64,000 nt of DNA, taken from assembly GCF_011440375.1 (NCBI RefSeq), contig NZ_JAAOIR010000002.1, positions 310,001 to 374,000 on the forward strand, written 5' to 3'. The notes under the pieces are model-generated. The model was not told where the DNA came from. It made no database searches and worked only from the letters and a program-made list of their open reading frames with translations. This document shows positions 1-64,000 of the stretch, piece after piece (the stretch's first letter is position 1; each line of letters begins with the position of its first letter). Position numbers and translations under genes: made by a program. The DNA is from Halorubellus sp. JP-L1 (GTDB taxonomy: Archaea > Halobacteriota > Halobacteria > Halobacteriales > Natrialbaceae).

Positions 1-1
1 A

Positions 2-175
2 ACGGTCATCGAAGGGTTCGAATCGAAGGACGTCGACATCGACTCCCTCTCGTCGGACCTCAAGTCGAAGTTCGCCTGTGGCGGGACCGTCGAGGACGGC
101 CACATCGAACTGCAGGGGAACCACTCGGGCCGCATCGAGGACTTCCTCCGCGACCGCGGGTTCAACGTCGCCTGA
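2..175 (+). CDS. Translation initiation factor eIF1/SUI1, C-terminal part (5' end outside window)
   Basis: The window opens inside this gene; 57 codons to a TGA are visible. The translation contains the SUI1-domain pattern of a diverged '[14 protein letters not shown]' segment followed by 'IELQGNH' and a final 'FLRDRGF' helix, which is the conserved C-terminal half of archaeal eIF1 homologues. In archaea this small protein binds the 30S subunit near the P site and helps discriminate start codons. The family is about 95-100 residues long, so roughly the first 40 residues are missing to the left. A 22-base tandem repeat follows the stop codon. The identification is firm for the domain; nothing can be said about the start or promoter. 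Confidence 0.88.
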
Positions 176-207
176 CTACCCTCTCCTCCGATTCGTTCTC
201 GCGCCGC

Positions 208-303
208 GAGCGACAGCGCCGTCGGTCACGAGCGATGATGCCGTCGGTCGCGAGCGATGATGCCGTCGGTCGCGAGCGATGATGCCGTCGGTCGCGAGCG
301 GTA
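208..303. repeat. 22-base tandem repeat after the eIF1 stop codon
   Basis: Three identical 22-base units lie at 230-251, 252-273 and 274-295. A diverged unit precedes them (208-229) and a partial one follows. The unit contains the core GATGCCGTCGGTCGCGAG. It sits in the spacer between the eIF1 stop and the 3' end of the convergent rhodanese gene. It is not a CRISPR array: units abut with no spacers. Replication slippage is the simplest origin. Confidence 0.9.
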
Positions 304-365
304 GTGTCGTTCGCGTCGAGCCGAGCGGTCGTCGGTAGTCGGTGCGGGCAGCGCGATGCCGGGCG

Positions 366-737
366 TCAGAAGGGCGCGGCGGGGCCGTCGGTCGAACCGT
401 CGGGGCCGTCGGTCGAACCGCCGGACGTGACGAGGTCGCCGTCGTACGCGGTGAGGCCGCCGGCCATGCTCTCGACGGGTGCGTCGACGCCCGCGTAGGA
501 CGCGATGAGGCGCGCGGCCTGGACGCTGGACTTCCCGTGCGGGCAGACGGTGACGTACCGGTCGGCGTCCGGGAGCGCGTCGACTTCGCCCGTGAGTTCC
601 GGGAGCGGGACGTTCAGCGAGTCGGGGACGTGGCCGCGAGCGTAGCTCGAGGGGTTCCGGATGTCGACGATGCAGACGTCGACGTCGTCGTCGTCGCGGA
701 GCGTCTCGACGCGGTCGGGGTCGACTTCGCCGTCCAT
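366..737 (-). CDS. Single-domain rhodanese-like sulfurtransferase
   Basis: A 123-residue protein spanning one rhodanese domain. The entry motif 'VDIRNPSSYARGHVPDSLNVP' region lies near residues 24-44, and the active-site loop CPHGKS carries the predicted persulfide cysteine at residue 65. Single-domain rhodaneses move sulfane sulfur in the cytoplasm, for example toward tRNA thiolation or cofactor synthesis; the substrate here is unknown. The C-terminal 18 residues are a Gly/Ser/Thr/Asp repeat (GSTDGPDGSTDGP) matching a short DNA duplication. The start at 737 is chosen because the domain begins directly after it; an in-frame extension upstream overlaps the HTH-10 gene and lacks domain sequence. 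It lies 28 bases after the HTH-10 gene on the same strand, so co-transcription is plausible. Confidence 0.88.
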   Translation of the reverse strand: MDGEVDPDRVETLRDDDDVDVCIVDIRNPSSYARGHVPDSLNVPLPELTGEVDALPDADRYVTVCPHGKSSVQAARLIASYAGVDAPVESMAGGLTAYDGDLVTSGGSTDGPDGSTDGPAAPF

Positions 738-765
738 CGTTGCCCGGCCTACGCGGTGGGTCGTG

Positions 766-1518
766 TTAAGGAGCGTGTTCTGGTGCGTCGACGTCCTCGA
801 CGCCGAGACAGCCCTGCGTGAACTCGGTCGCGAGCCACGTCTCCGCGCGCTGGAGGCGGTACTGGAGCGTCGAGCGCGGGACACCGGTCTCCTCGGCGAC
901 GTCCGCGAGCGTGCTCTCGCGCGGGGTCTCGTAGTAGCCGGCGTCGACGGCTGCCTCGAGCGCGGCGCGTTGCTCGTAGGGGAGTTCCGCGTCGGTACTG
1001 GGGTCGTCGCCCCAGTGGGTCGGGTCGCTGAGTTGGCTGAGGGAGATCCCGATGCTGTCCGGGAAGTTCTCGCGCATGGCGTCGAACAGTTCTCCGGCAC
1101 CGTCGCCGTTGCGCGTGAGGATGCGCCAGACGTACTCGTCGCCGCGGCGGCGCGTCTCGAAGAAGAGGCCGGGGCCGAGGTGGTCGGTGGCGTGGTAGGG
1201 GAGCGCCGGGCAGGCGTCGATGCCCTGGCGGTACGTGTAGACGGTGGCGGTCGTCGGGTCGTGCTCCAGGAGTTGGTGTTCGCGGTAGGAGTCGCAGGCT
1301 CCCTCCGGGCACTCGTTGCAGCGGTTCGCGTCGAGCACGAGCGCCTCGAGCGCGTCGATCGCGGGCTCGGGACCGCTGAATCGGTCGATGCGCCACATGT
1401 CCTCGCCGACGACGTTGCACGCCACGGAGCGCGCGATCGCCTCCGGGTGGTCGATGAAGACGTCGGCGATGGGGTCGACGCCCCGCTCGTACTCGAGCGT
1501 GAAGACGTATTCTCGCAT
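766..1518 (-). CDS. HTH-10 (Bat-type) transcriptional regulator
   Basis: A 250-residue haloarchaeal regulator. Residues 1-180 form a ligand or redox sensing region with a cysteine cluster CNECPEGAC (C67, C70, C75). Residues about 185-245 form the HTH-10 helix-turn-helix, recognisable by the 'LTDVAEETGVPRSTLQYRL'-like pattern (here TLADVAEETGVPRSTLQ). Members resemble the DNA-binding end of bacterio-opsin activator (Bat) and act as cytoplasmic one-component regulators. It is divergent from TFB across a 166-base spacer containing a palindrome (TTTGGC-ATAC-GCCAAA) and a TTGGCATA half-site near its own start. Self-regulation and control of the TFB gene are therefore possible but inferred. The target genes are unknown. 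Confidence 0.87.
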   Translation of the reverse strand: MREYVFTLEYERGVDPIADVFIDHPEAIARSVACNVVGEDMWRIDRFSGPEPAIDALEALVLDANRCNECPEGACDSYREHQLLEHDPTTATVYTYRQGIDACPALPYHATDHLGPGLFFETRRRGDEYVWRILTRNGDGAGELFDAMRENFPDSIGISLSQLSDPTHWGDDPSTDAELPYEQRAALEAAVDAGYYETPRESTLADVAEETGVPRSTLQYRLQRAETWLATEFTQGCLGVEDVDAPEHAP

Positions 1519-1632
1519 ACCTCGAGTTCGGTCTATGCCAACCTAACTGTTTCGCCGAAGGTGCTCGAGACGGGACAATCGCTGCATGCGGTCCGTCTGT
1601 CTCCGGTCTTCTACCACCGGCTCCGGGGCGAC

Positions 1633-1648
1633 TTTGGCATACGCCAAA
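1633..1648. promoter_or_regulatory. Palindromic candidate operator upstream of TFB
   Basis: TTTGGC-ATAC-GCCAAA is a perfect 6-base inverted repeat with a 4-base centre, ending 36 bases before the TFB start codon. It overlaps the place expected for the BRE/TATA region. An octamer from it, TTGGCATA, recurs on the opposite strand at 1534-1541, just before the divergent HTH-10 gene. Symmetry and position suggest a regulator binding site; no protein is shown to bind it. Confidence 0.45.
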
Positions 1649-1684
1649 CGAAGCTATTGGGGGCTGTCCGTTCACTAGGATGGT

Positions 1685-2734
1685 ATGACGACTCAACGCT
1701 TCGAGCGCCGAACTCGCTCCGGCGACGACGGGTCCTCGCGAGCCACGTCGCGAACGCGAACCCGGGACGAGGACGAGGATGCAACTGCTCCCGCAGAGCG
1801 CACTCGCGAGCACCCCGGGGACGTGACGACCTGCCCCGAGTGCAGCGGGCACGTCGCGCACGACGAGGAGCGCGGCGAGACCGTCTGCGAGGACTGCGGG
1901 CTCGTCGTCACGGAGGACGAGGTCGACCGCGGCCCCGAGTGGCGCGCGTTCGACGCCGCCGAGAGCGACGAGAAGTCCCGCGTCGGCGCGCCCACGACGA
2001 AGATGATGCACGACGACGGGCTGTCGACGACCATCGGCTGGCAGAACAAGGACGCCTACGGCAACAGTCTGTCCTCGCAGAAGCGCCAGCAGATGCAGCG
2101 CCTGCGCACGTGGGACGAGCGCTTCCGCACGCGCGACAGCCAGGAGCGCAACCTCAAGCAGGCCCTCGGCGAGATCGACCGCATGGCGAGCGCGCTCGGC
2201 CTCCCGAAGAACGTTCGCGAGACCGCGAGCGTCGTCTACCGGCGCGCGCTCGAGGACGGCCTGCTCCCCGGACGGAGCATCGAGGGCGTCGCGACCGCCT
2301 CTCTGCACGCCGCCGCGCGCCAGGCCGGGTCGCCCCGGACCGTCGACGAAGTGGAGCGCGTCTCCCGCGTCGACGAACAGGAGTTCACGCGCACGTACCG
2401 CTACCTCGTCAAGGAGCTCAGCTTGGAGGTCCAGCCCGCCGATCCCGCGAGCTATCTGCCGCGGTTCGCCAGCGATCTGGACGCCTCGGACGCCGTCGAA
2501 CGCCGCGCTCGCGAACTCGTCGAGACCGCCAAGCGCGAGGCCGTTCACTCCGGGAAGTCCCCGGTCGGCATCGCCGCCGCCGCGATATACGCCGCCGGCC
2601 TGCTGGAGGACGCCGAACTCACGCAGCGCGAAGTCGGCGAGGCCGCGGACGTCAGCGAGGTCACGATCCGCGACCGCTACCGCGAACTCCTCCGCACCGC
2701 ACAGAACGCCGGCGGCCAGCAGGCCGCGGACTGA
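1685..2734 (+). CDS. tfb: Transcription initiation factor IIB (TFB)
   Basis: A 349-residue TFB. An acidic, Arg/Thr-rich lead of about 45 residues precedes a zinc ribbon with ligands C50, C53, C68 and C71 (CPEC ... CEDCG). The B-reader/linker follows, then two cyclin-like repeats at about residues 150-340. The second ends in the 'TIRDRYRELL' helix-turn-helix that contacts the BRE. TFB bridges TBP on the TATA box and RNA polymerase during initiation. Haloarchaea usually encode several TFBs with distinct promoter sets; which paralogue this is cannot be told from the window. ATG at 1685 is used because it leaves the whole ribbon intact; the non-conserved lead makes a later start possible. It is divergent from an HTH-10 regulator and preceded by a palindrome. 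Confidence 0.95.
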   Translation: MTTQRFERRTRSGDDGSSRATSRTRTRDEDEDATAPAERTREHPGDVTTCPECSGHVAHDEERGETVCEDCGLVVTEDEVDRGPEWRAFDAAESDEKSRVGAPTTKMMHDDGLSTTIGWQNKDAYGNSLSSQKRQQMQRLRTWDERFRTRDSQERNLKQALGEIDRMASALGLPKNVRETASVVYRRALEDGLLPGRSIEGVATASLHAAARQAGSPRTVDEVERVSRVDEQEFTRTYRYLVKELSLEVQPADPASYLPRFASDLDASDAVERRARELVETAKREAVHSGKSPVGIAAAAIYAAGLLEDAELTQREVGEAADVSEVTIRDRYRELLRTAQNAGGQQAAD

Positions 2735-2820
2735 CCGCCCGATTCCGACCCGAACCGGTTCGACGCGACGGTCGTCCATCGACCACGGACTGAAATTCAT
2801 CGACCACGTACTCGATACCA

Positions 2821-3156
2821 ATGAGTCAAACACGGAAACCCGTCCACCTCGCGAACGAGAGCGAACTCGACGCGTTCCTCGCCGAGCACGACCGCGTCCT
2901 CCTCGAGGCGTACACCGACGGCTGCGGAATCTGCGCGTCCATGGAGCCGGTGCTCGGGAACGTCGCTCGCGCGACGGACGTCGCGGTCGCGCTCGTCAAC
3001 CCGCGCGACGACCCGCCGCTCGTCGAGCGCCTCCAGGTGACGAGCGTCCCGCTCCTCGTCTACTACGAGGACGGCGAGGAGGTCCGGCGGCTCGCCGACG
3101 GCTTCCAGGGGGCCGACGCGGTCCTCGAGTTCGTCGACGAACCCGTCGAGGCGTGA
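2821..3156 (+). CDS. Thioredoxin-like protein with CGIC redox motif
   Basis: A 111-residue single thioredoxin-fold protein. The redox motif is C35-G-I-C38, in 'YTDGCGICASMEP', where a classical thioredoxin has WCGPC. The cis-proline signature ('TSVPLLVYYEDG') follows near residue 78. It is cytoplasmic, with no signal peptide or membrane segment. The family exchanges dithiol and disulfide with partner proteins; the altered motif implies a redox potential or partner different from general thioredoxin, but this is inference. It lies 87 bases after TFB on the same strand; an AT-rich stretch before the start suggests its own promoter. Confidence 0.88.
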   Translation: MSQTRKPVHLANESELDAFLAEHDRVLLEAYTDGCGICASMEPVLGNVARATDVAVALVNPRDDPPLVERLQVTSVPLLVYYEDGEEVRRLADGFQGADAVLEFVDEPVEA

Positions 3157-3284
3157 CGCCCGGCGCGCTCCTCGGTCACGTCGCGTCTCGACCGGCCGGT
3201 CGCCGCTTGCCGACCGCCTAAACCCCTGCGGCGTCTATTACCTGCTATGACATCCCACTCGATGCGCCACGGAGGTCGGTCGCG

Positions 3285-3953
3285 ATGAGTGCGCGGAACC
3301 CCCACAGCGGCGACGATCCGCACGGCGACCAGCCCGTCTCCGAGGCCGGCGCGGACCTCGCCGACGCGTCGGCGGCCGTCGTCTGCGTGCACGGCCGCGG
3401 CGCGACGGCGCAATCGATGCTCCAGATCACGGGCCAGTTCGGGTTCGACGACGTCGCATACCTCGCGCCGCAAGCCGCCGGCCGGACGTGGTACCCGAAC
3501 CCGTTCACCGCCCCCACCGAATCGAACCAGCCCGGTCTCCGCTCGGGGCTCGCAACGGTCGGTGCGCTCGTCGACCGGGCCGCGGACGCCGTCGGCCGCG
3601 AGCATGTCGTCGTCCTCGGGTTCTCCCAGGGCGCGTGCCTCGGGAGCGAGTACGTCGCTCGGAACCCCGCGCGGTACGGTGGCCTCGTCGTCTTCAGCGG
3701 CGGTCTCATCGGCCCCGAGGTGTCGCCCGACCAGTACGACGGCGACCTCGACGGGACGCCCGCGTTCCTCGGGTGCGACGACAACGACCCGCACATCGCG
3801 CTGGAGCGCGTTCACGAGAGCACCGCGGTGCTCGAGCACCTCGGCGCGGACGTCGACGAACGCATCTACCAGGGCATCGGGCACGGCGTCGTCGAGGACG
3901 AACTCGACGCCGCCATCTCGATCGTCGACGACGCGCGCGACGACGCAGCGTGA
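3285..3953 (+). CDS. Phospholipase/carboxylesterase family alpha/beta hydrolase
   Basis: A 222-residue alpha/beta hydrolase of the carboxylesterase/phospholipase type. The nucleophile elbow GFSQGA places the catalytic Ser at 114. An Asp follows in 'CDDNDPHI' and the His in 'GIGHGV' near residue 200, in the order expected for the triad. 'VCVHGRGA' near residue 35 is the oxyanion-hole segment. The protein is soluble and hydrolyses ester substrates that cannot be named from sequence. The chosen ATG at 3285 overlaps no other gene; an upstream ATG at 3247 is out of frame. The stop codon belongs to a 26-base tandem duplication continuing to 4002. Confidence 0.88.
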   Translation: MSARNPHSGDDPHGDQPVSEAGADLADASAAVVCVHGRGATAQSMLQITGQFGFDDVAYLAPQAAGRTWYPNPFTAPTESNQPGLRSGLATVGALVDRAADAVGREHVVVLGFSQGACLGSEYVARNPARYGGLVVFSGGLIGPEVSPDQYDGDLDGTPAFLGCDDNDPHIALERVHESTAVLEHLGADVDERIYQGIGHGVVEDELDAAISIVDDARDDAA

Positions 3954-4002
3954 CCGTCGTCCGCGGAATCGAGCTCTGACCGTCGTTCGCGAAGCCGAGG
4001 AC
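3951..4002. repeat. 26-base tandem duplication that includes the hydrolase stop codon
   Basis: Units 3951-3976 and 3977-4002 both begin TGACCGTCGT and keep similar following bases (CCGCG/TCGCG, then AATCGAG/AAGCCGAG). The first TGA is the stop codon of the esterase gene, so the duplication arose across the gene end. It fills most of the spacer before cobO. Confidence 0.75.
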
Positions 4003-4031
4003 TGAAGCGACCCGCGGCCGTCGGTCGACCC

Positions 4032-4730
4032 ATGACAGAGGACGACCCAGCGACGGGCGACGACGCATCCGGCGACCGCGACGACGGGACCGCCGGCGCG
4101 CCAGAACCCACGTCCATCGAACCGGCCGCGCCGGAGGCGTTCGGGCGGACGCAGATCTGGTGGGGCGACGGCAAGGGGAAGACGACCGCGGCGCTCGGCA
4201 TGGGCTTTCGCGCGGCCGGCCACGGCTACCGCGTGCATCTCCTCCAGTTCATGAAGGGCGGCGCGGCGAGCGTCGAGGACGTCCGCGGCGAGTACAACGC
4301 CATCCGCGCCGTCCCCGGGTTCACGTACGAGCACTCCGGGCACTACGGCTGGCACGCGATGAACGACGGGACCGACGACGTCGACCACGAGGCTCGCGCG
4401 CAGGGCGGGATGGAGCGCGCCCGCGACCTCGTCGACGCCGCCAGGAACGCCGACCTCGACTCGCCCCTGGAACTGGACGCGCCCGCGGACGACGGCGTCC
4501 ACATGCTCGTCCTCGACGAGCTCTGTTACGCCGCGAACCGCGACCTCGTCGCGCCCGACGCGGTCGTCGACCTCGTCGACTCGAAGCCCGACGGGCTCGA
4601 ACTCGTCCTCACCGGCGGTCACGAGGAGCCGACGTACGTCACCGGGCGCGCCGACCTCGTCACGAACGTCCGCAAGGAGAGACATCCGTTCGACGACGGC
4701 GTCCGCGCCCGCAAGGGCACCGAGTTCTGA
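4032..4730 (+). CDS. cobO: Cob(I)yrinic acid a,c-diamide adenosyltransferase (CobO/BtuR type)
   Basis: A 232-residue ATP:corrinoid adenosyltransferase. After a 40-residue acidic lead comes 'WWGDGKGKTTAALGMGFRA', whose P-loop (G45-T52) binds ATP in the reversed orientation typical of the family. 'LLQFMKGG' and the 'LVLDELCYA' Walker-B-like strand follow, then 'LTGGHEEP' near the C-terminus. The enzyme transfers the 5'-deoxyadenosyl group of ATP to reduced cobalt, a cytoplasmic step in making or salvaging adenosylcobalamin. No other corrinoid synthesis gene is adjacent, though a BtuF-like binding protein lies 34 kb away. Immediately downstream is the left boundary of the lower-GC island. Confidence 0.95.
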   Translation: MTEDDPATGDDASGDRDDGTAGAPEPTSIEPAAPEAFGRTQIWWGDGKGKTTAALGMGFRAAGHGYRVHLLQFMKGGAASVEDVRGEYNAIRAVPGFTYEHSGHYGWHAMNDGTDDVDHEARAQGGMERARDLVDAARNADLDSPLELDAPADDGVHMLVLDELCYAANRDLVAPDAVVDLVDSKPDGLELVLTGGHEEPTYVTGRADLVTNVRKERHPFDDGVRARKGTEF

Positions 4731-4775
4731 CCGATCGCTCGCGTCGACGACCGCGCCGGCGACCGTCGATGGCCA

Positions 4776-4836
4776 CTACTGCGGGCCGAGGTAGCCCCAT
4801 GCCTGCAGGCGGTCGCCGTCGCCGTCGATCCAGCGC
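4776..4836 (-). pseudogene. 3'-end fragment of a PurD-like ATP-grasp gene (left repeat of the island)
   Basis: On the minus strand this stretch reads RWIDGDGDRLQAWGYLGPQ followed by a TAG stop. It closely matches the last codons of the intact ATP-grasp protein encoded at 9569-10888 (RWSDGEGDRLQAWGYLGP). At the DNA level 4786-4836 matches 9585-9635 in 46 of 51 positions; three of the five changes are synonymous. No ATP-grasp sequence is recognisable upstream of it on the minus strand, so only the gene tail is here. This could be the far attachment site left by an element that integrated at the gene's 3' end, or a remnant of a second gene copy. Confidence 0.75.
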
Positions 4837-5141
4837 ACGGTCAGAACGTCCGAACTCTGCTTCGAGCGTACGACGAGGGAACCGAGAGCGGAACTCCCGC
4901 GTAGAATACCCTCGCACGTGGGCGCGGCATTCAGCAAGGAACTCACCAGTGACGACGTGCGAAGCCACGATGTTTCGGGTTTGATGGCCTGATTCGTAGT
5001 GGTCGGGTTTGCGGTGTTCGACGTCGGTTCGCGGATAGGCCATGACCGTTCTTTCCGACGCGGTGTCAGGCATTCCCATTCCGAGCGTGACGGAGACGAC
5101 TACCAGAAGACGTTTGCGCCGACGTGAAGTTAGTCGCGTAG
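4837..5141. other. Gene-poor stretch at the left end of the island
   Basis: No gene is supported here. The minus strand is open in two frames across about 4840-5079. One frame reads from an ATG at 5079 without known domains, and the other runs in frame into the ATP-grasp tail. Base composition is lower in G+C than in cobO and the strands show no clear coding bias. A small orphan protein cannot be excluded. The last 30 bases before 5142 contain GAAGTTAGTCG, which may serve the promoter of the next gene. Confidence 0.4.
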
Positions 5142-5582
5142 ATGCCTACACGTCGCGATTTTCTCACCGGGACTCTCGGAGCCGGGGCTGGAATCCTCTC
5201 CTGGACCATCGGATCGGCGGTCAGCAGAGAACTACGTGCCACGGATCTCCGGTACGTTCTGGTTCGGAACGAGACCGAGACTCAGCAGTCGGTCACTCTG
5301 CTGTTCGAGGCTGCCGGGGAGCCACTCTTCTGGGAAACGTACGAACTCGACGGCGGTGAGGTCGTCGAGCGAAACAGCATCGCAGAAAGTGGAGCGGTTC
5401 GATTGTTCGTCCGATGGAATGACGTGACTCCCTCCCAGCGCATCCAGACCGGGACGAGGGCGGTCGCGGTCGTTCTCACTGCAGTCGGTGACGGCGATAT
5501 CGTCGTTCGAGACGTTCCCTTCTCGTCGCTCTCGCCCTCGGAGCGACAGGAGACACGCACGCAAACCAGTTCCAGCGACTGA
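5142..5582 (+). CDS. Tat-signal exported protein of unknown function
   Basis: A 146-residue protein beginning with a twin-arginine signal, MPTRRDFLTGTLGAGAGIL, so export in folded form is predicted; no lipobox Cys is present. The mature part is short and beta-rich, with 'LRYVLVRNETETQQSVTLLFE' and 'LFVRWNDV' segments suggesting a small beta-sandwich. The C-terminus is Ser/Thr/Gln-rich. No family is recognised. It sits at the left end of the lower-GC island, convergent with the large surface lipoprotein gene (42-base spacer). Codon use is less GC-rich than that of the flanking core genes, consistent with transfer. Confidence 0.65.
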   Translation: MPTRRDFLTGTLGAGAGILSWTIGSAVSRELRATDLRYVLVRNETETQQSVTLLFEAAGEPLFWETYELDGGEVVERNSIAESGAVRLFVRWNDVTPSQRIQTGTRAVAVVLTAVGDGDIVVRDVPFSSLSPSERQETRTQTSSSD

Positions 5583-5624
5583 GCGACAATTCGTCCGAAC
5601 TGAAACCGCCTTCAGTTACTCAAT

Positions 5625-7868
5625 TCACCGGACCGGGGTGGTTTTGTGGCCCACTACGGTACGGTTGGTGGCGTTTGATACGTTCGCGCTCGTCCACGGT
5701 CGATTGAGCGCACTCACCAGCAGATCGGTGAGGAACGGTTCGGCCTGACCGCCGGGAGCGAGGTAGCCCCGGCACGTGTGGCTGCTATCGTTCGCGATGT
5801 CGCAATCGCGCTCGCCGTGGATGGGGCCGAGAACGAGATGCATGAGTTCGTGGGTAACGACGATGGGACGTGATTCGCTCGCTCGAACCACGGCGACGTT
5901 CCCGCCGCTGGCACCGAACGCGACCAGCCCGGACGACCCGACGTCGAACTCCGAGACGACGACCATGTTGACGACCCCGTCGCCCGGTGACTCTCCGTAG
6001 CGCTGCTCGTAGAGCGCGTCGACGTCGTCGGTACTAAAGTCCGCACCGAACGTCCCATCGAGCTGTGTGGTTTCGTGCGTACGAACGTGGAGGTGAACGC
6101 CCGACAAATCCCCCGGGTTATCTACCGGGAATCCCGCCCACGTCGACCGCATATTCGCTACTTGCTGTTCGCTCAATCGCTGGTCGGCATCGAGGGTGCT
6201 TGTGTAGAGTACGTCGAGTACGACGTCCTTCTCGGAGGGATGGAGTTCGGGGAGCACCACCCGCGGATGGTGTCCGACGACCCGCGTGCTCTCGACGAAG
6301 TCCGAGAGACCGTCTCCATCGACGTCTGCACTCATCGGGTTCGTTCTGTGGCCGCGCTCGCAGGCGGCCGCGACGCGATCTTCGCCGTCTTGGACTCCAG
6401 CGGTCGAGTTCGACGTCGGATCGGACGAGGGACGTTCCAGCGCACAGTCGTCGACGGGCGCTGCGCGATCCGCCTTCTCGGAGAGCTCAGCCGCTAGCGG
6501 GTCCGTTTGTGAGGCGTTCCAGGCGCCACTGGCGGCGGCGATCGAACGTGCGTCCGCTGTCGTGGACGCGACCGCAATATGGATGACCGCCCCGTCACGG
6601 ACGAGTACGTAGGATAGCTCCGGTGTGTGCTCGGTTCCGGGAACCACGAAGACGCCGTCATCGCGCGTCGCATCCCGGTTCTCTAGCGCTGCACGCCAAG
6701 CCGCCGCGAACTCCTTGGCCTCTCGTTCGTTCGCCCAGCGCGTCGACCACGACGCCGCGATACCGTCCGGGCGCTGGAACGTTCGCATCGAACCGTTCCA
6801 CCAGCCCGTGCTTGCGGCGGCTGCTCGGTGAAACGAGACCCCGTTCGTCCGGAGCGCGTACCTGATGGTGAGTTCGCCGACGCGGTTCTCGCTCTTCGTC
6901 GTCCAGTCGGCCGGAGCCGGTGCGGTGACGGCCGGTCCCGGAAGGTCCAAGGTCCCGTTCGGGTGCATCACCTCGGCGGTCGTGTCCGGCGGCTGACGGA
7001 CGTGTGCGTTCCGCAAATCCTCGGGCACGCCCTGCAGGTATCGTGCGCCGTAGTACCGCGTCTTATCGAGGAACCCGTGCGTCCAGTGTCCGCGTTCGGT
7101 AGTCGTGTTCCGGAGCGCGAGCGGGTTCGCACCGCCGGCGTCGTGTGTCTGCCAGTACCGGTACGCGGTGAGGGTGGCGTCACCTTCCGTCAGCATCAGG
7201 CCTGCGAGGTCCGCGTCGGTCGTCTCGGTGAGTCGCTGACGATCGTTGAGGCCGTGTTGTTCCTGTAGCGTATGCGCGAACTCGTGGACGAGGAGGATTT
7301 CGAAGGAGTCGTCGGCGATGCGCTCGTACGCGCTCTCGTTCGCCACGTTGACGGCGGTGGCTCGCGCCATCCCGGCTGCAGCGAAGCCCTTGAGCGGGAC
7401 CGGCTCCGAGGAGTACAGTTGGAGGGCCTTCGTCTGGGTCTCGTCCATGCCCGCGGCGTCGTCGGGGTAGTCGAAGGGGTCGCCGACCTGCATCCGTTCG
7501 TTGGTCTCCGGATCGACGATGTCGATTCCGTGCACGGACACGTTCACCTGTTCGCGTGCGGTGAGACCACGGAGTGCCTCGACACGTCGATAGATCGCGT
7601 CCAGGGACGGGTTGTGTTCGAAGTTCGTCCCGACAGCTCGTGGGTCAGGTGGGTTCGTCACCGCGGGCGACTCCGTGAGCGTCGGCACCTGCGTCCGAGT
7701 CGCGGGTGTTCCGACGGTCGTCGGTTCCGCGGTCGTGTGCTCGGCGGTTCGGTTCGCTGTCTCGGTGTTCGTCGGCGCGATGGTCGTGTCGGCCCCTGGG
7801 CCGCCGCTACAGCCGGCGAGGAGGACGAGGCACCCGAGCAGGGCGAGAGCAGTTTGGAGACGGGGCAC
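5625..7868 (-). CDS. Hvo_1808-like surface lipoprotein with two HExxH motifs
   Basis: A 747-residue exported protein. GTG at 7868 is preferred because the lipoprotein signal starts there (VPRLQTALALL ... LLAGC, lipid Cys 20); an ATG at 7934 would add 22 residues. A Thr-rich stalk spans about residues 25-75. Residues about 80-460 resemble the haloarchaeal Hvo_1808 surface-protein family and contain HEFAH at 195-199. A calcium-loop-like segment DVDGDGLSDFVE follows near residue 530. The last 200 residues form another domain with HELMH at 673-677 and nearby Cys residues (RDCD, HTCRGY). The two HExxH motifs suggest two metal-dependent peptidase-like domains on the cell surface, but activity and substrate are unproven. 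It lies in the island, convergent with the Tat protein gene. Confidence 0.75.
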   Translation of the reverse strand: MPRLQTALALLGCLVLLAGCSGGPGADTTIAPTNTETANRTAEHTTAEPTTVGTPATRTQVPTLTESPAVTNPPDPRAVGTNFEHNPSLDAIYRRVEALRGLTAREQVNVSVHGIDIVDPETNERMQVGDPFDYPDDAAGMDETQTKALQLYSSEPVPLKGFAAAGMARATAVNVANESAYERIADDSFEILLVHEFAHTLQEQHGLNDRQRLTETTDADLAGLMLTEGDATLTAYRYWQTHDAGGANPLALRNTTTERGHWTHGFLDKTRYYGARYLQGVPEDLRNAHVRQPPDTTAEVMHPNGTLDLPGPAVTAPAPADWTTKSENRVGELTIRYALRTNGVSFHRAAAASTGWWNGSMRTFQRPDGIAASWSTRWANEREAKEFAAAWRAALENRDATRDDGVFVVPGTEHTPELSYVLVRDGAVIHIAVASTTADARSIAAASGAWNASQTDPLAAELSEKADRAAPVDDCALERPSSDPTSNSTAGVQDGEDRVAAACERGHRTNPMSADVDGDGLSDFVESTRVVGHHPRVVLPELHPSEKDVVLDVLYTSTLDADQRLSEQQVANMRSTWAGFPVDNPGDLSGVHLHVRTHETTQLDGTFGADFSTDDVDALYEQRYGESPGDGVVNMVVVSEFDVGSSGLVAFGASGGNVAVVRASESRPIVVTHELMHLVLGPIHGERDCDIANDSSHTCRGYLAPGGQAEPFLTDLLVSALNRPWTSANVSNATNRTVVGHKTTPVR

Positions 7869-7949
7869 GCCACATGATACCACGAACGAAACAGAAAACC
7901 CACCGAATGGTTCAACCAGTCTTTCACTAACCATGCTGACAGTGACACG

Positions 7950-8204
7950 ATGGTGCTCATCCTGCTTGCTGAATCAAATATGGACTCATCCGTCCGATAC
8001 GAGACGAGTGGAGACGGAGCAAGTGCCTACCCATACGTCTACGGGCCACAGACGTTGGATGCAGTCATCGACTCCTTCCCATTCGTACGGAATGAATCTG
8101 GCTATCGTCTGTCCGACGAACTGCTGCGGCATTACCCTCTTGGACGCTATCAGTGTTATAGTCGCACGTACGATGTCACGGCGGCTGCATTCGCTCCGGA
8201 CTGA
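7950..8204 (+). pseudogene. 5'-truncated DUF952 family gene
   Basis: The 84 residues from the first in-frame ATG match only the C-terminal half of DUF952 proteins. They show the 'VLILLAE' strand, a 'SSVRYE' segment and 'AYPYVYGPQTLDAVIDSFPF', the family's conserved end. DUF952 proteins are about 110 residues and begin with a 'YHI'-type strand that is absent here. The reading frame stays open upstream to about 7890 without restoring that N-terminus. The gene was probably cut when its surroundings rearranged. It might still be translated from 7950, but the fold would be incomplete. Function of the family is not known to me with certainty. Confidence 0.6.
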
Positions 8205-8280
8205 CGTCGTCGGCCTACGTTGGTAGAGACCGCACTCCATACAGAAGAGATATATGTCCGATTTCGAGTACCATCTGTAG

Positions 8281-8808
8281 ATGAACCGTCGTCAGGCGCT
8301 CAAGAGTTTGGCAGTAGTCGGTAGTGTGTCTGTAGCTGGTTGTTCTTCGGTCCTTGATTCCGGTGGGTCGGGAACTGTCCTCGGACCGATCGAAGTCATC
8401 AACTCGTCCTTTATCTCGAACCGGGTCCGTATCATGGTGGAGCGCGATGAAGGCACCAGGTCGGAGAGCGATGACGAAAGTCTCCTCGACCGGAAGCTCT
8501 CGCTGCCTGCGATCGACGCTGAAACCGGTACGCCGGGGCTGCGTATTGCACCGTCGTGGTCAGAAACGCAGGCTCACTACACGATACGTGCTGTCCATTA
8601 CGACGGGTCCGACGACAGAGAAACCGAGGTTTGGGAGTATACGTTCACACGAGAAGACTACAAGACGTATTATGCGGACCGGAACGAAGATCCGGGGTGT
8701 ATCGGGGCTCTCGTCAAGATCGGGAGCCTCTCCACTGCTGGGAACGGTGCAATTGGGATCGGCCCGACCTATATGGAAGACCCTTGTGGAACCTCGGGAT
8801 CCCAATAA
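8281..8808 (+). CDS. Tat lipoprotein of unknown function
   Basis: A 175-residue protein with an N-terminal signal of the haloarchaeal Tat-lipoprotein type: MNRRQALKSLAVVGSVSVAGC. The predicted lipid-carrying Cys is residue 21, so the protein should be anchored on the outer face of the membrane. The mature region has beta-strand character ('HYTIRAVHYDG', 'EVWEYTFTREDYKTYY') and two late Cys residues in 'DPGCIG' and 'DPCGTSGS', which could pair. No family is recognised. TATATG at 8250-8255 is a plausible TATA element about 30 bases upstream, fitting a leaderless transcript. Low G+C for this genome and island location suggest acquisition. Confidence 0.68.
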   Translation: MNRRQALKSLAVVGSVSVAGCSSVLDSGGSGTVLGPIEVINSSFISNRVRIMVERDEGTRSESDDESLLDRKLSLPAIDAETGTPGLRIAPSWSETQAHYTIRAVHYDGSDDRETEVWEYTFTREDYKTYYADRNEDPGCIGALVKIGSLSTAGNGAIGIGPTYMEDPCGTSGSQ

Positions 8809-8871
8809 ACATCGCTCTCAGAGCGGGGCTCATCTTACCGGATCAGTAGATACAGGCTGGTCGGTTCTCGG

Positions 8872-9537
8872 ATGTGGCGCGGATGCGAGTCAGTGGGCGT
8901 CGTCGATGGACGGGTGAAGCAGGAACGCCACCGCTATCACACCATCACGACTCGCTGTCCGGAACACGGAAAGACGAGCATCCACCGGGAACTCGGTGAC
9001 AAGGAAGAACGATACACCGAGTGGGTACTCCATCGTCTCTCCCGTGCTGTCGTGGAGTTCGCAGAGCAGTTCTCGAACCCGGTTATCGTGTTCGAGGATA
9101 GGGAGGGTATCCGCGACGAGATCGAGTACGGGAAGTATACGAATCGGCGGTTGCACAAATCGCCGTTTTACAAGTTCGAGACGTTCGTCTCGTACAAGGC
9201 GACGTGACGGGCAATTTTCACGGACACGGTGGTTGCCTACTACAACTCGCAGACGTGTCCGTTCTGTGGCGAGCGGGGAGATCGGCAGGGACGGTGGTTC
9301 CGGTGTACGAATGGGGAGTGTGCGGTTCAGCAAGACCATACTGACCGGAATGCGTCGGTGAACATCGCGTAGCGCGAGAAGGCGAAAACCGACGGTAATG
9401 ATACGAATTACCGGGCTCACAAAACCCAGCCGCAGGTTCGGTTAGTGCGTCTGTCCGGGTCAAGGCGCGTAAGCCGCCCAACCTCATCCCGCTCGCTCGC
9501 CGAGCAGGGAGCGCTAGCGCACGGCCGAGGGAACTAG
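8872..9537 (+). pseudogene. Decayed IS200/IS605-type TnpB (RNA-guided nuclease family) remnant
   Basis: In a single frame, interrupted by TGA at 9205-9207 and TAG at 9370-9372, the sequence reads as the C-terminal part of a haloarchaeal TnpB. Present are 'RCPEHG', 'VIVFEDREGIRDEI' with the second RuvC acidic position, the zinc-finger cysteines CPFC ... CTNGEC, and 'QDHTDRNASVNIA', the third RuvC segment. The first RuvC Asp and the N-terminal domain are missing. TnpB proteins are RNA-guided nucleases that favour retention of IS200/IS605 elements; this copy cannot be functional. No TnpA gene was found nearby. The frame ends at 9537, just before a hairpin. Confidence 0.82.
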
Positions 9538-9540
9538 AAA

Positions 9541-9566
9541 AGCCTCGGGCCACCGCGCCCGAGGCT
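9541..9566. terminator. Bidirectional hairpin terminator
   Basis: AGCCTCGGG (9541-9549) pairs perfectly with CCCGAGGCT (9558-9566) around an 8-base loop. The minus strand continues into a CTTTTC run after the hairpin, suiting termination of the ATP-grasp gene that stops at 9569. The plus strand continues GTTT, suiting the tnpB remnant. Confidence 0.6.
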
Positions 9567-9568
9567 GT

Positions 9569-10888
9569 TTACTTGCCACCTGGTCCGAGGTAGCCCCACG
9601 CTTGCAGGCGGTCGCCCTCGCCGTCGCTCCACCGCTCGCCGATGTCGTCGCGATAGTACATGTTTGGCATCACGATATCGTCGATCCGGTCGTACGCCTG
9701 CTCGCGCGCCGCGTGCATCGTCTCTCCCTTCCCCGTCACGACGATCGGCATCCCGTTGTCCCCGGCCGCCCGCCACTGGCCATCCACCTTCTTCGCGTCT
9801 TCTAGGTGAATTCCGTCTCGGCTTTCCGTCTCGAACACCACAGCTGCGTTTCGAGAGTTCTCATCGTACGTCTTCTCGTCATCGAACGGGAACGGCGGCA
9901 GGACGACCCGAACGCCGATCTGGTACCCGTTGTGGACCGCTAGTTCGGGGGTGTTGCCGTGCGCGAGATCGTAGAAGAACTCGCCAGTAGACGACTCGAT
10001 GGACTCTTCCTGTAACGCGATCGTCGGATACCCGAACCGCGGCGTGAACTCCAACGGATAGATCCCGGCCTCGTTCACGATGCAGTTGATGTCGATGCTC
10101 CCGACGTAGCCCTCGTCGGCGAGCCAGTCCTCGAGTTTCCCGAAGGTCTCTTTGAACAATTTGTTCTGGCCGGCCCAGAACATCGACGTTCCCATCTCGC
10201 CGGTCTGGGGACCGATGTTTCCTGGGAATAATTTCTTGTGCTCGAAATTGAAATTGACATGGTCGATGAACTCGTTCCCGTCGAAGAACCCGCAGATGGC
10301 AATCTCCACACCTTCGACTTTCCGCTGGAGCTGGAACCCCTTCATCCGGTGCCCCCACGCCTTCTTGTAGGCACGGAGCACGTCTACGACGTCGCTGCCA
10401 TCATCCTCGTTCCCGACGTAGAGCAGTCGTTTAACGTTCTGGACTTCTCCAAGTGGCTTGATGACGTACGGAGCCGGGTTCTCCTGCACGTGCTGGATGC
10501 CGGCGTCGAAGTCGTGGAAGATGTGGTGTTCGACGGTGTTGACACCGTGCTCTTCGAGGATCTCCATCGCGTAGCCGCGATCTTCTTCGAGGTGATCGGT
10601 GTTCGGCGTCCCACCGACGACAGCTTCGCCTTGCTCCCGGAGTTCCTGAGCGAGTTTGCCTGTCCCGATGTCCGAGCCCACCCAAATGTCGTCGAAGATG
10701 ATTACGTCGGCCCACTCGACCTCCGCGCGCCAATCATCCGTTTTGGGCACGAACCCGTCCCCGATCTCCTTGTCGCTCTCGGCTTCGATGTAGTATCTGA
10801 CGTCGTGGCCTTCTTTGTGAACTTGCCACGCGAGGTCGGTGATCAGTGCGGCGTCGGCGGATACGAACAGGAAGTTCCTCGAAGGCAT
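9569..10888 (-). CDS. PurD-like ATP-grasp enzyme
   Basis: A 439-residue ATP-grasp protein. The N-terminus 'FLFVSADAALITDLAWQVHKEGHDVRYY' region is a Rossmann-like pre-ATP-grasp domain, although the usual GxGGREHA of true PurD is missing. Central elements include 'YVIKPLGE', with an ATP-contacting Lys, and 'GFFDGNEF'. 'GNIGPQTGEMGT' corresponds to the PurD NTGGMG loop, and 'PLEFTPRFGYP' corresponds to the metal-binding ENxR region with changes. ATP-grasp enzymes join a carboxylate to an amine via an acyl phosphate. This protein resembles phosphoribosylamine-glycine ligase but lacks its signature ends, so another substrate is likely. Its G+C is lower than that of genes to the right. Its 3' end is duplicated at 4786-4836 and the lower-GC island begins at its tail. 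Confidence 0.8.
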   Translation of the reverse strand: MPSRNFLFVSADAALITDLAWQVHKEGHDVRYYIEAESDKEIGDGFVPKTDDWRAEVEWADVIIFDDIWVGSDIGTGKLAQELREQGEAVVGGTPNTDHLEEDRGYAMEILEEHGVNTVEHHIFHDFDAGIQHVQENPAPYVIKPLGEVQNVKRLLYVGNEDDGSDVVDVLRAYKKAWGHRMKGFQLQRKVEGVEIAICGFFDGNEFIDHVNFNFEHKKLFPGNIGPQTGEMGTSMFWAGQNKLFKETFGKLEDWLADEGYVGSIDINCIVNEAGIYPLEFTPRFGYPTIALQEESIESSTGEFFYDLAHGNTPELAVHNGYQIGVRVVLPPFPFDDEKTYDENSRNAAVVFETESRDGIHLEDAKKVDGQWRAAGDNGMPIVVTGKGETMHAAREQAYDRIDDIVMPNMYYRDDIGERWSDGEGDRLQAWGYLGPGGK

Positions 10889-10960
10889 AGCACCGCTACT
10901 CTTGGCGCTCGGAAAAGCGTTCAGGCGCCGCCGGCGAGACCGTCGGGGAGACGGGACGCG

Positions 10961-11491
10961 TTACTCGTCCTCGGACTCGATCGGGATCTCGATGGGTTCG
11001 TCGGTCGCGTCCTCGGCCGTCGCGTCGCCGAACCCGGTCTCGGTCGATGGGCCGACGCCGGCCGCGTCCGCGGCGTCCGCGAACAGCGTCTCCGACGCGC
11101 CCTCGGCGAGGTCGTCGAGCGCGAGCGCGAGGTTCCGACGGTTCGACTTCCAGAACGCGTCCACGACCGGCCCGACGTACGGGATCGTGCCGGTGGCGAC
11201 GTCGATCGTGACGTTCGCGAGCATCGACACGAGCGTCGTGTACGAGACGCCGAGACGCGCCGACTCCAGGACGATGTACAGCGACAGCCCGCCAGCGATC
11301 ACGTCGCCGACGCCAGGCACCACGCCGAGCAGTGGGTCCAGGCCGACCTCGAAGTCGGTCCCGGGGACCCGCACCGCCTCGTCGAGCACGCGCGCGACCG
11401 TGCGCATCCGCGCCACGGCCGCCTCGTCGACGCCGTCGGGGATCGGTCCGTCGTACGGGTCCGCGAACGGGTCCATCTCGGTTCCAGCCAT
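10961..11491 (-). CDS. DUF4112 membrane-associated protein
   Basis: A 176-residue protein matching DUF4112: 'LLGVVPGVGDVIAGGLSLYIVLESARLGV', then 'GTIPYVGPVVDAFWKSNRRNL', the family's two conserved hydrophobic stretches at about residues 55-90 and 105-130. These probably form membrane hairpins with the charged ends in the cytoplasm. The last 45 residues are acidic and variable. The biochemical role is unknown. It is transcribed away from the ATP-grasp gene, with a 72-base spacer, and the next minus-strand gene upstream ends about 100 bases away. The family call is confident; no function can be added. Confidence 0.85.
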   Translation of the reverse strand: MAGTEMDPFADPYDGPIPDGVDEAAVARMRTVARVLDEAVRVPGTDFEVGLDPLLGVVPGVGDVIAGGLSLYIVLESARLGVSYTTLVSMLANVTIDVATGTIPYVGPVVDAFWKSNRRNLALALDDLAEGASETLFADAADAAGVGPSTETGFGDATAEDATDEPIEIPIESEDE

Positions 11492-11593
11492 ACCAGTACC
11501 TACCGAGTCAGGACTGAAGAATGTCGGGCCGAATCGCGCTGGTATCGACTCGAGTCCACCCAGCTCGCCCCTGGGGGTGCGACTCGTCTTCGC

Positions 11594-12055
11594 TCAGAAG
11601 AGGGCGTCCGGGAACCGCAGGAGGACCGCGTCGACGAGCAACAGCACGCCGACGAGCGTCGCCGCGCGGAGGAACGGCGTCGCGCGCTTCGCGGGCGTCC
11701 GCACCTTCAACTCCTCAGTGCCGGCGAGGACGCGACTCGCTCCCACCTCGACCAGTCCGGTCAACGCCAGCCAGAGGACGACCATCGCCAGCACGAGGTA
11801 CCCGCTCGTCGACGACAGCAGCGTCCGCTCGTAGCCCGCGAGCGAGATCATGTACCCGCCAGAGAGCAAGAGCAGAACGGACGCCACCCGGGAGCCGACC
11901 TGGAGTCGTTCCGCGAACCGTTCCAGTGGCGTCGCGTTCAGCGACCCCTCTCGGGCGAGTGGCAGGATACCGAACGCGAAGAACACGACCGCCCCCACCC
12001 ACGTCGCCGCGACGACCAGATGAACCGCCCTGACGCCGACTTCGACCAGAGACAT
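11594..12055 (-). CDS. CopD-like four-helix membrane protein
   Basis: A 153-residue integral membrane protein with four predicted helices at about residues 7-30, 52-72, 80-104 and 128-148. The pattern resembles the copper-resistance D (CopD)/DUF superfamily: a histidine early in helix 1 ('AVHLVVAATWVGAVVFF'), long helices and short loops. That helix resembles quinone- or heme-linked small membrane proteins, but the exact activity is not known. ATG at 12055 follows 25 bases of spacer from the next upstream gene on the same strand, suggesting they share a transcript. No copper genes lie nearby, so a role in copper handling is only a family-based guess. Confidence 0.7.
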   Translation of the reverse strand: MSLVEVGVRAVHLVVAATWVGAVVFFAFGILPLAREGSLNATPLERFAERLQVGSRVASVLLLLSGGYMISLAGYERTLLSSTSGYLVLAMVVLWLALTGLVEVGASRVLAGTEELKVRTPAKRATPFLRAATLVGVLLLVDAVLLRFPDALF

Positions 12056-12080
12056 GGAGGTATCGTCCGCCCGCGCCCCG

Positions 12081-13052
12081 TTAATCCTTCTCCTCTACGG
12101 TCGCCGCACAGGACTCGCACAGCAACTCGATCGTCGAGGACGCGGACCCGATGACGGTCTCGAGGTCGTCGACCGCGTGGTACGCCTCGCAGCGCTCGCA
12201 GCGCGCGGTCGGCGCGGCCTCGTCCGCGAGCATCGAGTCGACGGTGACCTCGTCCGTCGGCGAGTCGAACGCCGCCTCCGGGTCCAGGCCGCTCGCGGGC
12301 TGAGCGGGCGCCGCGGGCGGTCCGTCCGTGAGCGCCGGCGGGCCGTCGTCGAAGATCGGCGACTCGCTCACGTCGACGGTACTGACTGTCGGGTCACTGC
12401 CGTCGACGGTACTGACTCCAGGGTCAGTAGCGTCGTTCGTGGACAGCCGGGCGGCCTCGCGGTCGGTGGCGTCGTCGTCGCCGGCAGCCTCCGCGACGGA
12501 CGCGAGTGCGTCGCTGAAGAACTCGCCCGCGAGGTCGTCGGGGAGTCCCGTATTCCCGTACAGCGCGGTGACGAGACGGTCGCGGAGTGCGTCCGGCGCC
12601 AGCCCTTCGCGCTCGCCGACGACGTGTAGCGCGTCCGCCTCGCGAGCGTCCGGGTCCGGCATTCCCTCGGGGTTCCGGACGTACCGGTCGACGACGGCCG
12701 CGAGTCGGCTCGCGACCGTCGCGTCCGCACTCCAGCGCGTCGGGAACGCCGCGTCGACGTTCGCGCGACGCTCCTCGGACAGGTCGGCGACGACCGCGTC
12801 CGCGGACGCGTCTCCGTCCGCGAGTTCGGACGTGGCCGCGTCCGTCACCGACCGGTCGACGCGGTCGAGCGCGGTCTCGTCAGGAACGCGGAGACGACCG
12901 GCGGCGAGGTCACAGAGCACGCTCAGGCTCTCCTGCATCGACGAGGCCTCGTAGCCCCGGCACTCCGCGTACACGTCGTCGATGCGCTCGGCGAGCGCGG
13001 CGGGAATCCGTACGTCGACGAACTCCTCCCGTCGGTCGTCTCGCTGTGCCAT
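12081..13052 (-). CDS. Predicted ribbon-helix-helix DNA-binding protein with C-terminal zinc ribbon
   Basis: A 323-residue acidic protein of unknown function. The first 55 residues ('EEFVDVRIPAALAERIDDV' then 'EASSMQESLSVLCDLAAGRL') look like a ribbon-helix-helix DNA-binding unit: a beta strand followed by two helices. The middle is a helical, Ala/Asp-rich region with variable repeats, including SVDVS/STVDGSDP duplications at about 220-245 that match a DNA repeat near 12370-12425. The C-terminus has two Cys pairs, CERC and CESC, forming a zinc ribbon-like knuckle around residues 288-315. Together these suggest a regulator or DNA-associated adaptor. A TATA-like box 29 bases before the ATG indicates a leaderless transcript. 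Confidence 0.72.
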   Translation of the reverse strand: MAQRDDRREEFVDVRIPAALAERIDDVYAECRGYEASSMQESLSVLCDLAAGRLRVPDETALDRVDRSVTDAATSELADGDASADAVVADLSEERRANVDAAFPTRWSADATVASRLAAVVDRYVRNPEGMPDPDAREADALHVVGEREGLAPDALRDRLVTALYGNTGLPDDLAGEFFSDALASVAEAAGDDDATDREAARLSTNDATDPGVSTVDGSDPTVSTVDVSESPIFDDGPPALTDGPPAAPAQPASGLDPEAAFDSPTDEVTVDSMLADEAAPTARCERCEAYHAVDDLETVIGSASSTIELLCESCAATVEEKD

Positions 13053-13076
13053 CGGCCATACTATCGAACTCCACCA

Positions 13077-13086
13077 TGATAAATTT
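13077..13086 (-). promoter_or_regulatory. TATA box of the ribbon-helix-helix gene
   Basis: On the minus strand AAATTTATCA is centred about 29 bases before the ATG at 13052, inside an unusually AT-rich stretch (13070-13115). The spacing is that of a leaderless haloarchaeal transcript. Confidence 0.5.
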
Positions 13087-13230
13087 CACTAATTTGTCTT
13101 CGCGTTTTAATTTCTGAGGCGGGGAACCTGTGACATACGGGCGTATGAGACGATCACACGAGGGGCGTCGCGGGTGCTGACGTACCGGCCGGGATCGGCC
13201 CGCTCGGGGCGGTGTCGGGCGCCGACGCGG

Positions 13231-13794
13231 TCACTGCAGGTAGCGTTCTTCCAGCACCGGGAGGCGCTTCCTGACGAGCACGTACACGACGGATACCGCC
13301 ACTCCGGCGAGCGCGACGCGCCGAATCCAGCCGTCGAACACGACCAGTCCGGGGAGTGCGAACGCCACGCCTACAACGAGGTCCTCGGGCGCGCCGTCGT
13401 ACCGCACGAGCCGCCGCGGTCGCGCCCACCGTCCCTGCGTGTGCAGGAACACGCCGCGGTCGGACTCCGCGAGCCACGGCCGCGCCTCGAGGCCGCCACC
13501 GAGCGCGTCGCTCGCCGCGTGCACCGCCGCCGACACCAGGAACGCCGCCGCCGCGACCGTCGCCGGACCGACCGCGACCGCCGCGACCGCGACCGCGACG
13601 ACCGCGAGCACCGCGTAGTACTCCGGGAAGTGCAGCGTCTTCCGGTGCTCGGCGACGAGGTCCAGATCCGGAAAGATACCGCCGGCGAGCGCCGCCACCG
13701 CCGCGACCGTCGCGTACTCCCCAGCGAGGACGGCGTACGCGCTCGCCAGCGCCAACCCGACGAACGCGTGCGTCGTCGCCATCATCACCGACAC
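13231..13794 (-). CDS. YdjM-type membrane-bound metal-dependent hydrolase
   Basis: A 187-residue membrane protein of the YdjM/DUF457 family (named as LexA-binding or metal-dependent hydrolase in databases). Conserved polar positions sit next to helices: 'TTHAFVGLAL' at the N-terminus (His), 'GGIFPDLDLVAEH' near residue 45 (Asp pair and His), and 'AAVHAASDALGGG' near residue 90. Four or five hydrophobic helices span the chain. Some members act on phospholipid-like substrates, but the reaction here is unknown. An alternative start at the internal MATTHA would shorten it by four residues. A second family member lies at 54061-55119. It is not obviously in an operon. Confidence 0.78.
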   Translation of the reverse strand: MSVMMATTHAFVGLALASAYAVLAGEYATVAAVAALAGGIFPDLDLVAEHRKTLHFPEYYAVLAVVAVAVAAVAVGPATVAAAAFLVSAAVHAASDALGGGLEARPWLAESDRGVFLHTQGRWARPRRLVRYDGAPEDLVVGVAFALPGLVVFDGWIRRVALAGVAVSVVYVLVRKRLPVLEERYLQ

Positions 13795-14099
13795 GTAGCC
13801 ATCTCACGGTGAAAACCCCGTCGACGCCCACCTCCGTTCACCGCCACACAGTCCCGTGCTCTCCGGCCCGCCCCGCGCTGATCCGCCGAGGGTTCAAGTG
13901 CGATAGCGCGGCCACCGTCACCTGACCGACGCGCGGGGACGGCCGAGGCGGGAGTCCGGGCCACCGTCCTCGAACCGCCAGCGGTCGGCCGCGAACCGTC
14001 CGCGACCTCGAACTGCCAGCGGTCCCGACCCGCTCACGGCCCGGCTGCTCGCCACGAGCCACCCGCAGACCCTTCTCCCTCGAGTCCGTGCGTCCACGC

Positions 14100-14342
14100 A
14101 TGTCGCTCACGCTCTACGCACTCGACGGCTGCCCGTGGTGCGAACTGGTCGCCGACCGCCTCGACGAACTCGACCTCGACTACGACAGCGTCTGGGTGGA
14201 CGCGCTCCACTCCGAGCGCGACGAGGTCAAGCGCGTCTCCGGCCAGCGCGCCGTGCCCGTCCTCGTCGACGACGAGTACGGCGTCACGATGAACGAGTCC
14301 GAGAACATCGTCGCGTACCTCGACACCACGTACGCCGAGTGA
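14100..14342 (+). CDS. Glutaredoxin-like protein (CPWC)
   Basis: An 80-residue glutaredoxin-fold protein. The redox motif is C11-P-W-C14 at the end of strand 1 ('LYALDGCPWCELV'). The cis-Pro segment 'RAVPVLVDDEYG' follows near residue 53 and the glutathione-type 'MNESENIVAYLD' helix near residue 67. Haloarchaea use gamma-glutamylcysteine rather than glutathione, so the natural thiol partner is uncertain. The start used here gives the domain directly; an ATG four codons earlier (14088) is possible. The protein is soluble. It ends 21 bases before the convergent R2-like oxidase gene. Confidence 0.9.
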   Translation: MSLTLYALDGCPWCELVADRLDELDLDYDSVWVDALHSERDEVKRVSGQRAVPVLVDDEYGVTMNESENIVAYLDTTYAE

Positions 14343-14363
14343 CGACGCCTCGCTAGCGGTTCC

Positions 14364-15254
14364 TCACTCGTCGAGTCGAGTGAGGGCCTCCACGTCCGGG
14401 ACGTCCGCGGTCGCGTCGACGATCTGGTTCATGCGCTCGGCGTGCTTCTCGGCGGCGTACGCCGCCAGGTCCGCCGGCGTGACCCCCTCGTCTTCCTCGC
14501 GGCCCGCCGCCGACACCGCGTCCTGGACGAGCATCGCGAGCTCGCCCGTCAGGTCGTGCAGGAGCGACGGGTCGACCGCGTCAGCCGCGACGAGGGCCTT
14601 GAGCTTCCGCATCCCGAACCCGACGTGCCGGCCTTCGTCGCTCCGGATGCGCGAGAACCCCTCGACGAGTCCCGGGAGCTCGGGGAGCCCCGGCGTCGAC
14701 CCGTCGAAGGAGCTCTGGACGCCGTAGTAGCCCGTCTGCGCGAGGATGCCCTCGACGGTGAGGTGGTAGTGACAGTACGCTCGTGCCCGGTTCTCCGGCG
14801 TGTCCTCGGTCAGCAACCGCTCCATCGCCGCTTCGTTGCGTTCGAACAGTTCGTCGTACGCGTCGTTGAACCACGACGCGTCACGCGGGTCCGAACGCGC
14901 CTCCCCGCGTCGATCCTCGGCTGCGTGGATTACGCGCGTCCAGTATCGGTGGAAGAACTCCGCGTGCTTGGCCTCCTCGTAGAGCTGGGTGGTGACGAAC
15001 AGCTGGTCGTCGACGTCGTCGAGGACGACCGCGAGCGGCGACAGGTCCTCGGTGACGGCCTCCTCGCCGGCACCGAAGAGCGCGAGCGTCCGCCGGAGCG
15101 AGTCGAACGCGTCCGCGTCGAGGTCGGCGACGCGCTCGACGTCCGCGGAGAGGTCGATCTCGGCGGGATCCCAGTGGCGTTCGACGGCGTTGCGGTAGTA
15201 CCGGAACGAACTCGCGTCCTCGTCGATGCCGGTGCGGTCCGCGGCGTCGGTCAT
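14364..15254 (-). CDS. R2-like ligand-binding oxidase / ribonucleotide reductase R2-like di-metal protein
   Basis: A 296-residue helical protein with the metal-ligand pattern of the ferritin-like R2 superfamily: E64/E65, E94 with H97 (LYEEAKHAEF), E168 (TVEGILAQTGYYG), and E207 with H210 (SDEGRH). The tyrosines after E168 and the 'GILAQTGYYGVQ' context fit the R2-like ligand-binding oxidases, which hold a Mn/Fe or Fe/Fe site and bind a long-chain lipid, rather than R2 of ribonucleotide reductase (about 340 residues with a C-terminal R1-binding tail). No R1 gene is adjacent. The natural substrate is unknown. ATG at 15254 is chosen because the larger open frame upstream is antisense to the MutS-like gene. 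Confidence 0.85.
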   Translation of the reverse strand: MTDAADRTGIDEDASSFRYYRNAVERHWDPAEIDLSADVERVADLDADAFDSLRRTLALFGAGEEAVTEDLSPLAVVLDDVDDQLFVTTQLYEEAKHAEFFHRYWTRVIHAAEDRRGEARSDPRDASWFNDAYDELFERNEAAMERLLTEDTPENRARAYCHYHLTVEGILAQTGYYGVQSSFDGSTPGLPELPGLVEGFSRIRSDEGRHVGFGMRKLKALVAADAVDPSLLHDLTGELAMLVQDAVSAAGREEDEGVTPADLAAYAAEKHAERMNQIVDATADVPDVEALTRLDE

Positions 15255-15396
15255 GCGCCGGCCTATGGTATCTCCGGCAATCAATCTCCCGGACGACTCG
15301 ACGACGGCCACCGCGGCCCCTGGAGGTTCCAGGCCCGCTGCGGCGCTGCGGGTCGTTTGTGGGGCTTTGATTACGGACCGGTCGTAGGAATGGGGT

Positions 15397-17145
15397 ATGC
15401 GACTGGAGGAGTACTGGGGAGTCGGCCCGAAGACGCGGGCGTTGCTCGTCGAGGAACTGGGCGTGGACGCGGCGATCGACGCCATCGAGTCGGCGGACGT
15501 GCGGGCGCTCGTCGACGCCGGCGTCCCTCGTGGACGTGCGACGCGCATCCTCCGTCGAGCGACGGGAGGAGCCGGGATGGACGTGCTCGCGACGAGCGAC
15601 GCGCGCGAGGTGTACAAGGAGATACTGTCTATCGCGGGGTCGTTCGCGCTCACGGACGGGGCGGCGGACGCCATCCACGTGCTGACGCCGCTTTCCGACG
15701 TGGACGCAATGGGCGAGCGACTCGCGGACGTCGAGGCGGCGCGCGCGTCCTGGGAGGCGCTGTCGAGCGAGGAGCGGTCGGCGGTCGAGGCGGCGTTCGC
15801 GACGTACGACGACGCGGGCGGTGGGGAGAAGGCCGCTGTGGAGGCGGCCGTGGCGCTCCTCGACGCTGGCGTCGTGCGCGAGGACGGCGTGTTCGCGCCG
15901 CTCGCCGACCTGGACCGGGAGGCGCTCGCGGACGCGGCGCGTGCGCTCGGTGCGCTCCGCGAGGGTCGCGTCGCACCGGGTGCCGACGACCGGTTGGACG
16001 CGCTCCGCGAGCACGTCGCGGACGTCGAGACCCTGGAGGCGAACGCGGCGTCGGTCGTCGAGGAGATCCGGGAGGGGAGCGCACCGACGGCGGGTGGGTT
16101 CCAGGACGCGTTCGTCGACCACGTCTGCGCGGAGACGGGCGTGGACGCGGCGCGCGTGCGGGACGCGGCACCGACGGAGGCGCGGGACGCGACGGACTTC
16201 GTGAACGAAGCGCTCCGGTCGCTCGCGGGCGACCTCAGGGAGGCCGTGGACGACCGCGAGCGCGAGGTCCGCGTCGACCTCCAGGGTGCGGTGGCGGACG
16301 CGCGCGAGGACGTCGACCGGGCGGTGGCGGCGGTCGACGACGTGGCGTTCGAGCTGTCGCTCGCGCGGTTCGCGGCGGCGTTCGACTTGACGTCGCCGTC
16401 GTTCGTCGAGAACGCGGTCGCGGTCGAGGGGGCGCGGAACCTCTCGCTCGCGGCGGGCGGCGAGGAGTCGCTGCAGCCGGTGCGGTACGCGCTCGGCGAG
16501 CACTCGTTGGCGCCGCCGCCGGGCCAGCAGCGCGTGAGCGTCCTGACGGGCGCGAACTCGGGCGGGAAGACGACGCTCCTGGAGACGCTCTGCCAGGTGG
16601 TATTGCTCGCGCACATGGGGTTGCCGGTGCCGGCGGACCGGGCGGAGGTCGGGCGGTTCGATTCGGTCGTGTTCCATCGTCGGCACGCGAGCTTCAACGC
16701 GGGCGTGCTGGAGTCGACGCTCCGGAACGTGGTGCCGCCCCTGACGGAGGAGGGGCGGACGTTGATGCTCGTCGACGAGTTCGAGGCGATCACGGAGCCG
16801 GGGAGTGCGGCGGACCTCCTGCACGGCCTGGTGACGCTGTCGGTGGAGAAGGCGGCGCTGGGGACGTTCGTCACGCACCTCGCGGACGACCTGGAGCCGC
16901 TGCCGTCGACGGCGCGCGTCGACGGGATCTTCGCGGAGGGCCTGACGCCGGACCTCGAATTGGAGGTGGACTACCAGCCGCGGTTCGGGGAGGTCGGGCG
17001 GTCGACGCCGGAGTTCATCGTGTCGCGGCTGGTCGCGAACGCGGACGACCGCGCGGAGCGCTCGGGGTTCGAGACGCTCGCGGAGGCGGTCGGGCACGAG
17101 GTCGTCCAGCGGACGCTCGCGGACGCGCGGTGGACGGAGTCGTAG
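15397..17145 (+). CDS. MutS-family ATPase with N-terminal helix-hairpin-helix
   Basis: A 582-residue MutS homologue lacking the mismatch-recognition domain. It starts with an HhH-like segment ('WGVGPKTRALLVEELG'), followed by helical core and lever regions. The C-terminal ABC-type ATPase has Walker A GANSGGKTT near residue 384, 'SFNAGVLESTLRNVVPPL' as the signature region, Walker B 'LMLVDEFEAITEPG', and an H-loop 'GTFVTHLADDL'. Such archaeal MutS-like proteins are distinct from MutS1/MutS2 and their repair role is not settled; recombination or branch-structure processing is plausible from the fold. MutL lies 5 kb away on the other strand, not in an operon with it. A 23-base tandem repeat follows the stop. 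Confidence 0.85.
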   Translation: MRLEEYWGVGPKTRALLVEELGVDAAIDAIESADVRALVDAGVPRGRATRILRRATGGAGMDVLATSDAREVYKEILSIAGSFALTDGAADAIHVLTPLSDVDAMGERLADVEAARASWEALSSEERSAVEAAFATYDDAGGGEKAAVEAAVALLDAGVVREDGVFAPLADLDREALADAARALGALREGRVAPGADDRLDALREHVADVETLEANAASVVEEIREGSAPTAGGFQDAFVDHVCAETGVDAARVRDAAPTEARDATDFVNEALRSLAGDLREAVDDREREVRVDLQGAVADAREDVDRAVAAVDDVAFELSLARFAAAFDLTSPSFVENAVAVEGARNLSLAAGGEESLQPVRYALGEHSLAPPPGQQRVSVLTGANSGGKTTLLETLCQVVLLAHMGLPVPADRAEVGRFDSVVFHRRHASFNAGVLESTLRNVVPPLTEEGRTLMLVDEFEAITEPGSAADLLHGLVTLSVEKAALGTFVTHLADDLEPLPSTARVDGIFAEGLTPDLELEVDYQPRFGEVGRSTPEFIVSRLVANADDRAERSGFETLAEAVGHEVVQRTLADARWTES

Positions 17146-17172
17146 GCGCGCGGGCTTCTGTGCGGTCGGGTC

Positions 17173-17252
17173 GCTGGTGCTGGGGAGCGTTGGACGCTGG
17201 TGCTGGGGAGCGTTGGACGCTGGTGCTGGGGAGCGTTGGACGCTGGTGCTGG
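17173..17252. repeat. 23-base tandem repeat after the MutS-like gene
   Basis: Three perfect units of 23 bases (17173-17195, 17196-17218, 17219-17241), each starting GCTGGTGCTGGGGAGCGTTG, and a partial fourth. They lie 27 bases after the MutS-like stop. The spacer from 17253 to 17378 holds no recognisable gene. Confidence 0.92.
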
Positions 17253-17378
17253 AGGAAGGAGGTCGCGGCAGGAAGTGGGTACGTCGGTGCCCCAGGGGTG
17301 AGGCTGTAGTCCGTTGGGGGTGGACCGCTTTGGTTGGGAGGGTCGGTGGGGGTGGTCGGGGTCCGACGGGGTCGTCGG

Positions 17379-17615
17379 TCAGATCTTCTTGTTGCTGATG
17401 ACGACGCGGTCGGTGCTGGAGCGGTGGTGGATGTAGGAGTTCAGGCCGCTGCGCAGCAGGAGGAGGCCGACGAGGAGCGTGGCGATCGCGGCCAGTAGGT
17501 ACTCGGTGGCGGGGAGTCCGGTCCCGAGGAACGGTCCTTTCATGAGGAACCACGCGGCAGCGCTCGTGGTGAACAGTCCGATCGCGGCGACACATGCGCC
17601 TAATTTCCGACCCAT
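17379..17615 (-). CDS. Small two-helix membrane protein
   Basis: A 78-residue protein beginning MGRKLGACVAAIGLF. It has two hydrophobic helices (about residues 6-23 and 35-55) separated by a short Gly/Pro loop ('KGPFLGTGLPATEY'), then a basic, Asn/Lys-ending tail ('HHRSSTDRVVISNKKI') probably in the cytoplasm. ATG at 17615 is preferred over 17669 because the helix starts just after it and CTTTAGGC lies about 26 bases upstream, giving a leaderless message. No family is recognised. It is downstream of and convergent with the MutS-like gene and its repeat. Confidence 0.6.
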   Translation of the reverse strand: MGRKLGACVAAIGLFTTSAAAWFLMKGPFLGTGLPATEYLLAAIATLLVGLLLLRSGLNSYIHHRSSTDRVVISNKKI

Positions 17616-17807
17616 ATAGTCAATGGATACTGGCCACAAGCCTAAAGGTATTCGTTCGTTGCTAACCAATATTGCATGAATAGTATCCGCGAGTAGAAGA
17701 CGGGTTCCGGGAGGGTGGTCGGAGAAGATGGCCTCGAACGCGGGGCCGGAGTGGAGATGTGGAATCGAAACCGGTGTCGGCCGCGAGGGACCGTCGTAGT
17801 CGGCGAC

Positions 17808-18308
17808 CTAGCGGACGTCGATCTCGTGACCGCGCTCGATCTCGTCCTCGAGGATGGGGATGGTCACTTCGAGGACGCCGTTCTGGTAGGACGCCTCGAT
17901 GGCCTCGACGTCGACCGCGCCGGGGATGGCGACGGTCTCGTTCGTGCGTCGCGAGTGCCGGACGAACGACGTCTCGGACTCCTCGCTGACCTCGGTCGCC
18001 GCGGCGATCTCGAGGTGGCCGTCGTGGAAGACGAGGTCGATCTCGTCGGTCTCGAACCCGGGGAGGTCCATCACGAACACGAAGCTGTCCTCGTCCTCGT
18101 AGAGGTTCGTCGCGCTACCCATGCGGTCCATGCTGTCCCTGCGGGCCATGCCGTCCGTGCCGTCTGTCGTGCGCCCCTCGAGCATCTGGGTCGCGTCGCG
18201 GTCGCCGAACGGGCCGTCCGTCCACATGTTCTCGAACATTCGGTCCATCTGCTCGAACATCTGACTCATGCTGGGGTTCGTGGTGGTGAAATCTCGCATT
18301 GTAATCAT
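17808..18308 (-). CDS. Hsp20/alpha-crystallin small heat-shock protein
   Basis: A 166-residue small heat-shock protein. The N-terminal 65 residues are Met-rich and flexible ('MFEQMDRMFENMW'). The alpha-crystallin domain (about 68-160) has 'VFVMDLPGFETDEIDLVFHDGHLEI' strands, the arginine pair 'RRTN' and the conserved 'YQNGVLEVTIPI', the A-x-x-x-n-G-V-L-like signature. It forms oligomers that hold unfolding proteins for refolding by the thermosome or Hsp70 system. ATG at 18299 is an alternative start, with a GGA(T)-type ribosome site 8 bases before it. Two AT-rich boxes upstream fit a strong, possibly heat-inducible promoter. No IxI tail is present at the C-terminus. Confidence 0.92.
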   Translation of the reverse strand: MITMRDFTTTNPSMSQMFEQMDRMFENMWTDGPFGDRDATQMLEGRTTDGTDGMARRDSMDRMGSATNLYEDEDSFVFVMDLPGFETDEIDLVFHDGHLEIAAATEVSEESETSFVRHSRRTNETVAIPGAVDVEAIEASYQNGVLEVTIPILEDEIERGHEIDVR

Positions 18309-18328
18309 CCTTATATAGGCGTCTTAAG

Positions 18329-18340
18329 TATATAAATACG
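18329..18340 (-). promoter_or_regulatory. TATA region of the Hsp20 gene
   Basis: The minus strand reads CGTATTTATATAC here, 21-30 bases before the start at 18308. A second TATATAA-like box lies at 18312-18319. The cluster of two boxes is stronger than at most genes in this window. Confidence 0.6.
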
Positions 18341-18441
18341 TAGCGAGCAGAGCTAGCACGCTCTTTCCGGGTATCTGGAACGGATTTGGAGGGATAGTAT
18401 AACGAATCCGTCTCTTCGCTTCGGCCGGCGGTCGCGCCTTC

Positions 18442-19860
18442 TCAGTCCTCGACGGCGTCGCTGGCGTCCTGGACGAGGCCGTCGAGTATCTCCGGCGTCG
18501 TCGGGTGGTACGCGCGGTCGGGGATCTCGCGGACGTCGAGTTCCATCTCGACGGCGAGTTGCATCGTCTTCGCCATCGCGTCCGCGTGGTAGTGCAGTCC
18601 CTGGTAGCCGAGGACGGTGCCGTCGTCGGCGTCGACGACGAGGCTCGCACGGCCATCGGGGACGTCCTTCGTCGTGAAGACGCCGTCGTCGCTCGCCCCG
18701 CGCGTGACGTGAACGTACTCGAGGTCGGCGGCCTCGGCGCTCGCTTTCGAGTGACCGAGGCGAGCGTAGGGATAGACGCCGAGTGCGGAGAAGACGACGT
18801 GGTGGTGGACGTTCTCGTACGCGGCGATGGTATCGGTGTCGTCGCGGGCGTGCGCGAGGAGGTTCTCGGCGGCCTGGAATCCCTGTTCCTTGGCGACGTG
18901 GAGGATGGGTTCCTTGGCGTTCGCGTCGCCGACGACGAACACGCGGTCGTCGTCGACGGCCTGCATCGTGTCCCGCACCCACTCTCCGCCCGAGTCGGGG
19001 TCGAGGCGCGTGCGTTCGAGGCCGAGACCGTGGACGTTCGGGTTCCGGCCGGCGAACACGAACAGCTCCTCGCCCTCGACGGCGACCTCGTTCCCGTCGA
19101 CGTCGTCGACGTAGAGGCGGACGCCGCCGTCCTCGGTCGACTCGACGCGGCGCTCGTAGGCGTGCCGGCGAACGTCCACGTCCCACTCCTTCTCGTAGAT
19201 CTCAAGGAGGTCGTCGCCGAACGCCGGGTCGGCCTCGTCCAGCGGCCGCGCGTCGTGCTCGATCACGGTCAGGTCCGTGCCGCCTGCTTCCGCGATGTAC
19301 GGCACGAGCTCCAGGCCGACGTACCCGAAGCCGATCACGATGCCAGAATCCGGGAGGTCGGTGGCGTCGAGCACGTCGTCGCTCGTCCGGTAGCCGACGG
19401 TCTCGATGCCGGGGATCTCGGGGACGTTCGGAGAGGAGCCGGTGGCGACGACGACGTAGTCGAACTCGACGGTCCGGTCGGCGAACGCGAGCGTGCGATC
19501 GTCCACGAACCGCGCGGTGTCGTGGTGGAACGCGACGTCGTCGCGCTCGGCGAGGTCGTGGATCGCCGCCCGGCGGTGCTCGGCGAACCCGAGCACGTGG
19601 TCGTCTTTCGTCTCCACGACCGCGTCCAGGTCGACGTCCGGCGGGTCGCCGACGAGCCGGTGGTCGTGGCGCGCCTGGAACCGGTGCGCGCCCGCCGAGA
19701 TCACCTCCTTTGACGGCATGCATCCCCGGAGGATGCAGAGCCCACCGCCCGGTTCGCCGTCGTCGATCAGCGTCAACTCGACGCCGGGTTCGTCGGCGAG
19801 CTCGCCCGCGACTGCCGCGCCGGCGCTCCCGTACGCGCCCACGATTGCGACGTGCGTCAT
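18442..19860 (-). CDS. Pyridine nucleotide-disulfide oxidoreductase (dihydrolipoamide dehydrogenase/mercuric reductase-like)
   Basis: A 472-residue class I flavoprotein disulfide reductase. The FAD-binding start 'VAIVGAYGSAGAAVAGEL' has the dinucleotide fold but with AYGSAG in place of the usual GGGPAG. The redox pair is C-I-L-R-G-C followed by MPSK, matching the CxxxxCxPSK signature. The NAD(P) motif 'IVIGFGYVGLEL' lies near residue 170, the second FAD motif 'VFVVGDANAK' near 305, and the C-terminal interface domain contains 'HYHADAM'; the usual His-Pro-Glu ('HAHPT') is replaced by a 'YHPTTPE' element. The substrate could be a disulfide or an electron acceptor. It stands alone, with no 2-oxoacid dehydrogenase genes near. 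Confidence 0.87.
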   Translation of the reverse strand: MTHVAIVGAYGSAGAAVAGELADEPGVELTLIDDGEPGGGLCILRGCMPSKEVISAGAHRFQARHDHRLVGDPPDVDLDAVVETKDDHVLGFAEHRRAAIHDLAERDDVAFHHDTARFVDDRTLAFADRTVEFDYVVVATGSSPNVPEIPGIETVGYRTSDDVLDATDLPDSGIVIGFGYVGLELVPYIAEAGGTDLTVIEHDARPLDEADPAFGDDLLEIYEKEWDVDVRRHAYERRVESTEDGGVRLYVDDVDGNEVAVEGEELFVFAGRNPNVHGLGLERTRLDPDSGGEWVRDTMQAVDDDRVFVVGDANAKEPILHVAKEQGFQAAENLLAHARDDTDTIAAYENVHHHVVFSALGVYPYARLGHSKASAEAADLEYVHVTRGASDDGVFTTKDVPDGRASLVVDADDGTVLGYQGLHYHADAMAKTMQLAVEMELDVREIPDRAYHPTTPEILDGLVQDASDAVED

Positions 19861-19956
19861 GCCCGGCACTCCGGGAGGGACGCAGAAAGGGGTTCGCCCC
19901 GGGCGTCCACGCGACGCACGGCCGTTCGTCGGGGTGGTTGCGCGCAGCCGGTCGAC

Positions 19957-20919
19957 CTACCGCGAGATCCCGTCCATGCCTTCGTTGACGACCGATTCGA
20001 CCTCGGGTCGGGTCACCGTCGCCACGTCGCCCGGGATGGTGCGCTTCAGCGCCGCGGTCGCGGCCGCGTACTGCAGCGCCTTCTGGATGTCCGCCCCGGA
20101 GAGGCGCTGTGCAAGGAACGCGCCCGCGAACGCGTCGCCGGTCCCGACCGGGTCGACGGTGTCGGTCTCGAACGCCGGCTGTTCATGGATGACGTTGTCG
20201 TTCCACGCCAGCGCGCCCTGATCGCCTCGGGTCACGACGACGGTCTCGAAGTCGAACTCGGAGGCGAGGTGGTGCGCGAGCTGCGTCGCGTCCCCGTCGT
20301 AGTTCAGGACCGCCTTCGCGTCCTTCAGCGCGATGACGAGGACGTCCACGACCTGGAAGAACTGCGTGATCGTCTTCCGGGCCTCCTCGGGCGACCAGAG
20401 CTTCGACCGGTAGTTCACGTCGAACGCCGTCATCGTCCCCGCCTGCTGGGCGGCGTCGAGTAGCGTCGCCGTCGTCTCCCGGAGCTGCGGGCTGAGCGCG
20501 GGCGTGATGCCGGTCGTGTAGAACGTCGACGCCTTCCTGACGCGGTCGACGTCCAGTTCCTCGGGCGTCGCGGTCGTCACCGCTGCGTCCTCGCGGTCGT
20601 AGACGACGTTCGACCCGCGCGGTCGCCCACCTGATTCGAGGTAGTACGTGCCCTGACGGACGTCGTCGTCCTCGGTCCACACGACGTCCGTGTTGACGCC
20701 GTGCTGGCGGATCTCGCCGTCGACGCGATGCCCGAGTGCAGTATCGGGGAGCTTCGACATCCACGTCGTCACGGCACCGAGTCGCTCGGCGGCGATCGCG
20801 GTGTTGGACTCCGCGCCCGCCGCCCGGACCTCGAACTCGCGTGCGGTCTCCAGTCGCTCGTCGTTCGGCGGCGAGAGACGGAGCATCGTCTCCCCGAACG
20901 TGACGAGGTCGTCGCTCAT
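19957..20919 (-). CDS. kdgK: 2-keto-3-deoxygluconate kinase (PfkB family)
   Basis: A 320-residue PfkB/ribokinase-family sugar kinase. The N-terminal 'VTFGETMLRLSPP' and 'AGAESNTAIAAERLG' are typical of 2-keto-3-deoxygluconate kinases. The 'VVVTRGDQGAL' ATP strand follows, then 'DPVGTGDAFAGAF' near residue 250 with the anion-hole Gly-x-Gly-Asp. The enzyme phosphorylates 2-keto-3-deoxygluconate (and in haloarchaea perhaps the galactonate epimer) to KDPG in the semi-phosphorylative Entner-Doudoroff pathway, in the cytoplasm. It is monocistronic here with 96 bases before the next gene. No KDPG aldolase gene is in the window. Other PfkB substrates such as fructose cannot be fully excluded. Confidence 0.85.
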   Translation of the reverse strand: MSDDLVTFGETMLRLSPPNDERLETAREFEVRAAGAESNTAIAAERLGAVTTWMSKLPDTALGHRVDGEIRQHGVNTDVVWTEDDDVRQGTYYLESGGRPRGSNVVYDREDAAVTTATPEELDVDRVRKASTFYTTGITPALSPQLRETTATLLDAAQQAGTMTAFDVNYRSKLWSPEEARKTITQFFQVVDVLVIALKDAKAVLNYDGDATQLAHHLASEFDFETVVVTRGDQGALAWNDNVIHEQPAFETDTVDPVGTGDAFAGAFLAQRLSGADIQKALQYAAATAALKRTIPGDVATVTRPEVESVVNEGMDGISR

Positions 20920-21034
20920 CGACCCACCCCAGTGGTCGGCTGTCCGGTCATACCAGTACCGTCAGCACGAATCGGTATAAGTCTCCCCCGGCACGGCCCC
21001 CCGGGGCTGGCGAGTGCGTCGTCGGCCCCCGCGG

Positions 21035-22087
21035 TCAGTCGTCGACGGGGTCGTGCTCGGCGACGAGGACGCCGTCGGCGAGGTGGACGTCGCGGTCGAA
21101 CGCGCGTGCGACCGCGCAGTTCGTCTCGACGTGGTCGGTGACCGCGGTCGGCCGGACCCGGCCGCCGCCGCGTGCGAGCGGGAGGACGAGCTGGTCCGCG
21201 GCGTGCGCGTCGACGACCGGTGGACTCGCGGGGCCGCCACGTCCGGGACTCGTCCGGCCTTGCTGGTGGAATGCGAGTGCGTCCGTGGCAGCGTCTGCAC
21301 CGACGGCTTCCGCGGGCGTTCCGGGTTCGCCGAGCGCGGTGAAGCCGGCGACCGTGTGCTCGTACTCGAGCCTGACGAGGACGCTCGCGCCCGTCCCCGG
21401 CGAGCGCACGCTCCGCGCGGCGGTCGCGTCGACGGCGACCCCGACGTCCTCCAGGGCGTCGAGCGCGCCGTCGACGAGCCGGTCGGCGACGTCGGCGTCC
21501 GCGAGGTCCGCCGAGGCGACCGCCTCGACGCTCGCGCCTTCGAACCGACCGCGACGATCGAACCGCACGCGCTCGGTGGCCGCCGGCTCGACGTGCAGGG
21601 TCGCCTCCCCGCCACCCTTCGGGTAGAAGCCGCGTCGGGCGACGTCGACGGTCGCGCGCCAGCCGGCGCGGCGCGCGAGCGGGAGGCGGACGGTCCGGTA
21701 GTAGTCCAGGGTCGGCGACCACGCGACGTCCGTCCCGCCGGTCGCCGTCACCGACAGCTCCGCGTCGAGCGCGACGCACAGTGGGAGGACGGTCTCGAAC
21801 ACGAGCGCGACCGCGCCGGCGGTCCCGACGGCCACCTCGATCGAGCCGCCGCGGACGCGACCGGGGTCGAACGCGACCGTCTCGCTCCCCAGTTCCGCGC
21901 CGTCCACGTCGGCATCGCAGGCCGCCGCGGCGGCCTCGACGCACGCGAGATGCTGGTGCTTCAGTCCCGGCTTCCGTCGGTCGCCGCGGACGTGCTCGAC
22001 GCGTACCGCGTCGCCGGAGAGCGCGGCGAGCGACAGCGCCGACCGGAGGATCTGGCCGCCACCCGCGCTCCCGTCGATCTCGATCAT
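21035..22087 (-). CDS. rtcA: RNA 3'-terminal phosphate cyclase
   Basis: A 350-residue RtcA. It opens with the family signature 'IEIDGSAGGGQILRSALSLAALSG', followed by 'VRGDRRKPGLKHQHL', which includes the basic substrate site. 'FYPKGGGE' near residue 162 is a strong RtcA marker. The C-terminal region 'HAADQLVLPLARGGG' carries the conserved DQL and the catalytic-His area. The enzyme uses ATP to convert an RNA 3'-phosphate to a 2',3'-cyclic phosphate via a covalent AMP intermediate. Its length matches the family. It lies 36 bases downstream of MutL on the same strand, so they may share a transcript, though no functional link is known. Confidence 0.93.
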   Translation of the reverse strand: MIEIDGSAGGGQILRSALSLAALSGDAVRVEHVRGDRRKPGLKHQHLACVEAAAAACDADVDGAELGSETVAFDPGRVRGGSIEVAVGTAGAVALVFETVLPLCVALDAELSVTATGGTDVAWSPTLDYYRTVRLPLARRAGWRATVDVARRGFYPKGGGEATLHVEPAATERVRFDRRGRFEGASVEAVASADLADADVADRLVDGALDALEDVGVAVDATAARSVRSPGTGASVLVRLEYEHTVAGFTALGEPGTPAEAVGADAATDALAFHQQGRTSPGRGGPASPPVVDAHAADQLVLPLARGGGRVRPTAVTDHVETNCAVARAFDRDVHLADGVLVAEHDPVDD

Positions 22088-22123
22088 CGTCGACGACTCA
22101 CGCGTCCCACCACGGACGCCGAC

Positions 22124-24388
22124 TCACGTTTCCCGCCGGCCGCCGTGGCCGGGGTAGTCGCGCTCGAAGCGATCCTCGACCTCGCCGTGGTCGAACCGGA
22201 CGATCGTCGGCCGGCCGTGCGGGCACGCGAACGGGTTCTCGCAGTCGTCGAGTGCGCCCAGCAGGTCGACGACCGACCCCTCCGTCAGCGACGTGTTCGC
22301 CGTCACGGACGGATAGCACGCGAGGTCGGCGACGAACGCGTCCGCGAGCGCGTCGACGGTCGCCGCGCCGTCGTCGTCGCTCGCCAGGAACCCCGAGAGC
22401 ACGTCCCGGACGTCCTCGGGGGCGAGCGTCTCGTCGAACACCGCCGGCACCGTCGTCACCGTCACCTCCCGACCGCTCGCGGCGTCCTCGCTGCTATCGG
22501 TACGCTCGGCGTGGAACCCGAGCGTCGCGAGCGCCTCCCGGTACGCGGGGAACGCCTCGGCTTCGCCCGCGGTGAGTTCGAGCGTCACCGGCTCCGCGAG
22601 CGCCTGCGCGGTCGCGTCCGACTCGAACGCCGCCCGCAGTCGCTCGTAGTTCACGCGCTCGTCGGCCGCGTGCTGGTCGACGAGCACCAGCCCGTCCTCG
22701 GTCTCCGCGACCAGGTACGTGTCCCGGTACTGGCCGAGGACGCGCATCGCCGGCAACCGCTCGTACTCGTCGCCCGGCGTCGCCGCCTCCCCCGTCAACG
22801 TCCGCTGCTCGAGGCCGCCACCGAACCGCGGCGACGACTCGGCGTCGCGGGCAGTCGACGACTCGCGCGACTCGACGGCGTCGCCGCTGGCGGACGCGGT
22901 CGTCTCCGTCGCGCCGTCGAACGACGCGGACGCGCCGGAGTCGGTCGACGGAGTCGCGCTCGAATCCGGCTCTGGCGACTCCCGCGTCGTCGCGTCGTCG
23001 ACCGGCGCGGACGCGTCCGGCGCGACCGAGCCCCCCGACGACTCGGACGACGCCGCGTCGGGGCCGGTCGTCGTCTCAGAACCGGTCGTCGTGGCGTCGG
23101 AGTCGGTCGTCGCCGTCTCAGAATCGGTCGTCGTCGCGACATCGGCGTCGGTCGGCGTGGCGTCGACGTCGCCAGCGTCGGGCGCGTCGCCGTCCTCGTC
23201 GTCCGCGCTCGCGCCGGCTTCGCGCGGACCTGCGTCGCTCGGACTGGCGTCGGCCGTCGACGCGGCGTCGTCGGCGAGGTCGCTCGCGGTCGTCGGCTCG
23301 ACCGCGGCCTCGGCGGGCTTCGAGCGGCCGCGCGGCGCCGAGGAGCGGACGAGGCCGGCGTCCAGCAGCGCGCCCTGGACGGCGTCGCGGACCTGGCGCT
23401 TCATCGCGGCCTCGTCGGCGAACCGGACCTCCATCTTCCGCGGGTGGACGTTCACGTCGACGTCGCCGGCGGGGACGTCGAGGAACAGCGCGGTGAACGG
23501 GTACCGGTCGGCGTCCAGCTGGCCGCCGTAGGCTTCGAGGACGGCTTCGCGGACCGCGCTCGCCGAGACGGCGCGGCCGTTCACGAACACGGAGACGTAC
23601 TCGCGCGCGCTCCGGTTCGTCTCCGGATCCGAGACGAGCCCAGTCACGTCGTCGAGGGGGCCGTCGGGAATCTCCACGTCGTCCACGGGGTGCATCGCTT
23701 CAGCGACTTCGCGGCCGTAGACGGCCATCACGGTCGCGTGGCGGTCGCCCCGGCCCGGCGTCGCGAACACCTCCCGGCCGTCGTGCTCGAGACGCACCGC
23801 GACGTCGGGGTTCGCGAGCGCGTACGACCGGACGACGCGGTTCACGTGCGCGAACTCCGTCGGCGTCGTCTTCAGGTACTTCTCCCTCGCGGGCGTGTTG
23901 TAGAACAGGTCCCGGACCTCGACGGTCGTCCCCGCCGGGCACCCCACGGGCCCGACCGACTCGACCTCGCCACCTTCGTACACCAGTTCTGTCCCGGTCT
24001 CGGCGTCCGTACTCGCCTCGGTCCCGTCGTCGTGCGGCCGGGTCCGGATGGTCAGCCGCGAGACCGCGCCGATGGTGTGCAGCGCCTCGCCGCGGAACCC
24101 GAGCGTCGACACGCCGGCCTCGAGGTCGTCGACGTGCCGGATCTTGCTCGTCGTGTGCTCGCGGACCGACGCGCGGACGTCGGCCTCGGTCATCCCGTGG
24201 CCGTCGTCGCGCACCGTCACGCCGCCGACGCCGCCGTCGTCGACGGCGACCGCGACCCGGCCCGCGCCCGCGTCGATCGCGTTCTCGACGAGCTCCTTCA
24301 CGACCGACGCCGGGCGTTCGACGACCTCGCCGGCCGCGATGCGCTCGACGGTCCGGGCGTCGAGTTCGCGGATGTCCGTCTCCGTCAT
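22124..24388 (-). CDS. mutL: DNA mismatch repair protein MutL
   Basis: A 754-residue MutL. The N-terminal GHKL ATPase begins 'IAAGEVVERPASVVKELVENAIDAGA' (motif I), with 'DDGHGM' (II) and 'STLGFRGEAL' (III). A low-complexity linker of Ser, Thr, Asp, Glu and Ala spans about residues 340-545, much longer than usual. The C-terminal domain has DQHAADERVNYE, which fits the DQHA(x)2E(x)4E metal-dependent endonuclease motif, and 'FACPHGRPT' near the end. It is thus predicted to nick DNA after a mismatch is recognised by MutS. A non-ATG-proximal start at 24415 would add nine residues; 24388 fits the family. A MutS-like gene lies upstream but not adjacent. Confidence 0.95.
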   Translation of the reverse strand: MTETDIRELDARTVERIAAGEVVERPASVVKELVENAIDAGAGRVAVAVDDGGVGGVTVRDDGHGMTEADVRASVREHTTSKIRHVDDLEAGVSTLGFRGEALHTIGAVSRLTIRTRPHDDGTEASTDAETGTELVYEGGEVESVGPVGCPAGTTVEVRDLFYNTPAREKYLKTTPTEFAHVNRVVRSYALANPDVAVRLEHDGREVFATPGRGDRHATVMAVYGREVAEAMHPVDDVEIPDGPLDDVTGLVSDPETNRSAREYVSVFVNGRAVSASAVREAVLEAYGGQLDADRYPFTALFLDVPAGDVDVNVHPRKMEVRFADEAAMKRQVRDAVQGALLDAGLVRSSAPRGRSKPAEAAVEPTTASDLADDAASTADASPSDAGPREAGASADDEDGDAPDAGDVDATPTDADVATTTDSETATTDSDATTTGSETTTGPDAASSESSGGSVAPDASAPVDDATTRESPEPDSSATPSTDSGASASFDGATETTASASGDAVESRESSTARDAESSPRFGGGLEQRTLTGEAATPGDEYERLPAMRVLGQYRDTYLVAETEDGLVLVDQHAADERVNYERLRAAFESDATAQALAEPVTLELTAGEAEAFPAYREALATLGFHAERTDSSEDAASGREVTVTTVPAVFDETLAPEDVRDVLSGFLASDDDGAATVDALADAFVADLACYPSVTANTSLTEGSVVDLLGALDDCENPFACPHGRPTIVRFDHGEVEDRFERDYPGHGGRRET

Positions 24389-24496
24389 ACCGCTATCGTG
24401 GGCGGGCGGCGTCAAACGCGTGACGGTCCAGCACCGTCGACGGTCGCGGCCGCGTTACTGCTGACGTAGCCGGTGCCGCGTGGGTCGCGACCGCGG

Positions 24497-24847
24497 TCAG
24501 TCCCGGCAGTCGCCGTGGGTCTCGAGGAGCGTCTGCGCGATGCGGTCGCGGTCCCGGTCGACGTCCTCGATCGGTCCCGGCGAGAACGGGCCGACGTCGA
24601 GCGCGCCAAGGCGGTCGGTGCGCGCCCGCCACACCGTCGCGAGCGAGAGCGTGCTCCCGGGTTCGATGCGGTCGTCGGGGAGGTACTCGGCGGGCATCGT
24701 CAGCGCGCCGTCGTCGACGACGTGCATGGACCGGAGGTCGTCGTACCGCCGTCGCGCGCCGTCGTCGAGGTCGCTCGGCCAGAACGCCGGGACGAGCGCG
24801 ACTCGGTCGCCGTCGCGCTCGACCGTGAACGTCGGTTCGGTGTCCAT
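24497..24847 (-). CDS. Haloarchaeal hypothetical protein
   Basis: A 116-residue soluble acidic protein without signal or membrane segments. It has a mixed fold: strands 'PTFTVERDGDRVALVPAF' at the N-terminus, a helical 'DLDDGARRRYDDLRSMH' segment, then 'LSLATVWRARTDR' and a final helix 'RIAQTLLETHGDC'. No domain is recognised. It is transcribed toward MutL (81-base spacer after its own stop to the MutL start) and could be co-transcribed. Codon use is typical of the genome, supporting a real gene. Confidence 0.65.
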   Translation of the reverse strand: MDTEPTFTVERDGDRVALVPAFWPSDLDDGARRRYDDLRSMHVVDDGALTMPAEYLPDDRIEPGSTLSLATVWRARTDRLGALDVGPFSPGPIEDVDRDRDRIAQTLLETHGDCRD

Positions 24848-24921
24848 GTCCGACGCTACTCGCTCATCGTGCTAAACGTTGACGCACCACTCGGCGTGGT
24901 GGACGGCGACGCACCACGACC

Positions 24922-24977
24922 GGCAGCGCCGCTGGGGTCGCTCGCGGTCGGCAGCGCTGCTGGGGTCGCTCGCGGTC
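24922..24977. repeat. 28-base tandem duplication downstream of glnA
   Basis: Units 24922-24949 and 24950-24977 share GGCAGCGC-GCTGGGGTCGC with one difference, in the spacer after the glutamine synthetase stop (25010, minus strand). An additional pair of GACGCACCAC copies precedes them (24881-24917). Confidence 0.7.
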
Positions 24978-25009
24978 GAACGGCGTCGAAAGAAGCGAGT
25001 GCGGGGCCG

Positions 25010-26362
25010 CTAGAACTTCTCGAGGTAGCGTTCCTTCTCCCACTCGGAGACCGAGACGCGGTAGTCCTGGAACTCCGCGCGCTTCGCCTCCAGGAACTTC
25101 TCGGTGACGTGCTCGCCGAGCGCGTCCTGCACGACCTCGTCGGCCTCGAGCGCGTCGAGGGCCTCGCCGAGGTTCTCCGGGAGCGTCTCGATCCCGTACT
25201 CCTCGCGTTTGGCCTCGTCGAACTCGTAGATGTTCTCGCGGACCGGCTCGTCGCAGTCCATCTTCTGCTCGATCCCGTCCAGGCCCGCGTGGATGAGCGC
25301 CGCGAACGCGAGGTAGGGGTTACAGGACGGGTCCGGGAAGCGCGCCTCGATGCGGCTCGCCGCCGGCACGCGCGCCGCCGGCTTCCGGATGAGCGCCGAG
25401 CGGTTCCGGTCGGACCACGCCACGTACACGGGTGCCTCGTAGCCCGGCACCAGGCGCTTGTAGGAGTTCACGGTCGGGTTCGCGACCGCCGCGATCGCGG
25501 GTGCGTGCTCGAGGATGCCGGCCGTGAACTGCTTCGCGGTCTCGCTCAGGTCGAACTCGTCGTCGCCGTCGTGGAACGCGTTCTCGCCGTCCTGGAACAG
25601 CGAGAAGTGCGTGTGCATCCCGCTGCCGTTGATGCGCGCGATCGGCTTCGGCATGAACGTCGCGTGCAGGCCGTGCTCGGACGCGATGGCGCGAACGACC
25701 GCGCGGAAGGTCGCGACGTTGTCCGCCGTCGACAGCGCGTCGTCGTACTCGAAGTTGATCTCGTGCTGGCCCTCCGCGACCTCGTGGTGGCTCGCCTCGA
25801 CCTCGAACCCCATGGATTCGAGGCCGAAGATGATGTCGCGACGCACGTCCTGCGCGAGGTCCTTCGGCGCCAGGTCGAAGTAGCCGCCGGCGTCGTTCGT
25901 CTTCGTCGTCGCGCGGCCGTCCTCGTCCTCCTCGAACAGGAAGAACTCGGGTTCGGGCGCGGCGTTGACGGTGTACCCGAGCTCGTCAGCGCGCTGGATG
26001 GCCGTCTTGAGGACGCCGCGCGGGTCGCCCGCGAACGGCTCGCCCGTGGACGTGTTGATGACGTCGCACATGAGGCGCGCGGCACCGCCGTCCGCCTTCG
26101 ACCGCCACGGGAGGACCGCGAACGTCTCGGGGTCCGGGTCGAGACGCATGTCGGACTCCTGGATGCGGACGAAGCCGTTGATCGAGGACCCGTCGAAGTA
26201 GATGCCCTCGGTGAACGCCTTCTCCGCCTGCCGTGCGGGCACGGACACGTTCTTGACCGTCCCCAGGATGTCCGTGAACTGCAGGCGCAGGAAGTCGATG
26301 TTCTCCTCGTCGATCGTCTCGAGTACCGCCTCCTCCTTCTCGGAGAGGTTACCGCTTGTCAT
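25010..26362 (-). CDS. glnA: Glutamine synthetase, type I
   Basis: A 450-residue GSI. Markers in order: beta-grasp N-terminal domain with '[10 protein letters not shown]' near residue 50, '[13 protein letters not shown]' (metal Glu) near 130, '[15 protein letters not shown]' near 205, '[12 protein letters not shown]' near 255, '[19 protein letters not shown]' near 310, and 'NRSALIRKP' near 330, followed by '[18 protein letters not shown]'. It makes glutamine from glutamate, ammonia and ATP in the cytoplasm. The length fits the short GSI-alpha class without the adenylylation loop. ATG at 26362 is used; the longer open frame upstream is not conserved. Divergent from an Lrp-family gene, with inverted repeats between, so control by that regulator is likely. 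Confidence 0.97.
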
Positions 26363-26381
26363 CTTATGCTCGAATCGATAA

Positions 26382-26483
26382 TTGACTTCCAGCACAAAAA
26401 CCTTAGTGATGAGCGCAAACTTTAGAATCTCTTCGAGCGATTGCACGTTCGTAAAGTTCTAAACCCTCCAGGTACGAAGTCAA
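26382..26483. promoter_or_regulatory. Nested inverted repeats between glnA and lrp
   Basis: In the 125-base divergent spacer, TTGACTTC (26382-26389) is matched by GAAGTCAA (26476-26483). TTTAGAA (26421-26427) is matched by TTCTAAA (26457-26463). The second right arm overlaps the likely TATA of the Lrp gene, 25-31 bases before its ATG. These symmetric sites are candidates for Lrp-type octamer binding. Confidence 0.5.
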
Positions 26484-26487
26484 CGTA

Positions 26488-26946
26488 ATGACGTACGAAA
26501 ATCTCGACGCGAAGTTGGTGAATGCACTACTCGGCGACGGTCGCGCGAGCCTCCGGTCGCTCGCCGAAGATCTCGACGTCTCCGTGACGACCGTCTCGAA
26601 CCACCTCAGCGACCTCGAAGACCAGGGCGTCATCCGGGGATACACGCCGATCGTCGACTACGACGAACTCGGGTACGACGTCACCGCGTTCATCCAACTG
26701 AAGGTCGAAGGGAGCGCGCTCCCGGACATCACCGAACGCCTCCAGGGGCACAAGCAGATGACGAGCGTCTACGAGGTCACCGGCGACTACGACGTCGTCG
26801 CCATCGGGAAGTTCACCGACACCGACGGCATGAACGACCAGATCAAGGCGCTGCTCACCGACCCCGACATCAACGAGTCCAACACCAGCGTCGTCCTCAA
26901 CACCGTCAACGAGAACGAACAGTTCACGCTCGACGTAGAGGAGTAA
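26488..26946 (+). CDS. lrp: Lrp/AsnC family transcriptional regulator (glnA-linked)
   Basis: A 152-residue Lrp/AsnC protein. Residues 1-55 form the winged HTH ('[36 protein letters not shown]'-like; key Ser/Thr at the recognition helix). The remaining residues form the RAM ligand domain, with '[23 protein letters not shown]'. The family forms octamers that bind amino acids such as glutamine or glutamate and repress or activate target genes. It is directly divergent from glnA, an arrangement common in haloarchaea, so glnA control is the likely role. A TTCTAAA box 25-31 bases before the ATG suggests a leaderless transcript. Repeated hairpins follow the stop codon. Confidence 0.92.
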
Positions 26947-27036
26947 CTGGCTGTTCCAGCGTACGGCGACCGCGAGGTCGCCGTTTCCGCGACTGACTGT
27001 TCCAGCGTACGGCGACCGCCAGGTCGTCGTTTCGCG
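26946..27036 (+). terminator. Duplicated hairpin terminators after lrp
   Basis: A 46-base unit (26946-26991, starting in the TAA stop) is repeated at 26992-27036 with few changes. Each unit holds a hairpin. The first is GGCGACC-GCGA-GGTCGCC (26965-26982) and the second GGCGACC-GCCA-GGTCGTC (27011-27028, one G-T pair). Both are followed by GTTTC. The pair can end lrp transcription in tandem. Confidence 0.6.
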
Positions 27037-27103
27037 TTCGATTCGGCGGTGGTGTCTGCCGAATGCGAACCCTCTTTCCGCGAGTTCGCGCTATGAGTGA
27101 GTC

Positions 27104-28444
27104 ATGAGTACGCGCTTCGCCACGACCGCTGAACTGGTCCAAGAGTTGGCGTCGCGGTCGTTCGATCGGCCGCCGGCGATCGTCTGTAACGCGCACGTGA
27201 CGGGCCTGGGCGTCGCTCGGGCGCTTTCGGCGCACGGGGTGCCGGTGATCGCGCTGGACCGGACGCCGGACGGCGTCGCGCCGGGGTCGACGGCGGTCGC
27301 GGCGGCGGGCGCGGTGACGTACCCGCTCGACGACGTGAACGGGTTCCGGGAGGACCTGGAGGCGATTTCGGGGGCGCTCGAGGACGACCCGGTCGCGTTC
27401 GCGTGCATGGACGAGTGGGTGCACGGGCTGGTTGCGGCGGACCCCGAGGGCGTCCGGTTGCCGTTCGCGGTGGACGCGATCGACGGCGTGCTCGACAAGA
27501 CGGCGCTGTACGCGCGCTGCGAGCGCCTGGACGTCCCCTATCCCGAGACGTACCGCATCGAGGAGGCGGGCGTCGACGGCGACGGCCCGCCCGTCCGGAC
27601 TGCGGATGAGGCCGCGGCCGAACTCGGGTTCCCGCTCGTCGTGAAGCCCGCTCGCAAGCGCGAGTTCGAGGAGGCGGTGGGGACGAACGTCGTCGAGGTC
27701 GCGGACCGCGACGAGTTCCGGGAGGTCGTCGACGGCGCGGCCGCTGACGGCATCCGCGTGATGGCCCAGGAGCGCGTGGACGTCGCCACGGGCGAGGACC
27801 GCTCGCTCGCGTCCTACCGCGGCCCCGATGGGGACGTCCTCGGCGTCGTCGGCAATGCTCGCGTCCGGTACCCGCGCGGGTACGGGACGTCCTGCGTCGT
27901 CGACGTCGTCGACAACCCCGCGCTCCGCGAGCGCGCGACGGCCGTCCTCGACGACGCGGGCTACCACGGCATCAGCGAGAGCGAGTTCGTCTACGACCGC
28001 GACCGCGAGGCGTACGTGCTCCTCGACGTCAACACGCGCCCCTGGAAGTGGATCTCGCTGCCCGTCGCCGCGGGCGCGAACCTCCCGATGGCTGCGTACG
28101 CCGACGCGGTCGCGAACGCGGACGCCGTCGCGAACGTGGACGCGGTCGCGGACCCGGACGCGGTCGACGCACACGACGAGCCTGGACCGGCTCGAGACCC
28201 GCGCTGGGTGTTCCTCGCCGACTACGTGCAGGCGGTCGCCGGGGACGGCGGGGACGTCCTCTCGCGCGAGGAGTGGTACGCCCTCGTCCAGGGCGACGTC
28301 GCCACGCCCGCCGAACTCGAATCGCACGCGAACGACGCGACGACGGACGTCGTCGCGGGCGTCTACCGCCCCGACGACCCCGACCCGACCTACCAGCTCC
28401 TCCGGACGGAACTCGGGCTCCGCGAGTACTACTGCGCCTGCTGA
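27104..28444 (+). CDS. ATP-grasp carboxylate-amine ligase
   Basis: A 446-residue ATP-grasp protein. An N-terminal Rossmann-like half contains 'VTGLGVARALSAHGVPVIALD'. 'DKTALYARCERLDVPYPETY' follows near 130 (conserved DK and the ATP hinge), then 'FPLVVKPARKREFEE' with the ATP-binding Lys, and 'VLLDVNTRPWKWISLP', which corresponds to the metal-binding E-x-N-x-R region with Asp in place of Glu. The family forms peptide-like bonds from a carboxylate and an amine with ATP; the substrates are unknown. A Val/Ala/Asn/Asp repeat (DAVAN and variants) follows at about 333-360 as an insertion. The next gene encodes a flavin monooxygenase, 102 bases away in the same direction. Confidence 0.8.
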   Translation: MSTRFATTAELVQELASRSFDRPPAIVCNAHVTGLGVARALSAHGVPVIALDRTPDGVAPGSTAVAAAGAVTYPLDDVNGFREDLEAISGALEDDPVAFACMDEWVHGLVAADPEGVRLPFAVDAIDGVLDKTALYARCERLDVPYPETYRIEEAGVDGDGPPVRTADEAAAELGFPLVVKPARKREFEEAVGTNVVEVADRDEFREVVDGAAADGIRVMAQERVDVATGEDRSLASYRGPDGDVLGVVGNARVRYPRGYGTSCVVDVVDNPALRERATAVLDDAGYHGISESEFVYDRDREAYVLLDVNTRPWKWISLPVAAGANLPMAAYADAVANADAVANVDAVADPDAVDAHDEPGPARDPRWVFLADYVQAVAGDGGDVLSREEWYALVQGDVATPAELESHANDATTDVVAGVYRPDDPDPTYQLLRTELGLREYYCAC

Positions 28445-28546
28445 CCGCCGACGCGGTCGCGTTCCGGTCCCGCGAGGCCGTCGGGGTCGCCGGGGAATGT
28501 CGCCGCAATCGCGGTCCCTTACGCCGTCCCTGCAGTACGCGTCGGC

Positions 28547-29899
28547 ATGCCCGACGACCACGTCCACCTCAACCTCTTCACGATGAACGCGGTGGAGCAC
28601 GTCACCGTCGGCTCCTGGCGGTACCCCGGCGACCAGTCCGCGCGGTACACCGACCGCGAGTACTGGACCGAGGTCGCCCGGACCGCCGAACGCGGCGGGT
28701 TCGACGGCGTGTTCTTCGCGGACGTTCGCGGCATCTACGACGTCTACGGCGACGACCGCGACCCCGCAATCGAGCGCGCCGTCCAGACGCCCTCGAACGA
28801 CCCCGCGTACCTCGTGCCCGCGATGGCCGAAGCGACCGACCACCTCGGGTTCGCCGTCACGAAGTCGACGTCGTACAACCACCCCTACCAGCTCGCCAGG
28901 GAGTTCTCGACGCTCGACCACGTCACGGACGGCCGCGTCGCGTTCAACGTCGTCACGAGCTACCTCGAGTCCGCGGCGGCGAACCTCGGCGTCGGCGACC
29001 GCATGGACCACGACGAGCGCTACGACCGCGCGGAGGAGTTCATGGACGTCTGCTACGCGCTCTGGGAGGACTCCTGGGACGACGACGCCGTCGTCCGCGA
29101 CCGCGACTCGGGCCGCTACTCGAATCCCGAAAAGGTCCGTGCGATCGACCACGACGGCGAGCACTTCCGGGTTCCGGGTCCGCACGGCTGCGAGCCGAGC
29201 CCGCAGCGGACGCCCGTCGTCTACCAGGCCGGGTCGAGCGACCGGGGCCGCGCATTCGCGGCGAAGAACGCCGAAGCCGTCTTCGTCTCCCAGCCGACGC
29301 CCGAGAAGGTCGAGGCGTACGTGGCGGACCTCCGGGAGCGCGCCGCCGCGCACGGCCGCGACCCCGACGAACTCGCCTTCTTCCCCGGCATCGTCCCCAT
29401 CGTCGCCCCAACCGAAGCGCTCGCCGAAGCCAAGGCGGAGAGCTATCGAGACGCCGTCGACGTCGAGGGCGTCCTCACGCTCCTCTCCGGGTTCGTAGAC
29501 GTGGACCTGAGCGAACTCGACCCCGACCAGCGGATCGAGCACATCGAGACCGACGCCATCCAGGGCACCGTCAACGCGTTCGCCGGCGGCGAGAGCGACT
29601 GGACGGTCCGCGAGATGGCCGAGTTCGCCGGCCTGGGCACGACGTCGCCCGTCGTCGTCGGCACCCCCGAGCAGGTCGCCGACGAGATCGAGTACTGGTA
29701 CCGCGACGTCGGCGTCGACGGCTTCAACGTCAAGGAGGTCGCGCGGCCCGAGACACTCACTGACTTCGTCGACCTCGTCGTCCCCGAACTCCGCGACCGC
29801 GACCTCCTCCGCGAGACGTACGAGGCCGACACCCTCCGCGGGAACCTGTTCGGTCGCGACCGCCTCAGCGACACGCATCCCGCGAAGCAGGACGGTTGA
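28547..29899 (+). CDS. LLM-class flavin-dependent monooxygenase (NtaA/SnaA-like)
   Basis: A 450-residue FMN-dependent monooxygenase of the luciferase-like NtaA/SnaA/DszA group. Typical features are the early 'HVHLNLFTMNAVEHVTVGSWRYPG' region, 'FDGVFFADVRGIYDVYGD' near residue 55, 'TSYNHPYQLAREFSTLDHVTDGRVAFNVVTSYLESAA' at about 105-140, and 'PVVYQAGSSDRGRAFAAKNAEAVF' near 220. Such enzymes use reduced FMN from a separate reductase to oxidise small organic or organosulfur molecules. The substrate cannot be read from sequence. The ATP-grasp ligase gene lies upstream and could act with it. TAT-type export or membrane signals are absent. Confidence 0.88.
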   Translation: MPDDHVHLNLFTMNAVEHVTVGSWRYPGDQSARYTDREYWTEVARTAERGGFDGVFFADVRGIYDVYGDDRDPAIERAVQTPSNDPAYLVPAMAEATDHLGFAVTKSTSYNHPYQLAREFSTLDHVTDGRVAFNVVTSYLESAAANLGVGDRMDHDERYDRAEEFMDVCYALWEDSWDDDAVVRDRDSGRYSNPEKVRAIDHDGEHFRVPGPHGCEPSPQRTPVVYQAGSSDRGRAFAAKNAEAVFVSQPTPEKVEAYVADLRERAAAHGRDPDELAFFPGIVPIVAPTEALAEAKAESYRDAVDVEGVLTLLSGFVDVDLSELDPDQRIEHIETDAIQGTVNAFAGGESDWTVREMAEFAGLGTTSPVVVGTPEQVADEIEYWYRDVGVDGFNVKEVARPETLTDFVDLVVPELRDRDLLRETYEADTLRGNLFGRDRLSDTHPAKQDG

Positions 29900-30025
29900 A
29901 CGAGCGGCAGTCGCTCCGTCCGACGAGCCAACGGCTCCGTGACCGAGCGCGCGAAAGAAGAAATCGGCGTGTTCTGAGTCAGTACGTCGGCCGATTGGTG
30001 GGAGTCTCGTTGGCCTGAACAGCGC

Positions 30026-31693
30026 TTACATCGCGCCGCCCATGCCACCCATGCCGCCCATGCCGCCCATGCCGCCGGCGCCACCGGGGCCGTCGTCGTC
30101 GCCCTTGTCGGTGGACAGGTCGCCAGCGGAGATGATGTCGTCGATTTTCAGCACGAGGTTCGCGGCCTCGGTGGCCGAGGTCAGCGCCTGCTCCTTGGCG
30201 TGCGCGGGCTCGACGACGCCGGCGTCGAACGTGTCGACGACGTCGCCGCTGAAGACGTTCAGGCCGGCGCGCTTCTCGCCGTCCTCGTGGGCCGCGCGGA
30301 GCTCGACGAGCGTGTCGATGCTGTCGAGTCCGGCGTTCTCGGCGAGGACGCGCGGGACGAGTTCGAGGGCGTCCGCGTACGCCTCGACGGCGAGCTGCTC
30401 GCGTCCCTCGACGCTGTCGGCGTAGTCGCGCAGGCGGTTCGCGACCTCGACCTCGATGGCGCCACCGCCAGCGACCACGCGGCCGTCGCGGACCGTCGAG
30501 GAGACGACGTCGAGCGCGTCGGTGACGCCGCGCTCGAGCTCGTCGACGACGTGCTGCGTGGAGCCGCGGAGGATGAGCGTCACGCCGTGGGCGTCGTCGT
30601 CGCCCGTGACGTAGAACATCTCGTCCTCGTCGTCGCGCGTGACGTCACCGAACCCGAGGTCGGCCTCGGAGACGTCGTCGAGGTCGGAGACGATCGCGGC
30701 GTCGAGGATCTCCGAGAGGAACTCGATGTCGGACTTCTTGACGCGACGGACGGCGAGGATGCCCTCCTTCGCGAGGTAGTGCTGGGCCATGTCGTCGATG
30801 CCCTTCTGGCAGAAGACGACGTCCGCGTCCGTGTCGAGGATCTGGTCGACCTTCTCCTGGAGCTGAGCCTCCTCCTGCTCGATGAACTGCTGGAGCTGGC
30901 TCGGGTCGGTGACGTTGACTTCGGTGTCGACGTTCGCCTCCTCGACCTCGACGGCCTCGTTGAGGAGGAGCACCTTGGCGTCCTCGACGGTCTTCGGCAT
31001 GTCGTCGTGGACGGGGTCCTTGTCGACGACGCCGCCCTTCAGGAGCTCGCTCTCACTCGCGGAGCGACCCGTCTGGGTCTCGATGTTGAGGAAGTCCATG
31101 TCGACGAGGGTCTCCTCGTCGCTCGCGACGGCGACCTGGGAGACGGCGTCGACGATGAGCTGACCGAGGTGTTCCTTGTCGAGTTCCGCGCCCTTGCCGG
31201 TCATCGACGTCTCGGCGACCTTCTGGAGGAGCGCTTCGTCGTCGGGGTCGACGCGCTCCGCGACGTCGTCGACCTCCTGGCGGGCCTGCTGGCTCGCGAG
31301 GTGGAAGCCCTTGATGATGGCCGTCGGGTGGATGTCCTGCTCGAGGAGGTCCTGGGCGTTCTTGAGGAGTTCGCCCGCGACCGCGACGGCGGTCGTGGTG
31401 CCGTCACCGGCTTCGTCCTCCTGGGTCTCGGCGACTTCGATGATCATCTCGGCCGTCGGGTTGTCGATGTCCATCTCCTTGAGGATGGTGACGCCGTCGT
31501 TCGTGATGGTGACGTCGCCCATCGAGTCGACGAGCATCTTGTCCATCCCCTTCGGACCGAGTGTGGAACGCACGGCCTCCGCGACGGCGCGTGCGGCGGA
31601 GATGTTGTACTCCTGCGCGTCCTTGTCCTTGACGCGCTGGGATTCGTCCGACATTACGATCATGGGCTGGCCTTGGGCCATTCGCTGACTCAT
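30026..31693 (-). CDS. Thermosome (group II chaperonin) subunit
   Basis: A 555-residue CCT/thermosome subunit. Signature regions: '[23 protein letters not shown]' near residue 45, '[15 protein letters not shown]' near 95 (ATP binding), 'RAHAKEQAL' near the end of the equatorial domain, and a C-terminal Gly-Gly-Met tail made of four GGM units. Subunits assemble in two stacked 8-membered rings that fold cytoplasmic proteins with ATP. Haloarchaea have up to three subunit genes; which one this is cannot be told. The start at 31693 gives an N-terminal '[14 protein letters not shown]' lead. A Shine-Dalgarno-like AGGTGA lies just before it and a TATA-like box upstream. Confidence 0.95.
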
Positions 31694-31697
31694 AGTT

Positions 31698-31730
31698 CAC
31701 CTGCATCTATGAATGTGATTCGTAATAAAG
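31698..31730 (-). promoter_or_regulatory. Promoter and ribosome site of the thermosome gene
   Basis: On the minus strand a TATA-like CTTTATTACG (31721-31730) stands about 30-37 bases before the ATG. AGGTGA (31698-31703) is four bases before it, a Shine-Dalgarno match, unlike the many leaderless genes here. Confidence 0.55.
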
Positions 31731-32014
31731 GTGCCTTATTTGGAATCTGCCACGTCGCCGAGGCCAGACGATGGATGGGGAGAAACCACCCGACGTAACG
31801 ACCTTCTACGAGCTAGTTTGCGTCGTGTTACCACGCTTCGATATGCGGGGATTGCCGGTGCAGCCCCTACTTTATATAGTGGATGGGCGCTGTGTTCGCG
31901 AGCCGGTAGCACGACGGAACCCCGGGTTCGATTCGGTAGACGCTCTGTGTCGCCCGCGAAGCGTGGACTAACGGTCCGATAACTAACCGGGTAGGGGCGG
32001 AACGTGCGCTCCCG
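31731..32014. other. Spacer between thermosome and PhoD genes
   Basis: No convincing gene. Short open frames on the plus strand (for example 31771-31971) lack conserved features or haloarchaeal composition. The stretch is less GC-rich than the genes around it and contains TTTATATAG at 31870-31878, a good TATA-like element with no start codon at the right distance for PhoD. An unannotated short transcript is possible. GGGTTCGATTC at 31922-31932 resembles a T-arm but no tRNA can be folded. Confidence 0.45.
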
Positions 32015-33766
32015 ATGCCCCAAGACCACTCGCCGACGGACGGATCGCCGGACGACGCCGACCGCCGGTGGTTCCTTCGATCGGTCGCGACCGCCGCCGC
32101 CGGTGGCGGGCTCGCGTCCATCCTCGGCGACCGCGACCTCGTCCAGCCCGTCGCCGCGAGCGACCTGGCGTCCGTCGACCCCGCGAGCGTCCAGGTCGAC
32201 GCGACCGCGGATCCCGACGAGGTCTTCCCGCAGTCCGTGATGAGCGGCGGGCCGACGCCCACGGGCGCGATCGCGTGGACGCGCGTCGCGCCGTCGGCGG
32301 CGGCCGGGAACGGATTCCTCGTCCTCCAGGTCGCGACCGACCCCGAGTTCGCCGACGTCCAGCACTCGACGGTGATCCCGAACGGCCGGTACGCGGCCGA
32401 CCACGACCACACCGTCCAGGTCGACCTCGACGGCGAACTCACCCCCGACTCGTTCTACCACTACCGGTTCGTCTACGACGGGACGGCCACGCGCACCGGC
32501 CGCCTCCGAACCCTCCCCGAACCCGACGCCAGCCCCGAGTCCCTCCGCGTCGCCGTCGTCTCCTGCCAGGACTACCAGAACGGCTACTACGGCGCCCACC
32601 ACCACGTCGCCCAGGAGGAACTGGACTACCTCGTCCACCTCGGGGACTTCGTCTACGAGTCCGCGAACGGCCAGTACACCGCACCCGGGCGGTCCGTGCC
32701 CGACGACCGACAGCTGTCGCTCCCCAGCGGCCGGCCGCTCGCCGAGACACTGGACGACTTCCGGTACCTGTACGATCGGTACAAGCGCGACCGGTTCCTC
32801 CAGGAAGCGCTCGAACGCCACACCGTGATCGCGGGCTGGGACGACCACGAGGTCGGGAACGACCGCTACTGGGACGCCGCCGCCGACGCGCCCGTCCTCC
32901 CGAACAAGCGCCGCGGCGACGACCCCGAGTTCGCGATGGAAGTCACCGCGAACGGCATCCAGGCGTGGGTCGAGCACGTCCCGATGCGCGTCGACTACGA
33001 CCCGTCCGCCGAGCACCTCCACGACCAGCTCCGGCTCTGGCGCCGGCTCGAGTTCGGCGACCTCGTCGACCTCGCCGTCACCGACGAACGACTGTTCCGG
33101 GACGGCCCGCCGTGCCCCGGCGGCGACGTCGTGACGTGCTTCCGGGAGGACGAACGCGGTCGGACGATGCTCGGCGACGAACAGAAGCAGTGGTGGAAGG
33201 ACTGGACGAAGAACTCGACGGCGCGGTGGACGACGTGGCTGAACGAGGTCCTGACGATGCCGCTCACGCACGGCGAGGGCTGGAACCAGGTGGAGGTCCT
33301 CCACGACGCCTGGGACGGCTTCCAGCACGAACGCCACCAGCTCATGCGGCACCTCCGCCGGCACGGCCCGCGGAACTTCGTGACGCTCACCGGCGACCTC
33401 CACTGCGCGATGGCGGGCATCCAGCACGGGCACTACGGCGAGTTCGGGCGCGGCGACCGCGGCCCGCGCGTCGGCGTGGAACTCCTCACGCCCGCGATCT
33501 CCAGCACGAACGCCGCGGACGTCCTCACGTACCCGACGTGGCTCGACGACGAGGACGTCGACGACTTCGCAACGGCCGAGAACGAGCACCTGACGTTCGT
33601 AGACTGGCACGAGCACGGGTACGCCGTCGTCGAGTTCACGCGCGACGAAGCGAGGTACACCGCGTACAGCGTCGACAGCACCGAGAACAGCGAGGACGCC
33701 ACCAGGCGCACGCTCGCCGAGTACGTCGTCCCCGACGGCGAGCATCGGCTGCGACGGAAGCGCTGA
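32015..33766 (+). CDS. phoD: Secreted alkaline phosphatase D (PhoD-like)
   Basis: A 583-residue PhoD-family metallophosphoesterase with a Tat signal (DDADRRWFLRSVATAAAGGG), so export across the membrane is predicted. An N-terminal 100-residue beta domain contains 'FPQSVMSGGPTPTGAIAWTRV'. The catalytic domain follows, with 'LRVAVVSCQDYQNGYY' (D and C near residue 185), 'HLGDFVYES', 'AGWDDHEVGND' (metal His/Asp) near 275, 'LTGDLHCAM' near 450 and 'EFTTPAISS'-like 'ELLTPAISS'. PhoD enzymes cleave phosphate diesters and monoesters and often feed phosphate uptake. They bind iron and calcium in characterised members. No Pho regulon gene is adjacent. Confidence 0.9.
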   Translation: MPQDHSPTDGSPDDADRRWFLRSVATAAAGGGLASILGDRDLVQPVAASDLASVDPASVQVDATADPDEVFPQSVMSGGPTPTGAIAWTRVAPSAAAGNGFLVLQVATDPEFADVQHSTVIPNGRYAADHDHTVQVDLDGELTPDSFYHYRFVYDGTATRTGRLRTLPEPDASPESLRVAVVSCQDYQNGYYGAHHHVAQEELDYLVHLGDFVYESANGQYTAPGRSVPDDRQLSLPSGRPLAETLDDFRYLYDRYKRDRFLQEALERHTVIAGWDDHEVGNDRYWDAAADAPVLPNKRRGDDPEFAMEVTANGIQAWVEHVPMRVDYDPSAEHLHDQLRLWRRLEFGDLVDLAVTDERLFRDGPPCPGGDVVTCFREDERGRTMLGDEQKQWWKDWTKNSTARWTTWLNEVLTMPLTHGEGWNQVEVLHDAWDGFQHERHQLMRHLRRHGPRNFVTLTGDLHCAMAGIQHGHYGEFGRGDRGPRVGVELLTPAISSTNAADVLTYPTWLDDEDVDDFATAENEHLTFVDWHEHGYAVVEFTRDEARYTAYSVDSTENSEDATRRTLAEYVVPDGEHRLRRKR

Positions 33767-33796
33767 TCGCCGACGTCGACTGGCTGTCGTCGCCGG

Positions 33797-34642
33797 TCAG
33801 ACCTCCACTGCGTCGAGCAGCCCCGGCGATTCGTTCCCGGGGTCGTTGACTGCCGTCGACACCGGGTACGACCGCATGTCGCCGCCGTAGGGCTCGAGGA
33901 GCGACGCGGCCTCGTCCGGGTCCCCTCGGAGCCACGTCGACTCGTCCTCGCGGTCGAGGACGACCGCCATCCGGTGGTGGAGGTCCGCGACGACGTCGTT
34001 CGGCTCCGTGGTGAGGACGGTGAAGGACTCGACGCGCCGCCGCCGGTCGTCGCCGTCGCTGCCCGCGCCGTCGCCGCTGCCCGCGTCGTCGCCGCTGCCC
34101 GCGTCGTCGCCGCTGCCCGCGCCGAACGCCGCGAGACTGGACTGGGCGACCTCGCCCTCCCAGACCTCGTACAGGCCCGCCATCGCGAACACCGACTCGT
34201 CGCCGAGCGTCACGCGGTACGGCTGCTTCCCGCCACCGCGCTCGACCCACTCGTAGAACCCGTCCGCGGGTACGAGACAGCGCCGTCGCTCGAACGCCTC
34301 CCGGAACGACCGCTTCTCGCGCACCGTCTCCGACCGCGCGTTGATCGGTCGCGCCGCGTCGTCGGGCTCGTCCACCCACGACGGCACCAGCCCCCACTCG
34401 TGGAACGCCACGCCCACGCCGTCGCCGTCGCGCGCACCAGTGGCCGCCTCGCTCGCGGCATCGTCGTGGCCGCCGTGGCCCTCCTCGTCGTGCTCGTCGT
34501 CGACGTCGACGCCCGTCCGGACGACCGGCAGAGACTGCCGCGGCGCCGCGTTGTACCGCGGCTCGTACCGCTCGGGGACGTGCACGCCGAAGCGCTCCGA
34601 GAGGTCTCTCGCCGGAACCGTCAACGTGTATCGGCCGCACAT
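33797..34642 (-). CDS. SRAP-family (YedK/HMCES) abasic-site DNA-protein crosslinker
   Basis: A 281-residue SOS response-associated peptidase-like protein. After Met removal the catalytic Cys2 is exposed (MCGRYTL). The other active-site features are 'PRYNAAPRQ', 'EWGLVPSWV', 'ARSETV' and 'GFYEWVERGGGKQPY', and a C-terminal 'HHRMAVVL'. SRAP proteins form a thiazolidine crosslink with abasic DNA sites, protecting single-stranded DNA. Two insertions are unusual: an acidic His/Asp/Gly loop at about 50-75 and a Gly/Ser/Asp repeat (GSGDDA) at about 170-195, encoded by an 18-base tandem DNA repeat at 34069-34121. The start at 34642 is fixed by the invariant Cys2. Confidence 0.92.
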   Translation of the reverse strand: MCGRYTLTVPARDLSERFGVHVPERYEPRYNAAPRQSLPVVRTGVDVDDEHDEEGHGGHDDAASEAATGARDGDGVGVAFHEWGLVPSWVDEPDDAARPINARSETVREKRSFREAFERRRCLVPADGFYEWVERGGGKQPYRVTLGDESVFAMAGLYEVWEGEVAQSSLAAFGAGSGDDAGSGDDAGSGDGAGSDGDDRRRRVESFTVLTTEPNDVVADLHHRMAVVLDREDESTWLRGDPDEAASLLEPYGGDMRSYPVSTAVNDPGNESPGLLDAVEV

Positions 34643-34755
34643 ACCCTCGCGTACGCGAGCAACCAGTATAGGCCCACCGTCGCCGGCGACCCGTTCGATG
34701 CCGGCACGTCCTCCGGCCGTCAGCTGCGCGTCTTCCGGTCGTCCTCCGCTCGCCC

Positions 34756-36318
34756 TCAGTCCCGGTCGTCCGCGAGCGGCAATCGAACGGTGACGCTCGT
34801 CCCCGACGCGTCCGTCGTCACGTCGACCGACCCACCCTCGTCCTCCACGAGCCAGTTCACGAGCCACAGCCCCAGGCCGTCGCTGTGACTCAGCGGCGTC
34901 TCCGCGGTCGCGTCGAACACCTCGCGCTCGTGCTCGGGGATCCCCGGCCCGTCGTCGTGCACCTCCACGACCGCCATCGCGTCCCCGTCCGCTGGATGCT
35001 CCTCGCGCGCCACCACGTCCACGCGCTGCGTGTCGCCCTCGTTGTGCTCCGCGGCGTTCTCCAGGACGTTCTCGAACACGAACGGAATGCGGTCGCTCAC
35101 CGACACCCACAGCGCCTCCGGCGCGAACGTCGAGAACGCCGCGTCGTACGGCTCTTCAAGTCCCTCGACGGTCCGCCGCAGGTGCGGCGCCAGATCGAAC
35201 GGCTTCTTCGTCACGTCCGTCTCGAACGCCCGCTCCAGCTCGCGAGCGCGCTCGCCGAGCGCCACCAGGTCGTGGGCCGCCGCCGCGATCTCCTCGGCCG
35301 CCTCGATCTCGTCCGGCAGCGTCTCCGCGTACCCCGCGACGATGTTCGCCGTCGTCCGGATGTCGTGCCGGAGCACGCGATTCAGGACCGACAACTGCTC
35401 GGCCTGCCGGCGCAACTCGCGCTCCCGGCGCTCGCGCCCGGAGACGTCCCGGCCGACGCCACAGAACCCGACCGGCTCCCCGTCGCCGTCCGACAGCCGC
35501 GTCCCCGTCAACTCGTACGGCCGCGCCTCTCCCGCCGCCGTCTCCAGGTCGACCTCGACCGTCGCCGCACCCTGCTCCAGGATTATCGCGATGGCGCGCG
35601 CGATCCGCTCGCGGTCCTCGCGCACCACGAACTCCGGCGCCGGCCGCCCCTCCAACTCGGCGTCCCCCAGTCCCGTCACGTCCGCGAGCGCCGAATTCCA
35701 GTAGCGACACCGCCCCGAGTCGTCGAACACGTAGAACGCGTCCATCATCGAATCCAGCGCCTGCTCGAAGAACGATTCCGCCTCCCCGAGCGCCCGGCGC
35801 GACCCCGCGTACGCCACCGCGCGCTCCACGCGATGCGCGAGCACCTCCCCCGCACCCGCCCGCGTCACGTCCACCACCTCGTCCGCACCCGCCGCCAACG
35901 CCCCCGACACCCCGCCGTCACCGCCGTGCGTCACCACCACCACCGGCACCCGCGACGCCACCTCCGCCACCGCATCCACGAACGCCGACAGCGACATCGT
36001 CGGCGGACTCGGCCCCACCACCACGCAATCCACCACCCCCACCGCCGCCGCCGTCACCACCGCATCCACGTCCGCCACCTCGTTCACGTCGCACTCCGGC
36101 AACAACCCCGCGACGTCCACGCCAACGGCGCACACGCTCACGCCAGCCGTCGCTTCCACACCCGACGCGAACTCGCGGAACACGACCCCAACCACACCCC
36201 CCGCCCTCAAAAGCACTCGCGGCAACACAGCTCTCGAAACGCACCACGCAACCCACGATGCCGACCGCCGACACCCCTCACTCACACTCGACAGCCCACT
36301 CGCGACGCTCGTCACCAC
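34756..36318 (-). CDS. Receiver-like/PAS sensor histidine kinase
   Basis: Up to 520 residues. After a poorly conserved lead, residues about 55-170 resemble a response-receiver or receiver-like domain ('DAVVTAAAVGVVDCVVVGPSP', 'VPVVVVTHGGDG'), possibly without the phosphate Asp. Residues about 180-300 are a PAS domain ('FEQALDSMMDAFYVFDDSGRCRYWN'). The H-box is 'LNRVLRHDIRTTANI' near residue 330, and the HATPase has N-box 'ENVLENAAEHN', 'DDGPGIP' and 'GLGLWLVNWLVEDEGG'. It is cytoplasmic with no membrane helix, so the signal is internal. The GTG at 36318 is the far end of the open frame; a GTG near residue 46 (before 'FREFASGVE') is equally possible. No partner regulator is adjacent. Confidence 0.85.
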   Translation of the reverse strand: MVTSVASGLSSVSEGCRRSASWVAWCVSRAVLPRVLLRAGGVVGVVFREFASGVEATAGVSVCAVGVDVAGLLPECDVNEVADVDAVVTAAAVGVVDCVVVGPSPPTMSLSAFVDAVAEVASRVPVVVVTHGGDGGVSGALAAGADEVVDVTRAGAGEVLAHRVERAVAYAGSRRALGEAESFFEQALDSMMDAFYVFDDSGRCRYWNSALADVTGLGDAELEGRPAPEFVVREDRERIARAIAIILEQGAATVEVDLETAAGEARPYELTGTRLSDGDGEPVGFCGVGRDVSGRERRERELRRQAEQLSVLNRVLRHDIRTTANIVAGYAETLPDEIEAAEEIAAAAHDLVALGERARELERAFETDVTKKPFDLAPHLRRTVEGLEEPYDAAFSTFAPEALWVSVSDRIPFVFENVLENAAEHNEGDTQRVDVVAREEHPADGDAMAVVEVHDDGPGIPEHEREVFDATAETPLSHSDGLGLWLVNWLVEDEGGSVDVTTDASGTSVTVRLPLADDRD

Positions 36319-36353
36319 TATCGCTCACCGTTCGTTAGTCCGGTTCAGAAGCG

Positions 36354-36436
36354 CCAGGACAGGGATTCGAACCGATACGAGACGATCGCCCTCGCTCCGC
36401 TTGAGCGCTGCGACTCGTAGGGTTCAAATCCCCTGG
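36354..36436. repeat. Long imperfect palindrome with a copy of the tRNA-Ser 3' end
   Basis: The left arm CCAGGACAGGGATTCGAACC (36354-36373) matches the T-arm and acceptor end of the tRNA-Ser gene at 36505-36525 with one change in the first 20 bases. The right arm GGGTTCAAATCCCCTGG (36420-36436) is roughly its reverse complement. TACGAG (36376-36381) and CTCGTA (36414-36419) extend the stem inward. The structure can fold into a hairpin of about 80 bases. The direct partial copy of a tRNA 3' end is typical of an attachment site. Confidence 0.7.
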
Positions 36437-36441
36437 TTCGC

Positions 36442-36503
36442 GTTCTTCGCCGTCGCGACTCGCTCGTCGCTGGCGCTCCTCGTTCGTTGCGACGGCGAAG
36501 AAA
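36442..36503 (-). terminator. Hairpin downstream of tRNA-Ser
   Basis: TTCTTCGCCGTCGC (from 36443) pairs with GCGACGGCGAAGAA (36489-36502) around a 32-base loop. It lies directly after the tRNA 3' end in the direction of tRNA transcription (minus), so it can serve as a terminator or processing signal. Confidence 0.5.
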
Positions 36504-36585
36504 CGCCAGGACAGGGATTTGAACCCTGAATCCCATACGGGAACACGCTTTCCAGGCGTGCGCCTTACCGTTCGGCCATCCTGGC
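36504..36585 (-). tRNA. tRNA-Ser (GGA)
   Basis: The minus strand folds into a class II tRNA of 82 bases. The acceptor GCCAGGA pairs with TCCTGGC, followed by discriminator G (36504). The anticodon stem is CACGC/GCGTG with loop CTGGAAA, giving anticodon GGA (UCC and UCU codons). The long variable arm TTCCCGTATGGGATT and T-loop GGTTCAAATCC are as expected for serine. CCA is not encoded. A copy of its last 20 bases lies 130 bases downstream. Confidence 0.95.
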
Positions 36586-36641
36586 TCCGTACGACGATAC
36601 CCGACTCGGTAATTTAAGGGCTTTGTTTCGGCGCAAGCTCG

Positions 36642-36842
36642 TTACCGCTTGCGGGCTGCGAAGTACCGTTCGCCGACGTAACTCGCGCCGGTTGCGACGA
36701 CGCCGACGAGGACGGCGACGCCGATCGCGGGCAGCATGCCGATGCCGTCGTTCCCGAGGAGCACGTACCCCTGGTGGAGGACGAGGAACGCGAGCGCGCC
36801 GACGAGCCCCCAGAGGGCCGCGGCCTTCGCCGCGGCGTCCAT
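36642..36842 (-). CDS. Small two-helix membrane protein
   Basis: A 66-residue protein with two hydrophobic helices (about residues 8-26 and 36-57) and a basic C-terminus ('GERYFAARKR') that should face the cytoplasm. ATG at 36842 shares a base with the TGA of the RidA gene (TGATG), so translation is probably coupled. No family is recognised. The pairing with RidA is the only hint about role. Confidence 0.72.
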   Translation of the reverse strand: MDAAAKAAALWGLVGALAFLVLHQGYVLLGNDGIGMLPAIGVAVLVGVVATGASYVGERYFAARKR

Positions 36843-37219
36843 CACTGCGAGGCGATGACCTCGATCTCGACGTCGACGCCCTTCGGGAGCGCGCCCGCCT
36901 GCACTGCCGAGCGCGCCGGCGGGTTGTCGACGAAGTACTCCTTGTACGCGGCGTTCATCTCCTCGAAGTCCTCGATGTCGGCGAGGAACACCGTCGCCTT
37001 CAGGACGTCCTCCATCGTCAGGCCTTCCTCTTCGAGGATGCCCTGGACGTTCTCGAGGCTCTGGCGGGTCTGTGTCGTGACGTCCTCGTCGTCGAGCAGT
37101 TCGCCGTCGGGCGTCATCGGGATCTGGCCCGCGGTGAACACGAGGTCGCCGTTCGTCGTCGCCTGACTGTAGGCGCCGACCGCTTCCGGTGCGTCGTCCG
37201 TGCTGATGATTCGCTTCAT
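36842..37219 (-). CDS. ridA: RidA family reactive intermediate deaminase
   Basis: A 125-residue RidA/YjgF protein. Conserved positions are 'PEAVGAYSQATTNGDLVFTAGQIP' at 10-35, and 'ARSAVQAGALPKGVDVEIEVIA' at 102-123, with the arginine that binds the 2-imino acid substrate. It hydrolyses reactive enamine/imine intermediates, produced for example by threonine deaminase, to keto acids and ammonia. An ilvA gene is elsewhere in the window (52815-54026). It forms trimers in the cytoplasm. The start is fixed by family length. It is followed by a coupled small membrane protein. Confidence 0.95.
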   Translation of the reverse strand: MKRIISTDDAPEAVGAYSQATTNGDLVFTAGQIPMTPDGELLDDEDVTTQTRQSLENVQGILEEEGLTMEDVLKATVFLADIEDFEEMNAAYKEYFVDNPPARSAVQAGALPKGVDVEIEVIASQ

Positions 37220-37309
37220 GCGCGAACGCACTCGCGGACTCCCTATAAAGACTGGCGGGTCGTCGTCGGTTCCCGCGGACTTTTGCCTGCCGCGAGCGGA
37301 TTCCGGGAC

Positions 37310-38290
37310 ATGAACCGTCGCCGCGCGCTCGCCGGAGCGCTGGCGCTCGCGGCGGGCGTCGGCGCGCGTCGGCTGGCGGCGGCGCGTGTCGACGACGTCC
37401 CGCTCGCTCGCGTTCGCGCTCCCGGTCGCGTCGGCGGCACGTTCCACGAGCGCTCGGGGCTCGCGGGCGATCCGGTCCGCGGCGAGATGGACGACCTCGA
37501 CGCGTACGCACGCGAGGAGTTCGACACCACGCAAGTCGCCGCCGGGGTCCGGCGGTTCTACGAGCGGACGAGCGAGTACCGGACGACCGTCGGCGCGGAG
37601 TGGCATCGGCCGTTCCGGACCGGCGCCGCGCTCGCGGCACCCCTCACGAGCCGGGTCGAACAGTTGAACCTCCCCGGGCCGCGCGAGCCGGACCGCGTCC
37701 GCGTCGTCCGGAACGACCTGTACGCGCTCGACGCCGACGCGGCCCGCCGCGGCGGGCGCGTCGACGACCGCGTCGAGGACGCACGCCTCTGGGTGCGCAC
37801 GGACGTCGACACGGGCGAGGCGGTGTTCGTCGCAGTGTACGGGTCGCACGTCCACGACGACCGTCGGTACGTCAACGTCGCCGTTCCGCTCCCCGACGCG
37901 ACGCTCTCCACCGTCCTCGAACCGACCGCGCTCGCGCTCCGCGGTCGCGACGACGTCGGTATCGACTTGACGACGCGTATCGGCTTGACGACGCGAGCGC
38001 CCGACCACCCCGGTCTGTACTGGTCGACGCGGCGAGCGGACTGGCGGCTTCCGATGCACCAGCGGTTCCGCGTCTGGCCCGCCGACGCGACGCCGCGCGA
38101 CGACGGCCCCACCGTCGACCGCGAACGCGCGCTCGCTGGAATCGCCGGCGACGGCGGCGACGGCGGCGAGGGGGACGCCGACGCCGACGGCGGACGCGGT
38201 GACGCGGTCGTCGCGACCCACGAGATGTGGCTGTACGGCCGTCGGTTCCTCACCGTCCGGTACGGGGCGGCCAGAGGGCGGCATTCATAG
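37310..38290 (+). CDS. Tat-signal-like exported haloarchaeal protein of unknown function
   Basis: A 326-residue protein starting MNRRRALAGALALAAGVGARR, a twin-Arg signal-like N-terminus without lipobox. The rest is acidic with mixed strands, including 'EMDDLDAYAREEFDTTQVAAGVRRFYERTSEYR', 'LWVRTDVDTGEAVFVAVYGS' and 'LYGRRFLTVRYGA' segments. A Gly/Asp/Ala-rich insertion lies at about 280-300. No domain is recognised. The frame is open upstream but the Tat-like start at 37310 is the only convincing one. It is divergent from RidA. Export would place it in the cell envelope or medium. Confidence 0.62.
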   Translation: MNRRRALAGALALAAGVGARRLAAARVDDVPLARVRAPGRVGGTFHERSGLAGDPVRGEMDDLDAYAREEFDTTQVAAGVRRFYERTSEYRTTVGAEWHRPFRTGAALAAPLTSRVEQLNLPGPREPDRVRVVRNDLYALDADAARRGGRVDDRVEDARLWVRTDVDTGEAVFVAVYGSHVHDDRRYVNVAVPLPDATLSTVLEPTALALRGRDDVGIDLTTRIGLTTRAPDHPGLYWSTRRADWRLPMHQRFRVWPADATPRDDGPTVDRERALAGIAGDGGDGGEGDADADGGRGDAVVATHEMWLYGRRFLTVRYGAARGRHS

Positions 38291-38313
38291 GGCTGCGCTC
38301 GCTACGGCGTCGT

Positions 38314-38532
38314 ATGTCGAAGCCGTCCGCGGACTCGTCCGAGCTATCGGGACGCTCGCCGCTCTCCCGAGTGCGCGCCGCGAAGGCCGAGCGCGCCGAC
38401 GAGCGCCTGCTCACCGGTCCGAAGCTCATCCTGTTCGGCATCCACGTCAGCCTCGTCGGCGTCGTCCTCCCCGACTTCTGGCCGCTCGTCGTCGCCGGCC
38501 TCCTGTTTAGCGTCGTCGGATTGACGCGGTGA
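38314..38532 (+). CDS. Small single-pass membrane protein
   Basis: A 72-residue protein with a polar N-terminal half ('SELSGRSPLSRVRAAKAERADERLLTG') followed by two short hydrophobic stretches (about 37-54 and 57-69) separated by 'PDFW', perhaps forming a hairpin. It starts 24 bases after the preceding gene's stop and could be co-transcribed. No family is recognised. The stop codon is part of a repeat: GCGGTGACGCCGTCGC occurs at 38525 and again about 32 bases later. Confidence 0.55.
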   Translation: MSKPSADSSELSGRSPLSRVRAAKAERADERLLTGPKLILFGIHVSLVGVVLPDFWPLVVAGLLFSVVGLTR

Positions 38533-38635
38533 CGCCGTCGCCAACGCCAGATTGATGCGGTGACGCCGTCGCTCCACTGGCCGGCGGCGGCGACGAACGC
38601 GTGGCGTTTTGTCACTCGACTACGAACCCGCAGCT

Positions 38636-39571
38636 ATGAACGTCGTGTCGCTGCTGCCGTCGGCGACGGAGATCCTGTACGCCGTCGGCGTCGAGCCGGT
38701 CGGGGTGTCCCACGAGTGCGACTATCCGCCCGCGGCCGCGGAGTTGCCGGCGGTGAACTACGCGAACGTGGACCCGGAGGCCGATAGCGCCGACATCAAC
38801 GCGCAGGTCGCCGAGGCCGAGTCCTCGGGCGATGGCGTGTACGGCATCCGCATGGACGTCCTCGACGACCTCGACCCGGACGTGATCGTGACGCAGGGGA
38901 TCTGCGACGTCTGCGCGGTCGACTCGGTGCTCGTCGAGGACGCCGTCTCGCGGATCGACGCGAACCCGGAGGTCGTGACGACGGACCCGCATCGGCTCGA
39001 CGACGTCGTGGGGGACGTCGAACGGGTCGGCGCGGCCGTCGACGAGGAGGCCGCGGCCGCTCAGGTCGCCGCGGACCTCCGGGAGCGCGTGGACGCGGTC
39101 CGCGAGCGCGTCGCGACCCACCTCGACCGCACCGGCGGCGAGCGCCCGCGCGTGGCGGTGTTCGACTGGCTCGACCCCGTGATGGTCGCCGGGCACTGGA
39201 TGCCGGACGTCGTCGACGCCGCCGGTGGCGCGTACGGGATGGTCGACCCCGGAGAGAACGCACGCCCACGCGAGTTCTCGGAGGTCGTCGCGTACGACCC
39301 GGAGGTCGCCATCGCCGCGCCCTGCGGGTTCGGCCTCGAGCAGACCGCGCGCGACCGCGACGCGCTCACCGGCCGCGACGGCTGGACCGACCTCGCCGCG
39401 GTCAAGGCGGGGCGGACGTGGGCGCTCGACGGCCACCACTACGCGAACCGACCCGGACCGAGAATCGTGGATACCGTCGAGCACGTCGCCGCGATGCTCC
39501 ACCCCGAGGCGTTCGACGCGCCGCCGCGTGACGCGGCACGGCCGCTCGACGAGTTGCGCGCGGAGGCGTAA
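38636..39571 (+). CDS. BtuF-like cobalamin/iron-complex substrate-binding protein
   Basis: A 311-residue helical-backbone ABC substrate-binding protein: 'VVSLLPSATEILYAVGVEPVGVSHECDYP' at the N-terminus, 'VIVTQGICDVC' near residue 84, 'WLDPVMVAGHWMPDVVDAAGG' near 180 and a C-terminal 'HVAAMLHPEAF'. This set matches the cobalamin-binding BtuF-type group. There is no signal peptide, so the protein is probably cytoplasmic; such members may sense or carry corrinoids rather than serve an importer. No BtuCD genes are nearby. The start at 38636 begins right at the first strand. Confidence 0.82.
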   Translation: MNVVSLLPSATEILYAVGVEPVGVSHECDYPPAAAELPAVNYANVDPEADSADINAQVAEAESSGDGVYGIRMDVLDDLDPDVIVTQGICDVCAVDSVLVEDAVSRIDANPEVVTTDPHRLDDVVGDVERVGAAVDEEAAAAQVAADLRERVDAVRERVATHLDRTGGERPRVAVFDWLDPVMVAGHWMPDVVDAAGGAYGMVDPGENARPREFSEVVAYDPEVAIAAPCGFGLEQTARDRDALTGRDGWTDLAAVKAGRTWALDGHHYANRPGPRIVDTVEHVAAMLHPEAFDAPPRDAARPLDELRAEA

Positions 39572-39597
39572 CTGGTAGCGCGTCCGCGATCGCGGAC

Positions 39598-40413
39598 TTA
39601 CTCGGGGACGGCGCAGGTCTCCTGGTACGTCTGGCTCGCGACGGAGTCGACGGGGTCGTCGCCGCAGACCGGACAGTCCGGGTTCGCGCGGTACGGTACC
39701 TCGTCGGTCGACAGGTCCGCGGCGTCGTACGTGAACATCCGGCCCGTGAGGGTGTCGCCGATGCCGGTGAGGAGCTTGATCGCTTCCGTGGCCTGCACGC
39801 ACCCGACTGTGCCCGGGAGGACGCCGAGGACGCCCGTCGTCGCGCAGTCCGGGACCGTCCCCGGCTCGGGCGGTTCGGGGAACAGGCACCGATAGCACGG
39901 GCCGCCGCCGGCCGGAATCGTCGTCGCCTGTCCCTCGAACCGGTAGATCGCGCCGTGACAGAGCGGGGTGTCCGCGAGCACGCACGCGTCGTTCAGGAGG
40001 TACCGCGTCGCGAAGTTGTCTGTCGCGTCCACGACGACGTCGTACGAGTCGACGAGGTCTGAGACGGTGTCGCGCGACACGCGGGTCTCTTGGGTCTCGA
40101 CTGTCACGTCGGGGTTGAGCGCCGTGACGAACTCGCGCGCGCTCTCGACCTTCGGGCGGCCCACGTCGTCGTCGCCGTGGACGACCTGCCGCTGGAGGTT
40201 CGACCGCTCGACGACGTCGTCGTCGGCGATGCCGAGTCGCCCGACGCCCGCGGCCGCGAGGTACTGGACGACCGGAGCGCCGAGGCCGCCGGCGCCCACG
40301 ACGAGGACGCTCCCGTCCAGGAGCGCGGCCTGCCCGTCGGGGCCGACCTCGTCCATCACGACGTGCCGCGAGTACCGGTCGAGTTGCGTGGCGTCGAGGT
40401 TCAGGTCGGTCAC
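39598..40413 (-). CDS. ubaA: UbaA: E1-like SAMP-activating enzyme (ThiF/MoeB family)
   Basis: A 271-residue E1-like adenylyltransferase. It starts at GTG 40413 (VTDLNLDATQLDRYSRH); the familiar archaeal MoeB-type start 'LDRYSRHVVMDEVG' follows directly. The GxGGLG nucleotide motif is 'VVGAGGLGAPV' at 40-50, and the conserved Asp 'VVDATDNFATR' lies near 130. Zinc ligands come from 'CYRC' and 'CPVCG', and the catalytic Cys is in 'PDCATTGVLG' near 188. UbaA activates the ubiquitin-like SAMP proteins for protein conjugation and for sulfur transfer to molybdopterin and tRNA. A ThiF-type assignment is also possible. Gene order gives no SAMP gene next to it. Confidence 0.92.
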   Translation of the reverse strand: MTDLNLDATQLDRYSRHVVMDEVGPDGQAALLDGSVLVVGAGGLGAPVVQYLAAAGVGRLGIADDDVVERSNLQRQVVHGDDDVGRPKVESAREFVTALNPDVTVETQETRVSRDTVSDLVDSYDVVVDATDNFATRYLLNDACVLADTPLCHGAIYRFEGQATTIPAGGGPCYRCLFPEPPEPGTVPDCATTGVLGVLPGTVGCVQATEAIKLLTGIGDTLTGRMFTYDAADLSTDEVPYRANPDCPVCGDDPVDSVASQTYQETCAVPE

Positions 40414-40551
40414 GGCCGCTCTAGGGCGTCCGACGCGAAAAGTCCGACGGGTCGAAGCGGTGTTGTGGTAGGTGCGGTCGTGGCTACCGGAAGCTTTCGA
40501 CTTGCTCCGGACTGGGTGTTCGGTTCCCTCGCGGACTGTCCGAGGAGCACA

Positions 40552-40560
40552 TTTTATAAG
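40552..40560 (+). promoter_or_regulatory. TATA box of the first small zinc-finger gene
   Basis: TTTTATAAG is centred 28 bases before the ATG at 40584. This is the clearest TATA element in the window, and the short distance implies a leaderless mRNA. Confidence 0.7.
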
Positions 40561-40583
40561 GGTGCCATGCGTTACCACGATAT

Positions 40584-40760
40584 ATGGCGTCCGCACCCGA
40601 CTCCGGTGACGACGTGTTCGACGAATTCCTCGAGAACCGCGGTCACGAGACGAAGCCGGTAGGGTGGGAGCGAGAGTACAACAAACTTCAGTGCCCGGAG
40701 TGCATGGCGCTCCACGACGACGACGCGGTGGAGTGCAGCGTCTGCGGTTGGCATCCCTGA
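40584..40760 (+). CDS. Small zinc-finger protein (58 residues)
   Basis: A 58-residue protein ending in a compact zinc finger with ligands C37, C40, C51 and C54 (CPEC-x10-CSVCGWHP). The first 36 residues are acidic and include a Trp-containing 'VGWEREYNKL' segment. Very small zinc-finger proteins with two CPxCG-type motifs are numerous in haloarchaea; some affect swarming or biofilm formation, but this one has no assigned role. A strong TATA box 28 bases upstream and typical codon use make expression likely. It is too short for most gene finders. A second tiny zinc-finger gene follows at 40945. Confidence 0.85.
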   Translation: MASAPDSGDDVFDEFLENRGHETKPVGWEREYNKLQCPECMALHDDDAVECSVCGWHP

Positions 40761-40944
40761 CATAGCAGGGCCAGATCCGCCGCGAACCGGTTCGTTCCGC
40801 TGCACCGAGGGGGAAACGAACGCCGATGGTGCCTCTTCCCTCTGGCGATTCCATCGGCTCTCACTGGTGGCTATGGCGCACGACTACCACGAGCGGCGGT
40901 ACCATTAATACAGATTATTCCCCTACAGGAAGATGGAGTCTCAA

Positions 40945-41103
40945 ATGCCGGAATGTCAAAACTGCGGGTCCTTCGTCACGGATGCATACGCACGGGTGTT
41001 CACACCGCGGGGCGTGGAGAACCCCCGCGTGTGCCCCGACTGCAAGGACAAGATCCGCGACGGTAGCGACGTGCGAGAGGCCCGCTCTCCGCGCAACAAC
41101 TAG
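40945..41103 (+). CDS. Small zinc-finger protein (52 residues)
   Basis: A 52-residue protein with two Cys pairs: C4/C7 (PECQNCG) at the start and C32/C35 (CPDCKD) in the middle, forming one zinc site. 'SFVTDAYARVFTPRGVENPRVCPDC' resembles conserved small haloarchaeal zinc-finger proteins (DUF7563-like by memory). An in-frame ATG at 40933 would add four residues, but the family starts MPEC. A 'TACCATTAATAC' box at 40901-40912 may be the promoter, about 35 bases upstream. It is separated by 237 bases from the helicase gene in the same direction. The 41104-41340 spacer has no gene. Confidence 0.85.
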   Translation: MPECQNCGSFVTDAYARVFTPRGVENPRVCPDCKDKIRDGSDVREARSPRNN

Positions 41104-41340
41104 CATCGCCCAGGGAACTCTGCGGCGCACCGCTCGTCGACCGCTCTCCTCCTCCGCCTTCCAGGCGACGCCGAGTGACGCCTCTGGCATCCGGCGTCTC
41201 GCCGAAGGACACCTCCGGCAGCCGACGTGACGTGGTCGAGTTCCGCATCCTCCGTACCGACCCGGAGCGGCCGTACATCGCCCGAGAGCGCTCGTCCGAA
41301 CCCACGGTCCTTATGAAGGTTCGGGCCCAGGATAGGTACA

Positions 41341-43197
41341 ATGACCGATTCGGACGCGACCCTGACCCGTCTGTTCGGTGGTCCCGGCAGCGGGAAGACC
41401 ACGGCCCTCCTCGACAAGGTCGAAGAGATCCTCTCGGACGACGACACGGAGATCCGCGACATCCTCGTCGTCTCCTACACGCGCGCCGCCGCCGCCGAGA
41501 TCCGCGAACGGCTCGCCGAACGCCTCGACGAGAACCCCAAAGCGCTCCAGGGGAACGTCTGCACGATGCACTCGAAGGCGTACGACCTCCTGAACCTCTC
41601 CCGGGGCGACGTCGTCGGCGAGGACGACAAGGAGGAGTTCTGCGACGAGTTCGGCATCGAGTTCGAGGACGAGTACGGCGGCGCCGGCCGTCGGACCGCG
41701 CGGTCGACGACGATCGGGAACAAGATCATCGCGACCAGCCAGTGGCTGCAGCGGACGAACCGCGAGGTCGCCGACTGGTACGACGTCCCCTTCCAGTGGA
41801 ACGAGGAAGAGGTCCGGCTGCCGCCGGAGATCGACGACAACGCACAGGAGGGCAACAAGTACACGCCGACGTGGCCGAGCGACGACGACCGCATCGACGT
41901 CCCCGACGCCATCCGCGGCTGGCGGTCGTACAAGGGCAAACACGACGTCATCGGGTTCGCGGACATGCTCGAGCGCGTCAAGCAGCGGTCGCTGCTCCCG
42001 AACGTCGAGTACCTCGTCATCGACGAGTTCCAGGACATCACGAAGCTCCAGCACGAGGTGTACGAGGAGTGGAAGCCGCACATGACGGGCGTGCTCATCG
42101 CTGGCGACGACGACCAGGTCGTATACGCGTGGCAGGGCGCCGACCCCGACCTCCTCTTGGAGGCGGCCCCGGACGACGACGTCATCCTCCCGAACTCCTA
42201 CCGGCTGCCGTCGAACGTCCTGAACGTCGTGAACCGCGAGATCCGACACATCGAGAAGCGTCAGGACAAGGACCTGAAGCCGCGCAAGGAGGGCGGGGTC
42301 GTCGAGGCCGTGCAGCGTCCGTCGATGCTCGACCTCGTGCGGAACGTCCGTCGGACCGTCGACGAGACGATGGACGACGACGAGCCCGAGACCGTGATGC
42401 TGCTGTTCCGGGCGCGCTACCAGATGTTCCAGTTCATCGACGAGTTCATCACGGAGGGCATTCCCTTCAAGTGCCTCACGGACCAGCGGATGTGGACGGA
42501 TCGACTGAACGACTACGTGATGGCGGTCGAGGCGGTCGACGAGGACCGCCCCGTGAACGGCCTGCAGGCGCGCCGGCTCGCGGACATGCTCGCGGACTCG
42601 GCGTTCGGGACGAACGAGCGCGACAACCTCTTCGACACGGTCGACGAACTGGAGGAGGAGTCCGGCGTGGAGGACCTCACGGACCTCGAGATCGACGCGG
42701 ACGTGATCTCCGATCACGTGCCGTTCATGCCGGGGCCGGCGTCGGCGTCGGACATGGTGCGGAAGGTGACGTCGTTCCAGAAGAAGACGATGAAGGCGTA
42801 CTTCGCGAGCCCGGACTACCACGGGCTGCCGCGGGATACGGTGCGGCTGGGGACGATTCACTCGGCGAAGGGTCGCGAGGCCGACCACGTGTTCGTCGGG
42901 ACGGACCTGACGGAGAAGGTCGTCGAGCAGATGGCGGCGACCGCGGACCCCGACGAGGTCCCGGGCGGGGGCGAGTTCACGAAGACGACGAGCCCGGTGC
43001 CGATGCTGACGGACAACGAGCGTCGCGTGTTCTACGTCGGGATGTCGCGCGCTCGCGAGCGCCTCGTGCTCCTGGAGAACCTCGTGGACGGGGCGCCGAC
43101 GCTCCCCATCGACGTGCTCCTGAACAACGAACCGACGGGCGCGGACATCGAGGACCTCATCGATCAGGCGAAGGAGCCGATGGAGGCCGCGGACTAG
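41341..43197 (+). CDS. UvrD/Rep-family superfamily 1 DNA helicase
   Basis: A 618-residue SF1A helicase. Motifs in order: Q/I 'GGPGSGKTT' (13-21), Ia 'VVSYTRAAAAEI', Ib 'NVCTMHSKAYDLL', II 'YLVIDEFQDITKLQ' near 222, III 'IAGDDDQVVYAWQGADP' near 255, IV 'NSYRLP', V 'GTIHSAKGREADHVFV' near 505, and VI 'RRVFYVGMSRARERLVLLEN' near 565. Such enzymes translocate 3' to 5' on single strands and unwind DNA in repair or replication restart. It is shorter than UvrD, and the accessory 2B region looks reduced. The M24-like gene begins 8 bases after its stop, so an operon is likely. Tiny zinc-finger genes precede it. Confidence 0.93.
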   Translation: MTDSDATLTRLFGGPGSGKTTALLDKVEEILSDDDTEIRDILVVSYTRAAAAEIRERLAERLDENPKALQGNVCTMHSKAYDLLNLSRGDVVGEDDKEEFCDEFGIEFEDEYGGAGRRTARSTTIGNKIIATSQWLQRTNREVADWYDVPFQWNEEEVRLPPEIDDNAQEGNKYTPTWPSDDDRIDVPDAIRGWRSYKGKHDVIGFADMLERVKQRSLLPNVEYLVIDEFQDITKLQHEVYEEWKPHMTGVLIAGDDDQVVYAWQGADPDLLLEAAPDDDVILPNSYRLPSNVLNVVNREIRHIEKRQDKDLKPRKEGGVVEAVQRPSMLDLVRNVRRTVDETMDDDEPETVMLLFRARYQMFQFIDEFITEGIPFKCLTDQRMWTDRLNDYVMAVEAVDEDRPVNGLQARRLADMLADSAFGTNERDNLFDTVDELEEESGVEDLTDLEIDADVISDHVPFMPGPASASDMVRKVTSFQKKTMKAYFASPDYHGLPRDTVRLGTIHSAKGREADHVFVGTDLTEKVVEQMAATADPDEVPGGGEFTKTTSPVPMLTDNERRVFYVGMSRARERLVLLENLVDGAPTLPIDVLLNNEPTGADIEDLIDQAKEPMEAAD

Positions 43198-43204
43198 GCG
43201 AACG

Positions 43205-44395
43205 ATGACGAGCGATGGGGACGCCGGTGCGCTCGCGGTCGACTACGCGCCGGTCCGGGAGGCGCTCGCGGCGCGCGACGCGACGGCGTTCGTGCACGCC
43301 GGTTCGAGCGACGACCCCGTACTGCGGTATCTGGCGCGAGCGAGCGACGTGGACGGCGAACTGGCGGTGTGCGTGACGCCCGAGCAGTCGATGCTGTTCG
43401 CGCCGGACGACCCGGACGCGGCGCGCGAGTCGTTCCCGGGCGACCGCGTCCTCCCCGGCGGCGGCGACGTGCCGACGGGCGAGCGCGTCGCGGTGGCGCT
43501 GGACGACCTCGGGCGGTCGGGGACGGTGCTCGCGCCGCGGACGGTCCCGCACGACGCGGCGCTGTACCTGGAGGACCGCGGGTTCGAGGTGGCGTCGACG
43601 GCGGTCGTCGACGACGCGAGAGTCGCGAAGACCGACCGCGAGCGACTGCGTCAGCGCTCCGTGCAGGCGGCGGCGGACGCCGCGGTCGCACGTGCCCGGA
43701 CCGTCCTCCGGGAGAGCGAGCGCGAGCACGGCGACGGGCACGGGCACGGGCACGGTGGTGACGGCGCTGCCGTGGAGGGAGGCGAGTCCGACCACGACCC
43801 GCAAGACGATCACCTCGCGTTCGAGGGGATGGCGGTGACGACCGAGCGGTTGCGTCGCGAGGTCGCCGCGGAACTCGCCGCCGGCGGGGTCGACCCGGGC
43901 GTGGTGGCGGTCGGGGCGGGCGCGGACGCGACGCCGGGGTCGGACGCGGCGATCCGGCCGGGCGAGCCGGTGGTGCTCGCGATCGCGCCCCGGGACCGCG
44001 ACGGCTACCACGGGCGCGTGGTGCGGACGCTGATCGTCGAGGGCGACGGCGGGTGGACGCGTCGCGCCCAGCTCGCTGCGGACGGTGCGGTGGACGCGGC
44101 GCTCGCGGAACTCGAGCCCGGCGCGACCGTGGCGGCGGTCGAGCGCGAGGGAGTGGCGGAGTTGACGGCGTACGGGTTCGACGCGCCCGAGAGCGTGTTC
44201 GACGCGCACGGCGTTGGGCTGGACCGCAGGGAGCCCCCGCTGGCCGAGGACGCCGAGATTCCCGAGGGCGCGGTGCTCGCGCTGGACGCGACAGCGAGCG
44301 GCCCGGACGGCGTGGTCCGGGTCGCGGACCTCGCGGTCGTCACCGTCGACGGCGCGGAGCGCCTCGGCACTGCCGACCGGTCGCTCGAGCCCTGA
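43205..44395 (+). CDS. Degenerate M24 (Xaa-Pro peptidase-like) protein
   Basis: A 396-residue protein with the creatinase/pita-bread fold: an N-terminal domain (residues 1-130, 'LFAPDDPDAARESFPGDRVLPGGG'), then the M24 domain. The signature 'HGVGLDRREPP' near residue 337 keeps the His, but other metal ligands differ. Family 'DFGA..Y.SDITRT' is here 'AIAPRDRDGYHGRVVRT', 'IEPG' is 'LDAT', and 'RIED' is 'RVAD'. It probably no longer binds two metals and may be a non-catalytic paralogue. A His-Gly-His-Gly insertion lies near 183. It is translated right after the helicase in the same operon. Loss of residues is visible; loss of activity is inferred. Confidence 0.78.
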   Translation: MTSDGDAGALAVDYAPVREALAARDATAFVHAGSSDDPVLRYLARASDVDGELAVCVTPEQSMLFAPDDPDAARESFPGDRVLPGGGDVPTGERVAVALDDLGRSGTVLAPRTVPHDAALYLEDRGFEVASTAVVDDARVAKTDRERLRQRSVQAAADAAVARARTVLRESEREHGDGHGHGHGGDGAAVEGGESDHDPQDDHLAFEGMAVTTERLRREVAAELAAGGVDPGVVAVGAGADATPGSDAAIRPGEPVVLAIAPRDRDGYHGRVVRTLIVEGDGGWTRRAQLAADGAVDAALAELEPGATVAAVEREGVAELTAYGFDAPESVFDAHGVGLDRREPPLAEDAEIPEGAVLALDATASGPDGVVRVADLAVVTVDGAERLGTADRSLEP

Positions 44396-44489
44396 CGCGG
44401 AGTTCGGTCGCGGTCGCGGACTCGAATTCGACTCGCGTTCACCGAGCATCTGGGAAGCGCTTACCGGCCTCCCGGTCGTATGGCGACGT

Positions 44490-44951
44490 ATGAGCGACGC
44501 GACCGTCGATCTGGAACCGGCGAGCGGCAACGCACTCGGGGACGTCGAGGGGCTCGCGGACGTCGAGGCGCTCCTCGCGGCGAACGACCTCCCCGCCGAC
44601 GACGTCCGCGAGAAGCCCGACGCGTTCTACGTGGCGTTCGACGACGGCGACGCGGTCGGGGTCGGCGGCGTCGAAGTCCACGACTCGGCGGGCCTCCTGC
44701 GGTCGCTCGTCGTCCGCGACCGCGTCCGCGGCGAGGGGTACGGGACCGCGATCTGTGACGCGCTGGAGCGCGAGGCCCATGACGCAGGCGTCACCGACCT
44801 CTACCTCCTGACGACGACTGCCGCCGACTTCTTCGCCGCTCGCGGGTACGACGTCGTCGATCGGGCGGAGGCCCCGGACTCGCTCCAGGGGACCGCGGAG
44901 TTCGCGGACCTCTGCCCGAGTTCGGCGACGTGCATGCGGACCTCGCCGTAG
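44490..44951 (+). CDS. arsN2: ArsN2-like GNAT acetyltransferase
   Basis: A 153-residue GNAT protein. The acetyl-CoA segment is 'LVVRDRVRGEGYGTAICDALE' (R/Q-x-x-G-x-G/A) near residue 80. The C-terminal 'FADLCPSSATCM' matches ArsN2-type proteins linked to arsenic resistance; ArsN acetylates organoarsenicals or related compounds in known cases. No ars operon is near, so a general detoxification or amino-group acetylation is equally possible. It is cytoplasmic. ATG at 44490 fits the family. Confidence 0.8.
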   Translation: MSDATVDLEPASGNALGDVEGLADVEALLAANDLPADDVREKPDAFYVAFDDGDAVGVGGVEVHDSAGLLRSLVVRDRVRGEGYGTAICDALEREAHDAGVTDLYLLTTTAADFFAARGYDVVDRAEAPDSLQGTAEFADLCPSSATCMRTSP

Positions 44952-45070
44952 GCGCGGTGACCCGGATTCCGGTCGGCCACCGGCCAGGGAACCCCTCGCC
45001 ACGCCGCCGTTCGTGCATCGGTACCTAGTCACAGAGTAACACTTTACTGACAGGTGAAACGATTGCGGGC

Positions 45071-46141
45071 ATGGTCACGCTCGAAACCCACTACGACGCC
45101 CTCCGCGAGCGCGAGCGCTACGACTCCGTCGACGACCTCGCCCTCGGCGACCTCTCGCCGGCCGAGACCCGCCGCCGGTTCGTGGTCGGCGAGGACGCCG
45201 GCGAGTTCGTCGCCGACCACGGCACCGACGGCATCTGCACGTTCGGCGTGAGCGTCACCGGCCCGCCGCACCTCGGGACGCTCGGCCAGATGCAGACCGC
45301 CGTCGCGCTCCAGCGCGCCGGGTTCGACGTCCAGTTCCTCGTCGCCGACTTCGAGCCGTACAGCACCGACGGCTACGCGCTCTCGGTCGTCCGCGAGCGC
45401 GCCCGCCGGTTCGTCGAACTCGTCGACTCGCTCGGGTTCGACCGCGAGCAGGGCCGCCTCCGCACGCAGTACGGCGCCGAAGACGTCGCTCACACCGCGT
45501 ACCACCTGTCGCGGTACGCCGACCCCGACCGGGACCGGGCCGCGGCCGACCTCGAGAACACCGCCTGGGAGGCCGCGAACCGCGACGCGTACGACGACGC
45601 CGGCGTGAACGCCCCAGACCTCGGCGAGAGCGACATGCCGGAGGACTGGGAGCCGAGCGCGTTCACGCGCCGCATGGACGGGTTCCTGATGATCGCGGAC
45701 ATGCTCCACCCGCTCGTGAAGGACGACTATCCCGCGAACTGCATCGTCATGGGCGCGGACGAACGCAGCCTCCGACCGATGGTCGAGGGCGTCCGCGAGC
45801 GCTGCCCGACCGACGGCACGCTGCACGCGCTGTACACGCGCCTCGTCCCGGGTCTCGACGGCCACCCGAAGCTCTCCCGGCGCATCCCCGACTCGCGGTT
45901 CACGCTCGCCGACGACCCCGAGCACGTCCGCGCCGTCCTCCGCGGCGACGGCGACTCGCCCGCCGCACCCGACCGCGTCGTTCGCGAAGCGATGCGACTC
46001 GCCAGCAACGCGGACGCCGAGCAGGTCGCCGCATGGGAGCGCGCGCTCGACGAGGACCTGGAAGCGTGGGCCGCCGGCCGCGCGGCACTCGCCGACGAGA
46101 TGGCGGGCTACGCGCGCGAGTGGCGAGCGACCGAGAACTAG
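45071..46141 (+). CDS. Class I aminoacyl-tRNA synthetase-like protein (TrpRS/TyrRS fold)
   Basis: A 356-residue protein with the class I synthetase Rossmann fold. The HIGH-like motif is 'GPPHLGTLGQ' (P65-P66-H67-L68-G69), and the KMSKS-like element is 'HPKLSRRIPDS' near residue 272, with Leu-Ser-Arg-Arg. 'FLVADFEPYSTDGYALSVVRERARRFVELVDSLGFD' is like the amino-acid/ATP pocket region of tryptophanyl/tyrosyl enzymes, and 'NCIVMGADERSLRPMVEGV' follows. There is no anticodon-binding or editing domain, and the length is close to bacterial TrpRS. It may be a second TrpRS-type enzyme, or a paralogue that charges something else. TATA-like AGTAACAC at 45035-45042 lies about 30 bases upstream. Confidence 0.68.
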   Translation: MVTLETHYDALRERERYDSVDDLALGDLSPAETRRRFVVGEDAGEFVADHGTDGICTFGVSVTGPPHLGTLGQMQTAVALQRAGFDVQFLVADFEPYSTDGYALSVVRERARRFVELVDSLGFDREQGRLRTQYGAEDVAHTAYHLSRYADPDRDRAAADLENTAWEAANRDAYDDAGVNAPDLGESDMPEDWEPSAFTRRMDGFLMIADMLHPLVKDDYPANCIVMGADERSLRPMVEGVRERCPTDGTLHALYTRLVPGLDGHPKLSRRIPDSRFTLADDPEHVRAVLRGDGDSPAAPDRVVREAMRLASNADAEQVAAWERALDEDLEAWAAGRAALADEMAGYAREWRATEN

Positions 46142-46181
46142 GCCGCGAGCGACGGGGAACTGAGTCGCGTGCAACCGGAGA

Positions 46182-46457
46182 CTACTGCGACCGTCGGGAG
46201 TCGGCGTCCGGCGACTCCGGGTCGTCCTCGGGCTCCTTCGCGACGACGCCGGCGGCCTTCGCGAGCGCCACCCCCGGGAGGTCCTGCGGGGTCGTGACGT
46301 ACTTCTCGACGAGCAGGATCATGGCGCTCACGCCGAGCAGGACCGGCCCCCACGTCAGTTCGCCGCGCAGCGTCATGTCCAGGCCGGCGAGCGCGATGGG
46401 CGCCGCGATGACGGCGGCGGTCGCGAACGACAACTGCTCGGCGAGCGAACGGGCCAT
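46182..46457 (-). CDS. Haloarchaeal two-helix membrane protein (DUF7533-like)
   Basis: A 91-residue protein starting MARSLAEQLSFATAAVIAAP. Two hydrophobic helices (about 9-29 and 35-52) flank a short loop ('RGELTWG'); the tail is acidic and Asp/Ser-rich. The pattern is widespread in haloarchaea and I associate it with DUF7533. No function is known. It lies 41 bases after, and convergent with, the synthetase-like gene. Confidence 0.65.
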   Translation of the reverse strand: MARSLAEQLSFATAAVIAAPIALAGLDMTLRGELTWGPVLLGVSAMILLVEKYVTTPQDLPGVALAKAAGVVAKEPEDDPESPDADSRRSQ

Positions 46458-46550
46458 TGGTCGCCCATAGCGTCTCGGCGAGTAAAAACGCGCCGGGACG
46501 TGCCCGAGTTCGGCAGTCGATTCGACCATCGACAGCCGATCCGGTTCAGG

Positions 46551-46614
46551 ACAGTCGATTCGACCGACACCGCTATCCAGTGGTCGACAGTCGATTCGAC
46601 CGACACCGCTATCC
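46551..46614. repeat. 36-base tandem duplication upstream of riboflavin synthase
   Basis: ACAGTCGATTCGACCGACAC occurs at 46551 and again at 46587, a period of 36 bases, with a more diverged CAGTCGATTCGACC at 46514. The copies run up to the riboflavin synthase promoter region. Confidence 0.75.
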
Positions 46615-46637
46615 GGCGCTCGGCCGAAGGCGCGAGC

Positions 46638-47249
46638 ATGTTCACCGGCATCGTCGAGGAGACCGGCACGGTCGCGGACGCGACCGAGACCGAGGACGGC
46701 CGCAGGCTCACCATCCGCGCGGACCGCGTGCTCGGCGACGTCGCGCACGGCGCGAGCATCGCCGTCTCCGGCGTCTGCCTCACGGTCGAAGCGTTCGACG
46801 ACGAGACGTTCGAGGTGTTCCTCGCCGAGGAGACCGTCGAGAAGACGTACCTCGGCGACGTCACGGTGGGCGACGTCGTGAACCTCGAGCGGGCGATGCC
46901 CGCGGACGGCCGGTTCGACGGCCACATCGTCCAGGGACACGTCGACGCCGTCGCGACCGTCACGAACGTCGACTCCACGGGCGGCGAGGACTGGTTCTTC
47001 GAGTTCGCGCTCCCCGACGAGTACGCGGACTACGTCGTCGCGAAGGGCTCGATCACGCTCGACGGCATCAGCCTCACCGTCGCCGACCTCCGAGAGACCG
47101 ACGACGGGCCGCGGGTGACGGTCGCGATCGTCCCGACGACATACGACGTGACGACGCTCTCGGAGAAGGCAGTCGGCGACCCCGTCCACCTGGAGGTCGA
47201 CGTCGTCGGGAAGTACGTCGCGTCCCTGCTCTCCGGCTACCGGGACTGA
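46638..47249 (+). CDS. ribE: Riboflavin synthase, alpha-chain (lumazine-binding) type
   Basis: A 203-residue riboflavin synthase of the bacterial trimeric type, with two lumazine-binding repeats. The first starts MFTGIVEETG with 'VSGVCLTV' and 'GDVVNLERA'; the second has 'GHIVQGHVD' and 'KGSITLDGISLTV'. It dismutates two 6,7-dimethyl-8-ribityllumazine molecules to riboflavin and a pyrimidine. Many archaea use an unrelated enzyme; haloarchaea commonly carry this one. The 3' end overlaps the convergent PrsW gene by 13 bases. The start is the standard MFTG. Confidence 0.95.
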   Translation: MFTGIVEETGTVADATETEDGRRLTIRADRVLGDVAHGASIAVSGVCLTVEAFDDETFEVFLAEETVEKTYLGDVTVGDVVNLERAMPADGRFDGHIVQGHVDAVATVTNVDSTGGEDWFFEFALPDEYADYVVAKGSITLDGISLTVADLRETDDGPRVTVAIVPTTYDVTTLSEKAVGDPVHLEVDVVGKYVASLLSGYRD

Positions 47250-48355
47250 TCGCCGTCGCGTCCGGCGTCGCTGGTCGGTCCGTCGCCGTCGGACCGGCGG
47301 GTCGAGCGCGCTCGCACCGCGCCGCCCTCGATGGCGGGTGCGTCCGTCGACGGATCGACCTCGGTCGCGTCCACGGGCGTCGACGGATCGAAGCCGCCGC
47401 CGGCGCCGACGCGGTCGTACGCGCGCCGGTACCGGCGGAGCTTGAGGAACAGGTAGCCGCCGGCGGCGCCGTCGAACACCGCGACGAACAGGACGAACGC
47501 CGCGAACCGGCCGACGCCGAGGAGTTCGCCGAGGACGGCGGGGGCGACTCCAACGCTGATGTTGTACAGCGCGTGCAGCCCTGCGGCGACGACGATGCCC
47601 TTGACGACGAGCGCGCCCCGATGGCGTTCGTTGAACTTCGCGAGCCCGAGGTAGTAGCCGGCGATCGCGGAGTAGATGACGTGCCCGGGGCCGGCGAGCG
47701 CGCGCCGCTGCGTGATGTCGATCGCCTGGTCGACGATGGCGCCCGCGGTCGCGGTCTGCACGAACCCGGTGACGTAGATCGCGTTCTCGATGGCCGCGAA
47801 TCCGAGTCCGGCGACCGCACCGTACACCGCGCCGTCGACGACGGCGTCGAACCGCCCGTCGCCGTACGCGTGAAAGCGCACCGCGAGGAGTTTCACGATC
47901 TCCTCGCCGGGCGCGACGACGAAGAGGTAGTACGCGACGACGCCGAAGCCGCCGAACGCGAAGAACACGCCTTCGGCGGCGGTGTTGACGACGGCGGCGA
48001 AGCTCGCGAACAGGAACGCGAGCGCGAACGTCGTGACGAGGAGGTCGAGTGGCTCCTGCGTGGTGACGTCGGCGACGTACACGTACGCGGCGAGTGCGAG
48101 CGCGGGAATGACGGAGACGACGGCGAACAGGGCGACGACTGGGAGCCGCGGCGTGTCGATGCTGGAGACGAGGAGGATGATGGCGGTGAACGCGAGCGCG
48201 GCGACGACGAGCATGCCCCGAGCGGCGGGGACGAGGCTCCCGGTGAACGCGGCGGCGGCGCGGTCGAGCCACGTACGTGGTTCCCAGGTCGCGACCTCCT
48301 GGAGGTCCTCGTCGTCGGACGCGGCGCGTTCGACTGGGTCCCGGCCCCGTTTCAT
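47237..48355 (-). CDS. PrsW-family intramembrane metalloprotease
   Basis: A 372-residue membrane protein with about eight helices. PrsW motifs: 'VAPGEEIVKLLA' (EExxK) near residue 160, 'GAVYGAVAGLGFAAIENAIYV' (F-x-x-x-EN) near 190, and 'GPGHVIYSAIAGYYLGLAKFN' (His) near 220. PrsW cleaves an anti-sigma factor in Bacillus; the archaeal substrates are unknown. The N-terminus ('VERAASDDEDLQEVATWEPRTW') and C-terminal 45 residues are cytoplasmic and acidic. The start is taken at 48355; an in-frame ATG at 48382 would add nine residues. Confidence 0.88.
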   Translation of the reverse strand: MKRGRDPVERAASDDEDLQEVATWEPRTWLDRAAAAFTGSLVPAARGMLVVAALAFTAIILLVSSIDTPRLPVVALFAVVSVIPALALAAYVYVADVTTQEPLDLLVTTFALAFLFASFAAVVNTAAEGVFFAFGGFGVVAYYLFVVAPGEEIVKLLAVRFHAYGDGRFDAVVDGAVYGAVAGLGFAAIENAIYVTGFVQTATAGAIVDQAIDITQRRALAGPGHVIYSAIAGYYLGLAKFNERHRGALVVKGIVVAAGLHALYNISVGVAPAVLGELLGVGRFAAFVLFVAVFDGAAGGYLFLKLRRYRRAYDRVGAGGGFDPSTPVDATEVDPSTDAPAIEGGAVRARSTRRSDGDGPTSDAGRDGDQSR

Positions 48356-48536
48356 GCACGCCAGTAGCGGGAGCCGTCCCATAGTCGTTGCCCCGACGGG
48401 ACCGCCCGATTGCGAATCCGACGCGGGACTCCCGGTCGCCACTCCATTCCATCCCGTCCTTCAGGTCCCTTGTATGCTATTAGTTCCCATAAGTTGTTTA
48501 AGGGGGGAGTTCATTAGGAACGAAGAGAGAGACAGC

Positions 48537-48716
48537 ATGCTAATGACAGACGAGGACAACAGCAACCTTCTCTTCCCGGGGCTCCCGACACCCGAGGACG
48601 AGACAGACCGAAAACGCGTACCGACGCTCTCGAACCGACCAGCAGACGACCCCGCCGCCGACGCCTCTCATTCTCTCCGCGCCGCTTCCCACGCCGACGC
48701 CGTCGCAGACGACTGA
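48537..48716 (+). CDS. Small acidic protein of unknown function
   Basis: A 59-residue acidic protein, MLMTDEDNSNLLFPGLPTPE and on. The N-terminal half is the most structured; the tail is Ala/Asp/Ser-rich. The start could also be the ATG at 48543. An AT-rich region with TTGTTTAAGG (48494-48503) precedes it. No family is recognised and the length leaves room for doubt. Separate from the next gene by 31 bases. Confidence 0.5.
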   Translation: MLMTDEDNSNLLFPGLPTPEDETDRKRVPTLSNRPADDPAADASHSLRAASHADAVADD

Positions 48717-48747
48717 CTTCTTAGGGCCGAGTCCCGAACGGTCGCGC

Positions 48748-49161
48748 ATGCACTTCGACCAGCGCACGCAGACCGCGCTCCGCGACGCCGGCCTCGACAC
48801 CGACGACCTCCGGGCCGCGAGCGACCGCGTCGCCTCGCTCGTCGACGACGACGCCGCCGCTCTCGTCGCGTTCTTCGACGCGCACGACACCGTGTATTCG
48901 GACATGGACATGGCTCACGCAGCGAGCGAGTACCCCGAGCACGACGTCGCGTACTGCGACGTGACGACCCACGCCGCCGAGATGCGCGGCTGGCTCCGCT
49001 TCGACACGTGGGGCGCGTACGTCGAGGACGGTCGCATCCTCGAGCGAACCGACGGCGACGACGCGACCACGGGCGACGAACCGTTCGTCGTCGAGCTGTC
49101 GCTCGGGCCGTCGGTCCACGACCGCGTGCGGTTCGCACCGACGCGGGAGGCACTGGAATGA
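48748..49161 (+). CDS. Conserved haloarchaeal hypothetical protein
   Basis: A 137-residue soluble protein that is acidic and partly helical ('TDDLRAASDRVASLVDDDAAALVAFFDAHDT'). The C-terminal half has strands 'AYCDVTTHAAEMRGWLRFDTWGAYVEDGRIL' and 'FVVELSLGPSVHDRVRFAP'. No domain is recognised. The stop TGA overlaps the ATG of the FAU-1-type gene (ATGA), so the two are translationally coupled and probably functionally linked. TTCTTAGGG at 48718-48726 is a plausible TATA box for a leaderless transcript. Confidence 0.75.
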   Translation: MHFDQRTQTALRDAGLDTDDLRAASDRVASLVDDDAAALVAFFDAHDTVYSDMDMAHAASEYPEHDVAYCDVTTHAAEMRGWLRFDTWGAYVEDGRILERTDGDDATTGDEPFVVELSLGPSVHDRVRFAPTREALE

Positions 49162-50633
49162 GGGCGCGCGTCCGCGGCATCTACACCACCGCCGTCACGC
49201 GCCGCCTGCTCGACGCGGGCCACGACGTCGTGCAGGCGTCCCCGCCGATCCGCGACCGCTTCGACGCCGCGTTCGGGTTCGCGCCCGCGGACGTCGCGGT
49301 GGCGACGTCCGCGGACCGCCAGGGCGTCGGCGTCTCCGGCGACCTCGACGCCGTGGACGCGCTCCGCGAGGACCTCGTCGGCGTCGCCGTGGACGCACTC
49401 TCCTGGGAGGACCGGGCACCGCTCGGGGCGGTGTTCCTCGGACTCGTCAGCGACGAACTCGGGAGCGGCGCGATCGTCGATCTCGGCGACACGGAGGCGT
49501 TCCTGCCGTACGACGACGCCGACGGCTACGTCGAAGCTGGGGACGTCCGGCGCGTCCAGGTCGTCGACGCCGCGCCGCCGTGGGGCGACGACCGCCCCGA
49601 GGTCGCCGAGTCGCTCCGCGTCGACGACGGCCTCGTCGCGCTCGACCGCGGGCGCTCGGGCGTCAGCGCGAACGTCCGCGGGGAGCGCGCGACGGAACTC
49701 GTCCGCACCACCGAACTCCTCCAGCGGGACGCGCCCGACGGCTGGGGCGTCCGCTGGCAGCGCGCCGCCGCCGACGCCGACATGGGGTCGCTCGGCGACG
49801 CGCTCGCGGCCGCAAGCGAGCGCGCTCGCGCGCTCGACGACCTCCCAGCCGGTGACCCCGACGACGCGCCCGTTCGACTCGACACCGACCGCGAGGGCGT
49901 CGCGACGCCCGCGACCGCGTGGGTGTGGTTCGGGCGGACCGCGCGGTTCGCGCTCGACGACGACCGCCGCCGGGTCGCGACGACGATGCCCGGGCACCAC
50001 CGCGTGAAGGCCGGGAGCGCGAGCGCGAGCGACGCCGTCGACTTCGCCGAGGGCGTCCTCGCACACGCCACGGACGGCGACTGGACGGACGCCACCGGCG
50101 ATGACGCCGACGCCGACGCCGACGGCGGCGAGCTCCCGTTCCCGGCGGTCGTCGACGCGTTCGGGCCGCGCGACGGCGGGACGCTCGCGATCGAGCACGG
50201 GAAGCCAGAGGGGCGACGCATCACGCTCGGCCGCGGCCGCATCACCGACCTCGACGTCGACGCGGGGAAGCTCACGCTCGAGCGCGACATGACCGGCGGC
50301 GGCACGTACGACGCGCTCGGCGTCGCGCGCGAGGACGGCGACGTCGCCGTCACGAAACTCACCGAAGGCAAGTGGTGGTACCCGACGGTCTACCGGAGCG
50401 CGGACGGCGAGAAGAAGGGCACGTACGTGAACGTCTGCACGCCCGTCGAGCTGTTCCCCGACGGCGCGCGGTACGTCGACCTCCACGTCGACGTCGTCAG
50501 GCACGCCGACGGGAGCGTCGAGCGCGTCGACGACGACGAACTCGACGACGCCGTCGACGTCGGCCACGTCGCGCCCGCGCTCGCCGACCGCGCCCGCACC
50601 GTCGCGAGTTCGGTCGAACGAGCACTCCGCTGA
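49158..50633 (+). CDS. FAU-1-type RNA-binding/ribonuclease-like protein with DUF402
   Basis: A 491-residue protein resembling the archaeal AU-1/FAU-1 proteins. The N-terminal 'MRARVRGIYTTAVTRRLLDAGHDVVQASPPIRDRF' leads to an S1-like domain ('LGAVFLGLVSDELGSGAIVDLGDTEAFLPY' at about 80-115) similar to RNase E/G. The C-terminal DUF402 region has 'YDALGVAREDGDVAVTKLTEGKWWYPTVYRS' and 'YVDLHVDVVRHADGSVERVDDDEL'. Characterised FAU-1 binds AU-rich RNA and has endoribonuclease activity on rRNA precursors, so RNA processing is probable. It is coupled by ATGA overlap to the small upstream gene. Confidence 0.85.
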   Translation: MRARVRGIYTTAVTRRLLDAGHDVVQASPPIRDRFDAAFGFAPADVAVATSADRQGVGVSGDLDAVDALREDLVGVAVDALSWEDRAPLGAVFLGLVSDELGSGAIVDLGDTEAFLPYDDADGYVEAGDVRRVQVVDAAPPWGDDRPEVAESLRVDDGLVALDRGRSGVSANVRGERATELVRTTELLQRDAPDGWGVRWQRAAADADMGSLGDALAAASERARALDDLPAGDPDDAPVRLDTDREGVATPATAWVWFGRTARFALDDDRRRVATTMPGHHRVKAGSASASDAVDFAEGVLAHATDGDWTDATGDDADADADGGELPFPAVVDAFGPRDGGTLAIEHGKPEGRRITLGRGRITDLDVDAGKLTLERDMTGGGTYDALGVAREDGDVAVTKLTEGKWWYPTVYRSADGEKKGTYVNVCTPVELFPDGARYVDLHVDVVRHADGSVERVDDDELDDAVDVGHVAPALADRARTVASSVERALR

Positions 50634-50737
50634 GTGGTCGGGATCGATCGCGCGCTCCGCTGATTACGGCGGCGTCGCCCGTCGGACGGCCGCGTCGCTC
50701 GCGGCGTGGGGTCGGTCGAAGGATCGAGGGAGTCGTC

Positions 50738-51127
50738 TCAGGCGTCGACGTCGTGGTCGGGGTCGTCCTCGACGGAGCGCTTCAGGGAGTCGCGACGCGC
50801 CTTCGCGTCCCGGCCCGTGGCGTCGAGGAGGAACTCGTTCTTCGCGGAGACGGCCTCCTCGGCGGCCTCGAGTTCGTCGGGGGAGAGTTCCGTCGGGTCG
50901 CGCTCCACGAACTTCACGGCGATCTTGTCCTTCTTCGAGCCGTACTCGACGGCGCCGACGACGATGCGTTCGAACACGGGGTTGTCGGGTTCGCCGACGA
51001 CGAACAGGTCGCTGCCCTTGAACTCCTCCGTGCCGGTGATCGTGCCGAAGGTGTCCTCGACGGTTCCTTCGAGGTCCGGGATGCGTTCCTCGAGGTACTC
51101 GCCACGACGCATCTTGTACTCCTTCAT
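50738..51127 (-). CDS. DUF5611 family protein
   Basis: A 129-residue soluble protein beginning MKEYKMRRGEYLEERIPDL. Strands 'VEDTFGTITGTEEFKGSDLFVV' and 'RIVVGAVEYGSKKDKIAVKFVE' dominate the N-terminal two-thirds, and the C-terminus is helical and charged. I recognise this as the DUF5611 family, conserved in haloarchaea with unknown function. An alternative start three residues earlier exists at 51136. It is transcribed downstream of the zinc-ribbon protein, 37 bases away, and may be in the same transcription unit. Confidence 0.8.
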   Translation of the reverse strand: MKEYKMRRGEYLEERIPDLEGTVEDTFGTITGTEEFKGSDLFVVGEPDNPVFERIVVGAVEYGSKKDKIAVKFVERDPTELSPDELEAAEEAVSAKNEFLLDATGRDAKARRDSLKRSVEDDPDHDVDA

Positions 51128-51164
51128 GGAAGGCACATTGGCGGGCGGGTGTTTACCTGTTTCG

Positions 51165-52376
51165 TCACTCGCCGGGGTTACTCAAGTACCCCTTCCGGCA
51201 CTCCGGGCAGATGTCGCCCGCGCGGAGACTCGTCCGCTCCGCGCTCTCCGCGTTCGAGCAGTTGGGGCAGACGAGTTCGCCGCTGCGCTGGTGGCGCTGT
51301 CCGGGCGGCGCGGTCGACCCGGCGGACTTGATGCCGCTCGGGGACGCCGTCGGCTCCGACTCGGTGTCGTTCGTCGCGGTCTCGCCGTCGATGAACTCCG
51401 CGTCGTACCCGTCCTCGTCGCTCTCGCCGGCGCGCGACGCCTCGTCCGAGCGTGCCCCGTCTTCCGAGCGCGCTGTCTCGGCCGCGTTCGCGTGCTCGGT
51501 CGCGGCTGCGGCGGACCCGCCCGCGTTCGCGCCGGCTCTGGGCGCGTCGTCCTCGTGTTCGGGCCACTCGCCGCGCTCGCGGTCCTCGTCGAGGCCCGCA
51601 TCTTCGTCCTCGTCGTCGAGGATGACGCCGTCGTCGTCCGCGACCTCGTCGGCCGACAGTTCGTCGACCGCTACGTCTTCGTCGGTGGCTGGCGCCGGTT
51701 CCGCGTCCGGCGCGGACTCGGCGTGCGCGTCCGGCGCGGCGTCGTCCACGGGTTCCTCCGCTCCCGCGATGACGTCCTCCGCGGTCGCGACGTCTCGCTC
51801 GCCCTCGGGCGTCGCGGCGTCCGGTTCGCCCTCGGCGTCGTCGATGAACACCGCGTCGTCGTCCGCCGCGTCGGCCTCGGCGTCCGCGACCGCCGGCTCC
51901 GCGTCCGCGACCGCCGGCTCCGCGTCCGCGTCTGCGACTGCCGGCTCCGAGTCCGCATCCGCGGTCGCGTCGGCGGCCGCGGTCGCCCGACCGTCGTCGT
52001 CTCCGTCCGCGCCGAGTATCTCCGCGTCGTCGGCGTCCGCCGGCGCACTCGCGTCCACCGCGGACTGACCGTCGGTTCCGTCGCCCGCGGCGCCGGTCTC
52101 CGGAGCGGCCTCGTCGGCTTCGGCGTCACTAGCGGCCGGTGCGTCCGCGGCCGCGTCCCGCGTCGGCTCCGGCGCACGCCCCGCCGGGTCGCCGTCCTCG
52201 TCGGTCGCGAGCGTCGTCACCTCCGTGTTCTCGCTCAGGAGGTTGCGTTCCCCGCAGCGCGCGCACACCTCGTACTCGCGCACGGTCAACACCACCTCGC
52301 TGCCCTGTTCGTCGCGATCGCGCTCGATCTCGCTCTCGCCCCAGTCGTGGCCGATGAGCGAACACCTGAGACCCAT
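51165..52376 (-). CDS. Protein with zinc sites at both ends and an acidic repeat linker
   Basis: A 403-residue protein. N-terminal 'GLRCSLIGHDWG' with 'VCARCGERN' near residue 38 forms one zinc site; the last 35 residues hold 'CPNC' and 'CPEC', a second zinc ribbon. Between lies a strongly acidic region rich in Ala, Asp and Glu, with exact repeats of the kind DAEPAVADAEPAV near 150-180. I associate it with haloarchaeal DUF7093. The ends could dock nucleic acid or a protein while the middle stays disordered; no function is assigned. ATG at 52376 starts exactly before the first zinc site. It is preceded by an AT-rich 'AAAAGGCTAGTGC' stretch. Confidence 0.78.
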   Translation of the reverse strand: MGLRCSLIGHDWGESEIERDRDEQGSEVVLTVREYEVCARCGERNLLSENTEVTTLATDEDGDPAGRAPEPTRDAAADAPAASDAEADEAAPETGAAGDGTDGQSAVDASAPADADDAEILGADGDDDGRATAAADATADADSEPAVADADAEPAVADAEPAVADAEADAADDDAVFIDDAEGEPDAATPEGERDVATAEDVIAGAEEPVDDAAPDAHAESAPDAEPAPATDEDVAVDELSADEVADDDGVILDDEDEDAGLDEDRERGEWPEHEDDAPRAGANAGGSAAAATEHANAAETARSEDGARSDEASRAGESDEDGYDAEFIDGETATNDTESEPTASPSGIKSAGSTAPPGQRHQRSGELVCPNCSNAESAERTSLRAGDICPECRKGYLSNPGE

Positions 52377-52491
52377 TGCGGAGTCCTTCCCCGTGCGAGC
52401 GTAAAAGGCTAGTGCTACCCGGGGTACACGTTCCCCTTACCGAGCTAACGAACGCATACCAATACGGTCGGTCCGCGAATACGCCGACGCC

Positions 52492-52704
52492 ATGACGGCA
52501 GTCAAGATCATCAAAGTGCTCGGCACCTCCGAGGAGTCCTGGGAGGACGCCGCGCACGAAGCGGTCGCACAGGCGAGCGAGAGCGTCGACGGCATCAGTG
52601 GCGTCGAGATCGAGGACTGGACGGCGAACGTCGAGGACGGCCAGATCACGGAGTACAAGACCACGGTCCAGGTCGCGTTCCCCGTCCACCAGAGCCAGGA
52701 GTGA
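52492..52704 (+). CDS. Dodecin (flavin-binding protein)
   Basis: A 70-residue dodecin. 'KVLGTSEESWEDAAHEAVAQASESVDGISGVEIEDWTANVEDGQITEYKTTVQVAF' includes the central Trp (residue 39) that stacks on the flavin and the conserved helix. Dodecins form hollow dodecamers that bind pairs of riboflavin or lumichrome molecules and buffer free flavin. Halobacterium dodecin is the founding member. Riboflavin synthase and several flavoproteins are elsewhere in the window. It is in its own unit, 110 bases before ilvA. Confidence 0.95.
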   Translation: MTAVKIIKVLGTSEESWEDAAHEAVAQASESVDGISGVEIEDWTANVEDGQITEYKTTVQVAFPVHQSQE

Positions 52705-52814
52705 CGACGCGAGCGGCCGTCGATCTCGACGCCCGCGTCGCGGGTGCTTCTTCGAGGACGGTCAGTTCGGGCGACGGCGAAAACGATTAGCGGACGGCCC
52801 CGGAACCTCGGGGC

Positions 52815-54026
52815 ATGATAGAACTCGCGGACGTGGAGGCGGCCATCGAGCGGGTGCGGGAGACGTCGCGACGCACACCCATCGACTACTCGCATACGTT
52901 CTCGGACATGACGGGCGCGGAGGTCCACCTGAAGATGGAGAACTTCCAGCGCACTGGGTCGTTCAAGATCCGCGGGGCGACGAACCGCATCATGACGCTC
53001 TCGGAGGCCGCGAAGGAGAAGGGCGTCGTCACGGCGAGCGCGGGCAACCACGCGCAGGGGGTGGCGCTCGCCGCGAGCCGATCGGGGGTCGACTCGAAGA
53101 TCGTGATGCCGGAGTACGCGCCCATCTCGAAGATCAACGCCACCCAGAGCTACGGCGCGGAGGTCGTCCTCCACGGTCAGGACTACAACGACGCCGCGGA
53201 GAAGGCTCACGAGTTAGAGCGCGAGGAGGACCGGACGTACGTGCACGCGTTCGACGACGAGAAGGTGATGGCGGGCCAGGGCACCATCGGCCTGGAGATA
53301 ATCGAGGACCTCCCCGAGGTCGAGACGCTCGTCGTCCCTATCGGCGGCGGGGGCCTCATCTCGGGAATCGCGACCGCGGTGAAGGGCCGGAACCCGGACG
53401 TCCGCATCGTCGGCGTGCAGGCCGAGGGGGCGTCGAGCGTCGCGCAGAGCCTCCAGAAGGGCGAGATCTACGAGCGCGACAGCGTCGACACGATCGCGGA
53501 CGGCATCGCGACGCGCCGCGTCGGCGACATGCCGTTCGAGGTGATCCGCGAGCGCGTCGACGAGGTCGTCACGGTCAGCGACCCCGAGATCGCGATGGCG
53601 CTCACGTACGTGCTCGAACGCGGGAAGACGCTCGTCGAGGGCGCGGGCGCGGCACCGCTGGCGGCGCTCCTCTTCGAGAAGTTCGACTTCGCGGACGGGG
53701 AGACGGTCGTCCCCGCGATGTGCGGCGGGAACATCGACCTGAACACGCTCACGACCGTCGTCATGCGCGGCCTCGTCGCCACCGGCCGCTACGTGAAGAT
53801 CAAGACCGTCCTCCGGGACCGCCCGGGGAGCCTCGAGGACCTCCTCGACGTCATCTCGGCGAAGAAGGCGAACATTTACGCGATCCAGCACGACCGGACG
53901 AGTCGCCAGATCGGGATGGCGGACACCGAGGTCGAGATCGACCTCGAGACCCGCGGGCACGACCACGTCGAGGAACTCATCGACGCGATCCGCGACGCCG
54001 GCTACGAGGTCGAGGTCCTGGTCTGA
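52815..54026 (+). CDS. ilvA: Threonine ammonia-lyase (threonine deaminase)
   Basis: A 403-residue PLP enzyme. The PLP Lys is K51 in 'GSFKIRGATNRI'. Others are 'TASAGNHAQGVALAA' near 80, 'PIGGGGLISGIA' near 178 (phosphate-binding loop), and 'PAMCGGNIDLN' near 300. Residues about 325-403 are an ACT domain ('KIKTVLRDRPGSLEDLLDVIS'), which implies allosteric feedback, probably by isoleucine or valine. It converts threonine to 2-oxobutanoate and ammonia, the first step to isoleucine. RidA, which detoxifies its enamine product, is also in the window. The length fits the short catabolic/biosynthetic type. Confidence 0.94.
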   Translation: MIELADVEAAIERVRETSRRTPIDYSHTFSDMTGAEVHLKMENFQRTGSFKIRGATNRIMTLSEAAKEKGVVTASAGNHAQGVALAASRSGVDSKIVMPEYAPISKINATQSYGAEVVLHGQDYNDAAEKAHELEREEDRTYVHAFDDEKVMAGQGTIGLEIIEDLPEVETLVVPIGGGGLISGIATAVKGRNPDVRIVGVQAEGASSVAQSLQKGEIYERDSVDTIADGIATRRVGDMPFEVIRERVDEVVTVSDPEIAMALTYVLERGKTLVEGAGAAPLAALLFEKFDFADGETVVPAMCGGNIDLNTLTTVVMRGLVATGRYVKIKTVLRDRPGSLEDLLDVISAKKANIYAIQHDRTSRQIGMADTEVEIDLETRGHDHVEELIDAIRDAGYEVEVLV

Positions 54027-54060
54027 GCGCCAGCGCGGCGTCACTGCGCGCTGGGCGTTC

Positions 54061-55119
54061 TCACGCGAGGACGAGGTAGCCGGTGGCGTACGCGAGGAGT
54101 GCGAGGGCGACGGTGGCGACGCCGGTCGTGGCCGCGGCGAGCGCGGCGTCCTCGTCGACGGCGGTCGCGGCGCGACGTCCGACCGCGGTGGCGCCCGGCC
54201 ACGCTGGCGCGCCCGGAAGTCGGGGCTGGCGGAACTGGAGGACGGAGCGCCCGAGGAGGCGTCGGCCGAGCGGTTGCGTGGCGGTGACGACGCCGAGCGC
54301 GAGGATGGTGAACACGAACTGGTAGGAGACCTCGAGCGTCGGCGGTGGGAGGACGAGGACGGCGCCGCCGTACGCGAGGCCGGCGACGCTCCGGGGTCGG
54401 ACGTCCAGCGCTCGACCGGTGAGGTCGGCGTAGACGAGGAGTGCGACCGCGACGACCGCGAGTTCGACGGCGAACGCACCGAGCAGATGTAGCGTCGGGT
54501 CCGCGGCGAGTACGACGCGAGCGTCGAGGACGACGGCGTCGAGCGGCCAGAGGAGCGCCGGGGGGTCGCCCGTGAACACGTCGCCGAAGGGGTGCGTGAC
54601 GAGGCCGGCGACCGCGAGCGCGAACGTCGTCGTCGCGGACGCCTCGGTGAGCGTCCGGACGACGGTGGCGACGACGGCGCCGGCGACGGCGAACGCGACG
54701 AACACGAACAGGCCGAGGCCGCCGTGGAGGGTGGCGGCGGCGACCGCGAGCGCGGCGAGGACGCCGACGCCCACTACCGCCGCTGGCCGAGCGCGCCGGC
54801 CGCGGACGGCGAGGAGCGCGAACCCGAGCGCGGCGACGGGCGCGACGACGATCGAGTGCGTCATCGACCGGTGGACGGCGGTGCTCGCCGCCCAGAACGC
54901 GCCCGTGACGGCGAACGCGCCGTCGCCACCGGCGGTCGCGTCGCCGAGGAGGAGGTCGAGGACGCCCGAGAGCGCGTACGCCATGTCGGCGTCGGGCACC
55001 GCCGCGAACGCACCGGCGATCGCGCCGAGCGCGAGCGCGCGCCGGTCGTCGACGCCGGCGCCGCGGCTCGCGACGAGAGCGACCAGCGCGAACGCGAACA
55101 GCGAGTGACCGACGAACAC
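54061..55119 (-). CDS. Large YdjM-like membrane metal-dependent hydrolase
   Basis: A 352-residue integral membrane protein with about nine hydrophobic helices. Hydrolase-like polar positions: 'GHSLFAFALVALVA' (His4), 'VPDADMAYAL' near residue 41, 'STAVHRSMTHSIVVAP' near 80 (HxxxTHS), and 'GLVTHPFGDVFTGDP' near 170. The family is the same as the 187-residue protein at 13231-13794, but this one has a C-terminal extension with a linker that is rich in Arg and Pro. The substrate is unknown. It lies 96 bases downstream of the small membrane protein gene, all on the minus strand. Confidence 0.78.
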   Translation of the reverse strand: MFVGHSLFAFALVALVASRGAGVDDRRALALGAIAGAFAAVPDADMAYALSGVLDLLLGDATAGGDGAFAVTGAFWAASTAVHRSMTHSIVVAPVAALGFALLAVRGRRARPAAVVGVGVLAALAVAAATLHGGLGLFVFVAFAVAGAVVATVVRTLTEASATTTFALAVAGLVTHPFGDVFTGDPPALLWPLDAVVLDARVVLAADPTLHLLGAFAVELAVVAVALLVYADLTGRALDVRPRSVAGLAYGGAVLVLPPPTLEVSYQFVFTILALGVVTATQPLGRRLLGRSVLQFRQPRLPGAPAWPGATAVGRRAATAVDEDAALAAATTGVATVALALLAYATGYLVLA

Positions 55120-55215
55120 GTTGCCGAACGTACGTAACGCGCAGGAATAAGCGAATCGCCACGAGCGGAGCGAGGAGGCGGGGGTCGGTGACGGTGGCGC
55201 GACCGGCGTGGCGCG

Positions 55216-55527
55216 TCAGAGGAAGGCGACGGCGAGGACGACGAGGCCGCCGAGGACGATGACGGCGCCGCCGCGCTGGAGTCGCGCCGCGGTGCCGTCC
55301 TCGGCGGTCGCGGCGACGTCCGTCGCGTGACTGATCTGCGCGCCGCCGAAGAGGACGATGAACGTCCCGACGACCGCCGCCTGGACGTCGAACTCGGTCG
55401 GCAGCCCGAGCGCGGGCAGGGTGACGTTCGCGAGTTCCACGGCGACGACGATGACGAGGAAGACGGCGGCGAGCGCGATCCGCTTTCGCGGGATCGCGAA
55501 CGCGGCGTCGGCGTCGGCGTCTGTCAT
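55216..55527 (-). CDS. Three-helix membrane protein
   Basis: A 103-residue protein with a polar N-terminus (MTDADADAAFAIPRKR) and three hydrophobic helices at about 17-38, 47-63 and 84-102. A charged 'HATDVAATAEDGTAARLQRG' loop separates the second and third. No family is recognised. It starts 28 bases after the stop of the larger membrane gene, in the direction of transcription, and is likely in its operon. Confidence 0.7.
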   Translation of the reverse strand: MTDADADAAFAIPRKRIALAAVFLVIVVAVELANVTLPALGLPTEFDVQAAVVGTFIVLFGGAQISHATDVAATAEDGTAARLQRGGAVIVLGGLVVLAVAFL

Positions 55528-55555
55528 GCCCGCCCGTCGGTCGTCGTGGGGCAAG

Positions 55556-56533
55556 TCACTTTCCGTTTCGTCGCTCGACCGGTGCGTCCTCGCCGTCGCC
55601 ACGGGCGTCGCCGCGACGAGTGCGTCGAGCGGCCCGTTCGTCGCGCGCCTCGACGGCGTAGATGGCGCTCGCGACTGCGGCGACGGTGCCCGCGAGCGCG
55701 TAACTCGCGGCGGTCCCGGCGGCGAAGAGGGCGTCGTCGGGCGAGACCGCGGCGATCGCCGGGATGGACGCGAGCGTGGCGCCGAGCGTGCCCACGCCGA
55801 GGACCGATAATGCGAGCCGCGGCGAGCGGCGAGCCGTGAGCGCGTACGCTTCGCTCGCGGCGCCCAGCGGCGACCGGTCGATGGCGGCGAGCGCGGGCGC
55901 GGGGAACAGCCGAGCGGCGAGCCAGAGCCCGACCAGCGCGACCGGGAGCGTCGTGGCCGGGACGAGCGCGACCGCGACTGACGCGACCTGCAGGCCGATA
56001 GCGACCGCGACCGCGTACGCCGCGGTCGAGGCCGCGCGCTCGACGGTGAACGCGCCGTCGACGACGTACGCGACCGTCCACGCCGTCGCCGCGCCAGCCG
56101 CGATCGGTCCGACCGCAGCGAGCGCGAGCGCGACGACGAGCCACGGGAGTTCCAGGCCGACGAGCGCGCCCGGTTCAAGGGACGCGACCCGCGTCCCGCT
56201 CGGGAACGCCATCGGCGAGAACGACACCTGCGCGCCGACGACGTCCGGGACGGCGTTCCCGACCGGATCGAGGATGCGTGCGACGTCCGCGAGCGCAACC
56301 ACGACCGCCGCGACCGCGAACGCGAGCGCGTGCCGGGGGTCGCGGGAGACGCCGTCGATCGCGCGCCGCACGGGCTTCGACGGCTCCGGCACGCGCGCCG
56401 ACGCCGTCTCGGCGTCCCCGTCGCCGCGGGACGACTCGCACCGCTGCTTTCGCTGATTCCGCTGCTTTCGCTGGTCGCGCTGGTCGCGCTGGTCGCGTTC
56501 GCGTTGCTCGCGAACCGCCTCCGTGAGCGTCAT
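55556..56533 (-). CDS. Multi-pass membrane protein of unknown function with basic N-terminus
   Basis: A 325-residue protein. The first 45 residues are highly charged with an Arg-Asp-Gln repeat (RDQRDQRDQRKQRNQRKQR), encoded by a 9-12-base DNA repeat at 56446-56510. About six transmembrane helices follow, with Ala/Val-rich composition. A region 'ALVGLWLAARLFPAPALAAIDRSPLGAASEAYALT' resembles the DUF-type membrane domain next to export proteins. The C-terminal 40 residues are charged. The start ATG lies inside the stop of the upstream beta-propeller lipoprotein gene (overlap of four bases), so translation is coupled and a joint function with that lipoprotein is likely. Confidence 0.7.
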   Translation of the reverse strand: MTLTEAVREQRERDQRDQRDQRKQRNQRKQRCESSRGDGDAETASARVPEPSKPVRRAIDGVSRDPRHALAFAVAAVVVALADVARILDPVGNAVPDVVGAQVSFSPMAFPSGTRVASLEPGALVGLELPWLVVALALAAVGPIAAGAATAWTVAYVVDGAFTVERAASTAAYAVAVAIGLQVASVAVALVPATTLPVALVGLWLAARLFPAPALAAIDRSPLGAASEAYALTARRSPRLALSVLGVGTLGATLASIPAIAAVSPDDALFAAGTAASYALAGTVAAVASAIYAVEARDERAARRTRRGDARGDGEDAPVERRNGK

Positions 56534-57804
56534 CGCGACCCCTCCAGGCAGACGAGCGCCTCGCCGGTCGACACGTACGCGCGCCCGTCTGCGACGACTG
56601 GCATCCCGAACGGCGCCGGTCGTTCGCTCAGGTACTCCCACGCCGTCCGGCCGGTCGTCGCGTCGAGCGCCACGAGTCCGTAGCCGACGCGAGGCACCAG
56701 CAGGAGGTCGCCAGCGGCGGTGAGGTGGGGGGGCCGCGAGGGAGCGATCGCTCGCCGCCACGCTGGCGTGCCGGTCTCGCGATCGAACCCGACGACGACG
56801 TCCGACCCCGGGACGACGACGCGGTCGTCGGTCACGGTCGGGACGCAGGTGTCGAGGTGTTGGTCCCCCTCCGCCGACCGCCAGCGAACCGCTCCGCCGC
56901 TGGTCGCGTCGAGCGCGGTGACGCCACGGCCGTCGTTCGCGTACACGGTGCCGTCGGCGGCCGCGACGCCACCCCAGCGCACGCCGTCGGCGTCCGGGTC
57001 GTGCGTCCAGACGCGCGACCCGTCCTCGCGATCGAGCGCGACGACGGGCCCACCGTACTCGGCGACGTACACGTGCTCGTCGACCGCGAACCACCGCGTC
57101 CCGACCGCGTTCCCGCTCCGCCAGCGCTCGCGGCCGCTGGACGCGTCCCGCGCGACGACGCCGTCGCGTTCGGAGTGGTGATAGACGACGCCGTCGCGAC
57201 CGACCGGCGTCGCGCCGACGTCGAGCGCCGGCGGCATCGGGTACCACGTCGACCCGTCGGACCCCAGCGGGTACGACCAGCGCGCGGCGATCCGGCCGCC
57301 GACCGGCGAGTCGACGCCACCGGTGGCGTCGTACGCGTCGACGCCCGTCGTGTCGCCGGCGACGAGCGTCGGCGTCCGGTAGCCGTCGGCGGCGGCGAGT
57401 GCGAGGCCGCGACCGCCGTCGTCGATCCGACCCCGGACGGTCCCGTCGCCGCGGTCGACGACGGTCACCTCGCCGTCCGGGACGAGGATCGCGCCGTCGT
57501 AACACACCGGCTGTGCACCGCCGAGGGTTGGCGATTCGAGCGGCGTCCGGAACGCCGTCTCGACGTCGTCGGTCGGTGGACTGGCGTCCGCTCGATGGTT
57601 CGTGCGGCCGGCGTCGTAGCCCTGCATGGGCCACGCCGACGCGCTCACGGCTGGTCCGTCACCGCCGAGGCAGCCGGCGAGGGCGGCGACCGCGGCGCTC
57701 GCACTGGCGGCGAGGACGCCGCGTCTGGACGTCGATCGCCGCGACGATTCGTTCGTCGTACTGGAGTGGGGAGGGCTCGATGGCAACGCATGCGCTTCGA
57801 CCAC
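56530..57804 (-). CDS. PQQ-like beta-propeller lipoprotein
   Basis: A 424-residue exported protein. The Tat-type lipoprotein signal is 'RRSTSRRGVLAASASAAVAALAGC', with lipid Cys at 45. The mature part consists of repeated Trp-ending blades of the PQQ/YncE type: 'ALDREDGSRVWTHDPDADG', 'ALDATSGGAVRWRS', 'GFDRETGTPAWRRA', 'ALDATTGRTAWEY' are visible, giving seven or eight blades. Such propellers at the cell surface serve binding or scaffold roles more often than PQQ catalysis. The GTG at 57804 is the open-frame start; a later start is possible because the signal begins near residue 18. It overlaps a membrane protein gene downstream. Confidence 0.8.
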   Translation of the reverse strand: MVEAHALPSSPPHSSTTNESSRRSTSRRGVLAASASAAVAALAGCLGGDGPAVSASAWPMQGYDAGRTNHRADASPPTDDVETAFRTPLESPTLGGAQPVCYDGAILVPDGEVTVVDRGDGTVRGRIDDGGRGLALAAADGYRTPTLVAGDTTGVDAYDATGGVDSPVGGRIAARWSYPLGSDGSTWYPMPPALDVGATPVGRDGVVYHHSERDGVVARDASSGRERWRSGNAVGTRWFAVDEHVYVAEYGGPVVALDREDGSRVWTHDPDADGVRWGGVAAADGTVYANDGRGVTALDATSGGAVRWRSAEGDQHLDTCVPTVTDDRVVVPGSDVVVGFDRETGTPAWRRAIAPSRPPHLTAAGDLLLVPRVGYGLVALDATTGRTAWEYLSERPAPFGMPVVADGRAYVSTGEALVCLEGSR

Positions 57805-57844
57805 CCCGGAAAAGTATCTTCTCCTCGAGAGGTCGGGGTCGTGC

Positions 57845-59221
57845 CTACTGAGCGTCCTGCACCCACACCGTCTTCTCGTTCACGAACTCAGTGATGCCGT
57901 GCCGGGCGAGCTCGCGCCCGTACCCGGAGTCCTTGATGCCGCCGAAGGGGACGCGCGGGTCGGACTTCGTGAGTTCGTTCACGAACGTACAGCCCGCCTC
58001 GATCTCGCGGGCGACGCGCTCGCCGCGCTCCAGGTCCTCGGTCCAGATGGAGGCGCCGAGGCCGAGCGTCGAGTCGTTCGCGAGGTCGATCGCGTCGCGC
58101 TCGCTGTCGACGCGGAACACGGCCGCGACCGGGCCGAACGTCTCCTCGCAGGCCGCGGCGGCGTCCGGCGGGACGTCCGTCAGCACCGTCGGCGGGTAGA
58201 AGTAGCCGTCGCCCTCCATGGGTTCGCCGCCACATTCGACGGTCGCCCCGTCGCGCACGCTCCGCTGCACCTGGTCGTGGAGGTCCTCCATGAGGTCCTC
58301 GCGCGCCTGCGGGCCGACGTCGGTCGCCTCGTCGGTCGGGTCGCCGACCGTCTGGGCTTCCATCTCGTCGACGAACTGCTCCACGAACTCGTCGTACACC
58401 GCGTCGTGGACGACGAACCGCTTCGCGGCGATACAGGACTGCCCGGAGTTCAAGAGTCGCGCCCGCACGCCGGTCTCGACGGCCGCGTCGACGTCCGCGT
58501 CGTCGAGCACCACGAACGGGTCCGCGCCACCGAGTTCGAGCACGGTCTTCTTCAGCTCCTTCCCGGCGGTCTCGGCGACCGCGCGCCCCGCGCGCTCGCT
58601 GCCCGTGAGCGTCACCGCCCGAACGCGCTCGTCCTCGATCACTCGCTCCACCTTCGACCCCCCGACGAGGAGGGTCTGGAAGCAGTCCTCGGGGAACCCG
58701 GCCTCCGCGAACACCTCCGCGATCGCCATCGCGCACCCCGGGGCGTTCGACGCGTGCTTCAGGACGCCGACGTTCCCCGCGACGAGGTTCGGCGCCGCGA
58801 ACCGGAACACCTGCCAGAACGGGTAGTTCCACGGCATCACCGCCAGCACGACGCCCAGGGGCTGGTGGACGACCTTCGCCTCCGCCTCCGGCGGGCTCGG
58901 GAGCGTCTCGTCCTGGAGGTACGACCCCGCGTGCTCGGCGTAGTGCTCGCACACCCACGCGCACTTCTCGACCTCGCTCCGCGCGCTCGCGATCGGCTTG
59001 CCCATCTCCTGGGTCATTATCTGCGCGTACTCCTCGACGTTCTCCCGAAGGACGTCGGCGGCGTTCGCCATGAGCTCGCAGCGCTCGTGCAGCTCGACGT
59101 CGCGCCACGACAGGTACCGCTCGTGGGCGGCCTCGAGGAACTCGTCGACCTCAGCGTCCGTGTGCGTCTCGACCGTATCGAAGGTCTCGCCCGTCGCCGG
59201 ATTCACGCGTTCCATCGACAT
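57845..59221 (-). CDS. NAD(P)-dependent aldehyde dehydrogenase (succinate-semialdehyde type)
   Basis: A 458-residue ALDH. Key segments: 'ERYLSWRDVELHERCELMANAADVLR' early, 'VVLAVMPWNYPFWQVFRFAAPNLVAGN' near 130 (NAD binding), 'LTGSERAGRAVAE' near 205, 'LELGGADPFVVLDDADVD' near 230 (catalytic Glu), 'NSGQSCIAAKRFVVH' near 265 (catalytic Cys), 'ETFGPVAAVFRV' near 360, and 'PFGGIKDSGYGRELARHG' near the end. The pattern is closest to succinate-semialdehyde dehydrogenases. It oxidises an aldehyde to an acid in the cytoplasm. The start 59221 and an internal ATG two codons later are equally possible. It lies 40 bases before the propeller gene. Confidence 0.9.
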   Translation of the reverse strand: MSMERVNPATGETFDTVETHTDAEVDEFLEAAHERYLSWRDVELHERCELMANAADVLRENVEEYAQIMTQEMGKPIASARSEVEKCAWVCEHYAEHAGSYLQDETLPSPPEAEAKVVHQPLGVVLAVMPWNYPFWQVFRFAAPNLVAGNVGVLKHASNAPGCAMAIAEVFAEAGFPEDCFQTLLVGGSKVERVIEDERVRAVTLTGSERAGRAVAETAGKELKKTVLELGGADPFVVLDDADVDAAVETGVRARLLNSGQSCIAAKRFVVHDAVYDEFVEQFVDEMEAQTVGDPTDEATDVGPQAREDLMEDLHDQVQRSVRDGATVECGGEPMEGDGYFYPPTVLTDVPPDAAAACEETFGPVAAVFRVDSERDAIDLANDSTLGLGASIWTEDLERGERVAREIEAGCTFVNELTKSDPRVPFGGIKDSGYGRELARHGITEFVNEKTVWVQDAQ

Positions 59222-59311
59222 ATATGGTCGTAGTTCCGCACGAGGCAAGTAGGTTGCCCCGGCGTCGCGCTCGGTCGTGCCAGCGAGTGCCGACCGCGAC
59301 CGTCCTCGCCG

Positions 59312-61156
59312 TCAGTCGCCGTGAACGCTCTCGCCGCGGAGCAGGCGGCTGGCGATCGTGAACGTCTGTTCGGCCTCGCGGCGCGTGGGGCTGTGCGCGG
59401 CGAGGTAGCGCGCGGCGGCGACGGCGGCGACGCGCTCGCGTTCGCTCGGCAGTCCGTCGGGGGCGTCGGGCGCGCGCTCGCGGACGGCGCGGAACTGCGC
59501 GAGCGCGGCCTCGTACGCCTGGAGCGTATGGAAGCCGGCGTCCTCGCGAAGGAGCGCAGCGCCGAGGGTCGACCACAGCGGTCGGGGGCTATCGGCGACC
59601 ACGAGCAGGGCGGCGGCGTGCCGGCCGGCGTCGTTCACCGAACCCTCGCGGTCGAACGCGTCCCGCAACGCGTCGCGGTGCGCGTCGACGGTCTCGACCG
59701 CGACGTCGCCGCTGGCGGGGTCCGGGATCTCCGCGGGTGGACTGTTCAGGAACCGGTCGAGGTACACCGAGAACGCGCCGTCGAGCACGCCACGGTAGAG
59801 TTCGGTCGGCTCGACGCGCCCGGCGGCCTGCTGAACGGCGTTCGCGTACGTGAACGTGTGATGGACGGTGTTCCAGTCGCCGAACTCGTTCGTCGTCCCG
59901 AACCGCGCGACCCTGGTCGCCGCCGCGCTCGCCACCTCGTGCGCGAGCGCCTCGACGGTCGCCCCGGCCCGAATCGCTTCCCTGAGCGCGTCCGCGACCG
60001 CGTGTGGGTCGTCGCCGAGCAGGTCCTCCTGGAACTCGTTCGGCGGCGTCCAGCCCGGGTCGCGTTCGCCCGCCGCGAGCGCTGGCAGGTCGTCGACGAA
60101 CGACTCGCGCATCGCCGCGAGGTCCTCGGGCTGGCGCCACTCCGAGCCCTCCTCCGCGCGCTCGGCGTCCGTGAATCGCGTGACGAGGCTCGCGAGCACG
60201 TCCGCCGCGTCCGCGCGACCCTCGGGCGCCTCGTCATCGCGCTCCAGCGTTCCGTCGCTCGCGCCCGGCCAATCCAGCCGGTCGAGGGTCTCCACGGCCT
60301 TGTTCGTCATGTCGAACGAGTGCCCCGAATCGAGGTAGGCGTGGTCGGTCGCCGCCGCGTACAGCATCCGCTCGACGTCCTCCTGGTCGCAGGTCGCGAC
60401 CGCGGTCCGCAGGACGCGTTCCGCGCCGTCGCTATCTCTGACCTCGACGGTCTCCCGGAACCACTCCGCGAGGCGCTCGGCGGAGACGTCGTCGACGTCG
60501 AACGCGGGCTGGTCGAACCGCGGCGCCTCGCCCGCGCAGTCGCTCGCCACGTGCCGCAGGCCGGTGTAGAGTGCACGCTTGCGGTCCGCCTCGTCGAGGA
60601 CGTCGAGCGCGTTCGTCATCGCAGCGAGGATCGTGAGCCCGGAACTCCAGCCGTCGGCGCGATAGCGCGTTCCGAACGCGACGCCGCGCTCGGCGACGTC
60701 GACCGCCGGCACGTCCGCGTTCGCGAGCCCGACGACGCTCTTCGCGACCACGAGCCGGAGGTTCTCCTCGAGTCCGGTGTCGAGGCGCTCGCGCCAGTGC
60801 GTCGCCGGGTCGCGGTCCCGCGGCGGGTCCGGGTGAACGTAGACGTCGCCGTCCCGAACCTCCGTCGGGTACGTCCGGACGTCGTCCGCCCACGGGTCGA
60901 ACGTGTCCCCGCAGGAGAGCTCGAAGCGCGCGTGATGCCAGTGACACGTCAGGACGCCGTCCTCCACGCTCCCCTCAGAAAGCGGGAACCCCATGTGTGG
61001 GCAGCGGTTGTCGACAGCGCGCACCTGTCCTTCGTGGTGGAACACGGCGATCGCGCGACCGCGCGCCGTCAGCAGTTCGCGGCCCGCCTCGCGAAGGGTC
61101 GCGAGACTCGTCGCTCGAACGAAGCCGTCGTCGCCCGCGTCGTCGGACGTTGCCAT
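59312..61156 (-). CDS. Long Rieske [2Fe-2S] protein with large helical C-terminal domain
   Basis: A 614-residue protein. An N-terminal Rieske domain (about 10-110) has cluster ligands C52-P-H54 and C71-H-W-H74 ('RCPHMGFPLSEG' and 'LTCHWHHARFEL'). The rest, about 500 residues, is mostly helical with many Arg, Asp and Ala residues. It contains scattered His-rich segments ('GHSFDMTNKAVETLD', 'HHTFTYANAVQQA', 'RHVASDCAGEAP') that could bind metal or heme. No catalytic Rieske oxygenase iron motif is obvious, so it may be an electron-transfer or sensor-type protein. The start at 61156 is chosen over 61183. It is divergent from a peroxiredoxin gene, a hint of a redox role. Confidence 0.8.
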   Translation of the reverse strand: MATSDDAGDDGFVRATSLATLREAGRELLTARGRAIAVFHHEGQVRAVDNRCPHMGFPLSEGSVEDGVLTCHWHHARFELSCGDTFDPWADDVRTYPTEVRDGDVYVHPDPPRDRDPATHWRERLDTGLEENLRLVVAKSVVGLANADVPAVDVAERGVAFGTRYRADGWSSGLTILAAMTNALDVLDEADRKRALYTGLRHVASDCAGEAPRFDQPAFDVDDVSAERLAEWFRETVEVRDSDGAERVLRTAVATCDQEDVERMLYAAATDHAYLDSGHSFDMTNKAVETLDRLDWPGASDGTLERDDEAPEGRADAADVLASLVTRFTDAERAEEGSEWRQPEDLAAMRESFVDDLPALAAGERDPGWTPPNEFQEDLLGDDPHAVADALREAIRAGATVEALAHEVASAAATRVARFGTTNEFGDWNTVHHTFTYANAVQQAAGRVEPTELYRGVLDGAFSVYLDRFLNSPPAEIPDPASGDVAVETVDAHRDALRDAFDREGSVNDAGRHAAALLVVADSPRPLWSTLGAALLREDAGFHTLQAYEAALAQFRAVRERAPDAPDGLPSERERVAAVAAARYLAAHSPTRREAEQTFTIASRLLRGESVHGD

Positions 61157-61261
61157 ACCACGTGATTCGTGCGCGTCGGTCAAAACCGTTCCCTAAAATC
61201 GAGTTCACCAGCGGTCCGTCGGGCATTCCACCTAAGTGCACCCCCGACTTATCGCCGGGCA

Positions 61262-62137
61262 ATGCTCACCGAGGGACGGGAGGCGCCCGCGTTCGCGCTC
61301 CCCGGCTACCACGACGGCGAGATCGGCGAGTTCGCGCTCGACGACTACGTCGGCGAGGACGTCGTCGTCGTCGCGTTCTACCCCATGGACTTCAGTCCGG
61401 GCTGCACCGAGGAACTCTGCAGTCTCCGCGACATCGACCTCCTGACGCTCATGGAGGACGTCACCATCCTCGGGATCTCCGGGGACTCCGTGCACAGCCA
61501 TCGCGCGTTCGCCGAGGCGAACGCGCTCGAGTACCCGCTCCTGACGGACTCCGTCGGCGAGGTCGCCGAAGAGTACGGCGTCCTCCACCCGGAACTCGAC
61601 GGCCACCTGCGCGTCCCGAAGCGCGCGCTGTTCGTCGTCGACGACCGCGGCCGCATCGCGTACGCCTGGAGCACCGAGGACCCGCGCGTCCAGCCCGACC
61701 TCGACGCGGTCCGGAACGCGATCGACGGCGTCCAGGACGACCGCACGGCCGCGGAACGCTACGGCCGGGGCTACCAGCACTACACGTACGGGCGCTCGGA
61801 GTTCGAGAACGCACTCGGCGCGTACGACCGCTCTGGCTGGATGGACGCCGCGGCGGCGTTCGAGGAGGCCGTCGCGTACTTCGACACCGCCGCCGGCGCG
61901 TTCGACTCCGCGCGCCGGTTCGCCGAGACCGAGCGCGTCCACGAGATCGCGACGGAAGCGCGGAACGCGAGCGACGACTTCAGGCAGGCCGCTGCGTGGT
62001 TCGCGAGCGCCGCCGAGCACCGCGCCGAGGGCAAGGACGGCCTCGCCGACGAGTACCACGAGGACGCACAGCGACCCCACGAGTCCGCGCGCCAGGTCGG
62101 CGAACTCGTCGACCCCGACGAACTCCCCGTGGCGTAA
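61262..62137 (+). CDS. Peroxiredoxin (PrxQ type) with helical C-terminal extension
   Basis: A 291-residue protein. Residues 1-150 are an AhpC/TSA peroxiredoxin: 'FYPMDFSPGCTEELC' gives peroxidatic C48 and probable resolving C53 (PrxQ/Bcp spacing), preceded by 'EAPAFALPG' and followed by 'VPKRALFVVDDRGRIAYAWST'. The last 130 residues add helices ('AFEEAVAYFDTAAGAFDSARRFAETERVHEIATEAR') of unknown role, not seen in ordinary Bcp. Peroxiredoxins reduce peroxides with thioredoxin-like donors. A CGIC thioredoxin-like protein occurs elsewhere in the window. It is divergent from the Rieske gene. Confidence 0.85.
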   Translation: MLTEGREAPAFALPGYHDGEIGEFALDDYVGEDVVVVAFYPMDFSPGCTEELCSLRDIDLLTLMEDVTILGISGDSVHSHRAFAEANALEYPLLTDSVGEVAEEYGVLHPELDGHLRVPKRALFVVDDRGRIAYAWSTEDPRVQPDLDAVRNAIDGVQDDRTAAERYGRGYQHYTYGRSEFENALGAYDRSGWMDAAAAFEEAVAYFDTAAGAFDSARRFAETERVHEIATEARNASDDFRQAAAWFASAAEHRAEGKDGLADEYHEDAQRPHESARQVGELVDPDELPVA

Positions 62138-62229
62138 TAATTGACCGACGGACTCCCCAGACGACATCCCCTCGTCGTCGACCACGCCGCACGGAGTACT
62201 TTTCAATCGCCGGCGAGAACGCTGCAAGC

Positions 62230-62673
62230 ATGGATGCGCAGGCGACGGTTCGCGCGTACTACGCGACCCTCGACGACGAGCGGTACGACGACCTTCGGAA
62301 CGTGCTCGCGCCGGGGTTCACCCAGCGCCGGCCCGACCGCACGTTCGACGACCGCGAGGCGTTCCTCTCGTTCGTCACCGAGGACCGCCCGCACCAGGAC
62401 ACCGACCACGTCCTCGACGGCGTATTCGTCCGCGACGACCCCGAGACATCTGCCGACGTCCGTACGCCAGCGGCTGGCCGCAGCGTCGGGGACGCCGGCG
62501 CCGACGACACCGGCGCCGCCGACGCTTGGACGCCGACCGCCGGCGACGAAGCCGAGACCGTCCTCGCCCGCGGCAGCGTCGAGACGGCCGACGGCGACGT
62601 CGTCGTCCGCTTCGTCGACGTCTTCGACGTCCTCGCCGACCGCATCGTCGCCCTCGACACGTACACGCGCTGA
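62230..62673 (+). CDS. SnoaL/NTF2-like fold protein
   Basis: A 147-residue soluble protein with the cone-shaped NTF2/SnoaL pattern. An N-terminal helix 'ATVRAYYATLDDERYDDLRNVLAPGFTQRRPDRTFDDREAFLSFV' is followed by strands containing 'ETVLARGSVETADGDVVVRFVDVFDVLADRIVAL'. An acidic/Gly-rich loop (about 75-105) interrupts the fold. Such domains bind small hydrophobic ligands or catalyse isomerisations; the ligand is unknown. TATA-like ACTTTTCAATC at 62198-62208 lies about 27 bases before the ATG, suggesting a leaderless transcript. Confidence 0.78.
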   Translation: MDAQATVRAYYATLDDERYDDLRNVLAPGFTQRRPDRTFDDREAFLSFVTEDRPHQDTDHVLDGVFVRDDPETSADVRTPAAGRSVGDAGADDTGAADAWTPTAGDEAETVLARGSVETADGDVVVRFVDVFDVLADRIVALDTYTR

Positions 62674-62843
62674 CCGCGGAGAACCGACGAACGCGCGGTT
62701 GTGCCAGCGACACATCCCACCCTGGCAACGGCGCTCGACGCCCCATCGACCACGAGCCCCGTGACGAACGCCGCCAGCACCGACAGGAGCCACCGATCGC
62801 ACCGGACATCCAGCAGGTGCCCGCAATCCACGACGGATCGAAA

Positions 62844-62857
62844 GTTAACGCATATAC
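62844..62857 (+). promoter_or_regulatory. Promoter of the TFS-like gene
   Basis: AGTTAACGCATATACC, centred about 30 bases before the ATG at 62884, is the only AT-rich element in the spacer and is TATA-like. Confidence 0.45.
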
Positions 62858-62883
62858 CCGGTAACCGCGTATTCCTGCTGCAC

Positions 62884-63201
62884 ATGCAGTTCTGTGACGA
62901 GTGTGGTTCGTTGATGCACACGGAGGGCGACACGTGGGTGTGTCGATCCTGTGAGAACGAGGCGGCGCGGGACTCGCAAGCGGAAGTGGCGATGGCGACC
63001 CGGGATGGACAGCGGGACGACGGAGCACCAGCCGTGGCCGACGCGACCCAGGGCTCCACCGAGACGATGCAGGAGTCCTGTCCGGCGGACGACTGCGACA
63101 GCGACCGGGCCTACTACGAGATGATGCCGAAACCGGGCGGCTCCTACGAAGTCCGACTGTTCACCTGCATCGAGTGCGGCCACAAGTGGCGCGGTTCCTG
63201 A
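62884..63201 (+). CDS. TFS/RPB9-like RNA polymerase accessory factor lacking the acidic DE
   Basis: A 105-residue two-zinc-ribbon protein. The N-terminal ribbon has C4, C7, C20 and C23 (CDEC ... CRSC); the C-terminal ribbon has C66, C71, C95 and C98. The hairpin that in cleavage-type TFS carries the acidic 'ADE' is here 'PKPGGSYEV' (residues 82-90) without the Asp-Glu pair. The protein therefore probably cannot stimulate RNA cleavage by RNA polymerase and may instead be a RPB9-like stabilising subunit or an inhibitor-type paralogue. It begins with the standard MQFCDECGS. It is followed by hairpins, and converges with serS. Confidence 0.85.
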   Translation: MQFCDECGSLMHTEGDTWVCRSCENEAARDSQAEVAMATRDGQRDDGAPAVADATQGSTETMQESCPADDCDSDRAYYEMMPKPGGSYEVRLFTCIECGHKWRGS

Positions 63202-63258
63202 CGGCGCATCTCGCTCGAGTGCTATCCTCAGCCTCCGCATTCCGCGGAGAGCGGAAGC

Positions 63259-63345
63259 GACCGTGTTCGGTCGCGCCTGCGGCGCGAGCCCTCCGCCGCA
63301 CCGCTCAACAGAGGATGACCGTGTGCGGTCGCGCCTGCGGCGCGA
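63259..63345. terminator. Duplicated hairpin between TFS-like and serS genes
   Basis: The 29-base unit GACCGTGT(T/G)CGGTCGCGCC... occurs at 63259-63287 and 63317-63345. Each copy holds the perfect stem TCGCGCC-TGC-GGCGCGA (63271-63287 and 63329-63345). Because it lies between two convergent genes it can terminate both. Confidence 0.65.
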
Positions 63346-63350
63346 CCCCC

Positions 63351-64000
63351 CTACTCTCTGTCGCCAGCGCCGAGTGCGCTCTCGCCGACCGGCGAGTGGC
63401 CCTCGATGACCTCGAGGCCGCCCATGTACTCCCGTAGCGGTTCCGGGACGTCGACGGTGCCGTCGTCGTTCTGGTAGTACTCCATGATCGCGACCATCAC
63501 GCGCGGCAGCGCCACGCCCGATCCGTTCAGGGTGTGGCAGTACTCCGCCGACTCGTGGCGCTCGGGCCGGTACTGGATGCCCGCGCGGCGCGCCTGGAAC
63601 TCCTCGAAGTTCGAGACGCTCGAGACCTCCAGCCAGCGACCGCCCTCCTCGGGGCCGTCGGCCATGTCGTCGCCGGGCGCCCACACTTCGACGTCGTACT
63701 TCTTCGCTTGCGTGAACCCCATGTCGCCCGTGCACATGTCGAGGACGCGGTAGGGGAGACCGAGGCGCTCGAGGATCGCCGTCGCCTCGTCGAGCAGGCC
63801 CTCGAGTCGGTCGTAGCTCTCCTCGGGCCGCACGAAGTTCACGAGCTCGACCTTGTTGAACTGGTGGACGCGGACGTACCCGCGCGTCTCCGTGCCGTGC
63901 TCGCCGGCCTCCCGGCGGAAGTTCGGCGAGTACGCCTGGTACTTCAGCGGCAGGTCGTCGTCGAGCAGGATCTCGTCGCGGTGCATGTTCGTCACCGGCA
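63351..64000 (-). CDS. serS: Seryl-tRNA synthetase, C-terminal part (5' end outside window)
   Basis: The last 216 codons are visible; the N-terminal coiled-coil arm and motif 1 lie beyond the window. Visible catalytic-domain features are '[33 protein letters not shown]' (motif 2 region), '[21 protein letters not shown]', and '[41 protein letters not shown]' (motif 3 with the Arg). The enzyme charges tRNA-Ser, whose GGA isoacceptor gene is also in this window. The C-terminus has an extra 20-residue tail after 'YMGG'. This is the standard bacterial-like SerRS used by haloarchaea. Confidence 0.93.

Follow-up and report, generated by a model that had tools for sequence, protein, structure and literature searches.

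Probable in situ displacement of a resident ATP-grasp gene by a foreign copy in the haloarchaeon Halorubellus sp. JP-L1

In Halorubellus sp. JP-L1, the 3' end of a gene for a PurD-like ATP-grasp protein occurs twice, and the two copies are separated by DNA of lower GC content. Does such a duplicated gene tail mark the attachment site of an integrative element, as an earlier note on this DNA had proposed, or was it left by another kind of event? The locus lies within the window, i.e., the whole stretch of 64,000 nucleotides that was analysed, and its features are collected in Table 1. The direct repeat described in the earlier note was recovered at 4783–4839 and 9582–9638, where the copies are identical at 50 of 57 nt (88%), including 46 of the 51 positions in the shorter span first reported; on inspection, three of the five differences in that span are indeed synonymous. 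When the whole genome was searched with the ATP-grasp gene as query, only the gene itself and the orphan tail were returned (E 7.4e-13 for the tail). The lower GC content was also confirmed, at 55–68% in the block vs about 70% around it. The boundaries given for the block, 4786–9635, were wrong, as the low-GC foreign DNA continues past 9635 through codon 9 of the ATP-grasp gene, to ~10864.

The ancestral state of the locus is read from Halorubellus salinus GX3 (G001/L074), the sole sister genome compared. It is collinear with the window on both sides of the block (1–4835 and 11056–16000), the alignment being unbroken over 1–4835 at 81% identity and ranging from 74 to 81% from 11056 onward. The single ATP-grasp gene of H. 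salinus and cobO face each other tail to tail; their ends are ~40 bp apart, and nothing intervenes. This is the empty site that had been predicted, with the ATP-grasp gene adjoining cobO and one tail only; the same arrangement is expected of gene displacement too. The spacing between the DUF4112 gene and the ATP-grasp gene is ~1.4 kb longer in H. salinus than in the window (L074:8540-9960), and this extra DNA probably holds a minus-strand gene.

The relationships of the intact ATP-grasp gene change abruptly close to its start. Among 80 relatives, H. salinus matches the first 24 nt at every position, and the next best reaches 19/24. Over codons 9–28, H. salinus falls to 73rd of the 80, with 36/60 identical positions vs 54/60 in the best relatives. 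The body of the gene shares 71% aa and 74% nt identity with H. salinus, compared with up to 94% aa (Haloferacaceae archaeon XH8) and about 85–90% nt identity with Haloferacaceae. Taken in 60-nt windows along the gene body, identity amounts to 60–82% with H. salinus and mostly to 80–98% with Haloferacaceae. The GC3 of the intact gene is 79.8, vs 91–94 in the resident genes (cobO and its neighbours) and 93.1 in the H. salinus ATP-grasp gene. In a protein tree, the ATP-grasp protein of the window was placed among those of Haloferacaceae and far from H. salinus, with weak local support. The resident-like head of 24 nt, together with the foreign match from codon 9, indicates that the gene is a mosaic, composed of the resident promoter region and eight codons, with a foreign remainder. 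The opposite possibility, that the H. salinus gene is the replaced one, was rejected, as the shared head and tail are of the Halorubellus type in both genomes and the deviant GC3 is found in the body of the window's gene.

The earlier note suggested a related host's gene as the source of the orphan tail. This was not borne out, and the polarity is the reverse: the orphan tail is the resident copy and the intact gene the foreign one. The orphan tail sits where the tail of the H. salinus gene lies, and both end in YLGPQ-stop, an exact ending which, among the 80 relatives, is found in H. salinus only. The intact gene ends in YLGPGGK. That the low-GC foreign block takes in the ATP-grasp gene from codon 9 likewise points to the intact gene as the foreign one. 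With a resident head, a foreign body, and a resident tail, ~6.03 kb of foreign DNA (4836–10864) would have replaced the part of the resident gene that lies between codon 8 and ~18 codons before its stop.

The two edges of the foreign DNA differ in kind. At the right edge, the switch falls within CTTCCTGTTC (10865–10874), at homologous positions of both alleles and in frame at codon 8/9, and this edge is best described as a crossover inside homologous sequence at codons 6–8. At the left edge, a broken haloarchaeal plasmid-backbone gene runs directly into the resident tail. The plasmid relatives read ...TGCGCTGGATACT... at this junction, H. salinus reads ...AACGCTGGATCGACGG..., and the window reads ...TGCGCTGGATCGACGG.... 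The overlap common to them, CGCTGGAT, is 8 bp long when read from plasmid relatives, which are not the true donor, and an overlap of at least 8 bp is expected by chance with a frequency of ~4e-4 (simulated random junctions between the window and plasmid sequence).

Table 1. Features of the ATP-grasp locus, in coordinates of the window
Feature	Coordinates	Strand	Evidence
cobO (ATP:corrinoid adenosyltransferase), resident left flank	4032..4730	+	Pfam CobA_CobO_BtuR 3e-44; collinear with H. salinus
Orphan tail, final ~17 codons and stop codon of the resident ATP-grasp gene, itself probably displaced	4783..4835	-	Position and YLGPQ-stop as in H. salinus
Left junction, 8-bp microhomology CGCTGGAT common to the resident tail and the plasmid gene	4828..4835	-	Sequence comparison; simulation
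Remnant of a 196-aa plasmid replication-backbone gene, with internal deletion and 3' truncation	4836..5076	-	Matches to plasmid frames
146-aa TAT-signal protein, no family	5142..5582	+	Pfam TAT_signal 0.0017; relatives weak only
Putative exported protein of 769 aa; two motifs of the HExxH type	5625..7934	-	Partial match to Hvo_1808 surface family
DUF952 fragment, C-terminal half only	7950..8204	+	Pfam PF06108 2.6e-4, profile 50-89 of 90
175-aa TAT/lipobox protein	8281..8808	+	56% relative in one other genome
TnpB (IS200/IS605) remnant, no N-terminus, internal stop	8872..9390	+	NCBIfam guided_TnpB 1.1e-11, TIGR01766 1.3e-11
PurD-like ATP-grasp gene, foreign Haloferacaceae-type body and tail (codon 9 to stop)	9569..10864	-	aa identity, GC3
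First 8 codons of the resident gene (MPSRNFLF), in-frame fusion with the foreign body	10865..10888	-	24/24 nt vs H. salinus
DUF4112 gene, resident right flank	10961..11491	-	Pfam DUF4112 3e-30; collinear with H. salinus

Scans of the open reading frames with Pfam and NCBIfam agreed with the earlier description of the enclosed genes as exported or broken. In the plasmid-gene remnant, the N- and C-terminal parts match the two ends of ~206-aa frames (64% and 58%), and the middle is deleted. The full 196-aa gene is 79–100% conserved on at least 20 haloarchaeal plasmids; on pNG600 it lies near genes for orc1/cdc6, DNA polymerase B (PolB), and a helicase. The TnpB remnant can be read on past its internal stop. 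The largest gene encodes the 769-aa protein, which matches NCBIfam NF038145 (the Hvo_1808 surface family) at 2.7e-19, under the family cutoff. Two zincin-like motifs, VHEFAH and THELMH, can be read one in each half of this protein, and there are relatives that have the first half alone (L164); from its sequence, the protein may be a fused double metallopeptidase. Full-length relatives (74–77% aa) were found in only three genomes, all of one genus of the same family, Haloarchaeobius. None was found in 170 Haloferacaceae genomes, which makes a single Haloferacaceae donor for the entire block unlikely, and a search for a close plasmid copy of the gene gave none. This gene is Haloarchaeobius-like, and those Haloferacaceae have no full-length relative of it; the passengers are therefore mixed in origin, which is what plasmid accessory DNA would be expected to show.

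The history that very likely explains the locus is displacement of the resident gene in situ, with a homologous junction at one edge and a microhomology at the other, either as a single event or as plasmid integration followed by deletion. The DNA that entered the cell is proposed to have held an ATP-grasp gene of the Haloferacaceae type and, behind it, ~4.7 kb of accessory DNA, derived in part from a plasmid. This gene would have recombined homologously with the resident ATP-grasp gene near its start, at codons 6–8, and at the other end of the incoming DNA, an illegitimate junction would have formed with the final ~17 codons of the resident gene, via the 8-bp microhomology inside the plasmid gene. 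In this way, the middle of the resident gene (~1.25 kb) would have been lost and ~4.7 kb of passengers gained; the foreign gene would now be preceded, in an open fused frame, by the first 8 codons of the resident gene and by its promoter, and the resident tail would have been left behind as the orphan copy. We infer essentially one event, either homology-facilitated illegitimate recombination (HFIR) or homologous pairing completed by microhomology-mediated end joining (MMEJ), and a plasmid as the donor molecule with which the passengers came. Several steps are also possible, since the passengers derive from several sources (the plasmid gene, the Haloarchaeobius-like surface gene, and TnpB). 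The exact donor of the block was not found among the sequences searched. MMEJ is used by haloarchaea for break repair (PMC7776575), and in bacteria HFIR, which combines a homologous with an illegitimate junction, gives such a product (PMC6382021). Replacement of single genes across genera is described for haloarchaea, in which the demonstrated route of transfer moves very large fragments (PMC4500145, review). As gene exchange, the event is of a known kind and does not represent a new mobile element; its trace is unusually legible.

The integrative reading assumes that an integrase, the element's own and later lost or supplied by a helper, placed a small element at the 3' end of the ATP-grasp gene, the two tails being attL and attR. 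A direct repeat of a gene 3' end flanking foreign DNA, together with an empty site, is indeed the classical geometry of such an insertion. However, in that case the gene body should belong to the host and only the tail should come from the element, and the opposite was found, with codons 1–8 resident and codon 9 to stop foreign; a foreign body behind a resident head of eight codons is not a product of integration at the tail. In place of an att core, the left edge shows a microhomology with a plasmid gene that is truncated, and the two tails disagree at 7 of 57 sites and encode unlike C-termini. The absence of an integrase noted earlier was confirmed for tyrosine integrases: the nine Phage_integrase matches of the genome all lie elsewhere, and the Pfam scan of the main open reading frames of the block gave none. 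No second copy of the block is present in the genome, where only two stretches of it, of 34–52 bases, are repeated elsewhere, and the ATP-grasp and 769-aa genes have no relatives in the viral contigs searched. The integrative or satellite element is largely refuted by the mosaic, as it would need an independent replacement of the gene body, and we regard it as highly improbable. What stands of the original proposal is the insertion of foreign DNA at the ATP-grasp gene; the site-specific element using the 3' end of that gene does not.

Two other histories lie closer to the displacement proposed here. One is a variant of it, in which the number of steps differs and the outcome is the same: a plasmid carrying the foreign ATP-grasp gene would have integrated by a single, Campbell-type crossover at codons 6–8, giving an intermediate with the foreign gene, the plasmid, and a nearly complete resident gene, and a large microhomology-mediated deletion would then have spared only the resident tail. 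The final map is identical, a plasmid-backbone gene lies at the left edge, the internally deleted and truncated contents fit repeated deletion, and a plasmid copy of the ATP-grasp gene is known in Halarchaeum, on a molecule of 603 kb. It invokes two events where one suffices, however, and the remnant at the left edge is the only plasmid replication gene left, so that we treat this variant as a serious contender that we nevertheless lean against. Stepwise assembly, in which the foreign gene was acquired beside the resident one, the resident gene was eroded until its tail alone was left, and separate later insertions between the two brought in the plasmid fragment, the surface genes, and TnpB, appears unlikely. 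It is consistent with the differing nearest relatives of the block genes, with their GC3 of 56 to 80, and with several genes being broken. Against it, the gene changes abruptly and in frame at codon 8, and the microhomology at the tail is clean, as if these were the two recombination edges of one replacement, and no intermediate of the decay of the resident gene is left.

Whether the ATP-grasp gene is a recurrent site of such events was considered in other haloarchaea. Partial diverged copies lie beside the intact gene at five haloarchaeal loci (L006:9302-9973, L055:2674-2949, L051:9836-9935, L025:11378-11443, and L004:12602-12658), and these may reflect either repeated displacement or duplication and decay at this gene. 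In a crude control with the same criteria, adjacent self-remnants were found for 5 of 72 ATP-grasp genes vs 18 of 424 neighbouring genes; there is no clear enrichment, and recurrence is therefore only a lead. The idea that L004, L006, and L055 share the end of an element at codon ~222 was discarded, as the sequences gave no common terminus. The split ATP-grasp gene of G040 (C1:2274943-2276944; L101, L089) was also set aside, being interrupted at codon ~223 by an ordinary insertion sequence of ~700 bp that has a transposase frame and is flanked by an 8-bp target duplication. The ATP-grasp gene of Haloarchaeobius iranensis (L063:9948-11245) appears frameshifted near codon 17–22. At two other genes (L046:6479-7765 and L078:4953-6191), the last 42–52 nt are copied 106–117 bp downstream with 98–100% identity. 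Tentatively, and with less than even confidence, we suggest that the Halorubellus locus might be a natural archaeal footprint of HFIR, in which a plasmid anchored by one chromosomal homologue displaced a gene and delivered kilobases of accessory genes, and that events of this type may recur at the PurD-like ATP-grasp gene.

The locus has kept both scars of a single-gene replacement, the homologous edge and the microhomology edge, with plasmid DNA attached. Together these features suggest a concrete, testable route by which the replacement of a single gene and the acquisition of an island can be the same event. They also call for caution, as a duplicated gene tail is not always the attachment site of an integrase. 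With archaeal integrative elements at gene 3' ends, the locus shares foreign DNA beside a duplicated gene tail, but it differs from them in having a foreign gene body and a microhomology edge, with no integrase found. It is closer to xenologous displacement in haloarchaea (PMC4500145), where a divergent allele of another family takes the place of the resident gene at its locus and synteny is kept on both sides; here, likewise, a foreign allele occupies a conserved resident locus between collinear flanks, and the remnants of the resident gene are a head of 24 nt and a tail of ~53 nt. Unlike in those cases, the Halorubellus locus holds 4.7 kb of unrelated DNA, which came with the allele or gathered at the locus, and the old gene can still be recognized at both of its ends. 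HFIR (PMC6382021) was described from bacterial natural transformation, and the Halorubellus case is inferred from one archaeal genome alone, but the likeness extends to both junctions: one crossover lies in homologous sequence, at the in-frame switch at codon 8/9, the other junction is a microhomology between sequences that are otherwise unrelated, and its 8 bp, with the donor sequence taken from relatives, lie within the range of 3–10 bp typical of HFIR, and in both systems foreign DNA is added and resident DNA is lost.
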